From the NCBI RefSeq assembly GCF_000816845.1, contig NZ_CP006880.1, forward strand, positions 496,001-560,000: a stretch of 64,000 nucleotides of DNA. Reading direction: 5' to 3'. A program made the translations under genes and the position numbers. The DNA comes from Rhizobium gallicum bv. gallicum R602sp (GTDB taxonomy: Bacteria; Pseudomonadota; Alphaproteobacteria; Rhizobiales; Rhizobiaceae). The notes under the pieces are model-generated. The model worked only from the letters and a program-made list of their open reading frames with translations, had not been told where the DNA came from and made no database searches. Below are positions 1-64,000 of this stretch, piece after piece (position 1 is the stretch's first letter; each line of letters starts with the position of its first letter).

Positions 1-51
1 GATCGCGCCGAGGCAAATCAAGTCAAGATAATGGACCTTGCTGCGCGTTAG
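1..51 (+). CDS. C-terminal end of sugar ABC transporter ATP-binding protein (RbsA type), partial
   Basis: Only the last 16 codons of an open frame entering from the left edge are present, ending in TAG at 49-51. The tail contains QVKIMDLAA, which resembles the C-terminal helix of RbsA/MglA-type double ATPases. The ATPase is expected immediately upstream of an RbsC-type permease, and that is where this tail lies, 25 bp before the permease start. The fragment is too short for a firm family call. Confidence 0.55.
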   Translation, partial: DRAEANQVKIMDLAAR

Positions 52-76
52 CCGCGCACACGGGAGGAAACGCACC

Positions 77-1093
77 ATGAACACCACAACACAGACCATT
101 CCGCAGATCACCCCGTCACGGCGTCGTCTGCCGTCCGAGCTTACAATTCTCCTCGTGCTCGTTGGCATTTCCTTGACGTTCGAGATACTTGGGTGGATTC
201 TGCAGGGACAAAGTTTTCTGGCGAACACGCAACGCCTTGCGATCATGATCCTGCAAGTATCGGTGATCGGGATCATCGCGATCGGCGTCACCCAGGTGAT
301 CATCTCCGACGGCATCGATCTCAGTTCCGGCTCGATCGTCGGTGCGACCGCCATGATTTCGATGAGTCTGGCGCAGGCGAGTTCCTTCCCGAGGGCACTT
401 TACCCCGGTTTGACCGATCTTCCCGTCGTCGCGCCGGTCGCGGCCGGGTTGTTGGTCGGCGTTGCCTGTGGAGCGATCAATGGTTTCCTGATCGCCTACA
501 GCAGGATCCCTCCCTTCATTGCAACGCTTGGCATGATGGTGACGGCACGCGGGTTCGCGAAGTGGTACACCAAGGGCCAACCCATCAGCTTCCCAACCGA
601 CAGCTTTGCTGCGATCGGCAAGGGCCTCGCACCGGTGCTTATTTTCCTTGCGGTGGCAGCGGTCATGCATGTTGTTCTACGCTACACCCGCTACGGCAAA
701 TTTACCTATGCGATCGGCGCGAACCGGCAGGCCGCACGTGTGTCCGGGATCAACGTCGAACGGCATACGGTCAAGGTCTATGCGGTTGCCGGTCTTCTAT
801 CCGCACTGGCAGGAATCGTGGTGGCTTCCCGCGGACTGACCGCACAAGCCGGTATGGGAACAGGTTATGAGCTCGATGCGATCGCGATGGCCGTTATCGG
901 AGGGGTGTCGCTCTCGGGCGGGCGCGGATCGATCCCGGGCACCATGATCGGCATGGTCATCTTCGGCGTGATTATCTCCGGCTTCACCTTTCTGCGCCTC
1001 GATGCCTATTACCAAGAAATGCTCAAGGGGGTGATCATTGTCGCAGCCGTGGTGGCGGACGTGTACCGGCAACGCAAGCGCGTGAAATCCTGA
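77..1093 (+). CDS. iatP: Inositol/ribose-type ABC transporter permease (RbsC/IatP family)
   Basis: This 338-residue, very hydrophobic inner-membrane protein has the length and character of the RbsC family, with about 8-10 membrane segments. The glycine-rich segment AVIGGVSLSGGRGSIPGT near residue 270 is the usual cytoplasmic loop signature that contacts the ATPase. The ATG at 77 is preferred over an in-frame start at 38 because it has GGGAGG at 62-67. The gene sits between an RbsA-like tail and a periplasmic binding protein, then six inositol-catabolic genes. Myo-inositol or a related cyclitol is therefore the likely substrate, by analogy with Caulobacter and Sinorhizobium IatAP-IbpA. Family assignment is strong; the substrate is inferred from the neighbours. 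Confidence 0.85.
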   Translation: MNTTTQTIPQITPSRRRLPSELTILLVLVGISLTFEILGWILQGQSFLANTQRLAIMILQVSVIGIIAIGVTQVIISDGIDLSSGSIVGATAMISMSLAQASSFPRALYPGLTDLPVVAPVAAGLLVGVACGAINGFLIAYSRIPPFIATLGMMVTARGFAKWYTKGQPISFPTDSFAAIGKGLAPVLIFLAVAAVMHVVLRYTRYGKFTYAIGANRQAARVSGINVERHTVKVYAVAGLLSALAGIVVASRGLTAQAGMGTGYELDAIAMAVIGGVSLSGGRGSIPGTMIGMVIFGVIISGFTFLRLDAYYQEMLKGVIIVAAVVADVYRQRKRVKS

Positions 1094-1102
1094 ATTCGCA
1101 AA

Positions 1103-1138
1103 AGCAAAAGAGGGCCGGTCGGCCGTCCCTCTTTTGCT
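1103..1138 (+). terminator. Intercistronic hairpin between permease and binding-protein genes
   Basis: A perfect 12-bp inverted repeat (AGCAAAAGAGGG at 1103-1114, its complement at 1127-1138) encloses a 12-nt loop. The right arm contains TTTT, but no separate T tract follows. It could act as a partial terminator or as a 3' stability element that sets unequal transporter-subunit levels. Confidence 0.65.
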
Positions 1139-1180
1139 GAGCTGTGGCGCCAAAACCAAGTTCGATTTGTGAGAACTGCA

Positions 1181-2104
1181 ATGAGACAGCTTTTAATAAC
1201 GACCGCGCTTTGCCTTCTAGCCGCCCCGGCCTTTGCTGGCACGCGCGTGGCGGTGACAATGACGTCGTTCGATAACCCATTTCTGACGATTCTGCTGAAC
1301 GGAATCCGCGATGAAGCAAAACGGGTAAAAAATGTCGAACTCCTCACAGAGGACGCTCAACTCGATCCTGCCAAACAGCTCAACCAAATCCAAAACTTCA
1401 TTGCCAACGGTGTTGATGCAATCATCGTGAATGCCGTTGACGGCGACTCGACGGCCGCGATCACACGGGCGGCAGCTGATGCGGAGATCCCGCTCGTCTA
1501 CGTCAACCATCCGCCGGCCGAACTTGCTTCGGGATTGCCGGAAGGCACAGCCTTTGTCGGTTCCAACGAACTCGATTCCGGCACGATGGAAGCGAAAGCT
1601 GCCTGCAAGCTTCTGGGCGGCAAAGGTCGCGTCGTCATTCTGATGGGGCCGCTTGAAAACCATGCAGCCCTTGTGCGCACAAAGGATGTCGAGGCCGTCT
1701 TTTCTCAACCCGGTTGCCGGATCGATATCGTCGAAAAGCAGACAGCGAACTGGAACAGGACCCAGGCGCAGGACCTCGTCTCTTCCTGGCTGACGGCCGG
1801 GCTGAAGTTCGATGCGGTGGTTGCCAATAACGACGAGATGGCCATTGGCGCGGCTCAGGCTTTGAAGGCGGCTGGCGTCGCGATGAACGACGTTGTCATC
1901 ACCGGCATCGATGCCACGCCAGATGGACTGGCCGCCATGGAGGCCGGAGACATCGACGCGACAGTTTTCCAGAACGCAACAAAGCAAGGCGAAGCCGCAG
2001 TCCAGACGGCTGTCAGATTGGCAGGAAAGCAGGCCAGCGAGCGCACCCTTTGGGTACCGTTCGAACTCGTCACCCCCGACAACATGGCCGCCTACCAAAA
2101 ATGA
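1181..2104 (+). CDS. ibpA: Periplasmic sugar/inositol-binding protein (type I periplasmic-binding fold, IbpA-like)
   Basis: This 307-residue protein has a clear signal peptide: MRQLLITTALCLLAAPAFA, with cleavage after AFA. Mature-protein features include SFDNPF near the start, QNFIANGVDAIIVNAVD, and a late NNDEMAIGAAQAL ligand-pocket segment. All are typical of RbsB/IbpA-type binding proteins. An in-frame GTG at 1169 is possible, but the ATG at 1181 gives a normal signal peptide and has GAGAA at 1171-1175. It captures ligand in the periplasm for the permease encoded just upstream. Inositol as ligand is inferred from the following IolH/IolG/IolI/IolC genes. Confidence 0.83.
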   Translation: MRQLLITTALCLLAAPAFAGTRVAVTMTSFDNPFLTILLNGIRDEAKRVKNVELLTEDAQLDPAKQLNQIQNFIANGVDAIIVNAVDGDSTAAITRAAADAEIPLVYVNHPPAELASGLPEGTAFVGSNELDSGTMEAKAACKLLGGKGRVVILMGPLENHAALVRTKDVEAVFSQPGCRIDIVEKQTANWNRTQAQDLVSSWLTAGLKFDAVVANNDEMAIGAAQALKAAGVAMNDVVITGIDATPDGLAAMEAGDIDATVFQNATKQGEAAVQTAVRLAGKQASERTLWVPFELVTPDNMAAYQK

Positions 2105-2111
2105 CGGCCGT

Positions 2112-2145
2112 GGCCGCGGTCGATCTCCTCCCGGATCCCGCGGCC
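2112..2145 (+). other. Intercistronic hairpin downstream of the binding-protein gene
   Basis: GGCCGCGG at 2112-2119 pairs perfectly with CCGCGGCC at 2138-2145 around an 18-nt loop. There is no T tract. It lies between the binding protein stop and the next gene, where hairpins often stabilise the highly expressed upstream message. Confidence 0.45.
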
Positions 2146-2198
2146 CCACCAATCGACGCCTTCTGAGGCATGTCGCTAAAACACGAAGGAACCAACAT

Positions 2199-3098
2199 AT
2201 GCGTATCGCCCTTGACCCGTTCATGCATCGTCATCTCAGCCTCGAGGAGCTGCCGCGGAAGGTCCGCGAGCTCGGCTATGAATGGATTGAACTGAGCCCC
2301 CGCGCCGATTTTCTGGAATGGTTCAAGGCACCCCGGGTTTTCCCTGAGCGTATCAAAACCTTCAAGAAAGCGCTGGCCGCCGAGGGTGTGAAGATCGCCT
2401 CATTGTTGCCGATGTATCGCTGGGCCTCGAATGACGAGACCGAGCGTCAGGCCGCTGTGCGTCACTGGAAGCGCGCCATCGAAATCGCGGTGGAGATGGA
2501 AGTCGATACGATGAATTCGGAATTCGGGCGCGGTCCGCACCCCGACAAAGGCTCGTGCTACTGCTGCCACACCGGGTCGATGATCGAGGCCTGTGAAGAC
2601 GCATGGTGGCGCTCGATGGAGGAACTTGTACCGATCTTCGAACGTGAGAACATCAGTTTACACGTCGAGCCGCATCCGGAAGACTGGTGCGAAACATTGC
2701 AGCCCGCGCTCGACATCATCCGCACGGTGAATTCGAAGAACGTCAAGTTCCTCTATTGCGCCCCGCACACCTTTTACTTTGGCGACGATACCAAGGCGAT
2801 GCTGCGCGAGGCCAAGGACGTTCTCGCGCACGTTCATGTGGGCGATACCTTCAATCACAAAGCGTCGTCGGGTCTGCGCTATATTCTCAACCCACCGGGT
2901 ACCCAGGCGCGTGTTCACCAACATCTCAATATCGGCCAAGGCGAGGTCCCCTGGGACGACTTCTTCGGCACGCTCGCCGATATTGGCTTCGACGGTATTA
3001 TGACCTCCTGCGTCTTCGCCTGGGAGGACAAGGCAGACGAGTCTGGACGGTTCATGTGTAGCGAAATGAACAATTACATCAAAAAGTACCGAAAGTGA
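2199..3098 (+). CDS. iolH: IolH-like TIM-barrel protein (sugar phosphate isomerase/epimerase family)
   Basis: This 299-residue protein belongs to the AP-endonuclease-2/xylose-isomerase TIM-barrel superfamily. It opens with [17 protein letters not shown] and contains NSEFGRG near residue 106, [10 protein letters not shown], and [10 protein letters not shown]. As far as I remember the IolH proteins of enterobacterial inositol clusters, these segments match closely. The exact reaction of IolH is not settled. A Cys-rich patch (C120, C122, C123, H124) is unusual for this fold. The ATG at 2199 with GAAGGA at 2185-2190 was chosen; the frame stays open much further upstream, but that part overlaps the binding-protein gene. 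The next gene is iolG, 10 bp downstream. Confidence 0.7.
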
Positions 3099-3108
3099 GG
3101 CTTTCCAA

Positions 3109-4119
3109 ATGACTGTTAGAATAGGTGTCATCGGCACCGGTGCAATCGGCCGAGACCATGCACGCCGCATCAATCAGGTTCTTGGCGGGGCGACAGTCGT
3201 CGCGTTGAGTGACGTGAACCGCGCCTCGGCCGAAGCGGTGAAAAGCGACATTGCGCCTGATGCTGCAATTTTCACCACCGGGGAGGAACTGATTTCCTCA
3301 CCCGATGTCGACGCTGTGCTTGTCACCTCTTGGGGTGCCACTCACGAACAATATGTACTGGCCGCGATCGCTGCCGGTAGGCCATGCTTCTGCGAAAAGC
3401 CTCTGGCGACGACCGCCGATGGCGCCAAGCGCATCGTTGATGCAGAAGTTGCGCACGGCAAACGACTTGTACAGGTCGGTTTCATGCGCAGATATGATGC
3501 GGGTTATGTCGCCCTGAAGCAGTTCGTGGATACCAAGATCGGTGCGCCGATCATGGTTCATGCCGCCCATCGCAACCCGGCCGTCCCCGAGCAATATGTT
3601 ACGCCGATGGCCATCCACGATACGATGATTCACGAAATCGACGTGCTGCGCTGGCTGTTGAATGACGACTACGTTTCTGCTCGTGTGCTGTTTCCGCGTT
3701 CGGCAGCGCGCAGTCATGCCAAGCTTAGGGATCCCCAGATTGTCATTCTGGAGACTGCCAAGGGCACGACCATCGATGTCGAAATCTTCGTCAACTGCCA
3801 CTACGGCTACGACATTCAGTGCGAGGTCGTTGGCGAAGACGGTGTTGCCACTTTGCCTGAGCCGATGGCAATCCAGACGCGTCTCGGCGCCAAGCTTCAA
3901 AACGATATCCTCACCGATTGGAAGGATCGCTTCATCGCCAGCTATGACGTTGAGCTGCAGGACTTCATCAATGCCGCTGCCAAAGGCACGGCGGCTGGCC
4001 CGAACTCCTGGGACGGTTATGTGGCGGCAATCACATCCGATGCCTGCGTAGCCGCGCAGGAAGCAGAGGGTGCCGCAGTCGCGATTAATCTTCCCGCTCG
4101 CCCTGCGCTTTACAACTGA
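3109..4119 (+). CDS. iolG: Inositol 2-dehydrogenase (Gfo/Idh/MocA family)
   Basis: This protein would oxidise myo-inositol to 2-keto-myo-inositol (scyllo-inosose) with NAD+, the first step of the Iol pathway. Its 336 residues begin with a Rossmann motif, GVIGTGAIG (6-14). K97 of the EKP motif, D171 and H175 (HDTMIHEID) line up with the catalytic Lys-Asp-His of IolG. The C-terminal domain contains [14 protein letters not shown], which I recognise from enterobacterial and Bacillus-type IolG rather than the rhizobial IdhA type. A second, IdhA-type paralogue is encoded at 15144-16151. The gene is in a tight plus-strand operon, 10 bp after the IolH-like gene and 8 bp before the IolI-like gene. Confidence 0.85.
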
Positions 4120-4127
4120 GGTCCTCC

Positions 4128-4913
4128 ATGCGTTTTGCCATCAACCACATCACCGCGCCCAAGCTGTCGCTTGAAAACTTCTTTGCGGCGGCTCGCAATC
4201 TGGGTCTGACGGAGGTCGAGATCCGCAACGATCTTCCCGACATCGTTGGGAAGGTGGAGCCTGAAGTCGTCAAAAAGGCTGCAGCGAGCGCCGGCGTCAC
4301 GATCATCTCGATCAACGCGCTCTATCCGTTCAACGTCTGGTCGGGTGAATTACCGAAGAAGGCTGTGACGCTCGCCGACTATGCGGCCGCTTCCGGCGCC
4401 AAAGCGCTTGTCATGTGCCCGCTAAACGACGGCACGAAAGTGTCGTTCGATGATCTCGTCGCGGCGCTGAAGGCCATGAAGCCGATCCTTGAGGAGCGCG
4501 GACTGACAGGCCTGGTTGAACCTCTCGGCTTCCCGATCTCCTCGCTGAGGACCAAGAAGGAAGCGCTTCGCGCCATCGACGCGGCTGAAGGCGGCGGCAT
4601 CTACAAACTCGTGCACGATACCTTCCATCACCACCTGGCCGGCGAGACAGAGTTCTTCGCGGAAAGGACGGGTCTGGTCCACATCTCGGGCGTCGTCGAT
4701 CCCAATGTCGCAGTGGATGACATGCTCGACGCCCACCGCGTGCTCGTCGATGCCAAAGATCGGCTGGAGAACATTCCGCAGATCAAGGCGCTCATCGCGG
4801 CAGGCTTCGACGGCCCCTACAGCTTCGAGCCTTTTGCCGAGGAAGTGCATGGACTGGCAGATCCGGAAACCGCCGTGCGCGAGAGCATCAGCTACGTTTC
4901 GGGCAAGCTCTGA
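4128..4913 (+). CDS. iolI: IolI-like TIM-barrel isomerase (2-keto-myo-inositol isomerase family)
   Basis: This 261-residue TIM-barrel protein starts MRFAINHITAPKLS and carries VEIRNDL, LVEPLGFP and LVHDTFHHHLAG. These provide the Glu, Asp and His metal ligands expected in IolI/xylose-isomerase-like enzymes. IolI interconverts 2-keto-myo-inositol and 1-keto-D-chiro-inositol, which allows chiro-inositol to enter the pathway. It is slightly shorter than Bacillus IolI (278 residues). The position between iolG and iolC supports the call, but hydroxypyruvate-isomerase-type relatives share the fold. Confidence 0.65.
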   Translation: MRFAINHITAPKLSLENFFAAARNLGLTEVEIRNDLPDIVGKVEPEVVKKAAASAGVTIISINALYPFNVWSGELPKKAVTLADYAAASGAKALVMCPLNDGTKVSFDDLVAALKAMKPILEERGLTGLVEPLGFPISSLRTKKEALRAIDAAEGGGIYKLVHDTFHHHLAGETEFFAERTGLVHISGVVDPNVAVDDMLDAHRVLVDAKDRLENIPQIKALIAAGFDGPYSFEPFAEEVHGLADPETAVRESISYVSGKL

Positions 4914-4994
4914 GCCGACAACCCGCTGCCTGCGCCTCGAGCGGCGCGGGCACCATGCACGTCAGGCAATTGCAGCCGGGTGCCGGAGGAAGAA

Positions 4995-6932
4995 ATGAAC
5001 AAGTCATTGGATGTCATCACGATCGGACGCTCGTCCGTGGATCTTTACGGGGTACAGATCGGCGGCCGGCTGGAAGACATGGGGTCGTTCCACAAATATA
5101 TCGGCGGCTCGCCGACCAACATGGCTGCCGGCACCGCCCGCCTCGGCCTGCGCTCGGCGCTGATCACCCGCGTCGGCGACGAGCACATGGGCCGCTTCAT
5201 TCGCGAGGAGCTTGCACGCGAAGGCGTCGACGTCACCGGGGTCAAGACCGATCCCGAGCGGCTAACGGCCCTCGTGCTCCTCGGCATCCGGGACGAGGAC
5301 CGCTTTCCGTTGATCTTCTACCGCGAGAACTGCGCCGACATGGCGCTCTGCGAAGACGATATCGACGAGGCGCTGATCGCCCGTTCCCGCTCGGTTGTCG
5401 CGACCGGTACCCATCTCAGCCATCCGCGCACCGAAAAGGCCGTGCTCAAGGCGCTGGAGCTCGCGCGCAAGCATGGCGCGCGGACCGCGCTCGACATAGA
5501 TTACCGTCCGAACCTCTGGGGCGTGGCCGGCCATGGCGACGGCGAGAGCCGCTTCGTCGAATCCGGCAAGGTGACCGCCAAACTGCAATCGACGCTGCGT
5601 CTCTTTGACCTGATCGTCGGCACGGAGGAGGAATTCCATATCGCCGGCGGCTCGACGAACACGATCGAGGCTCTGCGTGCCGTGCGTGCCGTCTCCACCG
5701 CCACGCTCATCTGCAAGCGCGGCGCGGCCGGCGCCGTCGCCCTGACCGGTGCGATACCGGATAGGCTCGACGAGGGAGAAAGCGGCCCCGGCTATCCGAT
5801 CGAGGTTTTCAACGTTCTCGGCGCAGGCGATGGCTTCATGTCGGGTCTCATCAAGGGCTGGCTGGAGGATGCGCCCTGGCCACGCGCGCTTCAGTATGCC
5901 AATGCCTGCGGGGCCTTCGCCGTCAGCCGCCATGGCTGCACGCCGGCCTATCCGTCGTTGGAGGAGCTCGACTTCTTCCTGAAGCGCGGCATCAAAGACA
6001 AGGCGCTGCGCAAGGATGGCGAACTCGAGCAGATCCACTGGGCGACGAACCGCCACAATGACTGGTCCACCATGCGCGTCTTCGCCTTCGACCACCGCAT
6101 GCAGCTGGAGGCCATGGCAGGTGCCACGCCCGAAAAGATTGGCCGTTTCAAAGAACTCTGCCTGAAGGCGGCCCTTGAGGTTCAGGGCGGACGACCGGGC
6201 TATGGCATCCTGTGCGACAACCGCCTCGGCCGCCGTGCGCTTCACGCCGCGTCAGGCACTGGCCTTTGGGTCGGCCGACCGGTCGAATGGCCGGGCTCGC
6301 GTCCGCTGACGCTGGAACCCGAACTTGGCCCCGACTTCGGTGGACTTGACGAGTGGGCGCTTGAAAACGTCGTCAAGGTCTTGTGCTTTTGCCATCCCGA
6401 CGACGATGCGCAGATGCGAGCTTCGCACGAAGAGACGATCAAGCGGCTGTTCGCGGCGACCCGTCGCAACCGGCTGGAATTCCTGCTCGAGATCATTCCG
6501 TCCAAGGTCGGTCCGGTCGATGACGACACGACGGCGGTCCTGATCCGGCGGTTCTACGAGATCGGCATCTATCCGGACTGGTGGAAACTTGAGCCGATGG
6601 CAAGCAGTGCCGCCTGGGAAAAGGCTTGCGCTGCGATCAATGAAAACGATCCGCACACGCGCGGCATCGTGGTGCTCGGTCTCGACGCGCCGGAGGCCGA
6701 ACTCGCAGCGAGCTTCAAGGTCGCGGCCGGCTTCCCGCTGGTGAAGGGCTTCGCGGTCGGCCGCACGATCTTCGCGCAGGCCGCACGCGACTGGCTTGCT
6801 GGCACCATCGCCGATGCTGAGGCGATCGAGGATATTCAGGCCCGCTATCAGCGGCTCTGCACAATCTGGGACGAAGCGCGCAGCGCAAGCCAGGACAATA
6901 ACGCGGCGGGACCGTCGCGCAGGAGGGTATGA
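4995..6932 (+). CDS. iolC: 5-dehydro-2-deoxygluconokinase fused to a DUF2090 (IolJ-like aldolase) domain
   Basis: This is a 645-residue two-domain protein. Residues 1 to about 325 are a PfkB/ribokinase fold with GGSPTNMAAGTARLG near the start and the anion-hole/catalytic motif LGAGDGFMSG around residue 275. This domain phosphorylates 2-deoxy-5-keto-gluconate. The rest is DUF2090, which in proteobacterial fusions is annotated as the 5-dehydro-2-deoxyphosphogluconate aldolase, the IolJ step. No separate iolJ is seen in the window. ATG 4995 with GGAGGA at 4985-4990 is favoured over the in-frame GTG at 4980. The stop at 6932 is one base before iolD, indicating translational coupling. Confidence 0.92.
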   Translation: MNKSLDVITIGRSSVDLYGVQIGGRLEDMGSFHKYIGGSPTNMAAGTARLGLRSALITRVGDEHMGRFIREELAREGVDVTGVKTDPERLTALVLLGIRDEDRFPLIFYRENCADMALCEDDIDEALIARSRSVVATGTHLSHPRTEKAVLKALELARKHGARTALDIDYRPNLWGVAGHGDGESRFVESGKVTAKLQSTLRLFDLIVGTEEEFHIAGGSTNTIEALRAVRAVSTATLICKRGAAGAVALTGAIPDRLDEGESGPGYPIEVFNVLGAGDGFMSGLIKGWLEDAPWPRALQYANACGAFAVSRHGCTPAYPSLEELDFFLKRGIKDKALRKDGELEQIHWATNRHNDWSTMRVFAFDHRMQLEAMAGATPEKIGRFKELCLKAALEVQGGRPGYGILCDNRLGRRALHAASGTGLWVGRPVEWPGSRPLTLEPELGPDFGGLDEWALENVVKVLCFCHPDDDAQMRASHEETIKRLFAATRRNRLEFLLEIIPSKVGPVDDDTTAVLIRRFYEIGIYPDWWKLEPMASSAAWEKACAAINENDPHTRGIVVLGLDAPEAELAASFKVAAGFPLVKGFAVGRTIFAQAARDWLAGTIADAEAIEDIQARYQRLCTIWDEARSASQDNNAAGPSRRRV

Positions 6933-6933
6933 C

Positions 6934-8769
6934 ATGACAGGAACCATTCGCCTTACGGCAGCACAGGCCATGTTCCGCTGGCTGGCCGTACAGATGACTG
7001 AGGAGGGGGAGCGCTTCATCGAAGGCGTCTGGGCGATCTTCGGCCACGGCAACGTCGCTGGAATTGGCGAGGCTCTGCATGGCATTGGCGATAAACTGCC
7101 CACCTGGCGTGGCCAGAACGAGCAGACCATGGCCCATGCGGCAATTGCCTATGCCAAGACCAAGCGCCGGCGCAAGGCAATGGCGATCACCTCGTCCATC
7201 GGCCCGGGCGCGACGAACATGGTGACGGCTGCAGCGCTCGCCCATGTGAACCGCCTGCCCGTATTATTCATCCCCGGCGATGTGTTCGCCAACCGCCGGC
7301 CGGACCCGGTTCTGCAGCAGATCGAGGATTTCGATGACGGCACTGTCACCGTGACGGACTGCTTCCGCCCGGTCAGCCGCTATTTCGACCGCATCACCCG
7401 TCCCGAGCATCTGCTGACCGTCCTGCCTCGCGCGATGCAGGTGATGACCGATCCCGCAAATTGCGGCCCGGTCACACTTGCATTTTGCCAGGACGTGCAG
7501 GCCGAGGCCTACGACTGGCCGGAAAGCTTCTTTGAGTCGAAGACTTGGCGCATCCGTCGTCCAGAGCCAGATCCGCGCGAAGTCGACGATGTCGTCGCAG
7601 TGCTCAAGGCCTCTTCACACCCGGTCATCGTCGCAGGTGGCGGTGTGCTGTATTCCGGCGCGGAAGCCGATCTGCTCGCCTTCGCCAAGGCGCACAATAT
7701 ACCGATCGTCGAGACGCAGGCCGGCAAGGGTGCAATCGACTGGCAAGAAAGGCTCAATTTCGGCTCGCCGGGCGTCACCGGCACCGATTGCGGCAACAAG
7801 ACCGCCGCCAGAGCCGACCTGATCCTTGGCGTCGGCACCCGCTTCCAGGACTTCACGACCGGCAGCTGGGCGATCTTCAGCAATCCGAGCCGCAAGCTCG
7901 TCTCGATCAACCTCGCCGGCTATGACGCGGCCAAGCACGGCGCCATCCCGCTGGTCTCCGACGCCAAGGTGGCGCTGGGGCGCATTTCCACTGCGCTCGG
8001 TTCCCACCGTTTCGCCGATCCGGATTTCGCCGCGCGCGGGGCCTGGTTCAAGGCGACCGATGCCGTCATAGCGGGCCCTGGAACGCCGAAGCCGAATTTC
8101 CGGCCTTCCGATGCCCAGGTCATTGGAGCGGTGCAGCGAATTTCGGGTCCAAAGACGGTTGCGATGTGCGCGGCTGGCACCATGCCCGGCGCCCTGCAGG
8201 TGCTGTGGCGGTCGGCCGCCGGTGGCTATCACATGGAATACGGCTATTCCTGCATGGGCTACGAGGTCGCCGGCGCTTTCGGCATCAAGCTCGCGGCGCC
8301 GGAAAAGGAAGTCGTGTGCTTCGTCGGCGACGGCAGCTACATGATGGCCAATTCCGAGCTCGCGACCGCCGTCATGCTGCGCGTGCCCTTCACCATCGTG
8401 CTGACGGACAATCGCGGCTATGGCTGCATCAACCGTCTGCAGCAGGAATGCGGCGGTGCTGAATTCAATAACATGTACAAGGACTGCAATATCGAGACCC
8501 AGCCGGAGATCGACTTCGTCGCGCATGCGACGTCGATGGGCGCGTATGCCGTCAAGGCCGCCGACATCGCGCAGCTCGAAACCGAGATCGTCTCGGCGCG
8601 CAGCCGGGACGTTCCCACGGTGGTCGTCATCGATACGGAAGCGGAAACCGGAGCCGGCATCGGCGGCGCCTGGTGGGATGTCGCCGTGCCGGAAGTCGGC
8701 ACCACCGAAAAGCTCAAGGAGGCCCGCGCGCACTATGAGGCGAACGTGGCCCGCCAACGCATCAACTAA
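6934..8769 (+). CDS. iolD: 3D-(3,5/4)-trihydroxycyclohexane-1,2-dione hydrolase
   Basis: This thiamine-diphosphate enzyme of 611 residues opens the cyclohexane ring of the diketone made by IolE, giving 5-deoxy-glucuronate. Sequence support includes [15 protein letters not shown], with the activating Glu, in the N-terminal PYR domain. The classical ThDP/Mg motif [16 protein letters not shown]...DN lies around residue 465. Length and order between iolC and iolE match the rhizobial iolCDEB operon. The start at 6934 has AGGAGGG at 6921-6927; an upstream in-frame start would lie inside iolC. Confidence 0.93.
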
Positions 8770-8800
8770 CCCTCGCGACAATGCCTGGAAGGACCGAACC

Positions 8801-9718
8801 ATGATATTTTACGGAACAAATCCCATTGCCTGGTCCAACGACGACGACCAGACGATCGGCGCGCATCTGACATTGGAGGATTGCCTGTCGGATTGCCGCA
8901 AGATTGGGTTCGACGGCATCGAGAAGGGCCACAAGATGCCCAACGAGGGCGGCGCGCTGAAGGCCAAGCTCGGCGCGTTCGGCCTGCGCTTCATTGGCGG
9001 CTGGCATTCGACGAATCTTCTGGTGAACGACATCGTCACCGAGAAGGCGGCGCTGCAGAAGTTCATCGATATGACGAAGGCGGCCGGCGGCGACCACATC
9101 AACGCCTGCGAATGCTCCAACACCGTGCACGGCAGCGACGGAACGCCAGTCAACAACCGCCCGGTCATGAACGACGAACAGTGGCAGCGCTTCTCGGAAG
9201 GCTATGAGGCGCTTTCCAAATATGCTGCCGATCGGGGCGTCAAGATGGGCTATCACCATCACATGGGCACGATCATCGAGAGTGCCGACGACATCGACCG
9301 TTTCATGACGATGGCTGGCCCCTACACCCGTCTTCTGCTCGACACCGGCCATTGCACCTTCGGCGGGGCGAACCCGGAAGAAGTGGCGAAGAAATACATG
9401 GGCCGCGTGACCCATATTCATGCAAAGAACATCCGTCTGGAAATCATGAAGCAGGTCCGTTCCCAAAACCTTTCCTTCCTCGAAGGCGTGCGCCGGGGCG
9501 TGTTCACGGTTCCGGGCGATGCGGAAGGCTGCGTCGATTTCGCGCCGGTTCTGAAGATCGCGGCCGAACATGACTATTCGGGCTGGCTGGTGATCGAGGC
9601 CGAGCAGGACAGCGCGGTTCGCGAGCCCTTCCACTACCAGAACATGGGCCTGAAGGCGTTGAACTCGATCGCGCGCGACGTCGGACTGGACAAGGCTGCA
9701 GCCAGAGCAGCCGGATAA
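8801..9718 (+). CDS. iolE: Myo-inosose-2 dehydratase
   Basis: IolE dehydrates scyllo-inosose to the trihydroxycyclohexane-dione used by IolD. The 305-residue TIM-barrel protein begins [16 protein letters not shown]. It carries [30 protein letters not shown] and [12 protein letters not shown], all hallmarks of IolE and its divalent-metal site. GGAAGGA at 8787-8793 sets the start. The gene lies 31 bp after iolD and 12 bp before iolB. A diverged paralogue is encoded on the other strand at 14200-15114. Confidence 0.93.
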
Positions 9719-9730
9719 GGAAGAAGCGCA

Positions 9731-10540
9731 ATGAGCATTCTCCTGCGCCGACCGTTCGGCAGTCATGGCAAGGTCCACGAGATTACCCCGCAATCGGCGG
9801 GCTGGCGCTATGTCGGCTTCAGCCTCTTCCGCCTGCGGGAAGGCGAAGGCGTCGGCGAGGCGACCGGCGGCATGGAAGCGGTCGTGGTCATGGTCGAGGG
9901 CAAGGCCCGCTTCACCGCGGCCGGCAAGGATTGGGGTGAACTGGGCGAACGCATGAACGTCTTCGAAAAGACCCCGCCCCATTGCCTCTACGTGCCGAAT
10001 GGCGAGCAGTGGGAAGCGCGCGCCACGACCGATTGCACGGTCGGCGTTTGCCTTGCCCCCGGCAAGGGTGGCCACAAGGCACGACGCATCGGCCCGGATG
10101 GCATCCAGCTCACGCCGCGCGGGGTGGGCGCCAACCAGCGTTTCATCAACAACATCGCGATGGAGGCCGAGGACGATTGCGACAGCCTGCTGGTGACGGA
10201 GGTCTTCACGCCGGCCGGCAACTGGTCATCCTATCCGAGCCACCGTCACGACGAGGACGATTTCCCGCGGATCACTTATCTCGAAGAAACCTACTATCAC
10301 CGCCTCAATCCGGAGCAGGGTTTTGGCGTGCAACGGGTCTATACCGATGACGGCTCGCTTGACGAGACGATCGCGGTGAAAAACCACGACGTGGTGCTCG
10401 TCCCTCGCGGCCATCACCCCTGTGGCGCGCCTTACGGGTTTGAAATGTATTACCTCAACGTCATGGCAGGCCCTTTGCGCAATTGGCGCTTCGTTCCTGA
10501 TCCAGCGGTCCAATGGATCATGGATCGTGATGCACGCTAG
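9731..10540 (+). CDS. iolB: 5-deoxy-glucuronate isomerase
   Basis: IolB converts 5-deoxy-glucuronate to 2-deoxy-5-keto-gluconate, the substrate of IolC. The 269-residue bicupin contains PSHRHDEDDFPRITYLEETYYHR, abbreviated here as the PSHRHDED and ETYYHR metal-binding segments. It also has VLVPRGHHPCGAPYGFEMYY, the second cupin motif. Length is normal for IolB. It closes the core iolCDEB set; the final enzyme of the pathway, IolA (methylmalonate-semialdehyde dehydrogenase), is not encoded in this window. Confidence 0.93.
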   Translation: MSILLRRPFGSHGKVHEITPQSAGWRYVGFSLFRLREGEGVGEATGGMEAVVVMVEGKARFTAAGKDWGELGERMNVFEKTPPHCLYVPNGEQWEARATTDCTVGVCLAPGKGGHKARRIGPDGIQLTPRGVGANQRFINNIAMEAEDDCDSLLVTEVFTPAGNWSSYPSHRHDEDDFPRITYLEETYYHRLNPEQGFGVQRVYTDDGSLDETIAVKNHDVVLVPRGHHPCGAPYGFEMYYLNVMAGPLRNWRFVPDPAVQWIMDRDAR

Positions 10541-10598
10541 GTGAATAACCCGCAGTGCCTGTAGGGGCGCTATCGGCCAACGGTTAATAGGATCTCCC

Positions 10599-10988
10599 TT
10601 GCCCCTCATCAAACTTCACATACAAAAAGGCCGCTCCGAAGCCGAAGTCGAACTGCTACTCGATACGGTTCATGAGGTCATGCTGTCCGCGTTCAGCGTG
10701 CCAGAACGTGACCGCTATCAATTGGTCTTCGAACACCAGGCTTCGCATTTTCGTGCTCTTGATACTGGCCTTGGTTTTGAGCGAACGCAGAATTTTGTTC
10801 TTGTCGAAGTCGTCTCGCGGCCTCGGTCTAGGACGGAAAAGCTTGTCTTCTATCAAGGCTTGGCCGCGCAATTTGAAGAAAAATGCGGGGTTTCTGCCTC
10901 TGACATCATGGTGTCGTTCGTGGAAAATACCGATGAAGATTGGTCCTTCGGCGCGGGAGTAGCGCAGTTCGTCACTGGCGAATTATGA
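10599..10988 (+). CDS. Tautomerase (4-oxalocrotonate tautomerase-like) with TTG start
   Basis: This is a 129-residue tautomerase-superfamily protein. It starts at TTG 10599, followed at once by Pro, so after removal of the initiator residue Pro-1 would be the catalytic base, as in 4-OT/MIF enzymes. PLIKLHIQKGRS and the later LVEVVSRPRSRTEKLVFY are typical of the longer tautomerase subgroup. The predicted job is keto-enol tautomerisation of a small carbonyl compound in the cytoplasm. It lies 58 bp after iolB and 73 bp before the RpiR-type regulator, so it is probably part of the inositol operon. No tautomerase step is established in the standard Iol pathway. Confidence 0.75.
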   Translation: MPLIKLHIQKGRSEAEVELLLDTVHEVMLSAFSVPERDRYQLVFEHQASHFRALDTGLGFERTQNFVLVEVVSRPRSRTEKLVFYQGLAAQFEEKCGVSASDIMVSFVENTDEDWSFGAGVAQFVTGEL

Positions 10989-11061
10989 AGACTTTTGGAG
11001 GATCCGCCTACGTACCGTCAGGCATCGTCGATGCGAACCGAATGTTTGTGAGGGGGGTCGA

Positions 11062-11904
11062 ATGAGCAGCGATGACCGACGGCCGCCAGAAGATTTCGAA
11101 GCATTGCGGTCCCTAATCAATGCCAAGCACGCGCTGTTTCCTAAGCGCCTTGCCCAAGTTGCGCGCCATGTTCTCGATAATCCTGATGAGGTTGCGTTGG
11201 GTTCGATCGCCTCCATCGCAACTGCAGCGCAGGTAACGCCTTCAACCCTGATACGTTTCGCCCAGTTTCTCGGCTATGACGGCTTCAGCACGCTACAAGC
11301 GATTTTTCGAGAGGCTGTCCGCGCAAAGATCGCGCCAGGCGAAAAAGGCGGAAGCCGCCAATCAGGACGGGAAGGTGTCGTACGCGAAGCGCAGGTGTTT
11401 TATGAAACGATAGAGGCCTGTCATCATTCGCTCGAAACATTGTCCAAGACAATCCGCGTGGCTGACATCAAGGCTGCAGCGGGAATTCTTTCCTCAGCCA
11501 ACTGCGTGTTCATCCTTGCGGGTAACGGCACTTTTCCGATGGCTGCCTTGCTTCAGCATTGCCTGACCCGATTGAGAATTCGTTCGACCTTGCTAACGGA
11601 CATTGTCGGCGGCGACGATGTGCTCGCATTTGCAACGCCGGACGATGCGGCTGTCATCATCAGTTGCGCGCCCTATGCTGAGGAAACGACGATACATGCA
11701 TCAAACCTGTCGGATCGAAGAGTTCCCGTGATTGCTCTGACGGACTCCAACTTTTCGCCATTGTCGGAACTCGCTTCGGTCAGGTTCAGGGTGATTGAGT
11801 CGGGCCATGATGGGCTCTTGCTCGCCACGGCTGGGATCGCGCTCAGCGAAGCCTTGGCAATTTGCACGCGACAGACCCGACAGAACGCAGCCAACGCTCT
11901 ATAA
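11062..11904 (+). CDS. iolR: RpiR/MurR-family transcriptional regulator (IolR-like)
   Basis: This 280-residue regulator has an N-terminal HTH_6 domain (about residues 15-95, including IASIATAAQVTPSTLIRFAQ). A C-terminal SIS sugar-phosphate-binding domain (about 130-265) contains VFILAGNGTFPMAAL. The inositol regulator IolR of Sinorhizobium belongs to this family, and the gene directly follows iolCDEB and the tautomerase gene. That makes an inositol regulator the best guess, probably sensing a phosphorylated intermediate. GAGGGGGG at 11050-11057 marks the start. It is convergent with the oxidoreductase gene at 11921-12967, with a 16-bp gap. Confidence 0.8.
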   Translation: MSSDDRRPPEDFEALRSLINAKHALFPKRLAQVARHVLDNPDEVALGSIASIATAAQVTPSTLIRFAQFLGYDGFSTLQAIFREAVRAKIAPGEKGGSRQSGREGVVREAQVFYETIEACHHSLETLSKTIRVADIKAAAGILSSANCVFILAGNGTFPMAALLQHCLTRLRIRSTLLTDIVGGDDVLAFATPDDAAVIISCAPYAEETTIHASNLSDRRVPVIALTDSNFSPLSELASVRFRVIESGHDGLLLATAGIALSEALAICTRQTRQNAANAL

Positions 11905-11920
11905 CCCGCTTCTTCAAGGT

Positions 11921-12967
11921 TTATTCGGTCAGCCCCGCTTCGGTGAAGCTTATACCGATAGCATTCCGGATCGCGTCGAGTGTTTCCATCGTGGCAAGTG
12001 ATGCATCCAGCGGCCGCCAGATGCTTTCCAGTTGTCCTTCCGAAATCGCCCATGCGACGGCCGCAGCTTCATAGTAGAGGCCCTCGAAATGCCCGCCCCT
12101 GGGCTCATCGTATTGGAGCCGGGCGGATCCGTCCAATGACCAGACTTCGAAGGAGCCGGGCAGGTGGAATTCCGTGTTGAACCGGATCGACCCACTGGTC
12201 CCGACGATGGCAGCGTTCGTCGGAGTGAAGCCGTAGAGCGTGGTCGACATCGTGCCGAGCGCTCCTCTGGCGTTGGCGAGAACGACCGACAGCTGCCCGT
12301 TGACGCCGGCGCAATCGGCCTGTCCGATGCCAACGACCTTCTTTGGCACGCCGAGGAGTTTTGCCAGCAGCGAGACCGGATAGGTGCCGAGGTCGAGAAG
12401 CGGTCCGCCGGCAAGGCGCGCGTCGAAAATACGGTGCTTGCGCGGCAGATATTCGCCGTACTCGGTGTAAACGGACAGGATGTCTCCGATTGCTCCAGCA
12501 TCCAGTACCTGTTGGAGCACATCGAATTTCGGCAGGAAATAGGTCCACAGTGCTTCCGCGAAGAACACCCCCTTGCCGCGGGCGGCTGCGACCATGCCTT
12601 CGGCCTGTGCGCAGTTGAGTGCCATAGGCTTCTCGACGAGCACATGTTTCCCCGCCTCGATCGCCAGCTGCACATGTGCGTGATGCAGATTGTGGGGCGT
12701 CGCTACATAGATGACGTCAAGATCGTCGGCGGTGACGAGCGCCTCGTAGCTGTCATAGGCCCGTGCGATCCCCCACTGCGCCGCAAATGTATCCGCCGCC
12801 GCGCGCGATCGCGAGCCGACGGCGGCAATATCCTGGCGCGTATGAGCCTTGACCGATTCCGTGAACTTGGCGGCGATCCAGCCGGAGCCGAGAATGCCCC
12901 AGCGAAGGGGCGGGGCTTCCATGGCCGACCGGGTCCGCGCAGCCGGCAGGGTTTGCGGAAACGACAT
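11921..12967 (-). CDS. Gfo/Idh/MocA family oxidoreductase
   Basis: This 348-residue NAD(P)-dependent sugar or cyclitol dehydrogenase has the Rossmann motif GILGSGWIA (24-32) and EKP at 112-114. A C-terminal substrate domain contains GGPLLDLGTYPVSLL. The DLGxY form is typical of the dihydrodiol-dehydrogenase/1,5-anhydrofructose-reductase branch, so myo-inositol itself is not certain. About 20 extra residues precede the Rossmann fold. The start at 12967 is supported by GGGAGAT on the minus strand at 12976-12982. It is the last gene of a minus-strand operon coming from 16151. Confidence 0.75.
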   Translation of the reverse strand: MSFPQTLPAARTRSAMEAPPLRWGILGSGWIAAKFTESVKAHTRQDIAAVGSRSRAAADTFAAQWGIARAYDSYEALVTADDLDVIYVATPHNLHHAHVQLAIEAGKHVLVEKPMALNCAQAEGMVAAARGKGVFFAEALWTYFLPKFDVLQQVLDAGAIGDILSVYTEYGEYLPRKHRIFDARLAGGPLLDLGTYPVSLLAKLLGVPKKVVGIGQADCAGVNGQLSVVLANARGALGTMSTTLYGFTPTNAAIVGTSGSIRFNTEFHLPGSFEVWSLDGSARLQYDEPRGGHFEGLYYEAAAVAWAISEGQLESIWRPLDASLATMETLDAIRNAIGISFTEAGLTE

Positions 12968-13004
12968 GTCTTTTTATCTCCCATGATTGGTGAGCGCCCG
13001 TCGC

Positions 13005-14177
13005 TCAGCCGGCGATCATCTGCCAGGTCTTCTTCTCCAGTGACCGTTCCATCGCGTCGATGATGCGCTCGTTGGCAAGGCCGAACTCGAAGTTCGGAAA
13101 GCAGTCCGGCGCGTCGACGATGCCCTCGATCAAGTCGCGCACCTCGATGACCTTGACGTCGAAGTAGCCGAGGCCGCCGCCGGCGAAGTCGAAGCCGAAG
13201 AAGGCGGAAAACTGCGGCACCTGACTGCCGGCATAGATCGTCTTGAAGCCGCGGTCGGGCTTCGGATCATTGAAGCGCGCGATCTTCAGCTCGTTGAACC
13301 GCTCGCCGTCCATGATGATCGTGCCCTCCGTGCCCGACACTTCCCAGTAGATGCCGAAGACCTTTCCCGCTGCCACGCGCGACGCTTCGATCGTGCCGCC
13401 AGCGCCGCTTTTGAAGCGAACGAGCGTCTGGATCTGATCCTCGTTTTCCACCACCGCGCGCGGTGCGTCGCTGCCGACCTTTGCACCGTAGCCGGAGCCG
13501 CCTTGCGGAACCGGCCGCGTCGGAAAGAAGGTCTGCGTCTGCGCGATGACACTGTCGACGTCGCCCATCAGATACTGCGCGACGGAAATCACATGGCTGC
13601 CGAGGTCGCCGAGCGCGCCGGAGCCGGCGTCCTTGCGCGTGCAGCGCCAGGAAAACGGCAGGTCGGGATCGTTGAAGAAGCCCTGGTCGAACCAGCCCCG
13701 AAACCGCATCGGCACTCCGATGTCGCCCCTGTCGATCAAGTGCTTGGCGAGCATGGCGGCGGGCGTCTTGATATTGTTGAAGGCGACCATGGTCTTGACG
13801 CCCTTGCGCTTTGCGGCGGCGGCCATCTCCTCGGCTTGGCCCAGCGTAACGGAGAGGGGCTTTTCGCAATAGACATGCTTGCCGGCCGCAATTGCGGCGA
13901 GCGCCATCTCATGATGCAGAGCGTTGGGCGAGGTAATGTCGACGACGTCCACCTCGGGGTCCTCGACCAGCTTGCGCCAGTCGCCCGTGCTCCTCTCGAA
14001 GCCATAGCGCGCAGCGGCCCCGGCCGCCAGCTCCTCGGTGGCATCAGCTAGCAGGCAGAGGCGCGGAATGGCGGGCAAGTCGCGGTAGAGCATACCCGCG
14101 CGGCGATAGGCATCGGCATGGGCCTGACCCATGAATCCGGAGCCGATCAGGCCGATGTTGAGGATTGTCTTGCCCAT
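13005..14177 (-). CDS. Gfo/Idh/MocA family oxidoreductase (longer form)
   Basis: This 390-residue oxidoreductase begins MGKTILNIGLIGSGFMG, a Rossmann start, and carries CEKPLSVTLGQAEEM. GALGDLGSHVISVAQYLMG forms the active-site helix. Family members act on inositols, sugars and sugar derivatives. The usual catalytic Lys lies in EKP, and the Asp/His pair in GDLGSH. The start at 14177 has GGGAG upstream on the minus strand. It is the middle member of the minus operon, 22 bp downstream of the IolE-like gene. The exact substrate cannot be read from the sequence. Confidence 0.78.
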   Translation of the reverse strand: MGKTILNIGLIGSGFMGQAHADAYRRAGMLYRDLPAIPRLCLLADATEELAAGAAARYGFERSTGDWRKLVEDPEVDVVDITSPNALHHEMALAAIAAGKHVYCEKPLSVTLGQAEEMAAAAKRKGVKTMVAFNNIKTPAAMLAKHLIDRGDIGVPMRFRGWFDQGFFNDPDLPFSWRCTRKDAGSGALGDLGSHVISVAQYLMGDVDSVIAQTQTFFPTRPVPQGGSGYGAKVGSDAPRAVVENEDQIQTLVRFKSGAGGTIEASRVAAGKVFGIYWEVSGTEGTIIMDGERFNELKIARFNDPKPDRGFKTIYAGSQVPQFSAFFGFDFAGGGLGYFDVKVIEVRDLIEGIVDAPDCFPNFEFGLANERIIDAMERSLEKKTWQMIAG

Positions 14178-14199
14178 AATTTTCTCCCGATGAAGCTGC

Positions 14200-15114
14200 T
14201 CAGGCGGCAAAAGTGTCGAGGACGTGGTGGAATGCCGCGGTGACGGCCGGCAGCGGCGGTGCAAGCGCCGGATCCTGCTCCGCCTCGACCACCAGCCAGC
14301 CCTGATAGCGGCTTTGCCGAACAAAGGCTGCAAGCGGGGCGAAGTCGACGATTCCGTCGCCGGGCACGGTGAACATGCCCCTGCGCACGCCGGCATTGAA
14401 GCTGAGGTCGCCGGCACGGACCTCGGCGATGACCGGCCCGCGCACGTCCTTCAGGTGAATATGGACGATGCGGTCGCCGAAGCGCTCGATCAGCCGGGTG
14501 TAGTCGAAGCCGCCTGCGGCGGCATGGCCGGTGTCGAGCAGCAGTCCGGCGGCCGATCCCGCCTTGTCGAACAGGGCAGAGACCTCGTCAAATGTTTCCG
14601 CCACCATCATGAGGTGATGGTGATAGGCCAGCGCCAGCCCGTATTCTCCGGCCAGCCTTGCGCTGAAGTCGGTAAGCCTGGCCGCGTAGGTGGCGATAAC
14701 CTCCTTCGGCATCACGCACCGTGCCGACATCGGCGCATCAAGCGGCGCACCGGGCGCCATCATCGCCACCTCGCCATAGACCAGCACCGTTGACCCCATG
14801 GCGCGCAGGAGTTCGGCGTGAGCGGCAACCGCGGCCATCTCCGCCTCGACTCCGCGCTCGGCGAGCTCTCCGGAATGCCAGCCTGAGGCGAGCGCAAGGC
14901 CACGGCTTTCCAGGAGCGGCGCCAGCGCCTCGCGGCTGCGCGGCAGCTTACGCCCTAGCTCGACGCCTTGGTAGCCGGCATGGGCGGCATCGTCCAGGCA
15001 GGTCTCGACCGCTATATCAGCGCCGAGATCCTTAAGCACCTCATTGGTCCAGGAAAGCGGGCTTACAGCAAGGCGTACCCCGTCCGGCAGCGCCGCCAAT
15101 TTCTCTTTCGTCAT
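14200..15114 (-). CDS. IolE-like TIM-barrel protein (inosose dehydratase paralogue)
   Basis: This 304-residue protein shares with iolE at 8801-9718 the segments GVRRGMFTVPGD, DFAPL and GWLVVEAEQD, as well as YHHH and LLLDTGH. It is clearly a diverged paralogue rather than a generic isomerase. Likely roles are dehydration or epimerisation of an inosose or keto-sugar made by the neighbouring oxidoreductases. It is 29 bp downstream of the IdhA-like gene. An alternative is a keto-sugar isomerase of the same superfamily. The metal-binding Glu, Asp and His residues appear to be kept. Confidence 0.75.
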   Translation of the reverse strand: MTKEKLAALPDGVRLAVSPLSWTNEVLKDLGADIAVETCLDDAAHAGYQGVELGRKLPRSREALAPLLESRGLALASGWHSGELAERGVEAEMAAVAAHAELLRAMGSTVLVYGEVAMMAPGAPLDAPMSARCVMPKEVIATYAARLTDFSARLAGEYGLALAYHHHLMMVAETFDEVSALFDKAGSAAGLLLDTGHAAAGGFDYTRLIERFGDRIVHIHLKDVRGPVIAEVRAGDLSFNAGVRRGMFTVPGDGIVDFAPLAAFVRQSRYQGWLVVEAEQDPALAPPLPAVTAAFHHVLDTFAA

Positions 15115-15143
15115 GATGTCCTCCCTGGATGAAAGTGAAGGCG

Positions 15144-16151
15144 CTAAGGTCGCCAGTCCGGCCCGATGCGGACAGGCATGCCACTCTGCATGGAGACAAG
15201 TGCCGCCTCGGCGATACGTTGCGCCTCCAGTCCGTCCCGGATGCCGGCAAGCGGCCGGCCTCCTGTTTCGATCAGGGAGACAAAGGCCGCCATCTCATTG
15301 CGATAGGCATCGGCGAAGCGCTCGATGAAGTAATTCATCGGGGTGGAGGCGCGAAAACCGTCGGCATCGGCGATGGTCACTCCACGCTGCGGCCGGTTCT
15401 CCACATAGAGCACCTCCTTCGAGCACAGCACTTCCAGCCGTTGATCATAGCCGAACGGCGCGCGGCGGCAGTTGACCATCTGCACGAACCGGCCGGAGAC
15501 GGAGGTCAGCGTCACCATCGCCGTGTCGATGTCGCCGGCTGCGCCGATCTCGGCATCGATGAGACAGTTGCCGACGGCGTAGACGATGGCAATGTCCTCG
15601 CCGAGCAGATAGCGAGCCATGTCGAAATCATGGATGGCCTGGTCGCGGAACATGCCGCCGGAGCGCTCGACATAAGCGCGCGACGGCGGCGCGGGATCGC
15701 GGGTATGCATGACGATGTGCTCAAGGGCACCCGCCTCGCCGCTGACGATCCGCTCGCGCACGAAGCGGAAATCGGGATCATAGCGGCGCTGGAATGCCAG
15801 AAGGCAGACAACGCCGGAGGTCTCGACAGCGCTGGTGACGGCTTCCACCGTTACGAAATCGAGGCTGACCGGCTTCTCGCAGAAGATCGCTTTGCCGGCG
15901 CGGGCCGCCTGAAGGAGCAGCCCGGCATGCGTATCGGTCGAGCTGGCAATGATGATGCCGTCGACCGACGCGTCGGAAAACACGGTATCGGACGAGACGA
16001 TGTCCGCCCCGATCCTTGCCGCAAGGCCGGCCCGCTGCTCGCTTGCGACCGGGTCGACAAGGTACTTTACTCGCACCGAAGGCAAGCTGGCCGCGTTCAA
16101 CCCATGCACACGCCCGATACGACCCGCGCCGAAGACAGCGAGATCCGTCAT
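15144..16151 (-). CDS. idhA: Inositol 2-dehydrogenase-like oxidoreductase (IdhA/IolG family)
   Basis: This 335-residue protein has the Rossmann start AVFGAGRIGRVHG and K93 in CEKP. D170/H174 in RDQAIHDFDMARYLLG correspond to the catalytic pair. It follows the pattern I remember for S. meliloti IdhA (ERSGGMFRD, RRAPFGYDQRLEV). It would therefore be a second inositol dehydrogenase beside iolG at 3109, perhaps for scyllo- or chiro-inositol or a methylated inositol. A minus-strand GGGAGG precedes ATG 16151. It is the first gene of the minus operon and is transcribed divergently from a LacI regulator. Confidence 0.82.
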   Translation of the reverse strand: MTDLAVFGAGRIGRVHGLNAASLPSVRVKYLVDPVASEQRAGLAARIGADIVSSDTVFSDASVDGIIIASSTDTHAGLLLQAARAGKAIFCEKPVSLDFVTVEAVTSAVETSGVVCLLAFQRRYDPDFRFVRERIVSGEAGALEHIVMHTRDPAPPSRAYVERSGGMFRDQAIHDFDMARYLLGEDIAIVYAVGNCLIDAEIGAAGDIDTAMVTLTSVSGRFVQMVNCRRAPFGYDQRLEVLCSKEVLYVENRPQRGVTIADADGFRASTPMNYFIERFADAYRNEMAAFVSLIETGGRPLAGIRDGLEAQRIAEAALVSMQSGMPVRIGPDWRP

Positions 16152-16235
16152 TGATTGCCTCCCAATCTTGCCGGGCGCCGTTTCCCATCCCGTTGCCTGC
16201 AGATTAGCCGAGTGCTACTGAAGGAGAACGTCAAT

Positions 16236-16255
16236 TTTGAAGAGATTTCTTCAAA
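16236..16255. promoter_or_regulatory. Operator-like palindrome in divergent idhA-like/LacI promoter
   Basis: TTTGAAGA at 16236-16243 and TCTTCAAA at 16248-16255 form a perfect 8-4-8 inverted repeat. It lies between the divergent genes, 13 bp before the LacI-family start at 16269 and 84 bp before the idhA-like start. Size, symmetry and position fit a LacI-family operator controlling both directions. Binding itself is inferred. Confidence 0.7.
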
Positions 16256-16268
16256 CGGGGAACGAGCG

Positions 16269-17282
16269 ATGGGAAAACCGACGGCGCAGGATCTGGCTGC
16301 TGCGGCAGGGGTATCGCTGTCCACGGTCGACCGAGTTCTCAACAACCGCGGCGGAGTAAGCGAGGATAAGGAACGTCGCGTGCTCGAACATGCGCGCAAG
16401 CTTAAGATCGACCGGGCGCTAAATCAGCGAGCCGCACGCACCCTTCGCATCGCCGTGTTGCTTCAGTCACGCGCCAATCCGTTTCACGCTGCGGTGCAGG
16501 ACAGTTTTGAAGCCGCAAATAGGGATTTCCGCCAGTATAATCTTCAGTTTCAAGTCCACCACATCGATCCAACGCGGCCGGCGGCGACGGTGGCCCTCAT
16601 AAATGCACTCTCCTCGCGCTGTGATGCACTGGTCATCGTCAGCCCCCAGAACGAGGATATCGCAGCCGCCCTCAGGGCATTCGGCCGGAACGGAAAGCCT
16701 GTCATCACTCTGGCGACCGATATTCGTGATGCCGAAAGATACGCTTATGTTGGACCAGACAACAGGAAGGCAGGCCGTGTCGCAGGCGATTTGATGGGGC
16801 GCCTGCTTGGCGGCGAAGGGGGTGAGATCGTCGTCATCTCCGGCATGCTCAGCATGATTGGCCACGAGGAGCGCGAGATGGGTTTTCGCGCAGTTTTGCG
16901 CGAGCGCTATCCCCAGTGCAAGGTGGCAGAAGTCCTCGAAAGTATGGAGCGTGGGGAAAGGGCAGGTGACCTCGTCTTTAATGCCTTGAAGGGCAACCCT
17001 CGCATTCGAGGCATTTACAATGCGTCGGCGGGAGCGCGATCGGTGGTCAGCGCGATGAATGCTCTCGGGAGGAGGAATGACATCATCTTCATCACCCACG
17101 AATTGACTGACGAACGCCGCCAATTGATGCGCGAGGGCCTGATTGATGCCATCATCGATCAGGATCCAGTGCTTGAAGTGCGAGCGGCAGTTGAAGCACT
17201 GGCTGCCCATTTCGGTCGCAAGGACGACCCGCCTGTTTGCCTTACCACCTCGATCCACATTCACATGATCGAGAATTGTTGA
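16269..17282 (+). CDS. LacI-family transcriptional regulator
   Basis: This 337-residue regulator has the LacI HTH at residues 5-25 (AQDLAAAAGVSLSTVDRVL). It is followed by a periplasmic-binding-protein-like ligand domain similar to sugar-binding regulators. The STVDRVLNNRGGVSE hinge form is common in rhizobial regulators of inositol or sugar genes. It diverges from the idhA-like operon and has a perfect operator-like palindrome directly upstream. The frame is open from 16155, but a 375-residue form would swallow the operator, so ATG 16269 is chosen. Confidence 0.85.
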   Translation: MGKPTAQDLAAAAGVSLSTVDRVLNNRGGVSEDKERRVLEHARKLKIDRALNQRAARTLRIAVLLQSRANPFHAAVQDSFEAANRDFRQYNLQFQVHHIDPTRPAATVALINALSSRCDALVIVSPQNEDIAAALRAFGRNGKPVITLATDIRDAERYAYVGPDNRKAGRVAGDLMGRLLGGEGGEIVVISGMLSMIGHEEREMGFRAVLRERYPQCKVAEVLESMERGERAGDLVFNALKGNPRIRGIYNASAGARSVVSAMNALGRRNDIIFITHELTDERRQLMREGLIDAIIDQDPVLEVRAAVEALAAHFGRKDDPPVCLTTSIHIHMIENC

Positions 17283-17393
17283 GGCAACATATTTGCTGTC
17301 TCTTGTGGCGCCAAAACGCCAAGAAGTGCGTCGTTTTTTTGCCCTACCGGCGGGTGGTCGCCAGGAACTGCCGGCCCCGCGGGAAAGAAGACG

Positions 17394-17822
17394 GTGATCA
17401 ATCAAGCCGCGTTCGAGCCCGATGCGCTCAGTCTTGCATTGGTCGAGGGTGTGAGGATCGCCCAGAAGGACCTGGAGGAGGCCGGCGGCGCCAATGACCT
17501 CGATCAGGTCCGGACCTTGATCCAAGGCGTCTCTCGTCAGGCGGTCGACAAGCGGGTCAATGACGGCAGCCTGCTGGCGGTCCCCCGGCCTCGCAATCGG
17601 CGCGCCTATCCGACGCTGCAGTTCAACCGTGATGGTTCGATTGTCTCAGGCCTAAAGGAGGTTCGCCAGGCATTGCCCACTGACAACGCTTGGGTGATCC
17701 TGAATTTCCTCACGCGGCCTGAGGCGCGGCTCGGCGGCCGCAAGCCGATCGACGTCTTGAAGATCGCCGATATTTCCCTCGTTGTGGAAGCGGCGCGCCG
17801 ATATGGCGAGCAAGGTGCGTGA
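17394..17822 (+). CDS. Antitoxin of an MbcA/ParS/Xre-RES toxin-antitoxin pair
   Basis: This 142-residue protein starts at GTG 17394. Its C-terminal half, with AWVILNFLTRPEARLGGRKPIDVLK, has the toxin-binding shape of MbcA/ParS/Xre antitoxins: a short helix, then the LGGRKPIDVL motif. The N-terminal half contains QAVDKRVNDGSLLAV, a helix-turn-helix-like segment. Its stop overlaps the GTG start of the RES-domain gene by 4 bp, the usual layout of these operons. It would neutralise the toxin and repress its own promoter. Confidence 0.8.
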   Translation: MINQAAFEPDALSLALVEGVRIAQKDLEEAGGANDLDQVRTLIQGVSRQAVDKRVNDGSLLAVPRPRNRRAYPTLQFNRDGSIVSGLKEVRQALPTDNAWVILNFLTRPEARLGGRKPIDVLKIADISLVVEAARRYGEQGA

Positions 17823-18163
17823 CCCCACTTCCGCCGAACGATCTGCAGTCGCGCCACCCTGAGCTGATGACGCTTCCGGACGGAACCGATCTCCATCGGT
17901 TTTATACAGCCGCATATGATCCTATCTATTTCGATCGGTCCGACCTCGGCCGCTTCAATGCGCCAGACGGATCGTACGGTGTGCTCTACGTGGCGCAGGA
18001 AATCCCCGGAGCCTTCGCAGAGACATTCCTCCGCTCGCCAGTACGTTCTTTGATCAATCCTGCCTTCCTAGTTGCTGTTCCTGTGCCGCTGGTGAGGCTT
18101 TCCAGCGGGCTGAAATACCACGATGCCCACTGCTTCAACCTTGCGCGGACTGGCTCGATTTGA
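17819..18163 (+). pseudogene. RES-domain toxin, truncated after about half of the domain
   Basis: RES toxins deplete NAD+. The frame gives 114 residues with the N-terminal RES core: LHRFYTAAYDPIYF with the conserved Arg, YGVLYVAQEIPGAFAETFLR with Tyr and Glu, and a normal FLVAVPVPLVRL strand. Family members usually run past 200 residues and carry a C-terminal conserved Ser and a DGIRYxSRH-like segment. Here the frame stops at 18163, and no clean continuation was found in the other frames up to 18440. A weak HGYDAPRS string near 18345 may be a decayed end. The toxin is probably inactive, leaving an orphan antitoxin. Confidence 0.75.
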
Positions 18164-18440
18164 GCTGCTCTGCATCCTACTGGGACCATTTGGGCTGGAA
18201 GGACCAACGACCGGCAACGTCGCCAAAAGCGCGTCAACATCCATCATGAGACAAACCGAGCCTCCGCTGCAGTTCACAGCTGATCCAAGGTTAGCCTTGC
18301 AACATTCTACTGCACGTATCGCGCGCAGCCAGCTCTCCCCCTTGCCCACGGCTATGATGCGCCTAGATCACCACAAGAAGAGGTTGCATTCACTTTATGC
18401 TAGCCTCGTATGAGTGCCTTGCGGTTGATAGTTTTCGGAA

Positions 18441-19679
18441 ATGCCAATGATTTGGAACCACCGCATCACCCGTATTCTGGTCGGCATATCGCTGCTGGCG
18501 CTTGTGATCGTTCTTATGCTGCCCAGCCTGACTGGCTTTACAAGCCTCGACGGTACAGTGAATGGGCGATTTGCGATCGTGAACGCCCCTATCGACGGCG
18601 AGCTCGTAGGAACGCCCCCAAAAGTCGGTGCGCGCGTGTTGGCAGGAGAGCCGCTCGCCTTGATACGCAATGCCCGCGTGAACCGCGCAATACTGACTTC
18701 GCTGCAGGCCGACCGCATGACTGCCGTCGAACATGTTGCGGCGCTAAAGCGGGAACGCGATGAGCTTGTACGGCTTCGTGATCAGTTGGGTGTACGCATG
18801 GAAGTCTTCACGCGTACAACCATTGCCGACTTGGAGCGACAAGTCGAGATTCTAAACAAGCGGGTCAAGGTTTCCAAGGCGCAGGACAATGTCGCGCAGG
18901 TTGACTTTGACCGGCGGCTGGCGCTCGAGGCGAAGGGTATCCTCTCCACCAAGATGGTCGAGTCCGCCCGAGCCGCCTGGGAAGCGACGGGGGGCGAACT
19001 CGAAATCAGTGGCTTGACCGTTGCGCAGCTCGAACAAAAGCTGGAAGCCGTTCGCCAGGGTGTTTTCGTTCTAGGTGACGGCCAGAACGACGTGCCCTAC
19101 TCCCGCCAGCGCCAGGATGAGGTGATTGTTCGTATCAACGATCTCAACACGCGCATCGCGGAAAACGAAACACGGGCCGCACAGGTGCAAAAGCAGCTGA
19201 TTGAGGAGGAAAACCGCGTCCGCAGTCTCACTTCGGCATCAGTTCCATCACCTTTCGATGGAGTCGTATGGAGTAGCAACGTCGTCAACGGCTCGAACGT
19301 CATCCTCAATAACGAGCTGGTGCGCATCCTCGATTGCAGCGATCTGTTCGTCGATATCCTTGTTCCGGAGGTCGATTACCAAGAGATTTATCCGGGCCTT
19401 ACTGCAGAGGTGCGCTTGTTAGGCGCAGGCGACCTCTTCAAGGGCGTGGTCCTATCGGTAAGAGGCAGCTCCGCGGTCGCCGAGAAGGATACGCTGGCAG
19501 CCAATCAGCCCGAAACAACCAAACGCAACGATCGAATCCGCGTGGGCCTGGCTTCCTCCGCTCTCAATACGGATTTTGCGAACTTTTGCCAGGTGGGGCG
19601 TTCTGTTCAGGTGCGCCTGCCCAAACCTAACATCCGCATATGGAACTGGGTGGAAGGCCTGTGGTTCAGTATCTCATAG
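18441..19679 (+). CDS. bgsB: HlyD/membrane-fusion-like protein of a beta-glucan synthase operon (BgsB-like)
   Basis: This 412-residue protein has one N-terminal membrane segment (about 11-32). A biotinyl-lipoyl-like segment follows (APIDGELVGTPPKVGARV), then a long coiled-coil stretch rich in Glu, Lys and Arg (about 95-260). The second lipoyl half is SVPSPFDGVVWSSNVVNGSNV, and a beta-barrel domain completes the protein. This is the HlyD/EmrA adaptor layout. It overlaps the start of the GT2 synthase by 40 bp. The order HlyD-like then synthase matches S. meliloti bgsB-bgsA, which make a mixed-linkage beta-glucan. It probably guides the polymer through the envelope. Confidence 0.75.
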   Translation: MPMIWNHRITRILVGISLLALVIVLMLPSLTGFTSLDGTVNGRFAIVNAPIDGELVGTPPKVGARVLAGEPLALIRNARVNRAILTSLQADRMTAVEHVAALKRERDELVRLRDQLGVRMEVFTRTTIADLERQVEILNKRVKVSKAQDNVAQVDFDRRLALEAKGILSTKMVESARAAWEATGGELEISGLTVAQLEQKLEAVRQGVFVLGDGQNDVPYSRQRQDEVIVRINDLNTRIAENETRAAQVQKQLIEEENRVRSLTSASVPSPFDGVVWSSNVVNGSNVILNNELVRILDCSDLFVDILVPEVDYQEIYPGLTAEVRLLGAGDLFKGVVLSVRGSSAVAEKDTLAANQPETTKRNDRIRVGLASSALNTDFANFCQVGRSVQVRLPKPNIRIWNWVEGLWFSIS

Positions 19680-21655
19680 CACTGGCGCCGACGTTTTTGG
19701 TTTTGGCGTTCTTTTTGCTTGGGCCTTTCAACTGGTCGCGTAACCATAGCTGGACGCGCGCGATCACATGCGCTGTCGTTGGCGCCATTGCATTGCGCTA
19801 TATACTCTGGCGGTTATTCGAGACGGTACTCCCTTATCCCAACGATGGTCCCAACTTCTACTGGGTCTGGTTTCTGTTCATCGTAGAAATTCTCGCGTTC
19901 TTTGAAGTCGTCCTCTTCCTGGTCTTGATGAGTCGATACGTGGACCGGAGCGCAGAAGCGGACAGGCTCGCGCGAGACTTCTTTAGAGGTGACGAGGATG
20001 AATTGCCCACGGTGGATGTGTTCATTCCTACCTACAACGAGCCGCTCGACGTCCTGGAAAGGACGATTATAGGGGCGCTTGCGCTCGACTATCCAAAAGA
20101 CAAGCTGAAAGTCTACGTGCTCGACGATCAGCGTCGTGATTGGCTTAAGGCGTACTGCAAGGAGAGGGGAGCAATCCACGTCACACGGCCCGACAACAGC
20201 CATGCCAAAGCCGGCAACATGAACAACGGTTTAAAGGTCAGCTCCGGCGACTTCATCGCGATATTCGATGCTGACTTCGTGCCCTATCGTCACTTCCTGC
20301 GCCGCACGCTTCCCTTCTTTTCCGATGCAACCATCGGCATCGTTCAAACGCCGCAGCATTTCTTCAATACCGATCCGGTGCAGACAAATCTTGGTCTCGA
20401 AAATATCTGGCCGGACGAGCAGCGTTTGTTTTTTGATGAAATTGCACCGAGCCGAGATATCTGGGACGTCAGTTTCTGCTGTGGGTCATGTTCGATCTCG
20501 CGACGCAAGGCGATCGATGCGATTGGGGGCTTTCCGACGGAATCCATCACGGAGGATTTGTTGACCACTCTTTCCATGCTCAACAAGGGTTACAAGACCC
20601 GTTACCTGAATGAGCGCCTGTCGATGGGATTGGCCGCAGAGAATTTGACTGGCTATTTCGTACAGCGTGAGCGCTGGTGCCAGGGGGGAATTCAAACACT
20701 CTATCTTCACAACGGCCCACTACGCGGTCCTGGCCTCTCGCTCTTTCAACGCATCATGTTCCTTCCGCTATCGTGGTTGGTCCAGTATCTGGTGCGCTTT
20801 ACGATACTGATCATCCCGATCATATATCTCTGGTTCGGCTTGTTGCCGCTCTACTTCACCAACGCTGCGGATTATATCTCCAATCAGGTGCCGTTGCTGA
20901 CGGCCTATTTCCTTTTGATGCTCTGGATAACGCCGACGCGGTATTTGCCCGTCGTATCGAGTGCCGTCGGAGCTTTTTCGACGTTTCGGATGTTACCAAC
21001 TGTCATTTCCAGTGTGGTGCGGCCCTTCGGCAAACCGTTCAGGGTAACCCCGAAGGGCAGCGGCAACGAAGCCATTGGATTTGATGGATACAGCTTTTCC
21101 TGGATAGCGGCGTTGATATTGGCGACGGCCGTCGGTCTTATCATCAATATTGTGCCTGAGACCTCCCATGTCGAGGCGCAGTTCTCTCCGATTGCGGCTT
21201 GCTGGTCGGGCATCAACATTCTTGTTCTCGCTATCGCGTCCTTGATCTGCTTTGAGAAACCGCGACGGCTCTTCAATGCGTTCAAACTCGATGAAGCGGT
21301 TCACGTGGATGGCGTTCCCGGACGCATGGTCAGTCTGGCACTTGACAAGGCAGTCGTTGCCGTGCCGACGGAGGCGCGCTTTGAATCTGCCGATGTCACG
21401 CTTTCGCTCGAAGGTTTTTCACCCTTCAAAACGGAACTAAGGATGGTCACTCAAAGACGAAGGAGCGTTGCTCGCCATGGCGACAAGGAGGCCTTCTACC
21501 TGCACCTCCATTTCGATCTTAGCGGGGCGGCCCGCGATAAAATGATCGTCAAGCTCTATACCGGCCGTTACTCCCAGGACGTTCGTGACATTGACAAAGT
21601 CGCTGTCTCTATCAACCTGCTGCTTAGGACGTTCGGTCGAACCCGGACGCTTTGA
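19640..21655 (+). CDS. bgsA: Family 2 glycosyltransferase, beta-glucan synthase (BgsA/CrdS/BcsA-like)
   Basis: This 671-residue inner-membrane synthase has membrane segments at both ends of a cytosolic GT-A domain. The processive D,D,D,QxxRW set is present: D162-D163 in VLDDQRRDW, D210/D212 in FDADF, TED at 304-306, and QRERW at 342-346. QTPQHFFNTDP is also family-typical. The C-terminal tail of about 110 residues (RRRSVARHGDKEAFYL) sits where cellulose synthase has PilZ, and in S. meliloti BgsA this tail binds cyclic di-GMP. Cellulose or curdlan synthase are alternatives. A GTG at 19661 is a possible later start. Confidence 0.78.
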   Translation: MELGGRPVVQYLIALAPTFLVLAFFLLGPFNWSRNHSWTRAITCAVVGAIALRYILWRLFETVLPYPNDGPNFYWVWFLFIVEILAFFEVVLFLVLMSRYVDRSAEADRLARDFFRGDEDELPTVDVFIPTYNEPLDVLERTIIGALALDYPKDKLKVYVLDDQRRDWLKAYCKERGAIHVTRPDNSHAKAGNMNNGLKVSSGDFIAIFDADFVPYRHFLRRTLPFFSDATIGIVQTPQHFFNTDPVQTNLGLENIWPDEQRLFFDEIAPSRDIWDVSFCCGSCSISRRKAIDAIGGFPTESITEDLLTTLSMLNKGYKTRYLNERLSMGLAAENLTGYFVQRERWCQGGIQTLYLHNGPLRGPGLSLFQRIMFLPLSWLVQYLVRFTILIIPIIYLWFGLLPLYFTNAADYISNQVPLLTAYFLLMLWITPTRYLPVVSSAVGAFSTFRMLPTVISSVVRPFGKPFRVTPKGSGNEAIGFDGYSFSWIAALILATAVGLIINIVPETSHVEAQFSPIAACWSGINILVLAIASLICFEKPRRLFNAFKLDEAVHVDGVPGRMVSLALDKAVVAVPTEARFESADVTLSLEGFSPFKTELRMVTQRRRSVARHGDKEAFYLHLHFDLSGAARDKMIVKLYTGRYSQDVRDIDKVAVSINLLLRTFGRTRTL

Positions 21656-22140
21656 GCGATGTATTTTCCCGGCCTGCAGATAGGCATAATAATAGTGGGA
21701 CCGGACAGCGGAAATGGCTGTTTCGCTGCCGGCAGGCGAGGAATGACCGTGCCGGCATGATCCCGGCTGACCCTTGGCGCATCGATCTCTGAAAAGAGAC
21801 TGCAGTTTGACCCGGCTCCGACGCTGAACATGCGGCATGTCGAACTGGCCTGCTTGCAGGAACGGCATTCCGTTCGCGCTGGGCGTTGCCTGGAACAGGA
21901 GGATCCGACTGCCTCGCGCGATGACATCGTCGATATTACGGTCGCTGCGAGGCCGGTGAAGTTCTCGCAAGAGCCAAGCCTTGCGGTATCACCGACGTGA
22001 CATTACGCCCGCACGTCCGTCCGGCATTGGAACGAGAGATCGAGCGAATTTCCTCAAGGATAGGGCTTGAAGGGTTAGCCATTTACAGTCTCCATAGGGT
22101 GCGTTGCCAGGGACATCCATAAGGGGGCTTCATGGTCTGA
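21656..22140. other. Non-coding or decayed stretch between glucan operon and SDR gene
   Basis: About 485 bp lacks a convincing gene. A plus-strand open stretch at roughly 21795-22001 (LNMRHVELACLQERHS) is not similar to anything I recognise. The competing minus-strand frames look like high-GC shadows. No tRNA-like or insertion-sequence end was seen. Confidence 0.4.
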
Positions 22141-22144
22141 ATAT

Positions 22145-22156
22145 ATGTATAGACAT
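22145..22156. promoter_or_regulatory. HutC/GntR-type operator upstream of SDR gene (site 1)
   Basis: ATGTATAGACAT is a near-palindrome whose core GTATAGAC (22147-22154) matches the HutC-subfamily consensus GTMTAKAC. It lies 53 bp before the SDR start. The same core, within a longer shared context (ATATGTATAGACA then CGC and AAA), recurs at 23174-23181. A HutC-type GntR regulator is encoded in the same cluster at 29825. Confidence 0.7.
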
Positions 22157-22208
22157 GTTACCGCAAAAATGCTGCCGTCTCGTCGGGAACCCAGAACAAG
22201 GAGCCGTC

Positions 22209-22976
22209 ATGACCCATTCGAAATTTGATCTTTCTGGTCGCCGCGCCCTCGTCACCGGAGCAAGCCGCGGCATAGGTCAGGCAATCGCGATTGCATTGGC
22301 GGAGGCCGGTGCGGACGTGGCGATCACAGCGCGGGCGGTCGAGGGGCTGGCCGAAACCCGGGAACGGATCGAGAAGTCCGGCAGCCGGTCGGTGACGCTT
22401 GCCCAGGACGTGCGCGACATCGAGGCCTGCAGAAGCGTCACGGGAGCTGCGGCCGAGGCGCTGGGCGGCCTCGATATTCTTGTCAACAATGCCGGGCTCG
22501 AGAATGTTCGGCCGTCCTTCGACGTGGACGAGGCGCTTTGGGAATCGATCCTGGAGACCAATTTGAAGGGGGCGTTCTTCTGCGCTCAGGCGGCCGGCCG
22601 GATCATGGCGGAGGCACGCGGTGGAGCTATCGTCAATCTCTGCTCGTTGACCTCCTATGTCGGTATTCCGACGGCAGCGCCCTATGGCGCCTCGAAGTCA
22701 GGCCTTCTCGGCGTGACGCGGGCGCTGGCCACCGAATGGGCGGCGCACAACATCCGCGTCAACGCCATTGCGCCCGGCTATTTCCGCACGGCCATGACCG
22801 AGGTCTTCTACGAGAACGAGGACTGGCAGTCGCGCATGCTGGCCAAGATCCCGCAGCGCCGTTTTGGCAAGGAGAGCGACATCGGTGGCGTCGCGGTCTT
22901 CCTTTGCAGCGATGCTGCAGCTTACGTCACCGGTCACTGCATTCCAGTCGACGGCGGCTATCTCGCCTCGATCTGA
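22209..22976 (+). CDS. Short-chain dehydrogenase/reductase
   Basis: This 255-residue classical SDR has the cofactor motif TGASRGIG (17-24) and NNAG (93-96). The catalytic Ser146, Tyr159 and Lys163 lie in YGASKSG. The VDGGYLASI end is common in gluconate-5-dehydrogenase/3-oxoacyl-type members. It probably oxidises or reduces a polyol or hydroxy-acid. It carries its own HutC-type operator and is separated by 305 bp from the transporter genes, which have a second operator. It is likely part of the same regulon. AAGGAG at 22198-22203 supports ATG 22209. Confidence 0.82.
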   Translation: MTHSKFDLSGRRALVTGASRGIGQAIAIALAEAGADVAITARAVEGLAETRERIEKSGSRSVTLAQDVRDIEACRSVTGAAAEALGGLDILVNNAGLENVRPSFDVDEALWESILETNLKGAFFCAQAAGRIMAEARGGAIVNLCSLTSYVGIPTAAPYGASKSGLLGVTRALATEWAAHNIRVNAIAPGYFRTAMTEVFYENEDWQSRMLAKIPQRRFGKESDIGGVAVFLCSDAAAYVTGHCIPVDGGYLASI

Positions 22977-23161
22977 GATGGAGCGTCGCACGGATGGTTC
23001 GTCCGATAGTGCAAGCCGTACCGGACACTCGTCGGGCGTGCTTGCCTTTCTTTTCGCCGACGACAACACTGTCGGTGGAGTTGGGCCTGCTTTTCGTACT
23101 GCACAAATATTGGTCAGGCGACTTTATGGCGCAAAAAATACGCAAGCTTGATTGACGGTAC

Positions 23162-23181
23162 TTGTACAAATATGTATAGAC
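23162..23181. promoter_or_regulatory. HutC/GntR-type operator upstream of ABC operon (site 2)
   Basis: GTATAGAC at 23174-23181 repeats the core of site 1, and TTGTACAA at 23162-23169 is an adjoining perfect 8-bp palindrome. The location, about 100 bp before the ATPase start at 23282, fits repression of the transporter-dehydrogenase operon by the HutC-type regulator. Surrounding bases are also shared with site 1. Confidence 0.7.
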
Positions 23182-23281
23182 AACTTAACGCCAAACTCGG
23201 TCGGTTGCCTGTCGACCGGAACGGTAGAATGAAGCTTCGCGTCGGCCTCGTTCGTCGAACGGAGCAAGACAGGGGAATGTC

Positions 23282-24415
23282 ATGGGCGTTGTTGCTGCTG
23301 AACTCTGTCCGGCTGGATCAACCGGTCAGATCGCCGTTTCCGTTAAGGATGTCGGCATGGTCTTCGGTGATGTCCATGCCGTCAGGAATGCCGTCTTCGA
23401 CCTGCCGAAGGGACGGTTCTTGACCATTCTCGGCCCGTCCGGTTCCGGCAAGACGACTCTTCTGCGCATGATCGCCGGTTTCGACCAACCAACCAGCGGG
23501 GAAATCTTCATCAACGGTCAACCGGTCAGTGCTGTGCCGCCCCACAGGCGCGCGATCGGCATGGTGTTCCAAAAGCTCGCACTCTTCCCGCACATGACGG
23601 CGGCGGAGAACGTCGCCTTTCCGCTCAAGATGCGCCGCCACGATGCGCGCACGATCCCGGAAAAGGTCGAGCGCTATCTCGATCTCGTCCGACTGGGCGG
23701 CTATGGCAACAGGCGCATCAACGAGTTGTCCGGCGGACAGCAGCAGCGTGTCGCCATCGCCCGCGCCCTGGTGTTCGAGCCAGACCTGCTCCTGCTTGAT
23801 GAACCGCTTGCCGCGCTCGACCGCAAGCTGCGCGAGGAGATGCAGCTAGAGTTCCGCCGCATCCAGAAGGAACTCGGGGTAACGACGATCAATGTCACCC
23901 ATGACCAGCGCGAGGCCCTGGTGGTGTCCGACGAGGTCATCGTCATGAGCGGCGGCGAAATCCAGCAGAAAGCCCGTCCAGTCGACGCTTATCGCGCGCC
24001 GTGCAATGCCTTCGTCGCCAACTTCATCGGTGTCACCAATTTCATTGACGGCAAGGTCGTCGACCTGACTTCTTCACGCGTCGTGTTCGAAGCGAACGGC
24101 CTGCGCCTTACCGGCGTGGTTGCCGATGCCGCGCTTGCGGCAGGTTTGCCCTGCGCCGCTGCCGTTCGTGCCGAGCAGATCCGCATCGCACAAAAGGGCG
24201 GGAGCCTCGACGGTCTCGAAACGGTGGTGGACGGCCAGGTGGTCGACTGCATCTTTGAAGGCGAGCGCGTCGTCTACGAAATTCGGGTTCCGGGGCTGGC
24301 CGGCGTGCTGATGCGCGTCTTCAACCACGATCCCGAATCCCACTTGCAGTTCGGTCCTGGCGAAGAAGTTCGTCTCGGCTGGAATGCCAGAGATATGCAT
24401 GTCTTTCAAAAATGA
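23282..24415 (+). CDS. ABC transporter ATP-binding protein (PotA/spermidine-putrescine type)
   Basis: This 377-residue ATPase has Walker A GPSGSGKTT (51-59), Q-loop VFQKLALFPHM, signature LSGGQ (149-153) and Walker B LLLLDE (169-174). A C-terminal TOBE-like region (about 290-375) follows. It energises import together with the two permeases and the Tat-type binding protein that follow. The PotA-like class takes up polyamines, opines, amino-polyols or other small organic compounds, so the substrate is not fixed by the family. A HutC-type operator lies upstream. Confidence 0.87.
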   Translation: MGVVAAELCPAGSTGQIAVSVKDVGMVFGDVHAVRNAVFDLPKGRFLTILGPSGSGKTTLLRMIAGFDQPTSGEIFINGQPVSAVPPHRRAIGMVFQKLALFPHMTAAENVAFPLKMRRHDARTIPEKVERYLDLVRLGGYGNRRINELSGGQQQRVAIARALVFEPDLLLLDEPLAALDRKLREEMQLEFRRIQKELGVTTINVTHDQREALVVSDEVIVMSGGEIQQKARPVDAYRAPCNAFVANFIGVTNFIDGKVVDLTSSRVVFEANGLRLTGVVADAALAAGLPCAAAVRAEQIRIAQKGGSLDGLETVVDGQVVDCIFEGERVVYEIRVPGLAGVLMRVFNHDPESHLQFGPGEEVRLGWNARDMHVFQK

Positions 24416-24448
24416 CCCCGAGAAGGTCCAGCCAGAGGAGAATGTGTA

Positions 24449-25564
24449 ATGTCGCATGAAAAGTTCCTGTCCGCGCAGATCTGCCGCCGGACGCTGCTTG
24501 CGTCCATGGCCGCAGCCGGCGCCTCGGCCGGCCTTTCGACGCTCGGCGTCAGCCGCGCCTTTGCCCAGGAGCCGGAAAAGCCGGCCGAGATCATCGTTCG
24601 CGCCTGGGGTGGTAGCTGGGTCGATGCGCTCAAGGCCGGCGTGTCCGACAGCTTCACCAAGATGACCGGCATCGCTGTTCGCCACGACCTGACCGAGGAC
24701 AACGAGATCCAGCCGAAGGTCTGGGCCGCTGTTGCCCAGAAGCGTGTCCCGCCGATCCACATCAACTGGGACACGACGACGAACGCGACCAAGTCGGCGC
24801 TGCGCGGGGTGACCGAGGACCTGTCGGACTTGCCGAACCTCAAGAACGCTACCGATCTTGCCAAGCCGGTCGGTCTCGGGGGCTATCCGATTGTCAACAC
24901 ATACGGCTATGTCTACGTGCTCGCCTATCGCCCGTCTGCCTTCCCGAACGGTGCGCCGAGGTCCTGGAAGGACCTGCTCGATCCCAAGCTCAAGGGTCGC
25001 ATCGCGCTCTACAATGATGGCATCGGCTTCCATTTCCCGGCCCAGGTCGCTGGCGGCGGCAAGCTCGAGGACATTCCGGGCAACATGCAGCCGGCCTGGG
25101 ACTTCATTTCCAAGATCAAGGAACAGCAGCCGCTGCTCGGCGAGGACCCGGATTTCACCACCTGGTTCCAGAAGGGCGAGATCGACGCCGCCTGCACCAT
25201 CTCGACCAACGCGCGCGAAGCCAAGAAAAATGGCATTGAGATCGCGTGGGTCGTGCCGGAGGAAGGCGCCAAGTTCGATACTGACGGCCTGTGGATCCCA
25301 AAAGGCCTGCCGGAGAACGAGCTTTACTGGGCCAAGCAGTACATCAACCACGCCCTCACCAAGGAAGCCCAGCAGATCTGGCTCGACGGTCTCGGTCTGC
25401 CAGGCGTCGTCCCTGGCGTCAATCCGCCGGCCGATCTCGTGGGCGATCCGTCCTATCCGACTAAGGAAGAGGACTTCAAACATCTGATCCGCATCTCGTC
25501 CAAGGTGCAGGTCGAAAACGAGAGCCAGTGGTTCGCCAAGTTCAAGGAAATCATGCAGGGCTGA
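24449..25564 (+). CDS. PotD-like extracellular solute-binding protein with twin-arginine-like signal
   Basis: This 371-residue binding protein belongs to the iron/spermidine-putrescine (PotD/type 2) class. The N-terminus CRRTLLASMAAAG (R13-R14) followed by a hydrophobic stretch and SRAFAQ suggests Tat export, with cleavage near residue 38. Mature motifs include VRAWGGSWVDAL, NTYGYVYVLAYR and SWKDLLDPKLKGRIAL. The last is typical of this class. It delivers ligand to the permeases encoded downstream. A strong hairpin follows the stop codon. Confidence 0.85.
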   Translation: MSHEKFLSAQICRRTLLASMAAAGASAGLSTLGVSRAFAQEPEKPAEIIVRAWGGSWVDALKAGVSDSFTKMTGIAVRHDLTEDNEIQPKVWAAVAQKRVPPIHINWDTTTNATKSALRGVTEDLSDLPNLKNATDLAKPVGLGGYPIVNTYGYVYVLAYRPSAFPNGAPRSWKDLLDPKLKGRIALYNDGIGFHFPAQVAGGGKLEDIPGNMQPAWDFISKIKEQQPLLGEDPDFTTWFQKGEIDAACTISTNAREAKKNGIEIAWVVPEEGAKFDTDGLWIPKGLPENELYWAKQYINHALTKEAQQIWLDGLGLPGVVPGVNPPADLVGDPSYPTKEEDFKHLIRISSKVQVENESQWFAKFKEIMQG

Positions 25565-25574
25565 AGCCTTGTCC

Positions 25575-25604
25575 TGCCCGCCGCGTCCCCTCTGGCGGCG
25601 GGCA
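25575..25604 (+). terminator. Hairpin after PotD-like gene
   Basis: TGCCCGCCG at 25575-25583 pairs perfectly with CGGCGGGCA at 25596-25604 around a 12-nt loop, followed by CTCCTTCTTT. It lies between the binding protein and the permease genes. It probably reduces read-through or protects the upstream message, so that the binding protein is made in excess. Confidence 0.65.
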
Positions 25605-25634
25605 CTCCTTCTTTAGTCAAACAGGATCGGTATC

Positions 25635-26579
25635 ATGCGCGCTCCCCGTGCCGCATATCCTCTGACATGGCGCGTCATGGATGTGCTTGAAGGCTTTGCG
25701 GCTATCGTCTGGCCATCGAGTTTCCGGCCAGGCCTGCCTTATCTCTTGTTGCTGCCGGCGGTTGTGCTCGTGGGGCTGCTCGTGCTCGGTCTCGTCCAGA
25801 TCGGCGACACGAGCCTGAGAACGCTCGATACCAATACCTTCCTAATGTCGGAGAACTACACGCTCGCCAACTACCAGCGCGTTCTGACTGAGAAATTCTT
25901 CGCGACGGTGGCCGGCCGCAGCCTCATGGGCGCAGTGATTGTCACGGCAATCACGCTGCTGTTCGCCTTCCCATACGCCTACCTGATGGTGCGCACGCCG
26001 TCGTCGGCGCTTCGCAGGTTCCTGCTCGTGGCGCTCTTCTTGCCCTTCTTCATCGGCCAGGTGGTGCGCGCCTATGGCTGGCTCATCATTCTCGGCAACC
26101 AGGGAATGGTCAACGAGGCGCTCGGTCTCGTCGGTGTGCCGCCTATGCGACTCCTCTACAACTACCCTGCAGTTCTTTTCGGCCTTGTGCAATACATGCT
26201 GCCCTTCGCCGTCCTGATGCTGGCGCCTGCTCTGACCGCGATCCCGAGCGAGCTCGAGGCGGCGGCGGCCTCCCTCGGCGCCGACTGGGTCCGCACCTTC
26301 CGCCATATCGTCCTGCCGCTCTCCCGGCCAGGCCTCGTCGGCGCGGGGCTCGTGGTCGTCACGCTCTCGCTCACCGATTTTGCCATTCCCGCCATCCTCG
26401 GCGGCGGCACTCAGGACTTCATCGCCAACGCGATCTACGACCAGTTCTTCCGCACCTCCGACCAGGGTCTAGGGGCGACGCTGTCGCTTATGCTTGTCGC
26501 TGTGGGCTCCATCCTCGTCGGCGTCGTGTTCGCGCTCTTCGGCGCTGGCACCCTCGCCATCGGGGGAGACCGCAAATGA
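25635..26579 (+). CDS. ABC transporter permease, PotB type
   Basis: This 314-residue inner-membrane permease has about six membrane segments. The EAA loop is in LEAAAASLGADWVRTFRHIVLPLSRPG, seen here as EAAAASLGA and HIVLPL, and contacts the ATPase. The early loop NTFLMSENYTLANYQRV is typical of PotB/AttA2-like permeases. Its stop overlaps the start of the second permease by 4 bp (ATGA), so the two are coupled. Confidence 0.87.
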   Translation: MRAPRAAYPLTWRVMDVLEGFAAIVWPSSFRPGLPYLLLLPAVVLVGLLVLGLVQIGDTSLRTLDTNTFLMSENYTLANYQRVLTEKFFATVAGRSLMGAVIVTAITLLFAFPYAYLMVRTPSSALRRFLLVALFLPFFIGQVVRAYGWLIILGNQGMVNEALGLVGVPPMRLLYNYPAVLFGLVQYMLPFAVLMLAPALTAIPSELEAAAASLGADWVRTFRHIVLPLSRPGLVGAGLVVVTLSLTDFAIPAILGGGTQDFIANAIYDQFFRTSDQGLGATLSLMLVAVGSILVGVVFALFGAGTLAIGGDRK

Positions 26580-27376
26580 CCGGCAGCCGAAGCAAGTTCA
26601 TCGTCATCTGGGCATTCGTCGCAACTGCGCTGGTCATGCTTTCAGCACCCACTATCGTGGTGCTCGGAGCCTCCTTCACGGCCGGAAACATCATCACCTT
26701 CCCACCGGATGGATTGTCGCTGAAATGGTATGGCGCAATCGCGCAAGCGAGCGATCTCCGGCAGGCCTTCCTGCGTTCGCTGATCGTCGCTGCGATATGC
26801 ACGGCGACCGCCATCCCCGTCGGCACGCTCGCCGGCATCGCACTCGCCAAGTACCAGGTACGGTTTGCTCGCTCCATCCAGATCTACCTACTGCTGCCCT
26901 TCACCATTCCGCTGATCGGCTCCGGCATCGGCATGATGCTTGTCTTCGGACAGATGAACGTCCTGGGCAGGCTGTGGCCGGTGGGTATTGCGTGCTGCGT
27001 CATCAACCTGCCCTTCATGATCTGGGCCGTAACGGCGAGTGCCAGCAACCTGTCGCCGGATCTCGAGCTGGCAGCGGCCAATTGCGGGGCCCCGCCGCTG
27101 CAGCGCTTCCTCTACATTACCCTTCCAGCAGTGCTGCCGGGCGTGATCACCGGATCGCTGCTGATGTTCATCCTCGCGCTCAACGAGTTCCTAGTCAGCC
27201 TGCTGCTCGTCGATGCCCGAAGCGTGACACTGCCGGTGCAGATCTACAATTCCATCCGCTCGATCATTACGCCTGATTTGGCTGCCATCTCGGTGGTATT
27301 CATCGCCTGCGCCGGGCTTGCGATCGCATTGCTCGACCGCCTGGTCGGTCTCGACATCTTCCTCAAATCGAAATGA
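26576..27376 (+). CDS. ABC transporter permease, PotC type
   Basis: This 266-residue second permease subunit has a matching EAA-type loop, LELAAANCGAPPLQRFLYI. It shows the six-segment hydrophobic pattern of PotC. It overlaps the PotB-like gene by 4 bp and is followed 43 bp later by the HisD-like dehydrogenase. Transport and catabolism are thus in one operon. Confidence 0.87.
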   Translation: MTGSRSKFIVIWAFVATALVMLSAPTIVVLGASFTAGNIITFPPDGLSLKWYGAIAQASDLRQAFLRSLIVAAICTATAIPVGTLAGIALAKYQVRFARSIQIYLLLPFTIPLIGSGIGMMLVFGQMNVLGRLWPVGIACCVINLPFMIWAVTASASNLSPDLELAAANCGAPPLQRFLYITLPAVLPGVITGSLLMFILALNEFLVSLLLVDARSVTLPVQIYNSIRSIITPDLAAISVVFIACAGLAIALLDRLVGLDIFLKSK

Positions 27377-27419
27377 CCTCTTCGGCCCCCGCGGCCGGTC
27401 AGACATCAAGGACAAAACG

Positions 27420-28748
27420 ATGACCAACGTGTCTTTCTACGATTATTCCAAGCTAAACGTCGAGGAAAAGGCGGCGCTGCTGCGCCGCTCGGAAACCGAC
27501 ATCTCGAGTTTCGTCGAAAAGGTCGCGCCGATCCTCGAAGCCGTGCGCACAGAGGGTGACAAGGCGCTTGCCCGGTTCGGCCGCGAATTCGACAAGGCAG
27601 ATATCACCGAGGCCAATCTCAAGGTCACCGAGGCGGAGTTCGATGCGGCCTTCAAGCTGGTCGATGCGAGCGTCATCGAATCCATAAAGTTCGGCATCGA
27701 CAATATCCGCAAGTTCCATGAGGAGCAGAAGCCGGAAGCCATGTGGCTGAAGGAAATCCGTCCCGGCGCCTTTGCCGGTGACCGCTTTACGCCAATCCAG
27801 TCGGTCGCGCTCTACGTGCCGCGTGGCAAGGGTTCCTTCCCGTCGGTGACGATGATGACCTCGGTTCCGGCCGCGGTAGCGGGCGTCCCGAACCTCGCCA
27901 TCGTCACACCACCGGCGCCGGACGGCTCCGTCGATGGCGCAACTCTCGTTGCAGCACGACTTGCAGGCGTCGAGACCGTCTACAAGGTCGGCGGTGCCCA
28001 GGCCGTAGCGGCGGTTGCCTACGGAACCGAAACCGTCAAGCCGGCACTGAAGATCGTCGGCCCCGGCAGCCCGTGGGTTGTCGCTGCCAAGCGCTCGCTC
28101 TTCGGCGTCATCGATACCGGCCTTCCGGCCGGCCCGTCCGAGGTGATCATTCTTGCCGACGATACGGTCCATGGTGGACTTGCAGCACTCGACCTTTTGA
28201 TTGAGGCGGAACACGGCGCGGATTCGTCGGCCTATCTCGTCACCCACAGCCGCCGGGTCGCCGAAGAGGCGCTCGCCGCGCTTCCCGAGCACTGGACGAA
28301 GATGACCGAGCAGCGCGTCGCTTTCTCCAAGGCCGTGCTGACCGGCAAGTCGGGCGGCGTGGTGCTCACCTCCTCGATCGAGGAGAGCTACGAGTTCGTC
28401 AACGCCTATGCGCCGGAGCATCTGGAGCTTCTGTCGGAAGAGCCGTTTATCCATCTCGGCCATATCACCGAGGCTTCCGAAATCCTGATGGGCACCCACA
28501 CGCCGGTCAGCATCGCCAATTTCTCGCTCGGCCCAAATGCCGTGCTGCCAACCAGCCGCTGGGCGCGCACCTTCGGCCCGCTGTCGGTTGCGGATTTCGT
28601 CAAGCGTAGCTCCGTCGGCTTTGTAACGGCATCTGCCTATCCGGAATTTGCCCGGCACTCGCACAATCTGGCAGTCTACGAGGGCTTCTCTTCGCACGCT
28701 CTGGCCGTCTCGCCGGTGCGCGATGCCTACCTGAAGAAGGACGCCTGA
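27420..28748 (+). CDS. Histidinol-dehydrogenase-family catabolic dehydrogenase (HpsN-like candidate)
   Basis: This 442-residue member of the HisD family would oxidise an alcohol to an acid in two NAD-linked steps. The catalytic pair Glu-His is kept (E333-H334 in APEHLELL), as are H265 and H426. Three positions differ from E. coli HisD as I recall it. E262 replaces the zinc ligand Gln259, N367 replaces Asp360, and A374 replaces the substrate-contacting His367. It is therefore unlikely to be the histidine-biosynthetic enzyme. It sits between an ABC importer and a zinc alcohol dehydrogenase. Known catabolic relatives include HpsN, sulfopropanediol 3-dehydrogenase. A HutC-type regulator downstream keeps imidazole-containing alcohols possible. 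Confidence 0.78.
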   Translation: MTNVSFYDYSKLNVEEKAALLRRSETDISSFVEKVAPILEAVRTEGDKALARFGREFDKADITEANLKVTEAEFDAAFKLVDASVIESIKFGIDNIRKFHEEQKPEAMWLKEIRPGAFAGDRFTPIQSVALYVPRGKGSFPSVTMMTSVPAAVAGVPNLAIVTPPAPDGSVDGATLVAARLAGVETVYKVGGAQAVAAVAYGTETVKPALKIVGPGSPWVVAAKRSLFGVIDTGLPAGPSEVIILADDTVHGGLAALDLLIEAEHGADSSAYLVTHSRRVAEEALAALPEHWTKMTEQRVAFSKAVLTGKSGGVVLTSSIEESYEFVNAYAPEHLELLSEEPFIHLGHITEASEILMGTHTPVSIANFSLGPNAVLPTSRWARTFGPLSVADFVKRSSVGFVTASAYPEFARHSHNLAVYEGFSSHALAVSPVRDAYLKKDA

Positions 28749-28750
28749 AC

Positions 28751-29764
28751 ATGAAGGCCGTGCGGCTCCACGATACCAAGGTCCTGCGGGTGGAGGAAGT
28801 GGCCGAGCCATCGGCCCCGCCACCGGGCTTCGTCAATCTCCTGATCAGGGCCGCCGGTATCTGCGGTTCCGACCTTCACAACTACCGCACCGGTCAGTGG
28901 ATCTCGCGTCGTCCCTCCACGGCCGGGCATGAATTCTGCGGCCGCGTGACGGCTGTCGGAGAAGGCGTCAGCCATGTTGCGGTTGGGGATGTCGTCTCTG
29001 CGGATTCGCGCGTATCGTGCGGCACCTGCCCAGCCTGTATGAGCGGCCGCAGCAACGTCTGCGAGACGCTGGGCTTCGTCGGCGAGGTCTGCGACGGCGG
29101 CTTTGCCGAGGCGGTGCAACTACCGGCCCGGCTGGTCGTCCGTCACGATCCGCAGCTTTCGCCGCATATCGCCGCCATGGCCGAGCCGCTCGCAGTAGCG
29201 CTGCACGCCGTGCGCCGTCTCGCCGTCCCGGCCGGGGAACCGGTTCTCGTGATCGGTTGCGGCACGATCGGCGGGCTGAGCGCCCTTCTTCTCCGCCGGC
29301 TGCATGACGGCCCGCTGCTGCTGGCCGATCTCAATGCTGAAAGGTCGGCTCTCGTTTCCGAGGTGACCGGCGGCACGGTCGTTTCTCTTGACAAGGCAAA
29401 GATCGAAGCAGCACTTTCCGGCGGACGGCTGCGTCATGCCCTCGATGCCACCGGCAGTATCCAGGCGATTGAACTGGCGCTTGACATCATGTCGAGCGGT
29501 GGAGCGCTTGCCCTCGTCGGTATCGGCCACGGCAAGCTCGACTTCGACCCGAACATCCTGGTCGAGCGGGAGATATCGCTCATCGGCAGCCATGCCTTCG
29601 CCGGCGAACTGCCCGAGGCCGTCGGGCTGCTTGTCGAGCTCGCGCCCGCGCTTCAACGCTTCATCATGGTGCTGCCGGCTCTCGACGACGTGCCCGAGGC
29701 TTACGAACAGCTGTTGCGGGGCGAGAGCAAGGCCCTGAAGACGATCGTCGAGGTGGCGGGCTAG
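28751..29764 (+). CDS. Zinc-dependent alcohol dehydrogenase (MDR superfamily)
   Basis: This 337-residue medium-chain dehydrogenase has catalytic zinc ligands C38 (CGSD) and H60-E61 (GHEF). A full structural zinc site is present: C90, C93, C96, C104. A Rossmann motif VIGCGTIGGL follows. It resembles sorbitol/threonine-dehydrogenase-like polyol oxidisers. It starts 2 bp after the HisD-like gene, with GAAGGA upstream, so the two are co-translated. It may interconvert stereoisomers or oxidise the same substrate at the secondary alcohol. Confidence 0.85.
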   Translation: MKAVRLHDTKVLRVEEVAEPSAPPPGFVNLLIRAAGICGSDLHNYRTGQWISRRPSTAGHEFCGRVTAVGEGVSHVAVGDVVSADSRVSCGTCPACMSGRSNVCETLGFVGEVCDGGFAEAVQLPARLVVRHDPQLSPHIAAMAEPLAVALHAVRRLAVPAGEPVLVIGCGTIGGLSALLLRRLHDGPLLLADLNAERSALVSEVTGGTVVSLDKAKIEAALSGGRLRHALDATGSIQAIELALDIMSSGGALALVGIGHGKLDFDPNILVEREISLIGSHAFAGELPEAVGLLVELAPALQRFIMVLPALDDVPEAYEQLLRGESKALKTIVEVAG

Positions 29765-29824
29765 TCCGGCCCGTCCATGATTCCGGATGCCAGCCTTTCA
29801 AGGCGGCGGGAGAGGCAGTGAACC

Positions 29825-30556
29825 ATGAATGCACTTTCAGATTCCGCATCGCCGCTTTACGAGAAGGTGAAGGTATTTGTCCTCGGCAATATTGGCAGCG
29901 GCAAGTGGGCCCGCAACAGCCGCCTTCCGTCGGAGAACGAACTCGTCTCGGCGCTGGGTGTCTCCCGCATGACCGTCCACCGGGCGCTGCGCGAACTCAC
30001 CTCCGAGGGGCATCTGCGCCGCATCCAGGGCGTCGGCACCTTCATCGCCCCGCCCAGGCCGCAATCGACGCTGATCGAGATCAGCAACATCATCACCGAG
30101 ATCAAGGCGCGCGGCAGCCGGCACCGGGCCGAGGTGGTCGTGCTCGAGCGTATCGAACAACCGGAAGCCGAGCTTCTGCTCGCCCTCGAGTTCGAAACCG
30201 TGAAACCCGTCGACCATTCGGTCGTGATCCATTTCGAGAACGACCTGCCGGTCCAACTCGAGGAACGCTATGTCAATCCCGACCTCGTTTCCGGCTATAT
30301 CGACCAGGATTTCAGCGCCCTCGCCACCTATGATTACCTGCAGAACGCCACCCCGCTGACCGAGGTGGAGCATCTCATCAGTGCCCTTCCGGCCGGCGAC
30401 AACCCGGGGCGCCTACTGCACATTCGTCCCACCGACTGCTGCCTGGTTCTGCATCGCAAGACCTGGACCGGGCCGGTCGTCGCGACCGTCAACACGTTCA
30501 CCTATGTCGGCAGCCGCTATTCGCTCGGCAGCCGCTATCTGCACGGCGGCAAGTGA
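29825..30556 (+). CDS. GntR-family regulator, HutC subfamily (UTRA domain)
   Basis: This 243-residue regulator has an N-terminal winged HTH (PSENELVSALGVSRMTVHRAL, given here as PSENELVSALG and SRMTVHRAL). A UTRA effector domain (about 95-235) contains VQLEERYVNP, TEVEHLISA and LVLHRKTW. These are very close to histidine-utilisation repressors of the HutC type. No hut enzymes lie nearby, so it probably senses another ligand. Its expected operator core occurs at 22147 and 23174. GGGAGAGG upstream supports the start. Confidence 0.87.
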   Translation: MNALSDSASPLYEKVKVFVLGNIGSGKWARNSRLPSENELVSALGVSRMTVHRALRELTSEGHLRRIQGVGTFIAPPRPQSTLIEISNIITEIKARGSRHRAEVVVLERIEQPEAELLLALEFETVKPVDHSVVIHFENDLPVQLEERYVNPDLVSGYIDQDFSALATYDYLQNATPLTEVEHLISALPAGDNPGRLLHIRPTDCCLVLHRKTWTGPVVATVNTFTYVGSRYSLGSRYLHGGK

Positions 30557-30600
30557 CCGCCGATCCTCATATTTGGGACGACCCATCCGGAAAGAATGTC

Positions 30601-31893
30601 ATGAGCCAGACCATGAGCCGCACTGCGGAAATCAGGAAGATAGCCAAAGTAGGGGACGACAAGGCGGAACGATTACTGGCCGAACTGCTGCGCGACCTTT
30701 TCGAGATCGAGCCGAAGAATGTCGTGATCAATCACGATCAATACAGCCTCAATTCGCTCAACGGCTTCTTCGAGACCGCCGATGGTGCATTCTTCTTCAA
30801 GTTCCACCAGGAAGAGGGCGAGGAGGCCATGAGCGGCGAATATTACCGCGCCGACATCCTGGCACGGGCTGGCCTGCCGGTGGACCAGCCTGTGCTGATG
30901 TCGGCGCTTGCGGGTGAACAGATCCTCGTCTATCGCCGGCGGACCGATCCGCGCTTCTCCGATGTGCTGCGGACGTTGGACCTGACGGACGATGCCGCGG
31001 CGCGCAAAAGGGCTGTGGACGCCGAACGCAGGCTGAACGAAGCCGTGTTGAAGGTCTATCTCGACACGCTCCATCCCGTGAGCGCCGATCAGGTTGCGGC
31101 CGAGCCGATCCACCGGCTGTTCTCCGAGCGGCTGATTGATCCAACCGCCGGCACCTATCCGGGCGGGCGCATGGCGAGCTTCTATGTCGGCAAGGACTTC
31201 GTCTTTCCCGACTTGACGCTCGATTGGGAGACGTTTTCACGCTGTCGCATTTCGGTCAACGGCATCGAATACCGGGACAGCATCGGTGCCCTCTTCCATC
31301 AAGCGCACGAGCGGCTCGATCCGACGCGGCTGGCGGATGCGGGCGGTGTTACTGCACATGGCGACGCCCATAACGCGAATGTCTGGTACGAGGAGGACGG
31401 CGGCGAGGCACGTTTGTCCTTCTTCGACCCCGCATTCGCCGGCGAGAACATTCCAACGCTGCTCGCCGAGGTGAAGACGACCTTCCACAACATCCTCGCC
31501 CATCCGCTATGGCTCTATGATCCTGCCATGGCGGCCGAGTACTACGAGGCCAGCGTGGTGCTTGACGGCGATCTGCTGCGGGTCACGACCGATTTCGGGC
31601 CGAGCCCGGTCCGACGCTCCCTTCTGGACGTAAAGGCCGAAGCTCTTTGGCGTCCCCTGCTTGGCGAACTGAAGGCGCGGGGCATGCTTCCGGCCGACTG
31701 GCGCCGGGTCATCCGGCTGGGCCTTTTCCTCTGCCCGACGTTGGTGATGAACCTGCGGGCCGGCGCCACGACCCATAACCCCGTTTCCTCGCTCATCGGC
31801 TTTTCCGTCGCGGTGATGGCTGGCAGCGAGCCAGTGGCAGGCGAGGATGCAGTTTCCCGCCTCCTGGACATGATCGATCCCGACAGAGGCTGA
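30601..31893 (+). CDS. APH/protein-kinase-fold small-molecule kinase of unknown substrate
   Basis: This 430-residue cytosolic kinase has a Brenner-type catalytic motif HGDAHNAN (253-260), giving the catalytic Asp255 and Asn260. The metal-binding Asp276 is in LSFFDPAF. The N-terminal lobe (FFKFHQEEGEEAM) has the expected Lys/Glu pair. Such kinases phosphorylate sugars, amino-alcohols, aminoglycosides or choline-like molecules. It is the last gene of the transporter/HisD-like/ADH/GntR operon. GGAAAG precedes ATG 30601; a GTG at 30553 overlaps the GntR stop and is a less likely start. The presence of a kinase is not part of known sulfopropanediol or histidinol routes. Confidence 0.7.
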   Translation: MSQTMSRTAEIRKIAKVGDDKAERLLAELLRDLFEIEPKNVVINHDQYSLNSLNGFFETADGAFFFKFHQEEGEEAMSGEYYRADILARAGLPVDQPVLMSALAGEQILVYRRRTDPRFSDVLRTLDLTDDAAARKRAVDAERRLNEAVLKVYLDTLHPVSADQVAAEPIHRLFSERLIDPTAGTYPGGRMASFYVGKDFVFPDLTLDWETFSRCRISVNGIEYRDSIGALFHQAHERLDPTRLADAGGVTAHGDAHNANVWYEEDGGEARLSFFDPAFAGENIPTLLAEVKTTFHNILAHPLWLYDPAMAAEYYEASVVLDGDLLRVTTDFGPSPVRRSLLDVKAEALWRPLLGELKARGMLPADWRRVIRLGLFLCPTLVMNLRAGATTHNPVSSLIGFSVAVMAGSEPVAGEDAVSRLLDMIDPDRG

Positions 31894-32101
31894 CATGATC
31901 CTACTATCCTGGCCGTTTTGAGGATGTAACGGAGATCAAATTGTCGCTCCCGCAAATACCGCGGACCGGTCGGCCTGCGCTGCCTCAAGTGCTCGAGAAT
32001 GCATAAATGCCGATCAAGGCGCTGCCCGAAAGGCCGAAACGTTGAGGATAAATGAAATTGAGCGCGACAACCTATAGGGTCGTTCGGTCGCATCCAGTCG
32101 G

Positions 32102-32932
32102 TCAACCGCTTTTGACTGACCGGCGCCCGGTCTTCTCCAGGTCGTCATCGTACTCCGTCCTTACCCGTTCGAGTCGGGCGTCTTCCTGGTCCAGACCCCA
32201 TCGGCGATCGACAAAGAATTCGAGAGCTTTTCGTGTCTCGACGCAGAGGAATTCCCCTTCGAAGCCGTATTCGGTCCGCACGACGGCCGCCTGCTCCGGT
32301 GTGAGGCCGGTTTTTGGCCTGAGCCATATCCTTGCCCGCGTATTCCAATCCATGTCGTCGGGGAATTGCTCTGACAGTGCACGCGTCTCAAAACTGCTGC
32401 CGGTGCTGACGCGAATGGGCAGATAGGTTCGATACGCCTCATGCTTGAAGCTGAAGGCTCTCACGTGAACTTTTTCGCCGTCTGACACGAAATGTGTGGG
32501 GACAATCCATTGTCCGGCATCCGCACCTGACGTCATCGACGTATACTGGACGTGAATCGCCCACCTGTTCCTCATCGCCTGATAAAGACGCGACACCACA
32601 GAAGCATCAGCGCGACGTTCCGGCTGGGGTAGGGCGACAGAGAGGGGCAGGTTGTTTTCAGCCAGCACGGACGCAAAAGCCTCGTTCAACGTGGAAGGGA
32701 CAAGAGGCTTGTGGTCGAGGGCTGCCAGATAGGTCTTCCGCACAGGATCGTAGGTGGGAGGCGTATGCCTGGCGCGCTCAAGATAGAGGCGGAAGTCGAG
32801 GGCTGCCTGAGCGGTAGAGATGTCAAAGCGGTCGATCAGATCGCGCCGGTTGGCCATGCCACGCCACGTCAGACACTGATCGAGAAAGATCAGTCGCTCG
32901 CGCTGAGCATGTTTCAGGTCGTCGAATTCCAT
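32102..32932 (-). CDS. WYL-domain transcriptional regulator (BrxR/CapW-like architecture)
   Basis: This 276-residue protein has an N-terminal winged HTH (RERLIFLDQCLTWRGMANRRD, seen here as RLIFLDQCLTWRG and ADLIDRFDIS-like NRRDLIDRFDISTAQA). A WYL domain (about 115-205, with IHVQYTSMTSG and VSDGEKVHVRAFSF) and a C-terminal WCX-like part follow. This is the layout of BrxR/CapW repressors that control phage-defence loci. The usual W-Y-L residues are partly changed. It diverges from sbcD with a 76-bp AT-rich gap. A role in controlling sbcDC is inferred. Confidence 0.75.
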   Translation of the reverse strand: MEFDDLKHAQRERLIFLDQCLTWRGMANRRDLIDRFDISTAQAALDFRLYLERARHTPPTYDPVRKTYLAALDHKPLVPSTLNEAFASVLAENNLPLSVALPQPERRADASVVSRLYQAMRNRWAIHVQYTSMTSGADAGQWIVPTHFVSDGEKVHVRAFSFKHEAYRTYLPIRVSTGSSFETRALSEQFPDDMDWNTRARIWLRPKTGLTPEQAAVVRTEYGFEGEFLCVETRKALEFFVDRRWGLDQEDARLERVRTEYDDDLEKTGRRSVKSG

Positions 32933-32968
32933 AGCGGGAAAAGTAGCTTGACTCGCGAGCGGCTGTCC

Positions 32969-32996
32969 ATCTAAAAATTATACATGTAAAAAATAG
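32969..32996. promoter_or_regulatory. AT-rich divergent promoter between WYL regulator and sbcD
   Basis: The only AT-rich stretch between the divergent genes contains a perfect 8-bp palindrome, TACATGTA (32981-32988). It is flanked by TCTA and TAGA in inverted orientation at 32969 and 32993. It is a plausible regulator-binding and promoter site for both genes. No functional data are implied. Confidence 0.45.
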
Positions 32997-33008
32997 ACGG
33001 ATCTACTC

Positions 33009-34151
33009 ATGCGACTGCTTCACACTGCGGACTTGCATCTCGGGCGTCAGTTCCATGGCATTTCGCTTGAGGATGACCATGCGGCGATCCTCGACCAGAT
33101 CCTGCAAGCGATAAACACGCACCGACCCGATGTCTTCATAATCGCCGGCGACATTTTCGATCGCGCATCTCCTCCCGCAACCTCGGTGCGGCAATTCAAT
33201 GCCTTTCTCGGTCGAGTGGCCCGAGAGACGGAAGCGGCCGTGGTCATGATTGCCGGCAATCATGATTCTGGCGACAGGATCGGCGCCATGTCAGTCCTGA
33301 CGGACGTACGGCGAGCATTGATCCGTGGACCGCTTTTGGCGGACGAAACACCTCTGATCCTGCGTGACGCAGCTGGTCCGGTTGCCATTTCCGCCCTGCC
33401 ATACGGCTACGAATTCGCCGCACGCGACTGCTTCGGCGATGAGTCGATCGCAATGCCCGAACATGTCATTCGCGCCCAGGTCACCGCGGCGCGGCGGCAT
33501 CTTCCGGAAGGAGCGCGCTGGGTCGTGGTTGCCCACGCCTTTGTAGAGGGCGGCAGTTCCAGTGAAGGAGAGCGGCCCCTGGCACGGGTCGGTGGCATCG
33601 AGACGGTTCGCCACGACATGTTCGATGGCGCTCACTACGTGGCGCTTGGTCACCTGCATCTGCCGCATTCGGTCGGCATGCCGCACATCCGCTATGCCGG
33701 TGCTCCGCTGGCATTCGGTTTCGACGAGGCTGGAAGCGTAAAGTCGATGAGCCTCGTCGATCTCGATGAACAGGGCAGGGTAGCGATCATTGCACTCCCA
33801 TTCGCGCCTACCCGGGGCGTTAGGGTCTTGCGCGGCAAGTTCGCTGACCTGCTGCACGGGGAACCATCGACCGATTTCATCAAGGCAGTGCTGACGAATG
33901 ATGCGCCGCTGATCGATCCGATGAAGCGTCTTCGCGAGCTATACCCGAATGCCTGTCAGCTGACTTATGCACGAGATGAGCGGGCGCTCGACATCATGTC
34001 CGAAATCAAGGTGCAAGCCACTCTGCATGATCCGGCAAAGGTCATTCGGGAGTTCCTGACGCAGGTTCGCAGCGAAGACCCGGTCGATGCGGAGTTGGCG
34101 TTGATCGGTTCTGCCCTTTCTGATCTTCGAAGCGTGGAGGCGCAGGTATGA
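33009..34151 (+). CDS. sbcD: Exonuclease subunit SbcD (Mre11-like)
   Basis: This 380-residue calcineurin-like phosphoesterase has all metal motifs: TADLHLG (D8, H10), GDIFD (D48), GNHD (83-86), AHAF (H176) and GHLH (214-217). With SbcC it forms the SbcCD nuclease, which cleaves DNA hairpins and protein-blocked ends. Length is normal. Its stop overlaps sbcC by 4 bp (ATGA). It lies opposite a WYL regulator. Confidence 0.92.
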   Translation: MRLLHTADLHLGRQFHGISLEDDHAAILDQILQAINTHRPDVFIIAGDIFDRASPPATSVRQFNAFLGRVARETEAAVVMIAGNHDSGDRIGAMSVLTDVRRALIRGPLLADETPLILRDAAGPVAISALPYGYEFAARDCFGDESIAMPEHVIRAQVTAARRHLPEGARWVVVAHAFVEGGSSSEGERPLARVGGIETVRHDMFDGAHYVALGHLHLPHSVGMPHIRYAGAPLAFGFDEAGSVKSMSLVDLDEQGRVAIIALPFAPTRGVRVLRGKFADLLHGEPSTDFIKAVLTNDAPLIDPMKRLRELYPNACQLTYARDERALDIMSEIKVQATLHDPAKVIREFLTQVRSEDPVDAELALIGSALSDLRSVEAQV

Positions 34152-37100
34152 GGCCGGTCAGACTGACGATGCAGGCATTCGGTCCTTATGCCGGCAGGGT
34201 CGTGGTGGACTTCCGTGACGCAATTGCCTCGGGCCTTTTCGGCATCTATGGGCCGACAGGGTCCGGCAAGTCGTCGATCTTCAGTGCCATGACCTTCGCG
34301 CTGTTCGGCGAGGCGGCCAAAGCTGAACAAGAGACAGCGTCGCTTCGCTCCGATCATGCTGATCCCGGCGTTCCGACCGAAGTCGAGTTCGTATTCGATA
34401 TCGCTGACAAGCGATATGTTCTGCGGCGGCGGCCGGAGCAGACCCGGCCCAAACAGCGTGGTGACGGTGAGACCCGGGATACCCATGAAGCCTGGATTTT
34501 TGACGCGACCGGTCTTGCACTCGAGGACATAACCGACGCGAACCCCGGCCAGGTCATTGCGGAAAAGAAGACCGGTCCAGTCAAAGAGGCTGTGTTCCAG
34601 CTCCTCGGCTACGGTGCTGAACAATTCCGTCAGATCGTGCTGTTGCCACAGGGTAAGTTCGAGACGTTCATGGCGGCAAAGACCGATAAGCGGCTCGAGA
34701 TCCTGCGTGAGCTCTTTGATGTTTCCATGTATCGGCGCATGGCGGCAAAGTTCAAGGAGGATGCGGCGGCAGCTGAGCGGCGGGTTCGGCAAGAACGTGA
34801 AGTGTGCGCAGGGCGACTTTCGGCCGAGGGTTTTGAGAGTCCCGACGCGCTTGCAACCGGCATTGGCGAGGCGCAGGTCGTCCATGACACGGAAACGCTG
34901 AAGGAGATGGCGGCCGACCAGGTGTTCGATGCTTCACGGACGGCACTTGCTGCCGCCCGTCAGCTCGAGGACCAGTTTCGAGCCGCCGAGAAAGCCAGGT
35001 CGGATGTCGAAGCCCTCGTTGGAAAAGCTGAGCATATCCGTGAACTGCAGGGGCGCGCCGACAATGCCAAGCGTGCCCAAGCGCTCCTGGACGTCGAGCG
35101 CCACGCGAAAGGTGCCGAGACCGAATGCCTCGAAGCTGAGGAAACAATGAGAGCGGCCGCGGAGGCAAACAGCGCAGCGGCGGAAAAGGCTGGCGCCGCC
35201 TCCAGAACGCACGAAGAGGAACGGGAAAGATCGGGAGAAATTGAGGCCCTGCGGCAAGCGGTCGGTACGCTTGGACGCCATCAACTGACCCTTTCCGATG
35301 CAAGCCTTTACGCCCAGAAGGCGGATGCAGCCTTAAAGGCCGTTCAGCAGGCGAAGAAGGCTTTCGATTGCGTCGAGGCGCGTATCGAGGAAATGCATGG
35401 CCGGAAACTCGAAAAGGAGCGGGCACTCGGATCCACTCGAAAGAATGATGCCGCGCGCCAGCGGCTAGTCCATCAGCGATTGCTCGTTGAAAATGAGCTT
35501 AAAACAGCCGAGCTCCATCAGGCTGCTCTCGACGTCGCCGACAAGGCGCGCGTCGAAATGCAGGCGTTGAAAGCGGACAACGAAGAGGCGGTCCAGTGGG
35601 CACAGGCCGCGCGGTCGCGCTTTGACGCTGCAGAGGCCGCCCTTGCTGAGGCCCAAGCTATTCATTTGGCTGCCAAGCTTGCAGCGGGCGAGGCCTGCCC
35701 TGTCTGCGGATCGACCGAGCACCCTCTGCCCGCTGTCGGCAGGGCTGAGCATGCCGGTCTCGATCAGTCGTTTAGAGATGCGAAGGCTCAATGGGAGGAA
35801 GCGCAAAGGTCCGAGCAGGACGCTTCTCGCCTTTTCGCTTCGGCGCAAGCGAAATGGCAGGAACGCCAGGAAAGACTTGGCGCACTCCCTAAGCCTGAAC
35901 GGCCGGCCGCCGATTACCGCACCACGATTGCTGGGTTGGGCCGGCAGATCGAAGAGCTCGGCCCGGCGATCGATCTCGCCCAGGCTGAGGCCGCACTGAC
36001 CACATTGGCGACCGAGATTGGCTCAACGGAACAGGAGCGCGACAGCCTCCGTACGGCGTTCGAGACATCGAAAACCAATGAAGCGCTCGCGCGCGACAGG
36101 TTCGAGCAGGCGATCGCAACAGTTCCCCAGGAACTGCGGACGCCGGGCGCTCTGATTGCCATGCGCGCCGAACATGAACGCCAGCTCGCAGCTCGAATGG
36201 ATGCGGCAAGAGTTGCGGAGGATGCTGCACGCCGATCCCGTGAAGCCGCGATCATTGCCAATACGGCAGCAGACGCGGCCAGGCAGGCGTATGAGAATGC
36301 AATAGTTCGCCGAGATAAGGCCCAAGCGGAGTTCCAGGCCCGTCTGGCGAAGAGCGGCTTGACGAAACCTCAATTCAGCGGCTTCAAGCAGCTGGTCGAC
36401 GCGATCGAGGCTGATGCTCAGGAGATCGCAGACTACGGCAATGCATTGGCGATAGCGCATAGCAACGAAGAGACTTCGACGCGCGCGGTGGAGGGCCGCG
36501 AACGTCCAGATACCCGTATCTTGCAAGAGGCTTATGACACAGCAGACGAGATGCTCGATCTTGCCAAGACGGCGCGCGCCCAGGCGCAGGCGCGGTTACG
36601 GCAACTCGAGAAACTTCAGCTTGATATCGCCGGTCAACTGAAGCGCCTCGACGAGATCGAAACTGAGACGGCCTCGCTGCGAACGCTTGCGGCCCTGTTC
36701 AATGCTGAAAATCCCCTGCGGTTGGACCTTGAGACCTATGCGATCGGTGCGATGTTCGACCAAGTGCTGGTCGCAGCAAACCAACGGCTTGGTCCTATGA
36801 GCGGTGGTCGCTTCAGCCTCGAACGTGAAATCGAAGGTGGAGCAGGCCGCTCGCGCCGCGGCCTTGGTATCCGGGTGTTTGATGTACACACCGGTAAGGC
36901 ACGTCCCACGTCGACACTGTCAGGTGGGGAGACGTTCATGGCCGCCTTGGCCCTGGCGCTTGGTCTTTCCGATATCGTCGAGAGCGTGAGCGGCCAGGTG
37001 CGGCTCGATACCATTTTCATCGACGAAGGTTTTGGGAGTCTCGATACCCAAAATGAGTCCGGCACGCTCGATCAGGTCCTGCAGGTACTTACCAATCTCG

Positions 37101-37225
37101 TAGGTCAGAGGCGCGTGGTGGGTCTGATTTCTCACGTTCCATTGGTGCAGGAGACGATTCCGAACGGATTCTATGTGCGAAAAGAACCGCGGGGAAGTTT
37201 CGTCGAGGCACGAGGAATGAATTGA
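34148..37225 (+). CDS. sbcC: Exonuclease subunit SbcC (Rad50-like SMC ATPase)
   Basis: This 1025-residue SMC-type ATPase has Walker A GPTGSGKSS at 35-43. It has two long coiled coils and a zinc-hook CPVC near residue 517, within GEACPVCGSTEHP. The ABC signature LSGGETFMAALALALG is near 924 and Walker B TIFIDEGFGSLD near 957. It holds DNA ends for SbcD. It is translationally coupled to sbcD. Nothing appears to be missing. Confidence 0.93.
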   Translation: MRPVRLTMQAFGPYAGRVVVDFRDAIASGLFGIYGPTGSGKSSIFSAMTFALFGEAAKAEQETASLRSDHADPGVPTEVEFVFDIADKRYVLRRRPEQTRPKQRGDGETRDTHEAWIFDATGLALEDITDANPGQVIAEKKTGPVKEAVFQLLGYGAEQFRQIVLLPQGKFETFMAAKTDKRLEILRELFDVSMYRRMAAKFKEDAAAAERRVRQEREVCAGRLSAEGFESPDALATGIGEAQVVHDTETLKEMAADQVFDASRTALAAARQLEDQFRAAEKARSDVEALVGKAEHIRELQGRADNAKRAQALLDVERHAKGAETECLEAEETMRAAAEANSAAAEKAGAASRTHEEERERSGEIEALRQAVGTLGRHQLTLSDASLYAQKADAALKAVQQAKKAFDCVEARIEEMHGRKLEKERALGSTRKNDAARQRLVHQRLLVENELKTAELHQAALDVADKARVEMQALKADNEEAVQWAQAARSRFDAAEAALAEAQAIHLAAKLAAGEACPVCGSTEHPLPAVGRAEHAGLDQSFRDAKAQWEEAQRSEQDASRLFASAQAKWQERQERLGALPKPERPAADYRTTIAGLGRQIEELGPAIDLAQAEAALTTLATEIGSTEQERDSLRTAFETSKTNEALARDRFEQAIATVPQELRTPGALIAMRAEHERQLAARMDAARVAEDAARRSREAAIIANTAADAARQAYENAIVRRDKAQAEFQARLAKSGLTKPQFSGFKQLVDAIEADAQEIADYGNALAIAHSNEETSTRAVEGRERPDTRILQEAYDTADEMLDLAKTARAQAQARLRQLEKLQLDIAGQLKRLDEIETETASLRTLAALFNAENPLRLDLETYAIGAMFDQVLVAANQRLGPMSGGRFSLEREIEGGAGRSRRGLGIRVFDVHTGKARPTSTLSGGETFMAALALALGLSDIVESVSGQVRLDTIFIDEGFGSLDTQNESGTLDQVLQVLTNLVGQRRVVGLISHVPLVQETIPNGFYVRKEPRGSFVEARGMN

Positions 37226-37486
37226 TACATGGCCGTGGCAAATGGTTGATCGCTTTGTTCGGGGAGGAGAGACGGCGTCTGCGGTTTCCTGACCCACTCG
37301 GGGCCTCAGCCAAGCTTTGTCGTGGGCCGATGTGCTAGGTTTTAAACAGGTTATTCTAGTCATTTCCGTGGATGTGCGCCTGTTAGCTCCTTCAAATGCA
37401 TTGCGGTTCGCATCAGGGCATTCATTCGCAAAACCTTCTTGCGGCTTCCGCCCCTCCGGCGGTTCTTTCTGGGATGAACTCCGCCT

Positions 37487-37735
37487 CGCAAAGATCATTG
37501 ATCGTCTGACGCCGGCGGATGAGCCGCGACGCCGCGCCGTCAATGAGATATTCGGCGGCATGCATGCGGCTGTTGTAATTCGACGACATTGACGCGCCGC
37601 AAGCCCCAGCATTGTGGAAAACCAGGAAATCACCGACCTGGGTGGGCGGCAGATTTCGGGTTTCGACAACGCTGTCCGGTCCCTGGGTGAGCACGTCACC
37701 CGACTCGCACAGCGGGCCGATAGTTGGCAGCCCTG
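37487..37735 (-). pseudogene. lysA: C-terminal fragment of diaminopimelate decarboxylase (lysA)
   Basis: The minus strand encodes about 83 residues that closely match the C-terminal part of LysA/PLP-dependent decarboxylases. They include TIGPLCESGDVL, VGDFLVFHNAGACGASMSS and SNYNSRMHAAEYLIDG, then LIRRRQTINDL. CESGD and NYNSR are hallmark active-site segments. No PLP-domain start is present upstream on the minus strand. This is a 3' remnant left by rearrangement, and the rest of 37226-37944 holds no other recognisable gene. Confidence 0.75.
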
Positions 37736-37944
37736 CACACGCAGCAGGATCGCAACCTGCTGTGCGTGGCTTCCTGCGGTTGATGGCAATTAGCGGGTTA
37801 GCCGACGCACCATGACATCGTCCATTTCCCTCGTGCACAATACCGCTTGGGATTCGGCTCCCTCAGAAAATCCCTCCCGGTTGTGGAAACGTATGGCCGC
37901 GGGGTTCGGCATTCACAGACAATTCCAATTGCACGATGCCTTGA

Positions 37945-38736
37945 TCAAGCGCGTACCGCCCGGATCATAAGCACGAACGCTGCCAGATCACGCCATCTGG
38001 CGAAACGCGGTATGGTCACGCACGCCTCCGGCGTCGGTCGTGGCTCGCGGACGTCAACAATCCGAAACCCTGCATGGGCGATGCCATTGAGGTATTCACT
38101 GAGGGTGCGTGGAAAGCGAGGCACCTCAAACAGCACTACGTCCTCATCGCTCGGCCGATCACCAAAGCGCCAACTCTCAACAAAATTGGTTTGGTCGAAA
38201 TATCGAGCAACGACCAAGCCAGTCGGCTTTCCTTTGACATCCCTGTGCCACTGTAATCCGGGGGTAACGAAACAGGGGTGCAGAACGCTGAACGCAATGA
38301 AACCACCCGGCCGCAGGAGCCTGAAGGCCTCCCGCATCGCCGCTGGAAAATCCGGCCCGTCCATCAAGGCCATCGTCGATACGACGGCATCGAAGGAGGC
38401 ATCCTCGAAGCCGGTGTCTCCGGTGTAGGATGCGACCTCGTACCGGATGGAGAGTGGGACGTGGTGCTCGACCTCACGTGCATGTCCAATCATTTTCTCG
38501 GAAAGATCGATGCCGGTCATTCGCGCACCCAACTCGGCGAACCGTCTGGTGTTGGAGCCTTCGCCGCAGCCAAAATCGATGACGTCTAATCCTGCGATGC
38601 TTGGCAGGAAGGCTTGAAACGCCGGAAAGGTGAATAGTTCGCGATAAGTGTCGTAGCCGTTCCGGACATCATGGGCCCATTGATCGGCATTGTCGTCCCA
38701 ACGGGCAGCAACTTCGGCTTCAGATACTTGGGTCAC
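37945..38736 (-). CDS. Class I SAM-dependent methyltransferase
   Basis: This 263-residue methyltransferase has motif I VIDFGCGEGSNTRRFAELGA, then GIDLSEKMIGHAR. The motif II/III region is SFDAVVSTMALMDG and FRLLRPGGFIAFSVLHPCF. The family is UbiE/methyltransferase type 11. The frame is open back to 38982. GTG 38736 with AAGGAG at 38743-38748 is chosen because the upstream residues are low-complexity and outside the family. The substrate is unknown, and the neighbours give no help. Confidence 0.8.
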   Translation of the reverse strand: MTQVSEAEVAARWDDNADQWAHDVRNGYDTYRELFTFPAFQAFLPSIAGLDVIDFGCGEGSNTRRFAELGARMTGIDLSEKMIGHAREVEHHVPLSIRYEVASYTGDTGFEDASFDAVVSTMALMDGPDFPAAMREAFRLLRPGGFIAFSVLHPCFVTPGLQWHRDVKGKPTGLVVARYFDQTNFVESWRFGDRPSDEDVVLFEVPRFPRTLSEYLNGIAHAGFRIVDVREPRPTPEACVTIPRFARWRDLAAFVLMIRAVRA

Positions 38737-38960
38737 TCTTTGCTCCTTCGAAGGGCCTGCTGGCGACAGGAAAGAACCTCGCAGACCTTTGGCATTTTCG
38801 CTCGCGGGGGCTAGTTTCCCCTCTGATCGAGACAACTTCCTTAACTTGGAACCTTCGAAAAAATACCGCCACAAATCATGGCTTCGTGATGAAGTCATCT
38901 CAACGGCGATATTTTCGTGACTATCGCAAATACCTTGTAATGATAGCAGCTGGCCTATCC

Positions 38961-39086
38961 ATGACGAATTCGATGCTAACACCGGCAGATATTGCGAGAC
39001 GCTCGCGCGAGAAGTCGATCAGTGCCCGAGCCGCCCGACATTGGGAGCCAGTGATGATAATTCACCCTCCGTTGCAAAACATTCGA
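38961..39086 (+). pseudogene. Possible N-terminal remnant of an amidase
   Basis: About 42 residues, with MLTPADIARRSREKSISARAA, resemble the start of amidase-signature enzymes (LTPADIARLIREKSISAREV form). They are followed by a PPLQNI segment where amidases have NPALNAI. The catalytic Ser-Ser-Lys region is absent. The similarity is short, so this is tentative. The rest of 38737-39180 shows nothing recognisable. Confidence 0.35.
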
Positions 39087-39180
39087 CCAAGGAATGGACA
39101 GGGTCAATCGTAAGATGGGCACAACGAGCGCTGCAACTATCGCCCGCTGCTTTCAAGCGCGAACTCGCTATCACAACGTT

Positions 39181-39603
39181 CTATGAGACGGTTAAAACCG
39201 TCAACTTGTGCTGCCGGCCATCTCGTGCGGCCCAGTTCATCGCCTGACCGGCGGCCAAGCCGAGAAGGGCAGTCCCAATGGGAGTGAGGATAGATATCTT
39301 TCCTTCAGAGATATCGGCGTCTCTCGGGAAAACAAGCGTCACCCTTCGCGCATCGCCGGTATCCGTCTCATACTCTACCGTCGATCCCATGCGCACGACG
39401 TTTCGAGGCACCGAGACGTCGGCTACCACACGTGCGCGTTCGAGCTCGAGCAAAAGTCCATCGGAAATCTCGGGAAAGCGCTCGGCCGCGACGAGGGCAA
39501 GGTTGTTCAATCGCTCTTGATCCGTTTTTCCTATCACGATTGACGGTTTTCGTGGTTTTTTGCTGTATTCCTTCATTTTTCTTACGCGTCCTTTTTCGCT
39601 CAC
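39181..39603 (-). CDS. rnk: Nucleoside diphosphate kinase regulator Rnk-like (GreA/GreB C-terminal domain)
   Basis: This 140-residue protein has a short N-terminal helix region (KPSIVIGKTDQERLNNLAL). A GreA/GreB-type C-terminal FKBP-like domain (about 60-135) contains VRMGSTVEYETDTG, VTLVFPRDADISEGKISI and TPIGTALLGLAAGQ. That is the Rnk pattern. It probably binds RNA polymerase. The GTG start at 39603 overlaps the PtsN-like stop by a GTGA. An ATG at 39576 giving MKEYSKKP is an alternative start. Confidence 0.8.
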   Translation of the reverse strand: MSEKGRVRKMKEYSKKPRKPSIVIGKTDQERLNNLALVAAERFPEISDGLLLELERARVVADVSVPRNVVRMGSTVEYETDTGDARRVTLVFPRDADISEGKISILTPIGTALLGLAAGQAMNWAARDGRQHKLTVLTVS

Positions 39604-40103
39604 CTGGGCGACACCAAGGCAGCGGCTCGGTCCGAGATTGGGAGCTCGGTCGTTGCCTTAATGTCATTGTCAAGGATTGCCATCACCTCGTCAGAGGACT
39701 GTGCCAGTCGGAGTCCCTCGTGGATCTGAGGCGCCCGAACCAATCGGCACAGTTGGGCGAGCGCGGGCAGGAAGGTGGCAGTGGCAGATCGGGGCCAGAG
39801 CAGCGTGAAAACAAGATCGACGGGATCGCCGTCGGGGCTGCCGAAATTAATAGGAGCGGCTAATCGCGTGAACGACGCAACAGGACACGAGATCGACGGG
39901 AACAGGGCATGCGGGACGGCGATGCCACGGCCAATCCCTGTTGCACCGCCACTTTCACGCTTCCAAAGGCGCCGAAGGACGACCTGATCATCGACCCCAG
40001 CTCGTCGCGCAATCCTGACCGCTATCTTGGACAGCGCCGAGAGCTTTCCCTTTGTCACAAGGTCAAGTGTAACGTCTTTTTCTGACAGGTGTTTGAAAAT
40101 CAT
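39600..40103 (-). CDS. ptsN: PTS IIA-like nitrogen-regulatory protein (PtsN/EIIA-Ntr family)
   Basis: This 167-residue PTS EIIA-type-2 domain protein has its phosphorylated histidine at H65, in GIGRGIAVPHALFP. The chosen start is ATG 40103 (MIFKHLSEKDVTLDL), with AGAGG upstream on the minus strand. The frame is open to 40181. EIIA-Ntr proteins regulate potassium and carbon/nitrogen balance through phosphorylation. This one is away from rpoN, so it is probably an accessory paralogue paired with the Rnk-like gene. Confidence 0.82.
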   Translation of the reverse strand: MIFKHLSEKDVTLDLVTKGKLSALSKIAVRIARRAGVDDQVVLRRLWKRESGGATGIGRGIAVPHALFPSISCPVASFTRLAAPINFGSPDGDPVDLVFTLLWPRSATATFLPALAQLCRLVRAPQIHEGLRLAQSSDEVMAILDNDIKATTELPISDRAAALVSPR

Positions 40104-40614
40104 CGTGGTCGCCTCTAAGCCAAACGCCGCGCAAGTGTGCAAAGTGCGTTTAGCTTCGCACTCCGTCTGCAGCGGTGTCACATTGAATTGCGGTGCTTGC
40201 GGACCCGGACGCGAAGTCAGTGGAGTTCGCGCCCGGGTTAGAGGCCTGCTTTAAGGCGTCCTGGCTCTCGCCGATGCATGAAAGTATTCATGATGGCTAA
40301 AACATGGGGAGAAATAATTTGAAATCAAGCGAGAAGTCAAAAATCTGAGATCGCAGTTGAATTTACCATCGCGCGCTCAGTCTACCTCCGGCTAATGACC
40401 GGCGATTAGATGAATCCTTCTCATACAATGCCTGTATTCTAATGATGTCGACGGATATAAACAAGGTGCAGAAATACTGCACTGAAATGCCAGTTTATTT
40501 CGTTGGACTAATATTCCCATCAGCTCTTGAATGGCTCTACGCGACAGGTCGTGCGCAGCCCGTCGATTGCCGGAAATTCGGCGACGCGGGTTTGAACGAA
40601 AAAGGATTTCCGCC
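40104..40614. other. Intergenic region with a 16-bp inverted repeat
   Basis: There is no convincing gene. CATGAA (40277-40282) and TTCATG (40287-40292) form a perfect 6-4-6 inverted repeat that could be an operator. A 58-codon plus-strand frame (40442-40618) overlaps the next start by ATGA but has no recognisable features. The region probably carries the divergent promoters of the PtsN-like and DUF5602-like genes. Confidence 0.35.
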
Positions 40615-41028
40615 ATGAAAAAACTCCTCCTCGTATCTGCTCTGACACTGTCCGGCTCGCTTTGTGCCATGGCGGCGCAGGAAGTCGCAAAATCGCCACC
40701 GGCCGCCCCTTATCAGCAGGTCAGCAAGCTGGTGAAGTTGCCCGACTTCCTGCCCGGAATGGGACAACTCTTCGTCGATCCGGCGACACTGCCGGCCGGT
40801 CCGTTCCTCGCATATGATCACGACGGAAGGCTTGTCAGTACGATCTATATGCTGCCGACAAAGGATCTCAATCCGGACAAGTCATTCGCCGATCTTGCGG
40901 CGCCCGGCGGCAACGTCGACCATGTCGACGTCTATTACAATGCCGGCCATCCGGGCGTGGAAGAGCCGCATGTCCATGTGGTGCTGTGGCATGTCACAGC
41001 GGCCGACGAAGCGAGCGTCGCCAAATGA
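40615..41028 (+). CDS. Secreted DUF5602 (TTHB210-like) domain protein
   Basis: This 137-residue protein has a clear signal peptide (MKKLLLVSALTLSGSLCAMA, cleavage near residue 20). The His-rich segments NVDHVDVYYNAGHPG and EPHVHVVLWHV fit DUF5602/TTHB210-like proteins. The His pattern suggests metal binding in the periplasm. AAAGGA at 40600-40605 marks the start. Its stop overlaps the cupredoxin start by ATGA, so both act together. The specific role is unknown. Confidence 0.7.
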   Translation: MKKLLLVSALTLSGSLCAMAAQEVAKSPPAAPYQQVSKLVKLPDFLPGMGQLFVDPATLPAGPFLAYDHDGRLVSTIYMLPTKDLNPDKSFADLAAPGGNVDHVDVYYNAGHPGVEEPHVHVVLWHVTAADEASVAK

Positions 41029-41552
41029 CTATCGCGCGACGACACATGCTCGGCTGGGGCGGTGGCCTCATCGCGGCCATTTCCTTGTCCGGGCGAGATG
41101 TGTGGGCACAAGAGGTGGTGGAAATTAGGATGCAGGGGCGCGCCGATGGCTCGCATGTCTGGTTCGATCCGATTGGTGTTCTGATCAAGCCCGGTCAGAC
41201 GGTCCGCTGGATCAACCTCAACCCCGGCAATTCCCATACGACCACCGCCTATCATCCGGCAAACTTCGGAAGACCGCTCCGCATTCCTGAAGCGGCAAAA
41301 TCCTGGGCTTCAGACTATCTCCTGCCTGACGAGAGCTTCTCAGTTATCTTCACCAAGCAAGGGGTCTATGACTACTATTGCATTCCCCACGAGCACGCTG
41401 GAATGGTCGGTCGCATCATCGTCGGCAAACCAGAATCCCATGGCGGCTGGATGGAGCCGGTCACTGCAAGCCGCGGCCTCCCGGATGAGGCTCTCGAGGC
41501 GTTCCCGACTGTCGAAGAAATAATGGCGAAGCGGATAGTCCGCCAGGTTTAG
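41025..41552 (+). CDS. Cupredoxin-domain periplasmic copper protein
   Basis: This 175-residue blue-copper-type protein has type 1 ligands H71 (NSHTTT), C119, H122 and M127 (CIPHEHAGM), spaced as in pseudoazurin/plastocyanin. The N-terminus ARRHMLGWGGGLIAAISL looks like a Tat signal. It would carry electrons or copper in the periplasm. It is coupled by ATGA to the DUF5602-like gene. No partner oxidase lies nearby. Confidence 0.82.
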   Translation: MTIARRHMLGWGGGLIAAISLSGRDVWAQEVVEIRMQGRADGSHVWFDPIGVLIKPGQTVRWINLNPGNSHTTTAYHPANFGRPLRIPEAAKSWASDYLLPDESFSVIFTKQGVYDYYCIPHEHAGMVGRIIVGKPESHGGWMEPVTASRGLPDEALEAFPTVEEIMAKRIVRQV

Positions 41553-41659
41553 AGAGCCCGACAGGTTGGGCAGTTGTCTGGCTGACAATGAATAGGAAAA
41601 AGCGATGCGGACGGCCGGAGTTTTCTGACGGCCGTCGGTGAACAAGGAGGTGGATGGCC

Positions 41660-42460
41660 ATGGCGGAGATGGCGTTTTCGAATGAGATTTTGGTGCAATC
41701 GCAGGCGGAGCGCGGTGGCCGCGAACAGGCGGCCCAACAGCGCGAGCGCGCGCTAAATCGGCTTGCGATCCTGGGAGAGATGACCGGCGGTATTGCCCAT
41801 GATTTCAGAAACCTTCTGACGGTCATCGAATCCGGCTTGAGGCTGGCCGAAAGAAGGGCCGATCAGCCGGAAAGCGTGCGCGCGGATATCGGCGCGACGC
41901 GGGAAGCCGTCAATCGAGGCGTCGAACTGACGTCTCAGTTGCTCGCCTTTGCAAGCGATAGGAAACCCGACCTCCAGGCGCGCGATTTGAACGAGCTCGT
42001 CCGTTCTTTCGAGCCTTTCCTCAGATATGGCGCGGGCGCTCACGTCCGCGTCAGGCTCGAACTTGGTTCCGACATCCCGAGTTGTCTCGTCGATCCGACG
42101 TTGTTCGACGCCGCCGTCCTTAATCTTGTCCTCAACGCTCGCGATTCCATGCCAAGCGGCGGTGAGATTTGTATCGCAACGGAGCGGCTTGTCGAGGCGG
42201 ATACTGCGCCCGGCCAGCCGGCGCCGAAAACCTATGCACGCCTTCGCGTTCAGGATCGCGGCTGCGGCATGCCGTCGGAAACTCTGCAAAAGGTGCTGGA
42301 CCCATTCTTCACGACCAAGGGCGAAAACGGCACCGGAATGGGATTGTCACAGGTATACGCGACTGTACAGTTGGTTGGCGGCCATCTACGCATCGCCAGT
42401 AAGCGAGGAACCGGAACCACAGTCGATCTTCTGTTTCCATCGACCGAAGAGGCCGTTTAG
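41660..42460 (+). CDS. Soluble orphan histidine kinase (HisKA + HATPase_c)
   Basis: This 266-residue kinase core has the H box GGIAHDFRNLLTV (H47), N box NLVLNARDSM, G1 DRGCGM, and F/G2 DPFFTTKGENGTGMGLSQVY. It resembles the kinase part of hybrid sensor kinases. It lacks a membrane segment, a sensor domain beyond about 35 N-terminal residues, and a receiver. No response regulator gene is adjacent. ATG 41660 is at better distance from AAGGAGG (41644-41650) than ATG 41654. It may be a truncated hybrid kinase or may signal through a remote regulator. Confidence 0.83.
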   Translation: MAEMAFSNEILVQSQAERGGREQAAQQRERALNRLAILGEMTGGIAHDFRNLLTVIESGLRLAERRADQPESVRADIGATREAVNRGVELTSQLLAFASDRKPDLQARDLNELVRSFEPFLRYGAGAHVRVRLELGSDIPSCLVDPTLFDAAVLNLVLNARDSMPSGGEICIATERLVEADTAPGQPAPKTYARLRVQDRGCGMPSETLQKVLDPFFTTKGENGTGMGLSQVYATVQLVGGHLRIASKRGTGTTVDLLFPSTEEAV

Positions 42461-43308
42461 GCCTCCATGTTGCCCTCGCAGATGGCGCGTAGCCCCACCA
42501 GGGCGGGGCCAACAACGCTCTCGTCAGCATTAGCAGACCTCACTGCGTAAACCGGGTAGGAAAATTGCGGCATTTCGGGCACTAGGTGGAGCTGCCCCGC
42601 CGCAATATACGGCTCCACCGCGCTCATCCTGAAATATCCGGAGCCGCCGCTCGCAAGAACATAGCTGAGCGCCAGGGGACCGAGATCGAACGAGAGGTCG
42701 GGTGTGACATCCGGGAAATTCATGTCGTGGTGCAGCACGAAATCCGGCCCCCAGTCCATATAAACGTAGTTCGTCGCCTCGAGGCGCTCCGCTCCGCGAT
42801 AGGTTGTCACAAGCACCAGCTTCTCTTCCATAAGGAGATCGATTTTGAGGCCGGGGCGATGTTGGGGCGCATACATGATCGCAACATCAACCAGCCCCGA
42901 AGCGACCTGATTAATCAGGTCCTGCGGCACGTCGACATGTACGCGAAGCGCGATATCGGGAAGGCAATGACGAATCCATCTGACCCAGTTCAGCAGGAGT
43001 GGTTGCGCAAGCGTGACTTCGCTGCCTATCGTTAGCACCGCTCGGTGGCCTGCCGGCACGGCGACCTGTTGACGAGTGCGTTGCCACAACTGGACGAACG
43101 CCGGTGCGTGGCGCAGAAACTGCTCGCCAGCCGGCGTGAGAGACGCTCCGCTCTTATTCCGAACGAAGAGCGGTCGGCCAAGCAGCTGCTCGAGGTTGCG
43201 AATACGCGCGCTGACGGTGGTCTGGGCAACATTCAAGCGTTCAGCGGCGCGAATAAAACTTCCCGTTGAAACTATTTCCAAGAACGTACGGGCGAGTTCA
43301 ATGTCCAT
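42457..43308 (-). CDS. LysR-family transcriptional regulator
   Basis: This 283-residue regulator has the LysR HTH at residues 1-60 (ARTFLEIVSTGSFIRAAERL, AQTTVSARIRNLEQLLG, LFVRNKSGASLTPAGEQFL). A LysR substrate-binding domain follows. It is convergent with the histidine kinase gene, with 4 bp of overlap at the stop codons. No divergent target gene is obvious: the next stretch, 43309-43673, holds no recognisable gene. Confidence 0.85.
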   Translation of the reverse strand: MDIELARTFLEIVSTGSFIRAAERLNVAQTTVSARIRNLEQLLGRPLFVRNKSGASLTPAGEQFLRHAPAFVQLWQRTRQQVAVPAGHRAVLTIGSEVTLAQPLLLNWVRWIRHCLPDIALRVHVDVPQDLINQVASGLVDVAIMYAPQHRPGLKIDLLMEEKLVLVTTYRGAERLEATNYVYMDWGPDFVLHHDMNFPDVTPDLSFDLGPLALSYVLASGGSGYFRMSAVEPYIAAGQLHLVPEMPQFSYPVYAVRSANADESVVGPALVGLRAICEGNMEA

Positions 43309-43673
43309 TGAAGAATAGCATAAACGTTGCGCTCAAATGTCAATCAAATTCGTTTGCTAAATGCTGGTCGCTCTGTAAGCTTTGGTAATTCCAAACGCTC
43401 CGTGCTGCACAGCGTCAGTTGTCGTGGCCTGAACTCGCTCAAGCCCGCGCAGCGTTGATACGCAGCGTGACAGGACAAACCATGTCGTTCAAAGAAAAGA
43501 GCGAGGGCGACCTCCTCACGACGCTTGGCGCAGTTGGCAGCAGATACTTCGTCTATCGCCGCGGCGAAAGTTTCGAACGAGCCAGTTGCGCGACCGGCAC
43601 AACTCATATCGAGTGGCCGCCACCGACATCCACGCCAGTCGCCGGAAACACTCGCGCTATCGACAGGCGGCTT
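43309..43673. other. No recognisable gene
   Basis: About 365 bp upstream of the LysR gene contain a long plus-strand frame (from 43419) that runs across the DUF488 remnant and shows no known motif. I take that frame as a shadow. The LysR promoter should lie here. Confidence 0.4.
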
Positions 43674-43990
43674 TTATCGATGCGCCAGCAAGATTTCCCC
43701 GAGTACGACGGTATCGTTGTGGATCGCGTCGTTCGCTCCGTGAGCAAGTGTGACGAGACTTTTCAGCGCCAGGTGGTGCAATCGATAGACGTCGGGATGC
43801 TCCCGGATTCCCGTGGAATATCGGCTGTGAAATACCTCCCAACGGGCTCGGTCGTATCCCGGACCATCTCCGCAATTGAGTGCTTGGCGCCAGTTCCTTC
43901 GCCCAATAGTCAACTGCCGCATTGGTCTTCTTCACCGCCGGGCCACAAGGCGGTTCTTGCTGATGGGTGCTTGAACGACACATCCGGCAA
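43674..43990 (-). pseudogene. DUF488-family gene broken by frameshifts
   Basis: Three overlapping minus-strand frames together spell a DUF488 protein. First comes ARTALWPGGEED (near 43965-43930), like DRLWPRG in intact members. Next is NAAVDYWAKELAPSTQLRRW (43923-43864). Then YDRARWEVFHSRY and VTLAHGANDAIHNDTVVL run from 43856 to the stop at 43674. Intact members carry these blocks in one frame of about 115-120 residues. At least two single-base shifts are needed here, one close to 43858. It is presumably non-functional. Confidence 0.65.
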
Positions 43991-44161
43991 TAAAATTGCA
44001 CGCAACAACCTATTAAATTCGTTTGCGTAACGCGTCCAATGACAACAAGCTGCCGGGCAGAGATGGCGACAGGCAGGCGCAATATTGAGATCAAAGGCAG
44101 CGCGAAACGGAGTTCGCCCTTCGCCACGCCAAGGAGCCCTCTGAAGCCAAGGAGAAGACGA

Positions 44162-45700
44162 ATGACTCCTAAGCACACAAACACAACTGGTCCGGATTTG
44201 GTGCGAGGTATTGGGATTGCCGATCTTCCCGACGGCAGTAAGCTTGTCGGCCACTGCGGCGATGCGCAGGTGCTGCTCATGCGTCGCGGGCCGCAGATAT
44301 TCGCCGTGGACGCACATTGTACGCACTACAACGGTCCTCTCGTCGACGGTCTGGTCTCCGGCGACACCGTTCGCTGCCCTTGGCATCACGCATGTTTCGA
44401 CTTGAGCACTGGCGAGGCCCTGCGCGCACCGGCTTTCAGGCCGCTGGCATGCTGGTCGGTGGAGCAACGCGACGGCAAGATCTTCGTGGTCGGAAAGCGC
44501 AAGCGTGCAGAACCAACAACACGCGAGCCGTCTGCGGAAGCAATGCCGGGGAAGATCGTCATCGTCGGCGGCGGTGCGGCCGGCTTTGCCGCGGCCGAGA
44601 GGCTGCGGCGCGAGCAGTATGCTGGGAGCATTGTCATGCTCAGCGACGACGAAGCGCCGCCTGTCGACCGGCCGAACCTTTCAAAGGACTACCTGGCCGG
44701 TAAGGCGCCGGAGGACTGGCTCCCACTGCGCGGAGAGAGCTACTATTCGAAAAACCAGATTGACCTCCGTCTCGGTACGCAAGCGGTTCGCATCGATCCG
44801 CACACCCGTGAGGTCATCCTCGCTGGCGGAGGCTCGATTTTCTATGACAGGTTGCTACTTGCGACCGGTGCAGAACCGGTTCACCTGACCATTCCAGGCG
44901 CCGACCAGCCCCATGTTCATACGCTGCGCTCGCTTGCCGATTGTCGGGCCATAATTGAGCAGGCCAAGACCGCCGAGCGCGTCGTCGTGCTTGGCGCCAG
45001 TTTTATCGGCCTCGAGGTCGCCGCCGCCCTGCGCTCTCGCGGAATGGACGTGCAAGTCGTTGCACCCCACAAGCAGCCACTGGGGCGGGTTATGGGTCCA
45101 CAGATGGGCGATTTTATCCGGGCGCTTCACGAGAAGAACGGTGTCGTTTTTCACATGGAGGACATCGCGAGCAGTATCAATGGCAACGAGGTGGTACTTC
45201 GCAGCGGCAAAACGCTAACCACTGATCTTGTTGTCGCCGGCATCGGCGTACGACCGCGGACCAGCCTCGCGGAATCGGCAGGGCTGACTGTTGATCGCGG
45301 TGTCGTCGTGAATTGCTTTTTGCAAACCAGCGCCCCTGGAATTTTCGCGGCCGGTGACATTGCGCGATGGCCCGATCCCTACAGCGGAGAGGACATTCGC
45401 GTCGAACATTGGGTAGTCGCCGAGAGGCAGGGGCAAACTGCTGCGCTTAATATGCTCGGTCAGAACGAAAAGTTCGCAGCCGTGCCGTTCTTCTGGAGCC
45501 AACACTACGACGTCAGGATCAATTATGTCGGCCATGCCGAGCGATGGGATAAAATCGAGGTCGAAGGAGACATCGCTGGCAAGGACTGTCTGCTGCGCTT
45601 CAAGCGTGACGGACATTTATTGGCTGCCGCTTCGATTTCCCGTGACATCGACAATCTGACGATCGAGGTGGCGATGGAGCGTGAAATGGCGGCCCGCTGA
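44162..45700 (+). CDS. Rieske [2Fe-2S]-AIF-type FAD/NAD(P)-dependent oxidoreductase
   Basis: This 512-residue two-part protein has an N-terminal Rieske domain with ligands C53/H55 (CTHYNGPL) and C72/H75 (CPWHHACF). A pyridine-nucleotide-disulfide reductase follows, with FAD motif VGGGAAGFAAAE (about 135-146). The NAD(P) motif is VVLGASFIGLEVAAAL near 275. GIFAAGDIARW is the second FAD motif. This is the AIFM3/rhodocoxin-reductase-like layout, which passes electrons from NADH to an iron-sulfur centre. AAGGAG at 44149-44154 supports ATG 44162. Confidence 0.85.
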   Translation: MTPKHTNTTGPDLVRGIGIADLPDGSKLVGHCGDAQVLLMRRGPQIFAVDAHCTHYNGPLVDGLVSGDTVRCPWHHACFDLSTGEALRAPAFRPLACWSVEQRDGKIFVVGKRKRAEPTTREPSAEAMPGKIVIVGGGAAGFAAAERLRREQYAGSIVMLSDDEAPPVDRPNLSKDYLAGKAPEDWLPLRGESYYSKNQIDLRLGTQAVRIDPHTREVILAGGGSIFYDRLLLATGAEPVHLTIPGADQPHVHTLRSLADCRAIIEQAKTAERVVVLGASFIGLEVAAALRSRGMDVQVVAPHKQPLGRVMGPQMGDFIRALHEKNGVVFHMEDIASSINGNEVVLRSGKTLTTDLVVAGIGVRPRTSLAESAGLTVDRGVVVNCFLQTSAPGIFAAGDIARWPDPYSGEDIRVEHWVVAERQGQTAALNMLGQNEKFAAVPFFWSQHYDVRINYVGHAERWDKIEVEGDIAGKDCLLRFKRDGHLLAAASISRDIDNLTIEVAMEREMAAR

Positions 45701-45752
45701 CGATGCACAGGCGCAAACGGTCACCGCCGCCGTGATGGAAATGGAGCTGACT

Positions 45753-46058
45753 ATGTCGAGCTTACTTCACAGTTCAGGTTCAGGCGTGCAGGTTGCACCC
45801 GCCAAGCACTACTCAAGGCAAATTAAGTTTATCGACGAGATCGCCAAGCATGAGCCTCACGAGACATCTACCTCGGTCGATATCTTCTCGAACGATGACA
45901 CTAAGTGGTACTGCCAGATTCGCTGCGGCGAACAAAGGACTCAGCCGATCGGGCCTTATACCAAACGGCAGGCAGAGCGCGTTCAAGACGCTCGCAGGAC
46001 ACGAATCGCAGAAAAGGGCACCGCCTGGCTCATCTTCGAGCAAACCGATGGGGACTGA
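45753..46058 (+). CDS. Small protein of unknown function downstream of the Rieske reductase
   Basis: This is a 101-residue hydrophilic protein of unknown family. It has KWYCQIRCGEQRTQPIGPY and a basic stretch (KRQAERVQDARRTRIAEKG), with no signal peptide or membrane segment. ATG 45753 with GGAG at 45743-45746 is chosen; the frame extends to 45681, overlapping the reductase gene. The plus-strand position 52 bp after the reductase suggests co-transcription. I do not recognise it. Confidence 0.45.
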   Translation: MSSLLHSSGSGVQVAPAKHYSRQIKFIDEIAKHEPHETSTSVDIFSNDDTKWYCQIRCGEQRTQPIGPYTKRQAERVQDARRTRIAEKGTAWLIFEQTDGD

Positions 46059-46159
46059 CGATGACGCATCCATCCAATTCGCTGTTGCGCGACAATCTGC
46101 GAAGTCGCACTCTAGGCACTGGAGCTCGCCACGTCGTAGAAGACCATTTGTGGGATCGT

Positions 46160-47104
46160 TCAGTTGAGAAAGATCAAACTTGCGGCGCCCACCAAGCCGG
46201 CATGCCTGCCGAGCTGCGCCGGCACAACCGGCACGTCGCGATAAGCGGGCATCGCTCGCTCCTGAATGGTGGCCTCGATGGGTTTTCGAAGGAGATCATA
46301 GCCATGGGAAATTCCACCGCCCATGACGATCATGTCGGGCGAGTAGAGATGGAGCAGATTGGTAAAGCCGATGCCCAGCCAGCGGGCTTCCCTGTCAATC
46401 AGCCCAAGTGCTGTTTCGTCACCACTGCGCGCCGCCTCGACGACATGTCGGCCCGTCACATCGCCGTCGTGGGACAGCGTTCGCAGCGCCGAGCCGTCGC
46501 CTGGTTTTGTCAAAGCAGTAGCACGCCGGCCGAGTGCAGTACCCGACGCCACCGCCTCGAAGCAGCCCACCGCTCCGCAAAGGCATCGTTCGCTCTCGCT
46601 GGTGATCGTCATATGGCCGATTTCGCCTGCGAGCCCACGGCGCCCATGCACGATCCGACCATCGGAGATCACCCCGCCGCCGATGCCGGTAGACACGGTG
46701 ACGAAAACCAGCGAGGCCGCGCCGCGGCCCGCCCCGAAGCGCCATTCGCCGAGAGCGGCGGCGTTCGCATCGTTCTCCAGCCGCACAGGCAGGTTTAAGC
46801 GGTCCTGAAGACGGCCCGCAAGGGGTACTTCACGCCAGCCCGAGAGGGTCGGGGGTGCAGTAAGGATGCCCGCGACCGGGTCCAGCGGACCGGGCGCTCC
46901 GATGCCGATACCAAGCGGCTTGGCGTCGGGAACGTCCGAGCAGGTTCTCTCCGCGAGCATCGCGATCTGCTCGATGACCACATCCGGTCCATCCTTCGCA
47001 CGCGTTGGCGTGGACGCGAACGCCAGCAAATTGCCGCCGTCGCCAACCAGCGCGGCGCGCAACTCCGTTCCACCCAGATCGAATGCAAGAGCAATTCTGC
47101 TCAT
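46160..47104 (-). CDS. ROK-family sugar kinase
   Basis: This 314-residue ROK kinase has the ATP motif DLGGTELRAALV (9-20) and catalytic Asp in ENDANAAALGEW. The zinc-binding CLCGAVGCFEAVASG is ROK-typical. Substrates in the family include glucose, allose, N-acetylmannosamine and fructose. Its start overlaps the stop of the epimerase gene (ATGA). Pairing with an AlsE-like epimerase suggests D-allose-type phosphorylation (AlsK-like), but this is inference. It is the last gene of the minus operon. Confidence 0.85.
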   Translation of the reverse strand: MSRIALAFDLGGTELRAALVGDGGNLLAFASTPTRAKDGPDVVIEQIAMLAERTCSDVPDAKPLGIGIGAPGPLDPVAGILTAPPTLSGWREVPLAGRLQDRLNLPVRLENDANAAALGEWRFGAGRGAASLVFVTVSTGIGGGVISDGRIVHGRRGLAGEIGHMTITSESERCLCGAVGCFEAVASGTALGRRATALTKPGDGSALRTLSHDGDVTGRHVVEAARSGDETALGLIDREARWLGIGFTNLLHLYSPDMIVMGGGISHGYDLLRKPIEATIQERAMPAYRDVPVVPAQLGRHAGLVGAASLIFLN

Positions 47105-47823
47105 CGGGGCTGGGTCTCCAAAGCATGCAGCCAAGCCATACGGCCCGGCAGATCCTTGTCGCCGAATGCCAGCGATCCGAGCACCACCGTCTCCGCCCCG
47201 GCTGCCCGCAACAGTGGAACGGTCTGTTCGCGAATGCCGCCGTCTGCGGCAAGAACAATTGCCTTTTCGCGTCCGACACGCCTGATCAACGACCGCGCTT
47301 GGCGCAGTCGGTCGCAGGCTTTGTCCGAAAGGCTTTGCCCCTTGACGCCGATCGAGGTCCCAAGCAGCGTGAAGAAGGCGACCTCAGCGAGGAACGGTTC
47401 TGCCTCGGGGACCGAAGTTTCCAGCCGCAGTACGACGCCGGCTTCGGCCCCAAGCTGTTTTGCGAGTTCGACTGCGCGCAAACCGGCTTCGCCGGTTTCG
47501 GCATGAACACTGATGAGATCGGCGCCGGCCTCGATGAACTGGCGTGTTTGCTCCTCGACGATCTCGGCCTCGACCATCAGATGCACATGAATAGGTTTTG
47601 CCGTCAGCTTGGCAATGCGGGCGACGAAATCGGGAAAGAACAGGAAGCCAGGCGTGAAGCGCGCGTCGGCAACGTCGATATGGTGAAGGTCGACATAGGG
47701 CTCGATCCGGTGAAGGTCGCGCTCCATGTTGGCAAGATCTGCGGACCAGAGCGAAAACTCGCCGAGCAGTCTGTGCCGTGGCAATGAGGCGATGGCCCCG
47801 CCCGAGAGAGATTTCGACGTCAT
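47101..47823 (-). CDS. Ribulose-phosphate 3-epimerase family protein (AlsE-like)
   Basis: This 240-residue TIM barrel has all the metal-site segments of the family. These are FSLWSADLANM near residue 23, LHHIDVADARFTPGF (H48, D50), HVHLMVE (H81) and the late LAADGGI. The divergence from housekeeping Rpe, and an extra 20 N-terminal residues, suggest a D-allulose-6-phosphate 3-epimerase-like role. It is coupled by ATGA overlaps both to the ROK kinase and to the hydrolase. Confidence 0.8.
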   Translation of the reverse strand: MTSKSLSGGAIASLPRHRLLGEFSLWSADLANMERDLHRIEPYVDLHHIDVADARFTPGFLFFPDFVARIAKLTAKPIHVHLMVEAEIVEEQTRQFIEAGADLISVHAETGEAGLRAVELAKQLGAEAGVVLRLETSVPEAEPFLAEVAFFTLLGTSIGVKGQSLSDKACDRLRQARSLIRRVGREKAIVLAADGGIREQTVPLLRAAGAETVVLGSLAFGDKDLPGRMAWLHALETQPR

Positions 47824-48653
47824 AGTTGAGCATCGCTCCTATGTTTGAATTCTGTGTTGAGGAACTGCAGAATGACTGTTCGGACCGCGGCGAAATGCGC
47901 TTCGGTAGCCGCCGCCTTCGCAGGCACTTCGAGGAAATGCGCATTTGGAAGCGTGTCAGCCATCAATTGTGCGACGGCGAGAGGGTGGATGGCATCCTGC
48001 CGGTTGCCGAGCACGAGGGCGGGAATAGCGAGGTTTGCCGCGTCCTCTTGCGAAACGCCGGTTCCATCCGAAGCGATGTCGCCCAGCACGTCGGCGAAGG
48101 CTGACGCATCCGGGCGTTCGAAATAGCCGAGCAGCGAAGCAAGGTTGTCCGGCGCTTCCACACGCAGACGTTGCGCCGACGTCGACTTTGCAAAAAGCGC
48201 CTGCCCATCGTCAAGCGAACGGGATCGAAGCAATGCCGCAATCTCGCGGATCGGAGCGAGGTTGTCGGGGGCGCGGGCAAACGACCAGGCAGGGCGTACC
48301 AGGATGAGGCCCTTGACGCGTTCGGGATGTGTTTTTGCCAGATGCAACGCGATGGCTGCGCCCATGGAGATGCCGCCAGCGACGAACCGGCCTATCCCCT
48401 TTTCGTCTGCAGCGGCGACGACGTCGGCTGCAAACATCGCAATCGAGAAGGGGCGTCGCGTGCCAAGCGTCGAGCTGCCATGCCCGCGGCACTCAGTCGT
48501 GATCCGCCGCCAGTCGAGCCCCTGAGGGAGAACCTGTGCGACCTGCGCCTCGCTGCCTCCGAGTCCGTGTTGAAAGACCAAGGCGTTGCCTGTCCCGCAG
48601 TCGTGGACTGTAAGGTCGGTATCGTCTCGTCTGAAGGTGATGTGCGTCTTCAT
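47820..48653 (-). CDS. Alpha/beta hydrolase
   Basis: This 277-residue alpha/beta-hydrolase has the nucleophile elbow GGISMGAAIAL (S96) and an oxyanion HGLGG loop. A C-terminal His is in ATEAHFAAV, and the acid residue is near NRQDAIHP. The closest type is the enol-lactonase/haloperoxidase-like group. In a sugar operon it may act as a lactonase or esterase. Start 48653 overlaps the upstream isomerase stop by 4 bp; a longer frame back to 49154 would overlap that gene entirely. Confidence 0.8.
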   Translation of the reverse strand: MKTHITFRRDDTDLTVHDCGTGNALVFQHGLGGSEAQVAQVLPQGLDWRRITTECRGHGSSTLGTRRPFSIAMFAADVVAAADEKGIGRFVAGGISMGAAIALHLAKTHPERVKGLILVRPAWSFARAPDNLAPIREIAALLRSRSLDDGQALFAKSTSAQRLRVEAPDNLASLLGYFERPDASAFADVLGDIASDGTGVSQEDAANLAIPALVLGNRQDAIHPLAVAQLMADTLPNAHFLEVPAKAAATEAHFAAVRTVILQFLNTEFKHRSDAQL

Positions 48654-49471
48654 CGGATAAGATCCGAAAGGAACCTGGCGACGGCGGGTGCTTCCACTGC
48701 TGCAAGGCCGTGCGTGACGAGCGGACCATCGAAACCGGTAACGCGCAGACCGTCGATAAAGGCAGGGAAATCGACGATGCCCTGACCCGCTGTCGCGATG
48801 CGGCCGTCGGCATGGCGGTCCTTCGCATGGGCCATCGTCACATGACCAGCCGAGATATCGATCGCCCTTTCGACGATGTCGGATACTTCGGCAGGCGTCG
48901 CCCGCTCGAAGAGATTTGCCGGATCGAGCACGATGCGCAGCCGCTTCGAACCCATCTCTCCGATCAGCCGCATTGCATCCGCGGCGGACGTGACGATGTT
49001 TGCTTGTTCCGGCTCGATGCCAAGAGCGATATCGTGCAGCTCGGCGAACCCCAACGCCTTTTCCATTTCGCACGCCATGTCGGCCCAGGCAGATGGAAGC
49101 GCATTGTCCGGATGATACATCCATTGATCCTGGGCATCGCGGCTGCCGGTGCAAAGCGTCACCAGCGGAATCTGCAAGGCCGCTGCTGTTTCGATCACTA
49201 TCTTGAGCTGTTTCAACCCCATGTCCCGCACGGATTTGTCCGGGTGGACCATGTTATAGGTGCCTGAAAGCGCCGCGATCGAAACACCGGTCGCTCTGGA
49301 TGCCGCCCCGATCGCGGCGATCGTTTCCGGTGCCACTGCATCCGGCATCGACGGCAGGCCGACACAGGCGAGATTGAACTGCGTCGTCGCAAAGCCGCTT
49401 TCACGCACGGCCGACAGCACTCGCTGGGGATCGGTGCCGGGGAAGGTCTTTGCAAAGATGCCGAGCTGCAT
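48650..49471 (-). CDS. Sugar phosphate isomerase/epimerase family TIM-barrel protein
   Basis: This 273-residue protein begins MQLGIFAKTFPGTDPQRV and contains LGIEPEQANIV, IVLDPANLF and MAHAKDRHAD. These provide the Glu, Asp and His/Lys residues of the AP-endonuclease-2-like fold. It probably isomerises, epimerises or cleaves a keto-sugar. Its start overlaps the oxidoreductase stop by one base (TGATG), so translation is coupled to the neighbouring Gfo/Idh enzyme. Confidence 0.75.
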   Translation of the reverse strand: MQLGIFAKTFPGTDPQRVLSAVRESGFATTQFNLACVGLPSMPDAVAPETIAAIGAASRATGVSIAALSGTYNMVHPDKSVRDMGLKQLKIVIETAAALQIPLVTLCTGSRDAQDQWMYHPDNALPSAWADMACEMEKALGFAELHDIALGIEPEQANIVTSAADAMRLIGEMGSKRLRIVLDPANLFERATPAEVSDIVERAIDISAGHVTMAHAKDRHADGRIATAGQGIVDFPAFIDGLRVTGFDGPLVTHGLAAVEAPAVARFLSDLIR

Positions 49472-50547
49472 CAGACCGATCCCGTGACGGTTGAAAGCTC
49501 CACACGTTCGCCCGTTTCTACCGAGCGGGCGATGGCGACCATGGCGCGGATGGAGGCGATACCGTCCTGGATATCGGCACCGCGCATCGCTGCGCCGTTC
49601 AGCACGGTATCGGCAAGCCCTTCCAGCTGCCTGCGGAAGAAGTGCCCATCGGCTCCAAGCGGCTTGCGGGTGGTGGCGTCCTTCTCGTGGAAGATCTCGA
49701 CCTCACTCGCCCTGAGGTACCAGGGATTGAAGGTCTTGGCGATCACTGAACCATTTTCGCCATAGAGGTGGAAGCCCTCATGCCAGTCCATGCGCACCGC
49801 GACCGTCAGATCGAGATGACCGAGCGCGCCGTTGGCGAACTCGGTTTCCACGAACCAGCAATAGGCGTTGGCGCGCTCGAGGAGGCGGGCTCGGACTGCG
49901 ACGATCCCGCCACAAAGGAAACGGGCGGTATCGACGAGATGCGAGCCATGCGCCAGCATGAAATACTGGCGCAGGTCAGCCTTCGGATTTCCGGCGGGTT
50001 TTCTGGCGAACTTGCTGGTGATCGGCAGTGGCTGGACCGCGTCGGTATTTGTGTAGCGGTGGGTGGAGTCGCAGTACCAGGCTTTCAGCGCGAAAATCTC
50101 GCCGATATCGTCACGGACAAAATCCCGTGCAGCCTCCAGTGCTGGGTCGAAACGCTTCATGTGACCGACCTGCAGCACCTTGCCGGATCGCTTGACGGCG
50201 TCGGCGAGCGCCTGGCCCGCCTCGATCGTCACACCCGTGGGCTTCTCGCAGAGCACATGTTTCCCAGCATCGAGCGCCCTGATCGACATCGGCACGTGAT
50301 AGGCGTCTGATGTGGCGATGATGACGGCTTCAAGCTCCGGATCGGCCAGCATTGCGTCATAATCGGCATACATCTTTTGAGGTTCATATGTCGCGCCCAT
50401 GCGCGCAAGCAGGTCGGGTGCTGCATCACAAATTGCATAAAGGTCGGCATTCCTGGCCTTCGCGCAGGATTCGAGATGGGCGAACTGTGCGATCGGGCCG
50501 CAGCCGAGCACGCCCACACGCAGCCGACGGTCTTCCTTGCGGATCAT
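49471..50547 (-). CDS. Gfo/Idh/MocA family oxidoreductase
   Basis: This 358-residue oxidoreductase has the Rossmann motif GVLGCGPIAQFAH (12-24) and CEKPTGV with K102. A substrate domain has MLAHGSHLVDTARFL supplying the catalytic His. GAGGAAGTC before ATG 50547 sets the start. A longer frame to 50658 would overlap the next isomerase. The likely job is oxidation of a sugar or glycoside, perhaps at C3. It is coupled to the flanking TIM-barrel isomerase genes. Confidence 0.8.
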   Translation of the reverse strand: MIRKEDRRLRVGVLGCGPIAQFAHLESCAKARNADLYAICDAAPDLLARMGATYEPQKMYADYDAMLADPELEAVIIATSDAYHVPMSIRALDAGKHVLCEKPTGVTIEAGQALADAVKRSGKVLQVGHMKRFDPALEAARDFVRDDIGEIFALKAWYCDSTHRYTNTDAVQPLPITSKFARKPAGNPKADLRQYFMLAHGSHLVDTARFLCGGIVAVRARLLERANAYCWFVETEFANGALGHLDLTVAVRMDWHEGFHLYGENGSVIAKTFNPWYLRASEVEIFHEKDATTRKPLGADGHFFRRQLEGLADTVLNGAAMRGADIQDGIASIRAMVAIARSVETGERVELSTVTGSV

Positions 50548-50557
50548 GACTTCTTCC

Positions 50558-51379
50558 TCAGGCGCCGTAGCGGCGCATCGTTTCACGGTTCGTCCTGACG
50601 GCAGTGGCAGGGTCAGCGGCGGCTGCGTCCGATTCCTCTTCCAGTACCAGCCAGCCATTGAAGCGCGGTGCCGCAGCGACGATGTCGATCACGGCGGGCG
50701 TATCGCAGACCCCCTTGCCAAGCATGGCCCATTTGCCGTTCGCATCGACATCCTTAAGATGCAGGTAGCAGATCCGGTCCTGATAGGTCCGCAGCGTATC
50801 GATCACGTCCCCATGGCCGCGCAGGATATGGCCGGTATCCGGCACCCAGCCGACCAGGTTCTTGTCAATAAGCGAGAAGATCCGGTCATAATCGGCACGG
50901 TCGAACAGAAGTGTGTTGTGGTGCGAACTGGGATGCAGGGCGATATCCACGCCCGAAGCTTTACCCAGTTCGCCAGCCCGATTGTAGAACTCCGCGGCGA
51001 TCTCGAATTTTGCCTTCCGTGGTCCTTCGCAGACCACTGTCGCCGAGCCGATCGAAACGAGGGCGCCGGAAAAGACGGCCGCGAAATCGATCCAGCGCTG
51101 TGTGGTCCTGAGGTCGTTCTCGATCTCTTCCCTGACCGTGAAGCCGCTTTTTGAGCCCATCGCGAAAGCGACCAGCGTCAGGCCATGTTTGTGAAGGCTC
51201 GCGGCGAAATCATTGGGACTATCTGCGTAGTGGCCGATCATCGTGTCGGTAATCTCGATGCCTGCGTAGCCGCCCTCGGCAATGGCTTCCAGCAGATCGT
51301 CCGGACCGCCATTCCAGTTTTTCCCGAGCATTTCCCACGTGAACGTCTGGCAGCCAACTTTCAGGTCGTTGATACTCAT
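50558..51379 (-). CDS. Sugar phosphate isomerase/epimerase (inosose-dehydratase-like) TIM-barrel protein
   Basis: This 273-residue protein with IEITDTMIGHYADSPNDF, IALHPSSHHN, VGWVPDTGHILRG and YLHLKDVDANG is of the IolE/xylose-isomerase-like fold. It keeps the Glu/Asp/His metal residues. It is the first intact gene of the minus-strand sugar operon, with AAGGAA upstream. A remnant of what may be an ABC permease ends 3 bp before its start. Confidence 0.75.
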   Translation of the reverse strand: MSINDLKVGCQTFTWEMLGKNWNGGPDDLLEAIAEGGYAGIEITDTMIGHYADSPNDFAASLHKHGLTLVAFAMGSKSGFTVREEIENDLRTTQRWIDFAAVFSGALVSIGSATVVCEGPRKAKFEIAAEFYNRAGELGKASGVDIALHPSSHHNTLLFDRADYDRIFSLIDKNLVGWVPDTGHILRGHGDVIDTLRTYQDRICYLHLKDVDANGKWAMLGKGVCDTPAVIDIVAAAPRFNGWLVLEEESDAAAADPATAVRTNRETMRRYGA

Positions 51380-51382
51380 GCC

Positions 51383-51450
51383 CTATTCCTTGATCTCGTC
51401 CCGCCTCAGACCTTCGATGATAAGCTGCTGTACCGGGATGGCCGGTGCTA
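51383..51450 (-). pseudogene. Possible C-terminal stub of a MalG-type ABC permease
   Basis: About 20 codons ending in TAG, with VQQLIIEGLRRDEIKE, resemble the common C-terminal end of carbohydrate ABC permeases (VQRYLVxGLTxGAIKG form). The stub ends 3 bp before the next start, as an operon neighbour would. Nothing upstream on the minus strand continues the permease. The similarity is short. Confidence 0.35.
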
Positions 51451-51788
51451 TCGGCATGATGGGTGAGAATGGGGGCGAAACCCCACGCTCTGAAAGCGAA
51501 ATCTGATGTGTCCACCATGCCAGAAATCCAAACCCACCAAGAGCTGGATGTTCACTGCAAAGCACTGCCCGCAACCTGCTCTCCGCGCTCGCCAGGCGAC
51601 GTTCGTTGCCCTCTCAGTTTAGTAACGCCGACCTCGCCGGCGAGCCGCATAGGACTGCCGGATCTCCATTTCCGCATGTTTTATAAAAAATTATCGCGCG
51701 TCAAGAAATAAAATGTTTCTATGGCGCCTGTTCGTGGCAGCGATGCCCTCGATAATCGAATATCTGAATTGGCGGGGGAGGCCAATTT
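51451..51788. promoter_or_regulatory. Divergent control region between two sugar gene groups
   Basis: The region has no convincing gene. It holds the promoter of the plus-strand Gfo/Idh gene, including a 10-bp palindrome TTTTATAAAA (51679-51688). The minus-strand operon must also be transcribed from here or from further upstream. Confidence 0.4.
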
Positions 51789-52937
51789 ATGAAAGCATAT
51801 TTGGGAACCAAGCTCGGAATCGGGGTTGTCGGCTGCGGCAATATCTCGATGACCTATCTGCGCAATGCTGCCCTGTTTGCCGGAGTCGAATTGAGGGTAT
51901 GTGCCGACATCTCAACCGACATGTCGGCGCTGAGGGCGAAGGAATACGGCATCCGTGCAATGGAGGTCGATGCGCTATTGGCCGACCCCGAAGTCGACCT
52001 TGTCGTGAACCTCACGATCCCGGCCGTCCATTTCGACGTGACGATGTCGGCGCTTTCTGCGGGCAAGCACGTCTTCACCGAAAAGCCGCTCGCCACGACG
52101 GCTGCCGAGGGCCGCAAGCTTGTGGCCGAAGCCAGAAGTCGGAGCCTTTTGTTGGGTTCTGCTCCCGATACATTCCTCGGCGCTGCCGGCCGCCGTGCGC
52201 GAAGCCTGATGGATGCAGGTGCGATTGGCCGCCCGGTCAGCGGCACAGCCTTCATGTTTGGGCGCGGAATGGAGCATTGGCACCCCAATCCGCAATTCTA
52301 CTATCAGCCCGGCGGCGGCCCGCTCTTTGACATGGGGCCCTATTATCTGACGATGCTCGTCAATCTGCTCGGCCCGGTGAAAAGCGTCATGGCGATGGCG
52401 ACGAAAGGCCAAGAAGAGCGGTTGATCACCGCTGACGGCCCCTTCAAGAACTCCACGTTCAAGGTTGGGACGCCGACTAGCGTGCTTTCGCTTCTCGAGT
52501 TTCAGTCGGGTGCGACGGTGAATTTCGGTGTGTCGTGGGATGTCTTTCGTCACTCCAATCATCCGATCGAATTGCACGGCACGGAAGGTTCGTTGCGCTT
52601 GCCCGATCCTGATACCTTCGGCGGAACAGTTTCGCTCTCCGAGCGCGGTGCCGAATGGAAGAATTTCGAAAGCGAGGGCGAGTTGTATGGCGCCCCGAAC
52701 TGGCCGTATAACGCTCCCGAGCGCGCCAATTATCGCATGCTGGGCGTTGCCGATCTCGTCCGCGCGCTTGGCGATGGCAGGGCGCCGCGCGCCTCCGGCG
52801 ATTTAGCGCTTCATGTTCTCGAGATCATGGAAGCGACCCTGGCATCCAGCGAGAGCCGGAGCGCGATTGTGGTTGCGGGCACAGTTGCGCGACCACCGTT
52901 GCTCGGCGAAGATGAGGCCCGCAGCCTGCTCGCTTGA
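51789..52937 (+). CDS. Gfo/Idh/MocA family oxidoreductase
   Basis: This 382-residue oxidoreductase has the Rossmann motif GIGVVGCGNIS and [35 protein letters not shown] fills the active-site helix, with Tyr rather than His. The DMGPYY form is common in members acting on glycosides or sugar acids. GGGGGAGG at 51773-51780 sets the start. It is the first gene of a plus-strand pair with an esterase, opposite the ROK operon. Confidence 0.8.
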   Translation: MKAYLGTKLGIGVVGCGNISMTYLRNAALFAGVELRVCADISTDMSALRAKEYGIRAMEVDALLADPEVDLVVNLTIPAVHFDVTMSALSAGKHVFTEKPLATTAAEGRKLVAEARSRSLLLGSAPDTFLGAAGRRARSLMDAGAIGRPVSGTAFMFGRGMEHWHPNPQFYYQPGGGPLFDMGPYYLTMLVNLLGPVKSVMAMATKGQEERLITADGPFKNSTFKVGTPTSVLSLLEFQSGATVNFGVSWDVFRHSNHPIELHGTEGSLRLPDPDTFGGTVSLSERGAEWKNFESEGELYGAPNWPYNAPERANYRMLGVADLVRALGDGRAPRASGDLALHVLEIMEATLASSESRSAIVVAGTVARPPLLGEDEARSLLA

Positions 52938-52946
52938 GGTGAAGCG

Positions 52947-53900
52947 ATGAAACATCGAGTGGATCCCGACGCCGCGCATGTCCTGGCACTCGGTCGCGCC
53001 GCCAACCAGTCACCCTTTGAACTCGGGACAGCGAAGGAGGCGCGCGCTGCCTATAACGCCGGTTGCCTGACATTGCAGGGCGATCGCGAACTGGTTGCCG
53101 CCATCGAGGACAGGACCGTCGTTGGGACGGGCGGCCCGATCCCGCTCCGGATCTATCGCGGCGTGGGTGCTCCGATCGCGGATGCGCCGGCGCTTCTCTA
53201 CCTTCATGGGGGCGGCTGGGTTGTCGGCACGCTTGAATCGCATGACGAGATTTGCCGGTGGTTTGCAAATATCGGTGCCTGTATTGTATTTTGCCCCGAC
53301 TATCGGCTGGCGCCGGAGCACAAGTTCCCGGCGGGCTTGGAGGACTGCGTATCGGCTCTTGCCCATGTGGTGGAGCAGGCAAGTTGGCTTGGTATCGATC
53401 CTGACCGGATCGCGGTCGCGGGCGATAGCGCCGGCGGCAACCTGGCCGCCGTCTTATCACTTCTGTCGCGAGATGGCGCTGCGCGGAAAATCTCGGCGCA
53501 ACTTCTGCTCTATCCGAACACCGATGCCCGACAGACAGCCGACAGCTATGTGAGGTTTTCGGAAGGATACGGTTTGACCACCTCGACGATGCGTTGGTTC
53601 CGGGATCATTACGTCCGCGATGCGGCTGATATTGGTGATTGGCGCGTGTCTCCCCTGATCGTCGAGAATGTCGCGGGTGTGCCGCCGGCCTTCATCGCGA
53701 TTGCGGGCCATGATATCCTCGCAGACGAAGGCGAGGCCTATGCCAGCCGGCTTACCGAGGCGGGTATCCCCGTAATCTTGCGGCGTTGGCAGGATCAGAT
53801 TCATGGCTTCGTTTCCATGGGACGGCACATTCCGGCGGCGCGGCAGGCGGTGGAAGAGGCAGTTGCCGGATGGCGCAGCCTTGTCGATCACGCCGACTGA
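52947..53900 (+). CDS. HSL-type alpha/beta hydrolase (acetyl esterase/lipase family)
   Basis: This 317-residue esterase of the hormone-sensitive-lipase family has the oxyanion motif HGGGW (87-91) and nucleophile GDSAGG (S161). The acid Asp is in AGHDILADEG and the His in QIHGFVSMG. It probably removes acyl groups from a decorated sugar or glycoside before oxidation by the preceding Gfo/Idh enzyme. It is 9 bp after that gene and convergent with a LacI regulator, overlapping it by 13 bp. Confidence 0.87.
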   Translation: MKHRVDPDAAHVLALGRAANQSPFELGTAKEARAAYNAGCLTLQGDRELVAAIEDRTVVGTGGPIPLRIYRGVGAPIADAPALLYLHGGGWVVGTLESHDEICRWFANIGACIVFCPDYRLAPEHKFPAGLEDCVSALAHVVEQASWLGIDPDRIAVAGDSAGGNLAAVLSLLSRDGAARKISAQLLLYPNTDARQTADSYVRFSEGYGLTTSTMRWFRDHYVRDAADIGDWRVSPLIVENVAGVPPAFIAIAGHDILADEGEAYASRLTEAGIPVILRRWQDQIHGFVSMGRHIPAARQAVEEAVAGWRSLVDHAD

Positions 53901-54922
53901 CGCATCACCAATGTACCGTCGAATATGATTCTTCGGGCAATGACCTGTGCGCAATCATCGGATTCGTCCAGCATGGAAAGCAGCGTGTCGACGCTGCTGC
54001 GCGCCATGGAGGTGAAGTCCTGTGCCATTGTCGTTAATGGCGGGCAAGTGTAGCGGCTGAGGGGATGGTCGTCATGGGCGGCGATGCGAAGATCACTATC
54101 GCTCCTTCGGCCGACGCGGAGGCCGCGCGCATGGGCGGCTGCCATCGCGCCGAAGGCGAGGCGATCGTTCGCGCAAAGAATTGTCGTGGCCGGGAGCGTA
54201 CCGGCCGTGATCATCGCATCGGTCTGCTCATACCCCATATGTTCGAAGTTCCAGCTGTAACTCTCAGTGTCGCCAACCACGACCGGTTCAAATCCAAGCG
54301 ACTCCATCGTGGCGAGATAGCTTGCCAGCCGCTCCCCGGAATTATGATTGACATGCGGAATGTCGAAATATGCAGGCGGCGCGCCCGATCGACAAAGATA
54401 ATCGACAATTGTCGCAACGCTTTGGGCGTTGTTGTTGCCAATGAACGGCGTGTTGCCTTCGATGAACGTATCGAAGTAGACAATGGGAATGCTCTCCCGA
54501 AGCTTTTCGAAGATTCCAGGCTCGGAAGCGAGGCCTAGAGGCGCGATGATCGCGCCAGCAGCCTTCAATGACAACAATGTGTTCACAGCCTCGGCTTCCA
54601 GATCTGGCAAGCCGTGGGACGAGATTACGATTGGCCAGTATCCTTCGCCGCGGACGAGTAATTCCAGACGGTTGACCATTTCGGCATAGAATGGATCCGT
54701 TATGACAGGCACGAGAATGCCAATGTTCCGCGTCCTCTTGCGATTGAGGTTGCGGGCATAGAGATTGGGACGGTAGTCTGATGCCGACAGCGCGTCCTCG
54801 ATGCGTTTGCGCGTCACCGGCTTTACGCTGCTCGGGCTATCGAAATACCTCGAAAGCGTTGGACGAGAAACGCCGCAGGACCGTGCGAAATCGTCCATGG
54901 TTTTGATCGTCATCTTATCCAT
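53888..54922 (-). CDS. LacI-family transcriptional regulator
   Basis: This 344-residue regulator has the HTH near residues 6-26 (TMDDFARSCGVSRPTLSRYF) and the hinge KRIEDALSASDYRPNLYARNL. A periplasmic-binding-like effector domain contains NIGILVPVITDPFYAEM. The start is uncertain (54922 or 54913), and no clear ribosome-binding site precedes either. It is the likely repressor of the adjacent oxidoreductase/esterase and ROK operons. CGCATGCG at 55025-55032 upstream is a possible site for its own control. Confidence 0.83.
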   Translation of the reverse strand: MDKMTIKTMDDFARSCGVSRPTLSRYFDSPSSVKPVTRKRIEDALSASDYRPNLYARNLNRKRTRNIGILVPVITDPFYAEMVNRLELLVRGEGYWPIVISSHGLPDLEAEAVNTLLSLKAAGAIIAPLGLASEPGIFEKLRESIPIVYFDTFIEGNTPFIGNNNAQSVATIVDYLCRSGAPPAYFDIPHVNHNSGERLASYLATMESLGFEPVVVGDTESYSWNFEHMGYEQTDAMITAGTLPATTILCANDRLAFGAMAAAHARGLRVGRRSDSDLRIAAHDDHPLSRYTCPPLTTMAQDFTSMARSSVDTLLSMLDESDDCAQVIARRIIFDGTLVMRQSA

Positions 54923-55078
54923 TGATAATTCTGGTTGCACTGCGCCAAGGAACATCTGCGTCAGCTGATGTCGCAAAGGCAGTCAGTGTGAGAGCTTTTG
55001 AACTCCCTTGTAGCCTGACAATATCGCATGCGCAAAATTTTTTGTTACATAAAGCACAATCGACAGCGTAGTCGCCCT

Positions 55079-55840
55079 CTATACATAGCGGACTTCGACT
55101 CCCAGCTTGTCCAATCGACTGCGAATCCCATGCGGCATGCCAGTATCGGTGATAATCAAATCGACCCGTGAAAGCGAAAATGCCTTCGATGAGGCGCCAA
55201 TATCCCACTTGCTGGAATCCGCCACAAGGATCACGCGTCTCGCCATACGGACCAGATTGCGTTTGGTCCGTGCAATGTCTTCCGAGACGTCGACGACATC
55301 AAATGAGTGATCGATTGCGTGAGCGCTGAGAAACGCCTGGTGGGCAACAAGACCACCCACGGCCTTGTCTGAATCTGAGACAATCGTGCTGACAGTGCTG
55401 GGAAAGACCCGCCCCCCTATCATGTGCACGTCCAAGCCTGGCCGATACATCAGATGCTGCGCAATATTCATGGCGGTTGTGGCCACCACGACATTGTTGA
55501 CCGGCGGCATTTGCATGGCGACCTGCAGCAGCGTCGAACCGCTGTCAAACACCACAGACTGGTTGTCGATGATCTGGCGTGCCGCCATCTGAGCGATACG
55601 TCGTTTGGCATCGAAATTGCGGTTCATACGTTCTTCGAAGGCTGCCGCGGGCGAACTGGCCGGCAAAGCTATCGCACCGCCATGTGTCTTGATGAGCTGC
55701 TTCTTGGCGTCCAGAATTTCCAGGTCGGATCGGATGGTCACTTCAGACACGCCGAAATTTTCCGCCAGCTGGCTGGTGCGCGCTTGGCCGGTACGCTGAA
55801 GTTCCAGCATAATCTGATGTCGACGTTGTTCTGCAAGCAT
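55079..55840 (-). CDS. DeoR/GlpR-family transcriptional regulator
   Basis: This 253-residue regulator has an N-terminal DeoR HTH (MLAEQRRHQIMLELQRTG, TSQLAENFGVSEVTIRSDLE). A sugar-phosphate-binding C-terminal domain contains FDSGSTLLQVA and VFLSAH-like FLSAHAIDHSF. ATG 55840 gives the normal length; an N-terminal extension to 55951 is unlikely. It is divergent from the aldolase/kinase/transporter genes and probably senses a phosphorylated sugar intermediate produced by the PfkB kinase. Confidence 0.87.
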   Translation of the reverse strand: MLAEQRRHQIMLELQRTGQARTSQLAENFGVSEVTIRSDLEILDAKKQLIKTHGGAIALPASSPAAAFEERMNRNFDAKRRIAQMAARQIIDNQSVVFDSGSTLLQVAMQMPPVNNVVVATTAMNIAQHLMYRPGLDVHMIGGRVFPSTVSTIVSDSDKAVGGLVAHQAFLSAHAIDHSFDVVDVSEDIARTKRNLVRMARRVILVADSSKWDIGASSKAFSLSRVDLIITDTGMPHGIRSRLDKLGVEVRYV

Positions 55841-55981
55841 GTGTGAGCCCCGAATTGGCTTCCGAACGGTTGCGGTGCCGATCTTTCGAAATTCGAAAAT
55901 GCGCAGTCGACCGCACTGTTCAAAGGACGAGAGAAAGGCCGGCACTGGCATACGTCAGCGCGCACAATCGTAAACTTAAAT

Positions 55982-56030
55982 CAAAACGAAAGAAATCGAA
56001 ATATTGAGTATTCGTTTACTTTCGAGTTAG
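55982..56030. promoter_or_regulatory. Putative DeoR-type operator region upstream of the aldolase gene
   Basis: CGAAAG (55987-55992) and CTTTCG (56019-56024) form an inverted pair, with further CGAAA and TTCG elements between them. TTTACTTTCG (56015-56024) recurs as its complement at 59422-59431, upstream of the binding-protein gene. DeoR/GlpR proteins are known to bind A/T-rich sites containing TTTCG-like half-sites. Confidence 0.5.
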
Positions 56031-56066
56031 GGTCTCCGAAATCAAACCTTAAAGGACGGCATTGAT

Positions 56067-56867
56067 ATGGGTCTTGGAACCAAAATTCGCCTGTCACGGC
56101 TGTTTTCTCATCCGTCGGGGCATTTGTTCGGCGGCGCCGTCGACCACTTCGTTGGCTATGGCAATGTCCGCGAGGGCGGTCTTGCGGATCTGCCGGGCGC
56201 CCTGAAGCGGGTGATGGCCGGAGAGCCGGACTATATCAGCATTCAGCCTGGGGCGGCCCGTCACTTGTGGCCGGCCTATGCCGGCAAGGCGGCGCTGGTT
56301 ATTCAAGCCGGCTGCTTTACGCCGGACGATCGAATCCGTCAGTTGATCGCGACCCCTGAGGATGCCGTGCGCTACGGTGCCGATGCTTTGGCAGTTGCCA
56401 TTCCGGTGCGCGGCAATACCGAAGGCGAATACATTCGCTGGCTTACCGATACCGTCAACGCTGCTGCTCGCTTTGAAATGCCGGTCGTTGCGCATGTCTA
56501 TCCCCGCGATTATTCCGACGGCGGCAAGATCGTATTCACTCCCGACGAAATCGCCTATGCTGTGCGGATCGGGTTTGAGACCGGCGTCGACGTGATCAAG
56601 GTCGGATACACCGGGGACTTCGCTTCGTTCCAAGAGACCGTCGCCACTTGCCCGGTTCCCATCGTTATCGCGGGCGGTCCGAAGGCGGATAATCTGCTCG
56701 GAGCCCTGACACAGACCTCCGATGCCTTGCGCGCCGGGGCAAAGGGTGCCGTGGTGGGGCGAAACCTTTGGGGCCACGGCGACACGACGATGGCAGCGCG
56801 CGCCTTCAAGCTCGTCATTCACGGTGGTATGGCCCCGCAAGAGGCGCTCGCGGCCGCGGGCGGTTGA
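56067..56867 (+). CDS. Class I aldolase of the DeoC/FbaB/LacD family
   Basis: This 266-residue TIM barrel has a Schiff-base lysine candidate K178 in GVDVIKVGYTGD and a phosphate-binding IVIAGGPKAD. GAVVGRNLWGHGDT matches the LsrF/archaeal-FBP-aldolase-type C-terminus. It probably cleaves a ketose phosphate made by the PfkB kinase encoded 3 bp downstream. Relatives act on fructose-1,6-P2, tagatose-1,6-P2, sulfofructose-1-P and the autoinducer-2 intermediate, so the substrate is open. Confidence 0.8.
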   Translation: MGLGTKIRLSRLFSHPSGHLFGGAVDHFVGYGNVREGGLADLPGALKRVMAGEPDYISIQPGAARHLWPAYAGKAALVIQAGCFTPDDRIRQLIATPEDAVRYGADALAVAIPVRGNTEGEYIRWLTDTVNAAARFEMPVVAHVYPRDYSDGGKIVFTPDEIAYAVRIGFETGVDVIKVGYTGDFASFQETVATCPVPIVIAGGPKADNLLGALTQTSDALRAGAKGAVVGRNLWGHGDTTMAARAFKLVIHGGMAPQEALAAAGG

Positions 56868-56870
56868 ACG

Positions 56871-57806
56871 GTGACACGCAACCTTCAGGTTCTGGGCTTT
56901 GGGGCCTTGGCGATCGACGATATCATCTACGTCGACCGACCGCTGAGTGCCGGCAAAGGGAAGGTGATAAATCGCACTCAGGACCACGGCGGCAATGTAG
57001 CGACGGCCCTTGTAGCGGTCGCAAAGCTGGGAGGGCGGGCCGGTTTCATCGGTTGGTTGAATGATCCCCTCGCCGATGTCAGCGCCCGCGAGCTTGAGCG
57101 GCACGGAGTCGATATATCCTTTGCGCCGCGTCGCCCAGATGCCAGGCCCATACGTTCCGTGATCACGGTCGGACCTGAAGGCGACAGGTTTATCGCCTAT
57201 GACGATGATGTGCCGCACGGAACCTCCGATGCGCTGACCGATAGCACCCTTGCGCAGGCCCAGGTGCTGTTGATCGACGGCTATGCCGTCAGCGCCGATA
57301 TGGTTGTTGCGCGCGCCCGCAAGCTGGGCTTGGCGGTGGTGGCAGACATTGAATGGGCGATCGGGCCTGCAACCGAACGGTTAGTGAGCTTATCCAATCA
57401 CCTGGTATTGCCATTGAAATTTGCTCAGATTTATTCTTGCGAGACCGACCCGACGTTGATCCTGCGCAAGCTGTGGTCTGATGACCGTACCGCAGTCGTT
57501 CTCACCGACGGCGAACGAGGATCTTATATCAAGCAGACGGGAGATGCCGTTTTGTGGCATGTCCCGGCCTACAAGGTCAAAGCGGTCGACACGACCGGCG
57601 CCGGAGATTGCTTTCACGGCGCCTATGCCTTTGCCCTTACGCAGGGAAAGCAGCCTGTCGCTTGCGCCGTTTACGCAACTGCCGCAGCGGCGATCTCCGT
57701 GACCGGCCCGGGTGGCCGTATGGCCCTGCCAGATCAAAGCGCCTGTGTCGCGTGGATGGCGAAGGATAATGCGCCCGTGCCCAGACCGATTGCCGCGCCA
57801 GGCTGA
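56871..57806 (+). CDS. PfkB-family carbohydrate kinase
   Basis: This 311-residue kinase starts at GTG 56871. It carries the PfkB N-terminal substrate motif (GKVINRTQDHGGNVATALVA region) and VDTTGAGDCFHGAYAFAL near residues 240-255, which holds the catalytic Asp. The ending PGGRMALPD resembles that of sulfofructose kinase YihV and related ketose kinases. It follows the aldolase by 3 bp and would make the aldolase substrate. Confidence 0.85.
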   Translation: MTRNLQVLGFGALAIDDIIYVDRPLSAGKGKVINRTQDHGGNVATALVAVAKLGGRAGFIGWLNDPLADVSARELERHGVDISFAPRRPDARPIRSVITVGPEGDRFIAYDDDVPHGTSDALTDSTLAQAQVLLIDGYAVSADMVVARARKLGLAVVADIEWAIGPATERLVSLSNHLVLPLKFAQIYSCETDPTLILRKLWSDDRTAVVLTDGERGSYIKQTGDAVLWHVPAYKVKAVDTTGAGDCFHGAYAFALTQGKQPVACAVYATAAAAISVTGPGGRMALPDQSACVAWMAKDNAPVPRPIAAPG

Positions 57807-57934
57807 GCGTTCACTAGACTGGTGACCTGGAGATCGCAACAGCGCTGCGCAGATGACGGTTCGGTTCGATCTGCGGTCGCGCCGGGAGGGCTGTCCGGAG
57901 GTTTCGATGGCGGTGATAGTAGGGAGGAAGTGCC

Positions 57935-59080
57935 GTGGCTGTTGTTGTACTGGACAAGATTTGCAAGACCTTCGGAACGAAATTCCACGCAATCAAGGAT
58001 CTTAGCCTGACGATAAATGATGGCGAGTTCCTTATCCTCGTGGGCCCTTCGGGATGCGGAAAATCGACGGCGTTGCGCATGATCGCGGGGTTGGAGGAAA
58101 TCAGCAGCGGGACCCTGAGCATCGGCGGGGAGAATGTCGAGGATCTCGCGCCGAAAGACCGGGATATAGCGATGGTCTTCCAGAACTATGCCCTGTATCC
58201 GCATATGACAGTGTTCGACAACATTGCCTTCTCGATGAAGCTTGCAGGGAAAAGCAAGGAAGAGCGCACCAAGCGGGTCCATGAAATAGCAAAGACGCTT
58301 CAGTTGCACACGCTGCTCGACAGCAAACCGGCGGCGCTTTCCGGCGGTCAACGCCAGCGGGTCGCCATGGGACGCGCAATGGTGCGGGAACCGGCGGCCT
58401 TTCTCATGGACGAGCCCCTGTCAAATCTCGATGCCAAGTTGCGCGTGCAGATGCGGGCCGAAATCGTCAGCCTGCAAAGACAGCTCGGCGTGACGACAAT
58501 CTATGTAACGCACGATCAGACCGAAGCCTTGACCATGGGCGACCGGGTTGCGGTCTTGAAGGGCGGCGTCCTTCAGCAGGTCGACACGCCAAAGACATTG
58601 TATAGTCGGCCAGTCAACGCCTTCGTCGCGGGTTTCATCGGCTCACCGTCCATGAACCTGTTCGAAGGCCGTTTGCAGAGCGGCAGGATCAATCTGCCCA
58701 CCTTTTCGATACCGGTGCCGACGACCGCATTCGAGCGCTCTCCCGGTCTGGCGACGTTCGAGGGCAAGACGATCATCTTCGGCATCCGCCCGGAAGACCT
58801 TTACGACAGCAGCCTGGCATCGGCATCACGCTACGAGACGATCCCGGCCGCTGTAAGATCGATCGAGGAATTGGGGTCCGAACTGATCGTTCATTTGAAT
58901 ATCGAAGCGGTCCGTATCGACTCCGGCGACCCCGATGCCGTCGAGGATTTAAGCGGTGCGGCAAACGCCGTGGCGAAATTCGAAGCCGTCAGCTCGGTCC
59001 AGCCGGGCGCAATGATCGATCTGGCGATCGATGCGGCCAAGTTACACTTCTTCGATCCACAAACGCATTTGGCAATCTAA
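57935..59080 (+). CDS. Sugar ABC transporter ATP-binding protein (MalK/UgpC type)
   Basis: This 381-residue ATPase has Walker A GPSGCGKST (37-45), FQNYALYPHM, signature LSGGQRQRVAMGRAMVREP, and Walker B AFLMDEPLSNLDAKLR. A C-terminal TOBE/MalK regulatory domain of about 140 residues follows. It starts at GTG 57935 with AGGGAGGAAG at 57921-57930. It powers the sugar importer encoded at 59653-62797. The substrate is not indicated by the ATPase itself. Confidence 0.9.
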   Translation: MAVVVLDKICKTFGTKFHAIKDLSLTINDGEFLILVGPSGCGKSTALRMIAGLEEISSGTLSIGGENVEDLAPKDRDIAMVFQNYALYPHMTVFDNIAFSMKLAGKSKEERTKRVHEIAKTLQLHTLLDSKPAALSGGQRQRVAMGRAMVREPAAFLMDEPLSNLDAKLRVQMRAEIVSLQRQLGVTTIYVTHDQTEALTMGDRVAVLKGGVLQQVDTPKTLYSRPVNAFVAGFIGSPSMNLFEGRLQSGRINLPTFSIPVPTTAFERSPGLATFEGKTIIFGIRPEDLYDSSLASASRYETIPAAVRSIEELGSELIVHLNIEAVRIDSGDPDAVEDLSGAANAVAKFEAVSSVQPGAMIDLAIDAAKLHFFDPQTHLAI

Positions 59081-59652
59081 GCATGATCCGCGATACGGAC
59101 ATGATTGGCCGCAAGATCGAATGCCTGCTCGTTGCCCGCAACGGCGCCGCCAAGCTCTTCGCCCAACGCCAAGCGGCTTGGCATGTCCGGCATAGAGATC
59201 CCAATATCTCACGCCGTCTTGGAACCCTGTGACTTTGCAGCTGGAAGTCGGTCCTTCTGTGCTGCTCGATGGTAACCCGAGCGCATCTGATCACGATCAG
59301 CTGGTCGAAGGCATTTTTGCGATGTCGACGACGCGTACGCTTCCCCGCTGAACCTCGCCTTTGTTCGATCAACGGGGCTTTCATTTGTTTTCCTTTGGGC
59401 GGGGTGGCTTTCATTTGTTTACGAAAGTAAAGAAAAAATGCGACACGAGGAACGTACAGGTTAGAAAAAAGCGTTTCGGGTTCCATGGGCAAAGGCCAGA
59501 TTATTCAATGCCTTATTGGCTTTTTGTTTCTCCCTGTGGCCTGCCGGCTTGTTCCGATGACAGTTCTTCATTGACAGCTAGACCCCGAAAGGAACCTACT
59601 TTGGTCTCGATCGGGAGGATCGAGCAGAATATCGTTTCTATGGGAGGGAAAC
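59081..59652. promoter_or_regulatory. Leader region of the sugar-binding-protein gene with a 15-bp direct repeat
   Basis: No gene is recognised in 570 bp. GGCTTTCATTTGTTT occurs at 59376-59390 and again at 59406-59420, exactly 30 bp apart, or about three helical turns. CGAAAGTAAA follows at 59422-59431, the complement of the element before the aldolase gene. The second repeat with this element forms CTTTC...GAAAG. This is a likely binding site for the DeoR-type regulator and marks a second promoter in the cluster. Confidence 0.55.
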
Positions 59653-60906
59653 ATGAACGTCAGAAGATATATCATGGCGGCTCAGTCCGCTGTGGCGGTC
59701 TGGGCGCTATGCGCCACCTGCGCCTTTGCTCAGACCAATCTAGAGTTCATTCAATGGTGGGAGCCCGAAATGCCCGCCGGTGCTTTGCGCAGCATCATGG
59801 ACGATTTCGAGGCCGCAAACCCCGGCATCAAAGTGACGCTCGTCAGCGGCCCTTATTCTGCCACCCATGATCAGATCGTCGTTGGTGCTGCGTCGGGGAC
59901 ACTCAGCGATGTCGTCGGCCTTGACGGAGCATGGGTCAACGGCTTGGCAAAGCAGGGCGCAATCGCTTCGATGGACAGCCTGATGGCTGACGCCAAATAT
60001 GATCAGAGCCAGATCGCCGATATTATCAAGGTCAACGGGCAAAGCGTCATGTTCCCGCTTGCCTCGTTCGTCTACCCGGTCTTCGTCAACCTCGATCTGG
60101 CAAAGGCCGCCGGCGTCGACAAGACGCCGACGAACCGGACAGAATTCGCCGATGCGGCGAAGAAGATGACCAATGCGGACAAGAACCAATACGGTTGGGT
60201 GCTACCGCTTTCGTTGCAAAATCCCGGCGGTATCCAGAATGACGTGATGTCGTGGGTCTGGGCATCCGGAGCATCCATGCTGAAGGATGGCAAGCCAGAT
60301 CTCGAAAACGCCTCTGTGGTCGGGACACTTGAATATATCAAGTCGCTGCAGGACGCCGGCGTCATCGCGCCTGGTATTTTTGCCAAGAAGGAACAGGACA
60401 AGGTCGAAGAATTCGTCAATGGCCGCGTGGGTATGATGATCGATTCACTCGCTCACATCAATCTCATCCGCCAGCGAAACCCCAATCTCAAGTTCGGCAT
60501 CTCCGCCCTTCCAGCTGTCGACGGTTATACCGGCAAACGTGGACTGCCCTATGCTTCCTGGGGTATCGGCATCAGCGACAAAAGCGAACACAAGGCAGAA
60601 GCGTGGAAGCTCGTTGAATATTTGATGAGCCCCGAAGTGAACAGCCGTCTCGTGTCGGTCGCCAATGCCTTCCCGGGCAATATCCACGCCAAACCCGATT
60701 TCTCGAAATCGGACCCGCTGTTTGAAGAAGCCTTCAAGATATTTCAAAGTGGGAAACTGGCCAACGAATTCGTCGGACTGCCGGTGGCCGAAGATCTCAT
60801 GCGGCAGATGAACGTTGAAGTTCAAAAAATGTTCGACGGTCAGCAAACCGCTAAGGAGGCGGCCGCCAACACTCAAAAGCAGTGGTTGGTCGAATTCGAC
60901 AAGTAA
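59653..60906 (+). CDS. Sugar ABC transporter substrate-binding protein (family 1)
   Basis: This 417-residue extracellular binding protein has a signal peptide (VAVWALCATCAFA, cleavage near residue 26). The mature start, LEFIQWWEPEMPAGAL, and PNLKFGISALP followed by ASWGIGIS are typical of MalE/UgpB-like proteins. GGGAGGG at 59641-59647 sets the start. A hairpin follows the stop and the permease genes come next. Confidence 0.88.
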   Translation: MNVRRYIMAAQSAVAVWALCATCAFAQTNLEFIQWWEPEMPAGALRSIMDDFEAANPGIKVTLVSGPYSATHDQIVVGAASGTLSDVVGLDGAWVNGLAKQGAIASMDSLMADAKYDQSQIADIIKVNGQSVMFPLASFVYPVFVNLDLAKAAGVDKTPTNRTEFADAAKKMTNADKNQYGWVLPLSLQNPGGIQNDVMSWVWASGASMLKDGKPDLENASVVGTLEYIKSLQDAGVIAPGIFAKKEQDKVEEFVNGRVGMMIDSLAHINLIRQRNPNLKFGISALPAVDGYTGKRGLPYASWGIGISDKSEHKAEAWKLVEYLMSPEVNSRLVSVANAFPGNIHAKPDFSKSDPLFEEAFKIFQSGKLANEFVGLPVAEDLMRQMNVEVQKMFDGQQTAKEAAANTQKQWLVEFDK

Positions 60907-60926
60907 GGACGCCACCGACAATCATC

Positions 60927-60955
60927 GGTAGCGTGATAGAGTCTATCGCGCTGCC
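60927..60955 (+). terminator. Hairpin after the sugar-binding-protein gene
   Basis: GGTAGCGTGATAG at 60927-60939 can pair with CTATCGCGCTGCC at 60943-60955, with two G-U pairs and a 3-nt loop. No clear T tract follows. It lies between the binding-protein and permease genes, as in the two other transporter operons in this window. Confidence 0.55.
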
Positions 60956-61006
60956 GCTGCGTCAGGACGAATTGATGCGTTTCACGATAGGCGGAATTCA
61001 CATCTC

Positions 61007-61945
61007 ATGAGCCTCGCCACAGAAACTATGATCCGGACTCAAGCCAGAACGCGCAAGCGTGGCATGCTGTCTTACAAGACGAGAAAGAGGCTTGTTCCCT
61101 TCTTCTATGTTGCCCCGGCGACGTTTCTATTCTGCCTTCTGATGCTGTTTCCCATGATCACCGTCCTGCGCTATTCGCTGATGGACGGCGCGATCACGAA
61201 AAAGGACGCGGCTTTCGTCGGATTGCAGAACTATGTGACGATCTTCAACGATCCGGTTTTCTGGCAGTCTGTCGGGCAGACACTCTACTTCACGGTGATG
61301 AGCGTCATCTTCCATCTTCTGATTGGTCTGGCCTTCGCCCTTTTGCTAAACAGCCAACGTGTCGATCCGTTGATCAGAAGCATCCTGCGGGTTCTCTACA
61401 TTATGCCGTGGCTCTTCACAGCGGTGATCATCGCCATCATCTGGCGACTGCTCCTGGATCCCAATGGGGTCATCAACAGCATCCTGATGACGCTGCATAT
61501 CATTAACTTCAAGGTCGAGTGGTTCTCTTCGACGAAAACCGCGCTGCACGCCTTGACCTTCGCGAACATCTGGGCGGGATACCCGCTCTATATGGTGAGT
61601 CTTCTCGCGGGTCTTCAGGGCATCCCCAAGGATCTCTACGAGGCCGCCGGCATTGATGGTGCTAACGAGTTCCAGAAATTCCGCTACATCACGATCCCGC
61701 AACTGATGCCGATTATCATCAGCATTGCCTTACTGGATTTCATCTGGACAATGCAGGTCTTTCCGCTCGTGTGGATGACGACGGGAGGCGGTCCGATCTA
61801 CGCAACCGAGGTGCTTAGCACCTACACCTACAAACTTGCGTTTTCGAGTTACGAATTCTCCCGCGCCTCGGCGAGCGCAATCTTCATTCTGATCATCTCG
61901 ATGGGTGCCACATATTTCTACATCAAACATCAGAAGGCCAGGTGA
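61007..61945 (+). CDS. Sugar ABC transporter permease (MalF type)
   Basis: This 312-residue permease has six to seven membrane segments. The EAA loop DLYEAAGIDGANEFQKFRYI, here EAAGIDGANEFQKF, is present. The start MSLATETMIRTQARTRKRGM is basic and cytosolic. ATG 61007 has GGCGGAA upstream. It works with the second permease encoded 6 bp downstream. Confidence 0.88.
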   Translation: MSLATETMIRTQARTRKRGMLSYKTRKRLVPFFYVAPATFLFCLLMLFPMITVLRYSLMDGAITKKDAAFVGLQNYVTIFNDPVFWQSVGQTLYFTVMSVIFHLLIGLAFALLLNSQRVDPLIRSILRVLYIMPWLFTAVIIAIIWRLLLDPNGVINSILMTLHIINFKVEWFSSTKTALHALTFANIWAGYPLYMVSLLAGLQGIPKDLYEAAGIDGANEFQKFRYITIPQLMPIIISIALLDFIWTMQVFPLVWMTTGGGPIYATEVLSTYTYKLAFSSYEFSRASASAIFILIISMGATYFYIKHQKAR

Positions 61946-61951
61946 CCGGCA

Positions 61952-62797
61952 ATGGCAAAGCGTTCTCTCAGTCGCACCATACTACCGACGCTGCTGACAT
62001 ATCTCGGGCTCGCTGTTGGTCTGGTCTTCGCGGGCTTTCCGATCCTGTGGATGTTTTTCACTTCCTTGAAGTCAAACACCGAGATCTTTGCCCTGCCGCC
62101 GCGGCTGCTGCCCGACCATTTCACGAACGTCGCCTACCTCTCGATCTTCAACGACCCAGCGAAGATCCGCTTCTTCCTCAACAGCTATCTCGTCGCGGGA
62201 GTGGTAACACTTCTGACGTTGCTGATCGCCATTCTGACGGCCTATGGCTTTAGCCGGTATTCATTTCGGTTCAAGAATACGCTGAACGTGTTCATCATCA
62301 GTACGCAGACCGTGCCGCCGATCACGCTTTTGATCCCGTATTTCGGGATGGTCGTCGCCTTCGGCATTTTCAACACCTATTTTGCGCTGATTTTGACGTA
62401 CATGGTCTTCACCCTGCCTTATGCGATCCTTCTGATGACCGGCTACCTCAATACCCTGCCAAGGGAGCTTGATGAGGCGGTGCTCGTCGATGGAGGGTCA
62501 AGTTGGACGGCGCTGTGGCGTGTAATCATCCCACTGTCAGTGCCTGGCATCGTCGCGACCGCGGTCTACACGTTTCTGTTGGCATGGAACGAATTCCTCT
62601 TCGCTCTGACTTTGACGAAGTCGATGGATATGCGGACTGTTCCTATTGGTATCGAGTTGCTTATGGGCCAACATGCCTTCGAATGGAACGAGATGATGGC
62701 GATGAGCGTGTTAGGATCACTCCCGCTCTTGCTCCTGTATCTGATCGCCCAGCGCTACTTCCTTGCGGGCATGGCAGCCGGATCGGTAAAGAGCTAG
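61952..62797 (+). CDS. Sugar ABC transporter permease (MalG type)
   Basis: This 281-residue permease has the EAA motif ELDEAVLVDGGSSWTALWRV and the usual C-terminal end QRYFLAGMAAGSVKS. It completes the MalK-SBP-MalF-MalG set. The cluster stops here: 62798-63259 shows no recognisable gene. Confidence 0.88.
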   Translation: MAKRSLSRTILPTLLTYLGLAVGLVFAGFPILWMFFTSLKSNTEIFALPPRLLPDHFTNVAYLSIFNDPAKIRFFLNSYLVAGVVTLLTLLIAILTAYGFSRYSFRFKNTLNVFIISTQTVPPITLLIPYFGMVVAFGIFNTYFALILTYMVFTLPYAILLMTGYLNTLPRELDEAVLVDGGSSWTALWRVIIPLSVPGIVATAVYTFLLAWNEFLFALTLTKSMDMRTVPIGIELLMGQHAFEWNEMMAMSVLGSLPLLLLYLIAQRYFLAGMAAGSVKS

Positions 62798-63259
62798 CAG
62801 GCGTGCAGCCGGGCGGGAGCAATGTTTTACTGTTTGGGAATCGGCATGGGGTCTCGGCGCCGGTTCGAAGATGAAACAATTGTTTTTGCTGAGGTGGCGG
62901 GGGTCATTGCTTGACGCCTATTCACAACGACCGCTTGACGGCGTGATTCCCAGGCGGAAGGATGATGGCTCGGTTTGGGTGCGGTATCGACGGCTGGTGG
63001 TAGCGCCGCCCGAAAAAATCTCGCCCTTCTTAAACAACGTCAATCAAATTGAGTGGGCATCCCGATCTGCCCCACATTCGCGTGTTGTTTTAACCTCCGA
63101 CCGGACGGTCGCGGATGTCGGCGTATTGAGTTCCGCTGTGATTTGAAACGCCTTTCCGTTCCGGGCTCATCATGGGGTACCGCCAAATGGCAGGCGAGGT
63201 GAGCGAGACATCTGACCTGGTTGGAACAATTACGCAGCGTTCTCAAAACAACATTCCCG
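62798..63259. other. No recognisable gene
   Basis: A 91-codon plus-strand frame at 62871-63146 (SLLDAYSQRPLDGVIPRR) has no recognised motif and no good ribosome-binding site. It may be random. The region separates the sugar operon from the convergent TetR gene. Confidence 0.35.
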
Positions 63260-63877
63260 TCATGCCGGCGGCGCCCGTCCTGCGACCGCCCCAGCCGCGA
63301 TGGTCAGGACGAATTCATCGAGTTCGCGTTCTAGCCTATCAGACGGCAAGCCGACGAAGCGCGCTTCCAGGCTGATGCTGACCACCCCATGCACCGCCCC
63401 GAACAACGTGCGAGCACGAATCGCCCTATCCTCTGTAGACATATCCGGCTGCAGGTCGGCGAGGGGCTCAGCGATCACGTCCATCAGGAACAGATGTTCA
63501 TCGAGATGCCACTGGGGCGTCGGGCTGCCTTCGGGCGGATAGTGATCGAACAGGGCTTTCCACAGATTGCGATGAGCAAGCGCAAACCTAAGATATCCCT
63601 GCGCCAGATTGCGCAGTCGATCGGCGGGGGTGCGGTTCTTGACTTCCGCGAGAGCCAGCGATTCCTCCAGAGCTTTAAGCGTTGAGGAGTTGACCTGGAT
63701 AATGAGCTCGTTGAGGTCAGCAAAGACCGTATAAAGACCTCCCAACGCACAACCGGCATCCTGCGTGACGTCGCGTGCACGCAAGTTTGCTAGCCCTTCG
63801 TTGGCTATCCTGTTGCGTGCGGCCTCGATTAACCGCGCCTTCAGGTCCTCGCGTTTTTGTTCTCTTCGACCGGCCAT
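63260..63877 (-). CDS. TetR-family transcriptional regulator
   Basis: This 205-residue regulator has the TetR HTH at about residues 12-58 (KARLIEAARNRIANEGLANL, ARDVTQDAGCALGGLYTVF). The C-terminal part includes LWKALFDHYPPEG and LFGAVHGVVSISL. ATG 63877 with GGGGTGG just upstream is chosen over GTG 63883. It is divergent from a gene that leaves the window, with three operator-like repeats between. It most likely represses itself and that gene. Confidence 0.87.
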   Translation of the reverse strand: MAGRREQKREDLKARLIEAARNRIANEGLANLRARDVTQDAGCALGGLYTVFADLNELIIQVNSSTLKALEESLALAEVKNRTPADRLRNLAQGYLRFALAHRNLWKALFDHYPPEGSPTPQWHLDEHLFLMDVIAEPLADLQPDMSTEDRAIRARTLFGAVHGVVSISLEARFVGLPSDRLERELDEFVLTIAAGAVAGRAPPA

Positions 63878-63897
63878 AACCACCCCATCTCATTCGT

Positions 63898-63965
63898 GAA
63901 CGTTGTTCGAAAAAAGCTTGAACAACGTTCAAGGTTGTGACAAAACACCTTCGTGAACAACGTTC
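63898..63965. promoter_or_regulatory. Three TetR-type operator copies in the divergent promoter
   Basis: GAACAACGTTC or its complement occurs at 63898-63908, 63920-63930 and 63955-63965. The middle copy extends to a perfect 17-bp palindrome, CTTGAAC-AAC-GTTCAAG (63917-63933). The right copy is a perfect 13-bp palindrome (63954-63966). The left copy lies 21 bp from the TetR start. This arrangement is typical for self-repression plus control of the divergent gene. Confidence 0.8.
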
Positions 63966-63983
63966 ATAAATGGGAGATTCGAA

Positions 63984-64000
63984 ATGTTCAACTTAATTGT
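63984..64000 (+). CDS. Start of a gene leaving the window (TetR-regulated)
   Basis: ATG 63984 with GGGAG at 63972-63976 begins a frame (MFNLI) that runs off the right edge. It is directly after the TetR operator repeats, so it is probably the regulator's target. Only five codons are visible and no family can be named. Confidence 0.5.

Follow-up and report, generated by a model that had tools for sequence, protein, structure and literature searches.

A nine-gene set on the plus strand (22209-31893) of the window, by which we mean the whole 64,000-nucleotide stretch of Rhizobium gallicum bv. gallicum R602sp DNA that was analysed, probably imports and oxidizes a nitrogen compound related to histidine, as judged from sequence. 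Our preferred explanation, to which we give a probability a little under 60%, is that it is a nitrogen-scavenging regulon feeding an imidazole amino-alcohol or diol into the ordinary hut pathway, as histidine or as an intermediate of that pathway. The module is conserved, is linked to hut genes in other genomes, has HutC-type operators and a kinase with an intact motif, and encodes a HisD paralog (HisDx) that falls in one clade with HisDs encoded near hisB.

Gene content and kinase

Family and motif searches bore out the gene order and families of a preliminary description made from the window, and the set that it described, except that the genes number nine rather than seven. An operator core, TGTATAGACA (22146..22155, plus strand), lies upstream of an SDR-family dehydrogenase of 255 aa (22209..22976; nearest solved chain 4j2h), and a second copy (23173..23182, plus strand) lies between the SDR and the importer, in the 305 bp SDR-ATPase gap that is the sole exception to intergenic gaps of at most 70 bp. 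The ABC importer comprises a PotA-type ATPase (23282..24415), a periplasmic solute-binding protein of the SBP_bac_8 family (24449..25564; gene-order ortholog of S. meliloti SMa0392) and, by family match, PotB-like (25635..26579) and PotC-like (26576..27376) permeases. There follow HisDx (27420..28748; PF00815, 450.8 bits), with Glu262 and Asn367 replacing the usual Gln and Asp metal ligands, a zinc-dependent medium-chain dehydrogenase (MDR; 28751..29764; family match), a HutC-type GntR/UTRA regulator (29825..30556) and an APH-fold-like small-molecule kinase of an uncharacterized family (30601..31893). The designation of the importer as PotABCD-type holds for the ATPase, which alone passes its curated Pot model (TIGR01187 potA, 355.7 bits vs. 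a cut-off of 355.6), and not for the binding protein and permeases, which fall far below theirs. One strict sigma-54 (-24/-12) promoter pattern matched twice in the window (19704 and 38206; 1.47 expected), with no match upstream of the SDR. The proposal of an uncharacterized, co-regulated catabolic locus is supported, and its suggested diol or amino-alcohol substrate would be the natural one to suppose for a HisD-type enzyme; searches of an open-licence library gave no substrate assignment for the gene set.

Proteins of the APH superfamily share an HGDxxxxN loop, an ATP lysine and a later aspartate. The kinase retains the loop intact (HGDAHNAN), and its Lys67, His253, Asp255, Asn258, Asn260 and Asp276 are conserved in 58 of 58 cases. 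It scores 22.0 bits against PF01636, short of the 23.2 gathering cut-off, and is best called distantly APH-like. It matched none of the NCBIfam models searched at E 0.001, and a search of PDB sequences gave two chance-level matches (E 0.49 and 0.77) and no relative. In a wider phylum sample of 398 genomes the kinase profile had matches at E 1e-10 in seven, its own genome included, all within the window's own class.

Conservation of the module

Kinase loci were compared in two sets: the best 80 of 253 confirmed stretches, chosen by kinase (which is therefore present in 80 of 80 by construction), and an order sample of 18 kinase loci from 297 genomes of the order. Because the sets overlap (L022/L080, L023/L075 and L024/L089 are apparently the same contigs), their counts are kept apart and not summed; ORF tables came from a simple longest-ORF script rather than a gene finder, and some listed ORFs are spurious. 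The neighborhoods of the kinase and the HisD-like protein, whose comparison had been proposed, proved conserved, with the HisD paralog in 77, the MDR in 77 and the SDR in 72 of the best 80 of 253 loci. A HisC paralog is present in 41 of these 80 and diverges from the SDR in 30 of the 31 loci where it was placed; the one member checked reaches 575 bits on NF003496 (cut-off 540), and in an HspAT-vs.-ArAT comparison the pocket residues are of mixed type. No ortholog of it was found in the R. gallicum genome, where the best match is 32% and no ortholog is called for that reason. An SsuABC-like importer occurs in 40 of the best 80 of 253 loci. The single member checked scores 147.1 bits on SsuA_fam, below the 163.5 cut-off; the usual cargo of that family is sulfonates or similar ions.

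The closest described counterpart is on pSymA of S. meliloti 1021, where the hisC3-SMa0391/0392/0394/0396-hisD2-SMa0402 cluster is the orthologous locus, holding orthologs of all nine window genes (84-97% protein identity) and both operators; it differs in encoding, in addition, a HisC paralog (hisC3) and an FMN alpha-hydroxy-acid oxidase. The function of its transporter is described as unknown in the available part of PMC2912261, which reports 8- to 24-fold lower expression of hisC3, hisD2, the GntR gene and all four ABC genes in a tolC mutant, in which ntrBC, glnK, nrtABC and hutUGH were also down; the SDR, MDR and kinase genes are not named there. This co-expression of cluster genes with hut and nitrogen genes is a correlation only.

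Operators and linkage to hut genes

The two matching operator cores noted earlier are real: ATGTATAGACA occurs at 22145 and 23172, where each shuffle gave 0.14 matches on average even when one mismatch was tolerated, and two of the six copies of TGTATAGACA in the 7.3 Mb genome belong to this locus. Both TGTATAGACA sites fit the HutC-subfamily consensus GTMTAKAC given in the accessible part of PMC4494728 and are one base off TGTA-N2-TACA, the HutC operator form given in that of PMC12977541. Of 71 related loci within the best 80 of 253, 37 have a HutC-type site close to the called start of the SDR, as have 12 of 17 order-sample loci. The regulator itself passes the HutC model (TIGR02018, 249.5 bits vs. 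a cut-off of 220), carries a UTRA domain (PF07702, 83.3 bits) and is 32% identical to the genome's own HutC, which scores 286.5 bits on TIGR02018. HutC-type regulators usually sense urocanate. The preliminary description was right about the presence of this regulator and gave it too little weight; it is the best clue, because the module adjoins hut genes in several lineages.

Hut linkage was scored as matches to this genome's HutF/C/I/H/U, all five of which exceed their curated NCBIfam cut-offs, at 45-70% identity thresholds over some 20 kb per locus. Such genes were found in 12 of the 18 order-sample loci, against a generous chance rate of 0.012 per genome, and in 12 of the best 80 of 253, many of whose stretches end near the SDR. 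Eight regions were extended; two do not overlap their locus and are uninformative, and the six that do all contain a hutC-F-I-H-U set. In four of them (L042, L055, L061 and L094) the set immediately adjoins the module, and in two (L050 and L052) hutC is separated from hutF by other genes spanning about 8 kb. Regulator content follows the linkage: among the best 80 of 253, a dedicated GntR gene is present in 3 of 12 hut-linked vs. 55 of 68 other loci (Fisher P = 0.0003, relatedness ignored), and in the order sample in 0 of 12 vs. 3 of 6 (P = 0.02, relatedness ignored). In the best 80 of 253, the hut-linked loci lacking the dedicated gene all retain a HutC-type site close to the start of the SDR (9 of 9), and in the order sample 10 of the 12 hut-linked loci have one. 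Urocanase-family proteins, counted in kinase genomes only, are encoded in 18 of 18 order-sample genomes and in 40 of the 41 genomes searched from the best 80 of 253, the genome of L105 being the one in which none was found.

The R. gallicum locus has no adjoining hut genes; hutF, hutI, hutH and hutU of this genome are on C4, about 0.75 Mb away, and its hut operon has the operator TGTATATACA. The locus resembles the hut pathway and HutC regulon of Proteobacteria in its HutC-subfamily repressor, TGTA-type operator, nitrogen-scavenging context and linkage in other genomes, and differs in this distance, in the divergence of its regulator from the genome's HutC, and in encoding HisDx, the kinase, the SDR, the MDR and the importer, which are not hut genes and are not mentioned in the available portion of a survey of the proteobacterial HutC regulon (PMC5343134).

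The HisD paralog

HisDx scores well above the HisD cut-off (TIGR00069, 420.5 vs. 243.8 bits) and keeps the catalytic Glu/His and two metal His. The remaining metal ligands of canonical HisD are Gln259 and Asp360. These are Glu/Asn in 78 of 78 HisDx orthologs. HisDx differs from HisD also in Gly135Arg, Asn217Ser and further changes, and falls in a separate clade. The possibility raised earlier, that HisDx is the genome's sole HisD, does not hold, because a canonical second one is encoded at C1:620339 (560.7 bits). The Glu/Asn clade (support 100/99) holds 37 of 56 sampled PF00815 proteins, and in seven genomes (G555, G330, G601, G631, G531, G612 and G431) its members are the only intact PF00815 proteins, each encoded within 5 kb of hisB (IGPD). 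At 16 listed active-site and motif positions, four of these seven match HisDx at 15 and the others at 13, 13 and 10; L147, one of the seven, departs from HisDx at 6 of the 16. We rejected the swap as a sign of lost histidinol dehydrogenase function: since sole HisDs beside hisB share it, it appears compatible with that activity.

A HisD-family enzyme, an SDR and an MDR also occur together, as HpsN, HpsO and HpsP, in sulfopropanediol (DHPS) catabolism, toward which the preliminary description leaned. Apart from that combination the systems differ: the HpsN signature is missing here, and a kinase and HutC-type regulator are present. HisDx falls in a different clade from HpsN. Its best score is 278.5 bits with HisD chains and at most 186.7 with DHPS-dehydrogenase chains, and it has Glu/His/Asn/His and Phe where HpsN has zinc ligands Gln/His/Asp/His with Lys after Asp. 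The SDR reaches 152.3 bits against HpsO vs. 186.8 against the best chain with a characterized name, and the MDR 95.5 bits against chain 8wwd, which from its entry series we take to be HpsP, vs. 132.9 against a better-matching dehydrogenase. The HpsN motif GRY(A/S)H carries the sulfonate-binding His126 (PMC11382572, in part); at this site HisDx reads GKGSF, and Phe is aligned to His126 in 78 of 78. Motif, metal ligands, clade and scores all led us to reject the DHPS reading.

Proposed pathway and alternatives

In the pathway that we favor, the Pot-type importer would take up a small, histidine-like imidazole amino-alcohol or diol, which HisDx and the two alcohol dehydrogenases would oxidize, HisDx converting CH2OH to carboxylate (histidinol to histidine, or a 2-hydroxy analogue). 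The product, histidine or a histidine-pathway intermediate, would enter the hut pathway on C4, and the HutC-type protein would act as a repressor released by a histidine-pathway metabolite. In the fuller loci the FMN oxidase and HisC paralog may convert an imidazolyl alpha-hydroxy acid through the keto acid to histidine, or the HisC paralog may instead aminate a ketone phosphate that the kinase supplies. We prefer this reading because of the hut linkage in the order sample, with hutC-F-I-H-U beside the module, the regulator trade-off in which hut-linked loci mostly dispense with GntR and keep the operator, the frequency of the HisC paralog, the sole HisDs near hisB in the HisDx clade, the urocanase encoded in nearly all kinase genomes searched and the tolC co-expression reported in part in PMC2912261. 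Against it, histidinol oxidation to histidine requires HisD alone, leaving the kinase, SDR and MDR unexplained; neither the window nor 38 of the 40 SsuABC-type loci (best 80 of 253, within the stretch examined) lies beside hut genes, and that importer family points to sulfonates; the HisC pocket is mixed and L147 diverges; and the L105 genome lacks urocanase, as do two small genomes, G493 and G379 (94% complete), in which neither urocanase nor hisB was found and HisDx is the only PF00815 protein, accompanied by the kinase.

These two genomes would suit degradation of a nitrogenous amino-alcohol or polyol with no connection to histidine, with hut proximity reflecting shared nitrogen scavenging and a HutC-family type of repressor, an alternative that we consider possible at odds well against it. 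The kinase, SDR and MDR are more readily explained by catabolism of a polyol or amino-sugar-alcohol than of histidinol. On two Klebsiella plasmids the module is accompanied by a glyoxylate/hydroxypyruvate reductase and an alpha-hydroxy acid oxidase, and the 25 kb examined contain no HutF/C/I/H/U, although an N-formylglutamate amidohydrolase is encoded several kb from the module on one of the two. However, nitrogen control alone would hardly bring HisC, HisD and HutC paralogs into one regulon or place hut sets beside it in several lineages in differing arrangements, and HisDx closely matches most hisB-adjacent HisDs. A doubtful variant would run catabolism through the end of histidine biosynthesis, an imported imidazole alcohol or ketone being phosphorylated, aminated by a HisC paralog, dephosphorylated, oxidized to histidine by HisDx and degraded by Hut enzymes under HutC-type control; example substrates are imidazole acetol and imidazole glycerol, and the kinase would be a new family. 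Salvage of imported histidinol-like precursors into histidine for protein synthesis, rather than degradation, would explain HisDx and the kinase in the two genomes without IGPD and urocanase, yet R. gallicum already has a canonical HisD, and relatives link the module to degradation genes and HutC-type control, making this improbable. A sulfonate pathway for DHPS or cysteinolate using HpsN/HpsO/HpsP analogues draws on the three shared dehydrogenase superfamilies and the SsuABC-like importer, and is most improbable given the differences above and that no sulfo-lyase was recognized among the 33 clusters listed (ORF clustering, best 80 of 253).

If the feeding of an imidazole compound into the hut pathway is correct, that textbook pathway would gain an upstream extension, through which rhizobia, Devosia, other alphaproteobacteria and plasmid-bearing Klebsiella use a new class of natural imidazole nutrients. 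A kinase family that matches no curated model would acquire its first functional context, as would a HisD lineage whose metal ligands are altered, and the full set in S. meliloti 1021, with its published expression data, makes the question directly testable by knock-outs.

A nine-gene module with HutC-type operators

Nine genes on one strand at 22209-31893 of the window encode, in order, an SDR, an ABC ATPase, a solute-binding protein, two permeases, a HisD paralog (HisDx), a zinc-dependent medium-chain dehydrogenase (MDR), a GntR/UTRA regulator and a kinase, with intergenic gaps of at most 70 bp except for 305 bp between the SDR and ATPase genes, where the second operator core lies. The preliminary description had named these families correctly (SDR, importer, HisD-like protein, MDR, regulator and kinase) but had counted seven genes. 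Its two matching operator cores stand: TGTATAGACA occurs identically at 22146 and 23173, and the longer form ATGTATAGACA has two matches against a mean of 0.14 expected (one mismatch allowed). The core agrees with the HutC-subfamily consensus GTMTAKAC, as given in passages of PMC4494728, and differs by one base from the hut operator of the same genome, TGTATATACA. A search for strict sigma-54 sites gave none ahead of the SDR gene.

The SDR matched the solved chain 4j2h (E 1e-144). The kinase scored 22.0 bits against PF01636, under the cut-off of 23.2, and matched no NCBIfam model at E 0.001 and no solved chain; all 58 homologs aligned nevertheless share its Lys67, His253, Asp255, Asn258, Asn260 and Asp276. 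A large protein set yielded 1392 kinase homologs among 7995 candidates scored, named, among the 120 listed, as hypothetical protein, phosphotransferase or RdoA-like. In the flanks, 18441-21655 upstream resembles, by eye only, a membrane-fusion protein and a cellulose-synthase-like glycosyltransferase; downstream lie a WYL-like match on the minus strand (32102-32932; 20.1 bits, below the Pfam cut-off of 21.8) and, again by eye only, an SbcD/SbcC-like pair (33009-37225).

On pSymA of Sinorhizobium meliloti 1021 all nine proteins recur at 84-97% identity, together with a HisC paralog, an FMN alpha-hydroxy-acid oxidase and both operators. The pSymA record used is unannotated; by gene order, the names in passages of PMC2912261 and a site in PMC12542648, this module is matched to hisC3 (SMa0387), SMa0391, SMa0392, SMa0394, SMa0396, hisD2 (SMa0398) and SMa0402; the motif site at 214937-214957 is listed 484 bases from hisD2 (PMC12542648), which fits the HisDx start at 215463. 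In the passages of PMC2912261, a tolC mutant shows the named module genes reduced 8- to 24-fold, alongside ntrBC, glnK, nrtABC, nirBD and hutU/G/H; the transporter is termed of unknown function, and the figures cover the named genes, the SDR, MDR and kinase being absent from those passages. The sRNAs AbcR1/2 repress the binding protein SMa0392, according to a passage of PMC8844928.

Distribution

The kinase was found in 19 of 297 genomes of the order, the window's own counted. Among the best 80 of 253 confirmed stretches from genome contigs, all with the kinase by selection, HisDx and the MDR each occurred in 77, the SDR in 72, a dedicated GntR (a HutC-like regulator of the window type) in 58, the HisC paralog in 41 and an FMN alpha-hydroxy-acid oxidase in 18; a Pot-type binding protein (33) and an SsuA-like importer (40) never occurred together. 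The SsuA-like importer and oxidase lie 3' of the kinase in most mapped loci, the importer being upstream of the SDR in L116 and L119. In 30 of the 31 loci where it could be placed, the HisC paralog is transcribed divergently from the SDR; L047 has it about 15 kb off.

Plasmids accounted for 106 kinase records (Sinorhizobium 53, Rhizobium 34, Klebsiella 9). Two Klebsiella plasmids (L149, Klebsiella sp. pBDA134-6; L188, K. michiganensis) carry the module with the SsuA-like importer and alpha-hydroxy acid oxidase, and on a Pacificitalea plasmid it is accompanied by hisC, the oxidase and a HutC-like regulator. Both Klebsiella plasmids also have a glyoxylate/hydroxypyruvate reductase with the module, and L188 an N-formylglutamate amidohydrolase several kb away. 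A DMFA2_C (N,N-dimethylformamidase beta-like) protein lies 3' of the SsuA-like importer at L095:14251-16281 and in ten more loci (family assignment from one of the 11). In Rhizobium herbae (L112) an old-yellow-enzyme/BaiCD-like oxidoreductase (11379-13490; under its cut-offs) comes after the module, with an aldehyde dehydrogenase-like protein farther downstream.

Linkage to histidine utilization genes

Loci were queried, over the same stretch of about 20 kb, with the hut proteins of the window's own genome, which has a normal hut operon on contig C4 at about 1.28 Mb (HutF, HutC, HutI, HutH and HutU all above NCBIfam cut-offs). Hut genes were present in 12 of the 18 kinase loci of the order sample (L025, L027-L032, L034-L038), where a generous estimate of chance linkage is about 0.012 per genome. 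HutC, HutF, HutI, HutH and HutU adjoin the module in L034 to L037; in L028-L032, HutI and HutH are divergent from the SDR with a HutC-type site in between, and urocanase is on a separate contig. Twelve loci of the 80-locus set had hut genes inside the examined stretch, including only two (L055, L111) of the 40 SsuA-type loci. Farther out, eight extended regions were examined, of which those for L054 and L114 had no overlap with their locus and were excluded; the remaining six all contain a hutC-F-I-H-U set. It immediately adjoins the module in four (L042, L055, L061 and L094), whereas in L050 and L052 other genes spanning about 8 kb separate hutC from hutF. L135 has HisDx, with the kinase absent from the 19.5 kb examined and HutU at most 4 kb away.

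The dedicated GntR was present in 3 of 12 hut-linked vs. 55 of 68 hut-free loci of the 80-locus set; the order sample gave 0 of 12 vs. 3 of 6. These counts are uncorrected for relatedness, and hut-free means free within the examined stretch, hut genes being possible beyond it. A HutC-type site lay by the SDR start in all nine hut-linked loci of the 80-locus set without a dedicated GntR and in 10 of 12 hut-linked loci of the order sample, the exceptions being L038 and L034, whose only such site is downstream. The simplest account would be that HutC itself controls the module in hut-linked loci, and that the window-type regulator, 32% identical to the HutC of its own genome, replaced it once the module had moved from the hut genes.

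NCBIfam classes the genome's second urocanase-family protein (C1:359971-360597; L177:877-2538) as a thiourocanate hydratase (1060 bits against a cut-off of 930), a hint that ergothioneine may be broken down. Related genomes commonly have a second PF01175 copy that scores more weakly.

The HisD paralog and its clade

The preliminary description had raised against itself the possibility that the HisD-like protein was the sole HisD; a second, canonical HisD is encoded elsewhere in the genome. In HisDx and 77 further sequences (78 of 78) the metal-ligand columns read Glu, His, Asn, His in place of the usual Gln, His, Asp, His, and the catalytic Glu/His pair is retained, columns being located by E. 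coli HisD numbering. A tree of 56 PF00815 proteins resolved three groups: canonical HisD (8), an HpsN-like group in which Lys follows the Asp (11), and the Glu/Asn clade (37; support 100/99, long branches flagged), for which 13 columns, both ligand columns included, are diagnostic. A different paralog in R. etli CIAT 652 pC (L157) has Lys after Asp and the motif GKYPL, hence is without the HpsN His; its cluster also encodes a sugar ABC importer and a protein resembling acetolactate synthase. In L137, L139 (2752-4956) and L140, a DMFA2_C-related protein is encoded three genes away from a HisD of the Glu/Asn type.

The Glu/Asn clade is not purely catabolic. In seven genomes (G555, G330, G601, G631, G531, G612 and G431) the sole intact PF00815 protein is of this type and lies less than 5 kb from the gene for IGPD, the hisB product (G330 has one broken PF00815 fragment besides); in G460 PF00815 is only of this type and IGPD is on a different contig. 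The loci of these seven, all alphaproteobacterial, are L143-L147, L174 and L175; there, near hisB, the ligand-exchanged HisD lineage apparently has a biosynthetic role. At 16 listed positions L143, L144, L145 and L174 differ from the window protein once (Ser/Ala139), L146 and L175 three times and L147 six times. Among 88 mostly kinase-associated HisD proteins, 176 positions are constant in at least 97%; of these, 106 are common to at least six of the seven hisB-linked HisDs and 20 to none. On this evidence the ancestral activity of the clade was probably histidinol dehydrogenation, which we infer that HisDx retains.

Proposed pathway

No substrate assignment for the module was found in the open-licence papers searched; one may exist elsewhere. 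Evidence against a histidine-related route comes from G493 and G379, where HisDx and a kinase homolog are present and urocanase and IGPD both missing; urocanase is also missing from G404, G407 (81% complete) and the L105 genome. Also counting against it are the few SsuA-type loci with hut genes in the examined stretch, the negative sigma-54 search, and L026, L092 and L103 (the last ending at a contig end), which have the kinase without HisDx within the examined stretch. The operator, together with a regulator, an importer and this set of enzymes, points to a pathway of induced uptake and oxidation. The chemistry of HisD argues for a substrate with CH2OH beside an amino- or hydroxy-carbon, and the hut linkage for a product that would enter histidine degradation. 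Two conversions would both fit the data. The kinase, with HisC and HisD, might take an unphosphorylated imidazole alcohol through the final steps of histidine biosynthesis; or, where present, the optional oxidase and HisC paralog could convert imidazolyl-lactate via imidazolyl-pyruvate to histidine, a sequence known from older enzymology of Pseudomonas testosteroni.
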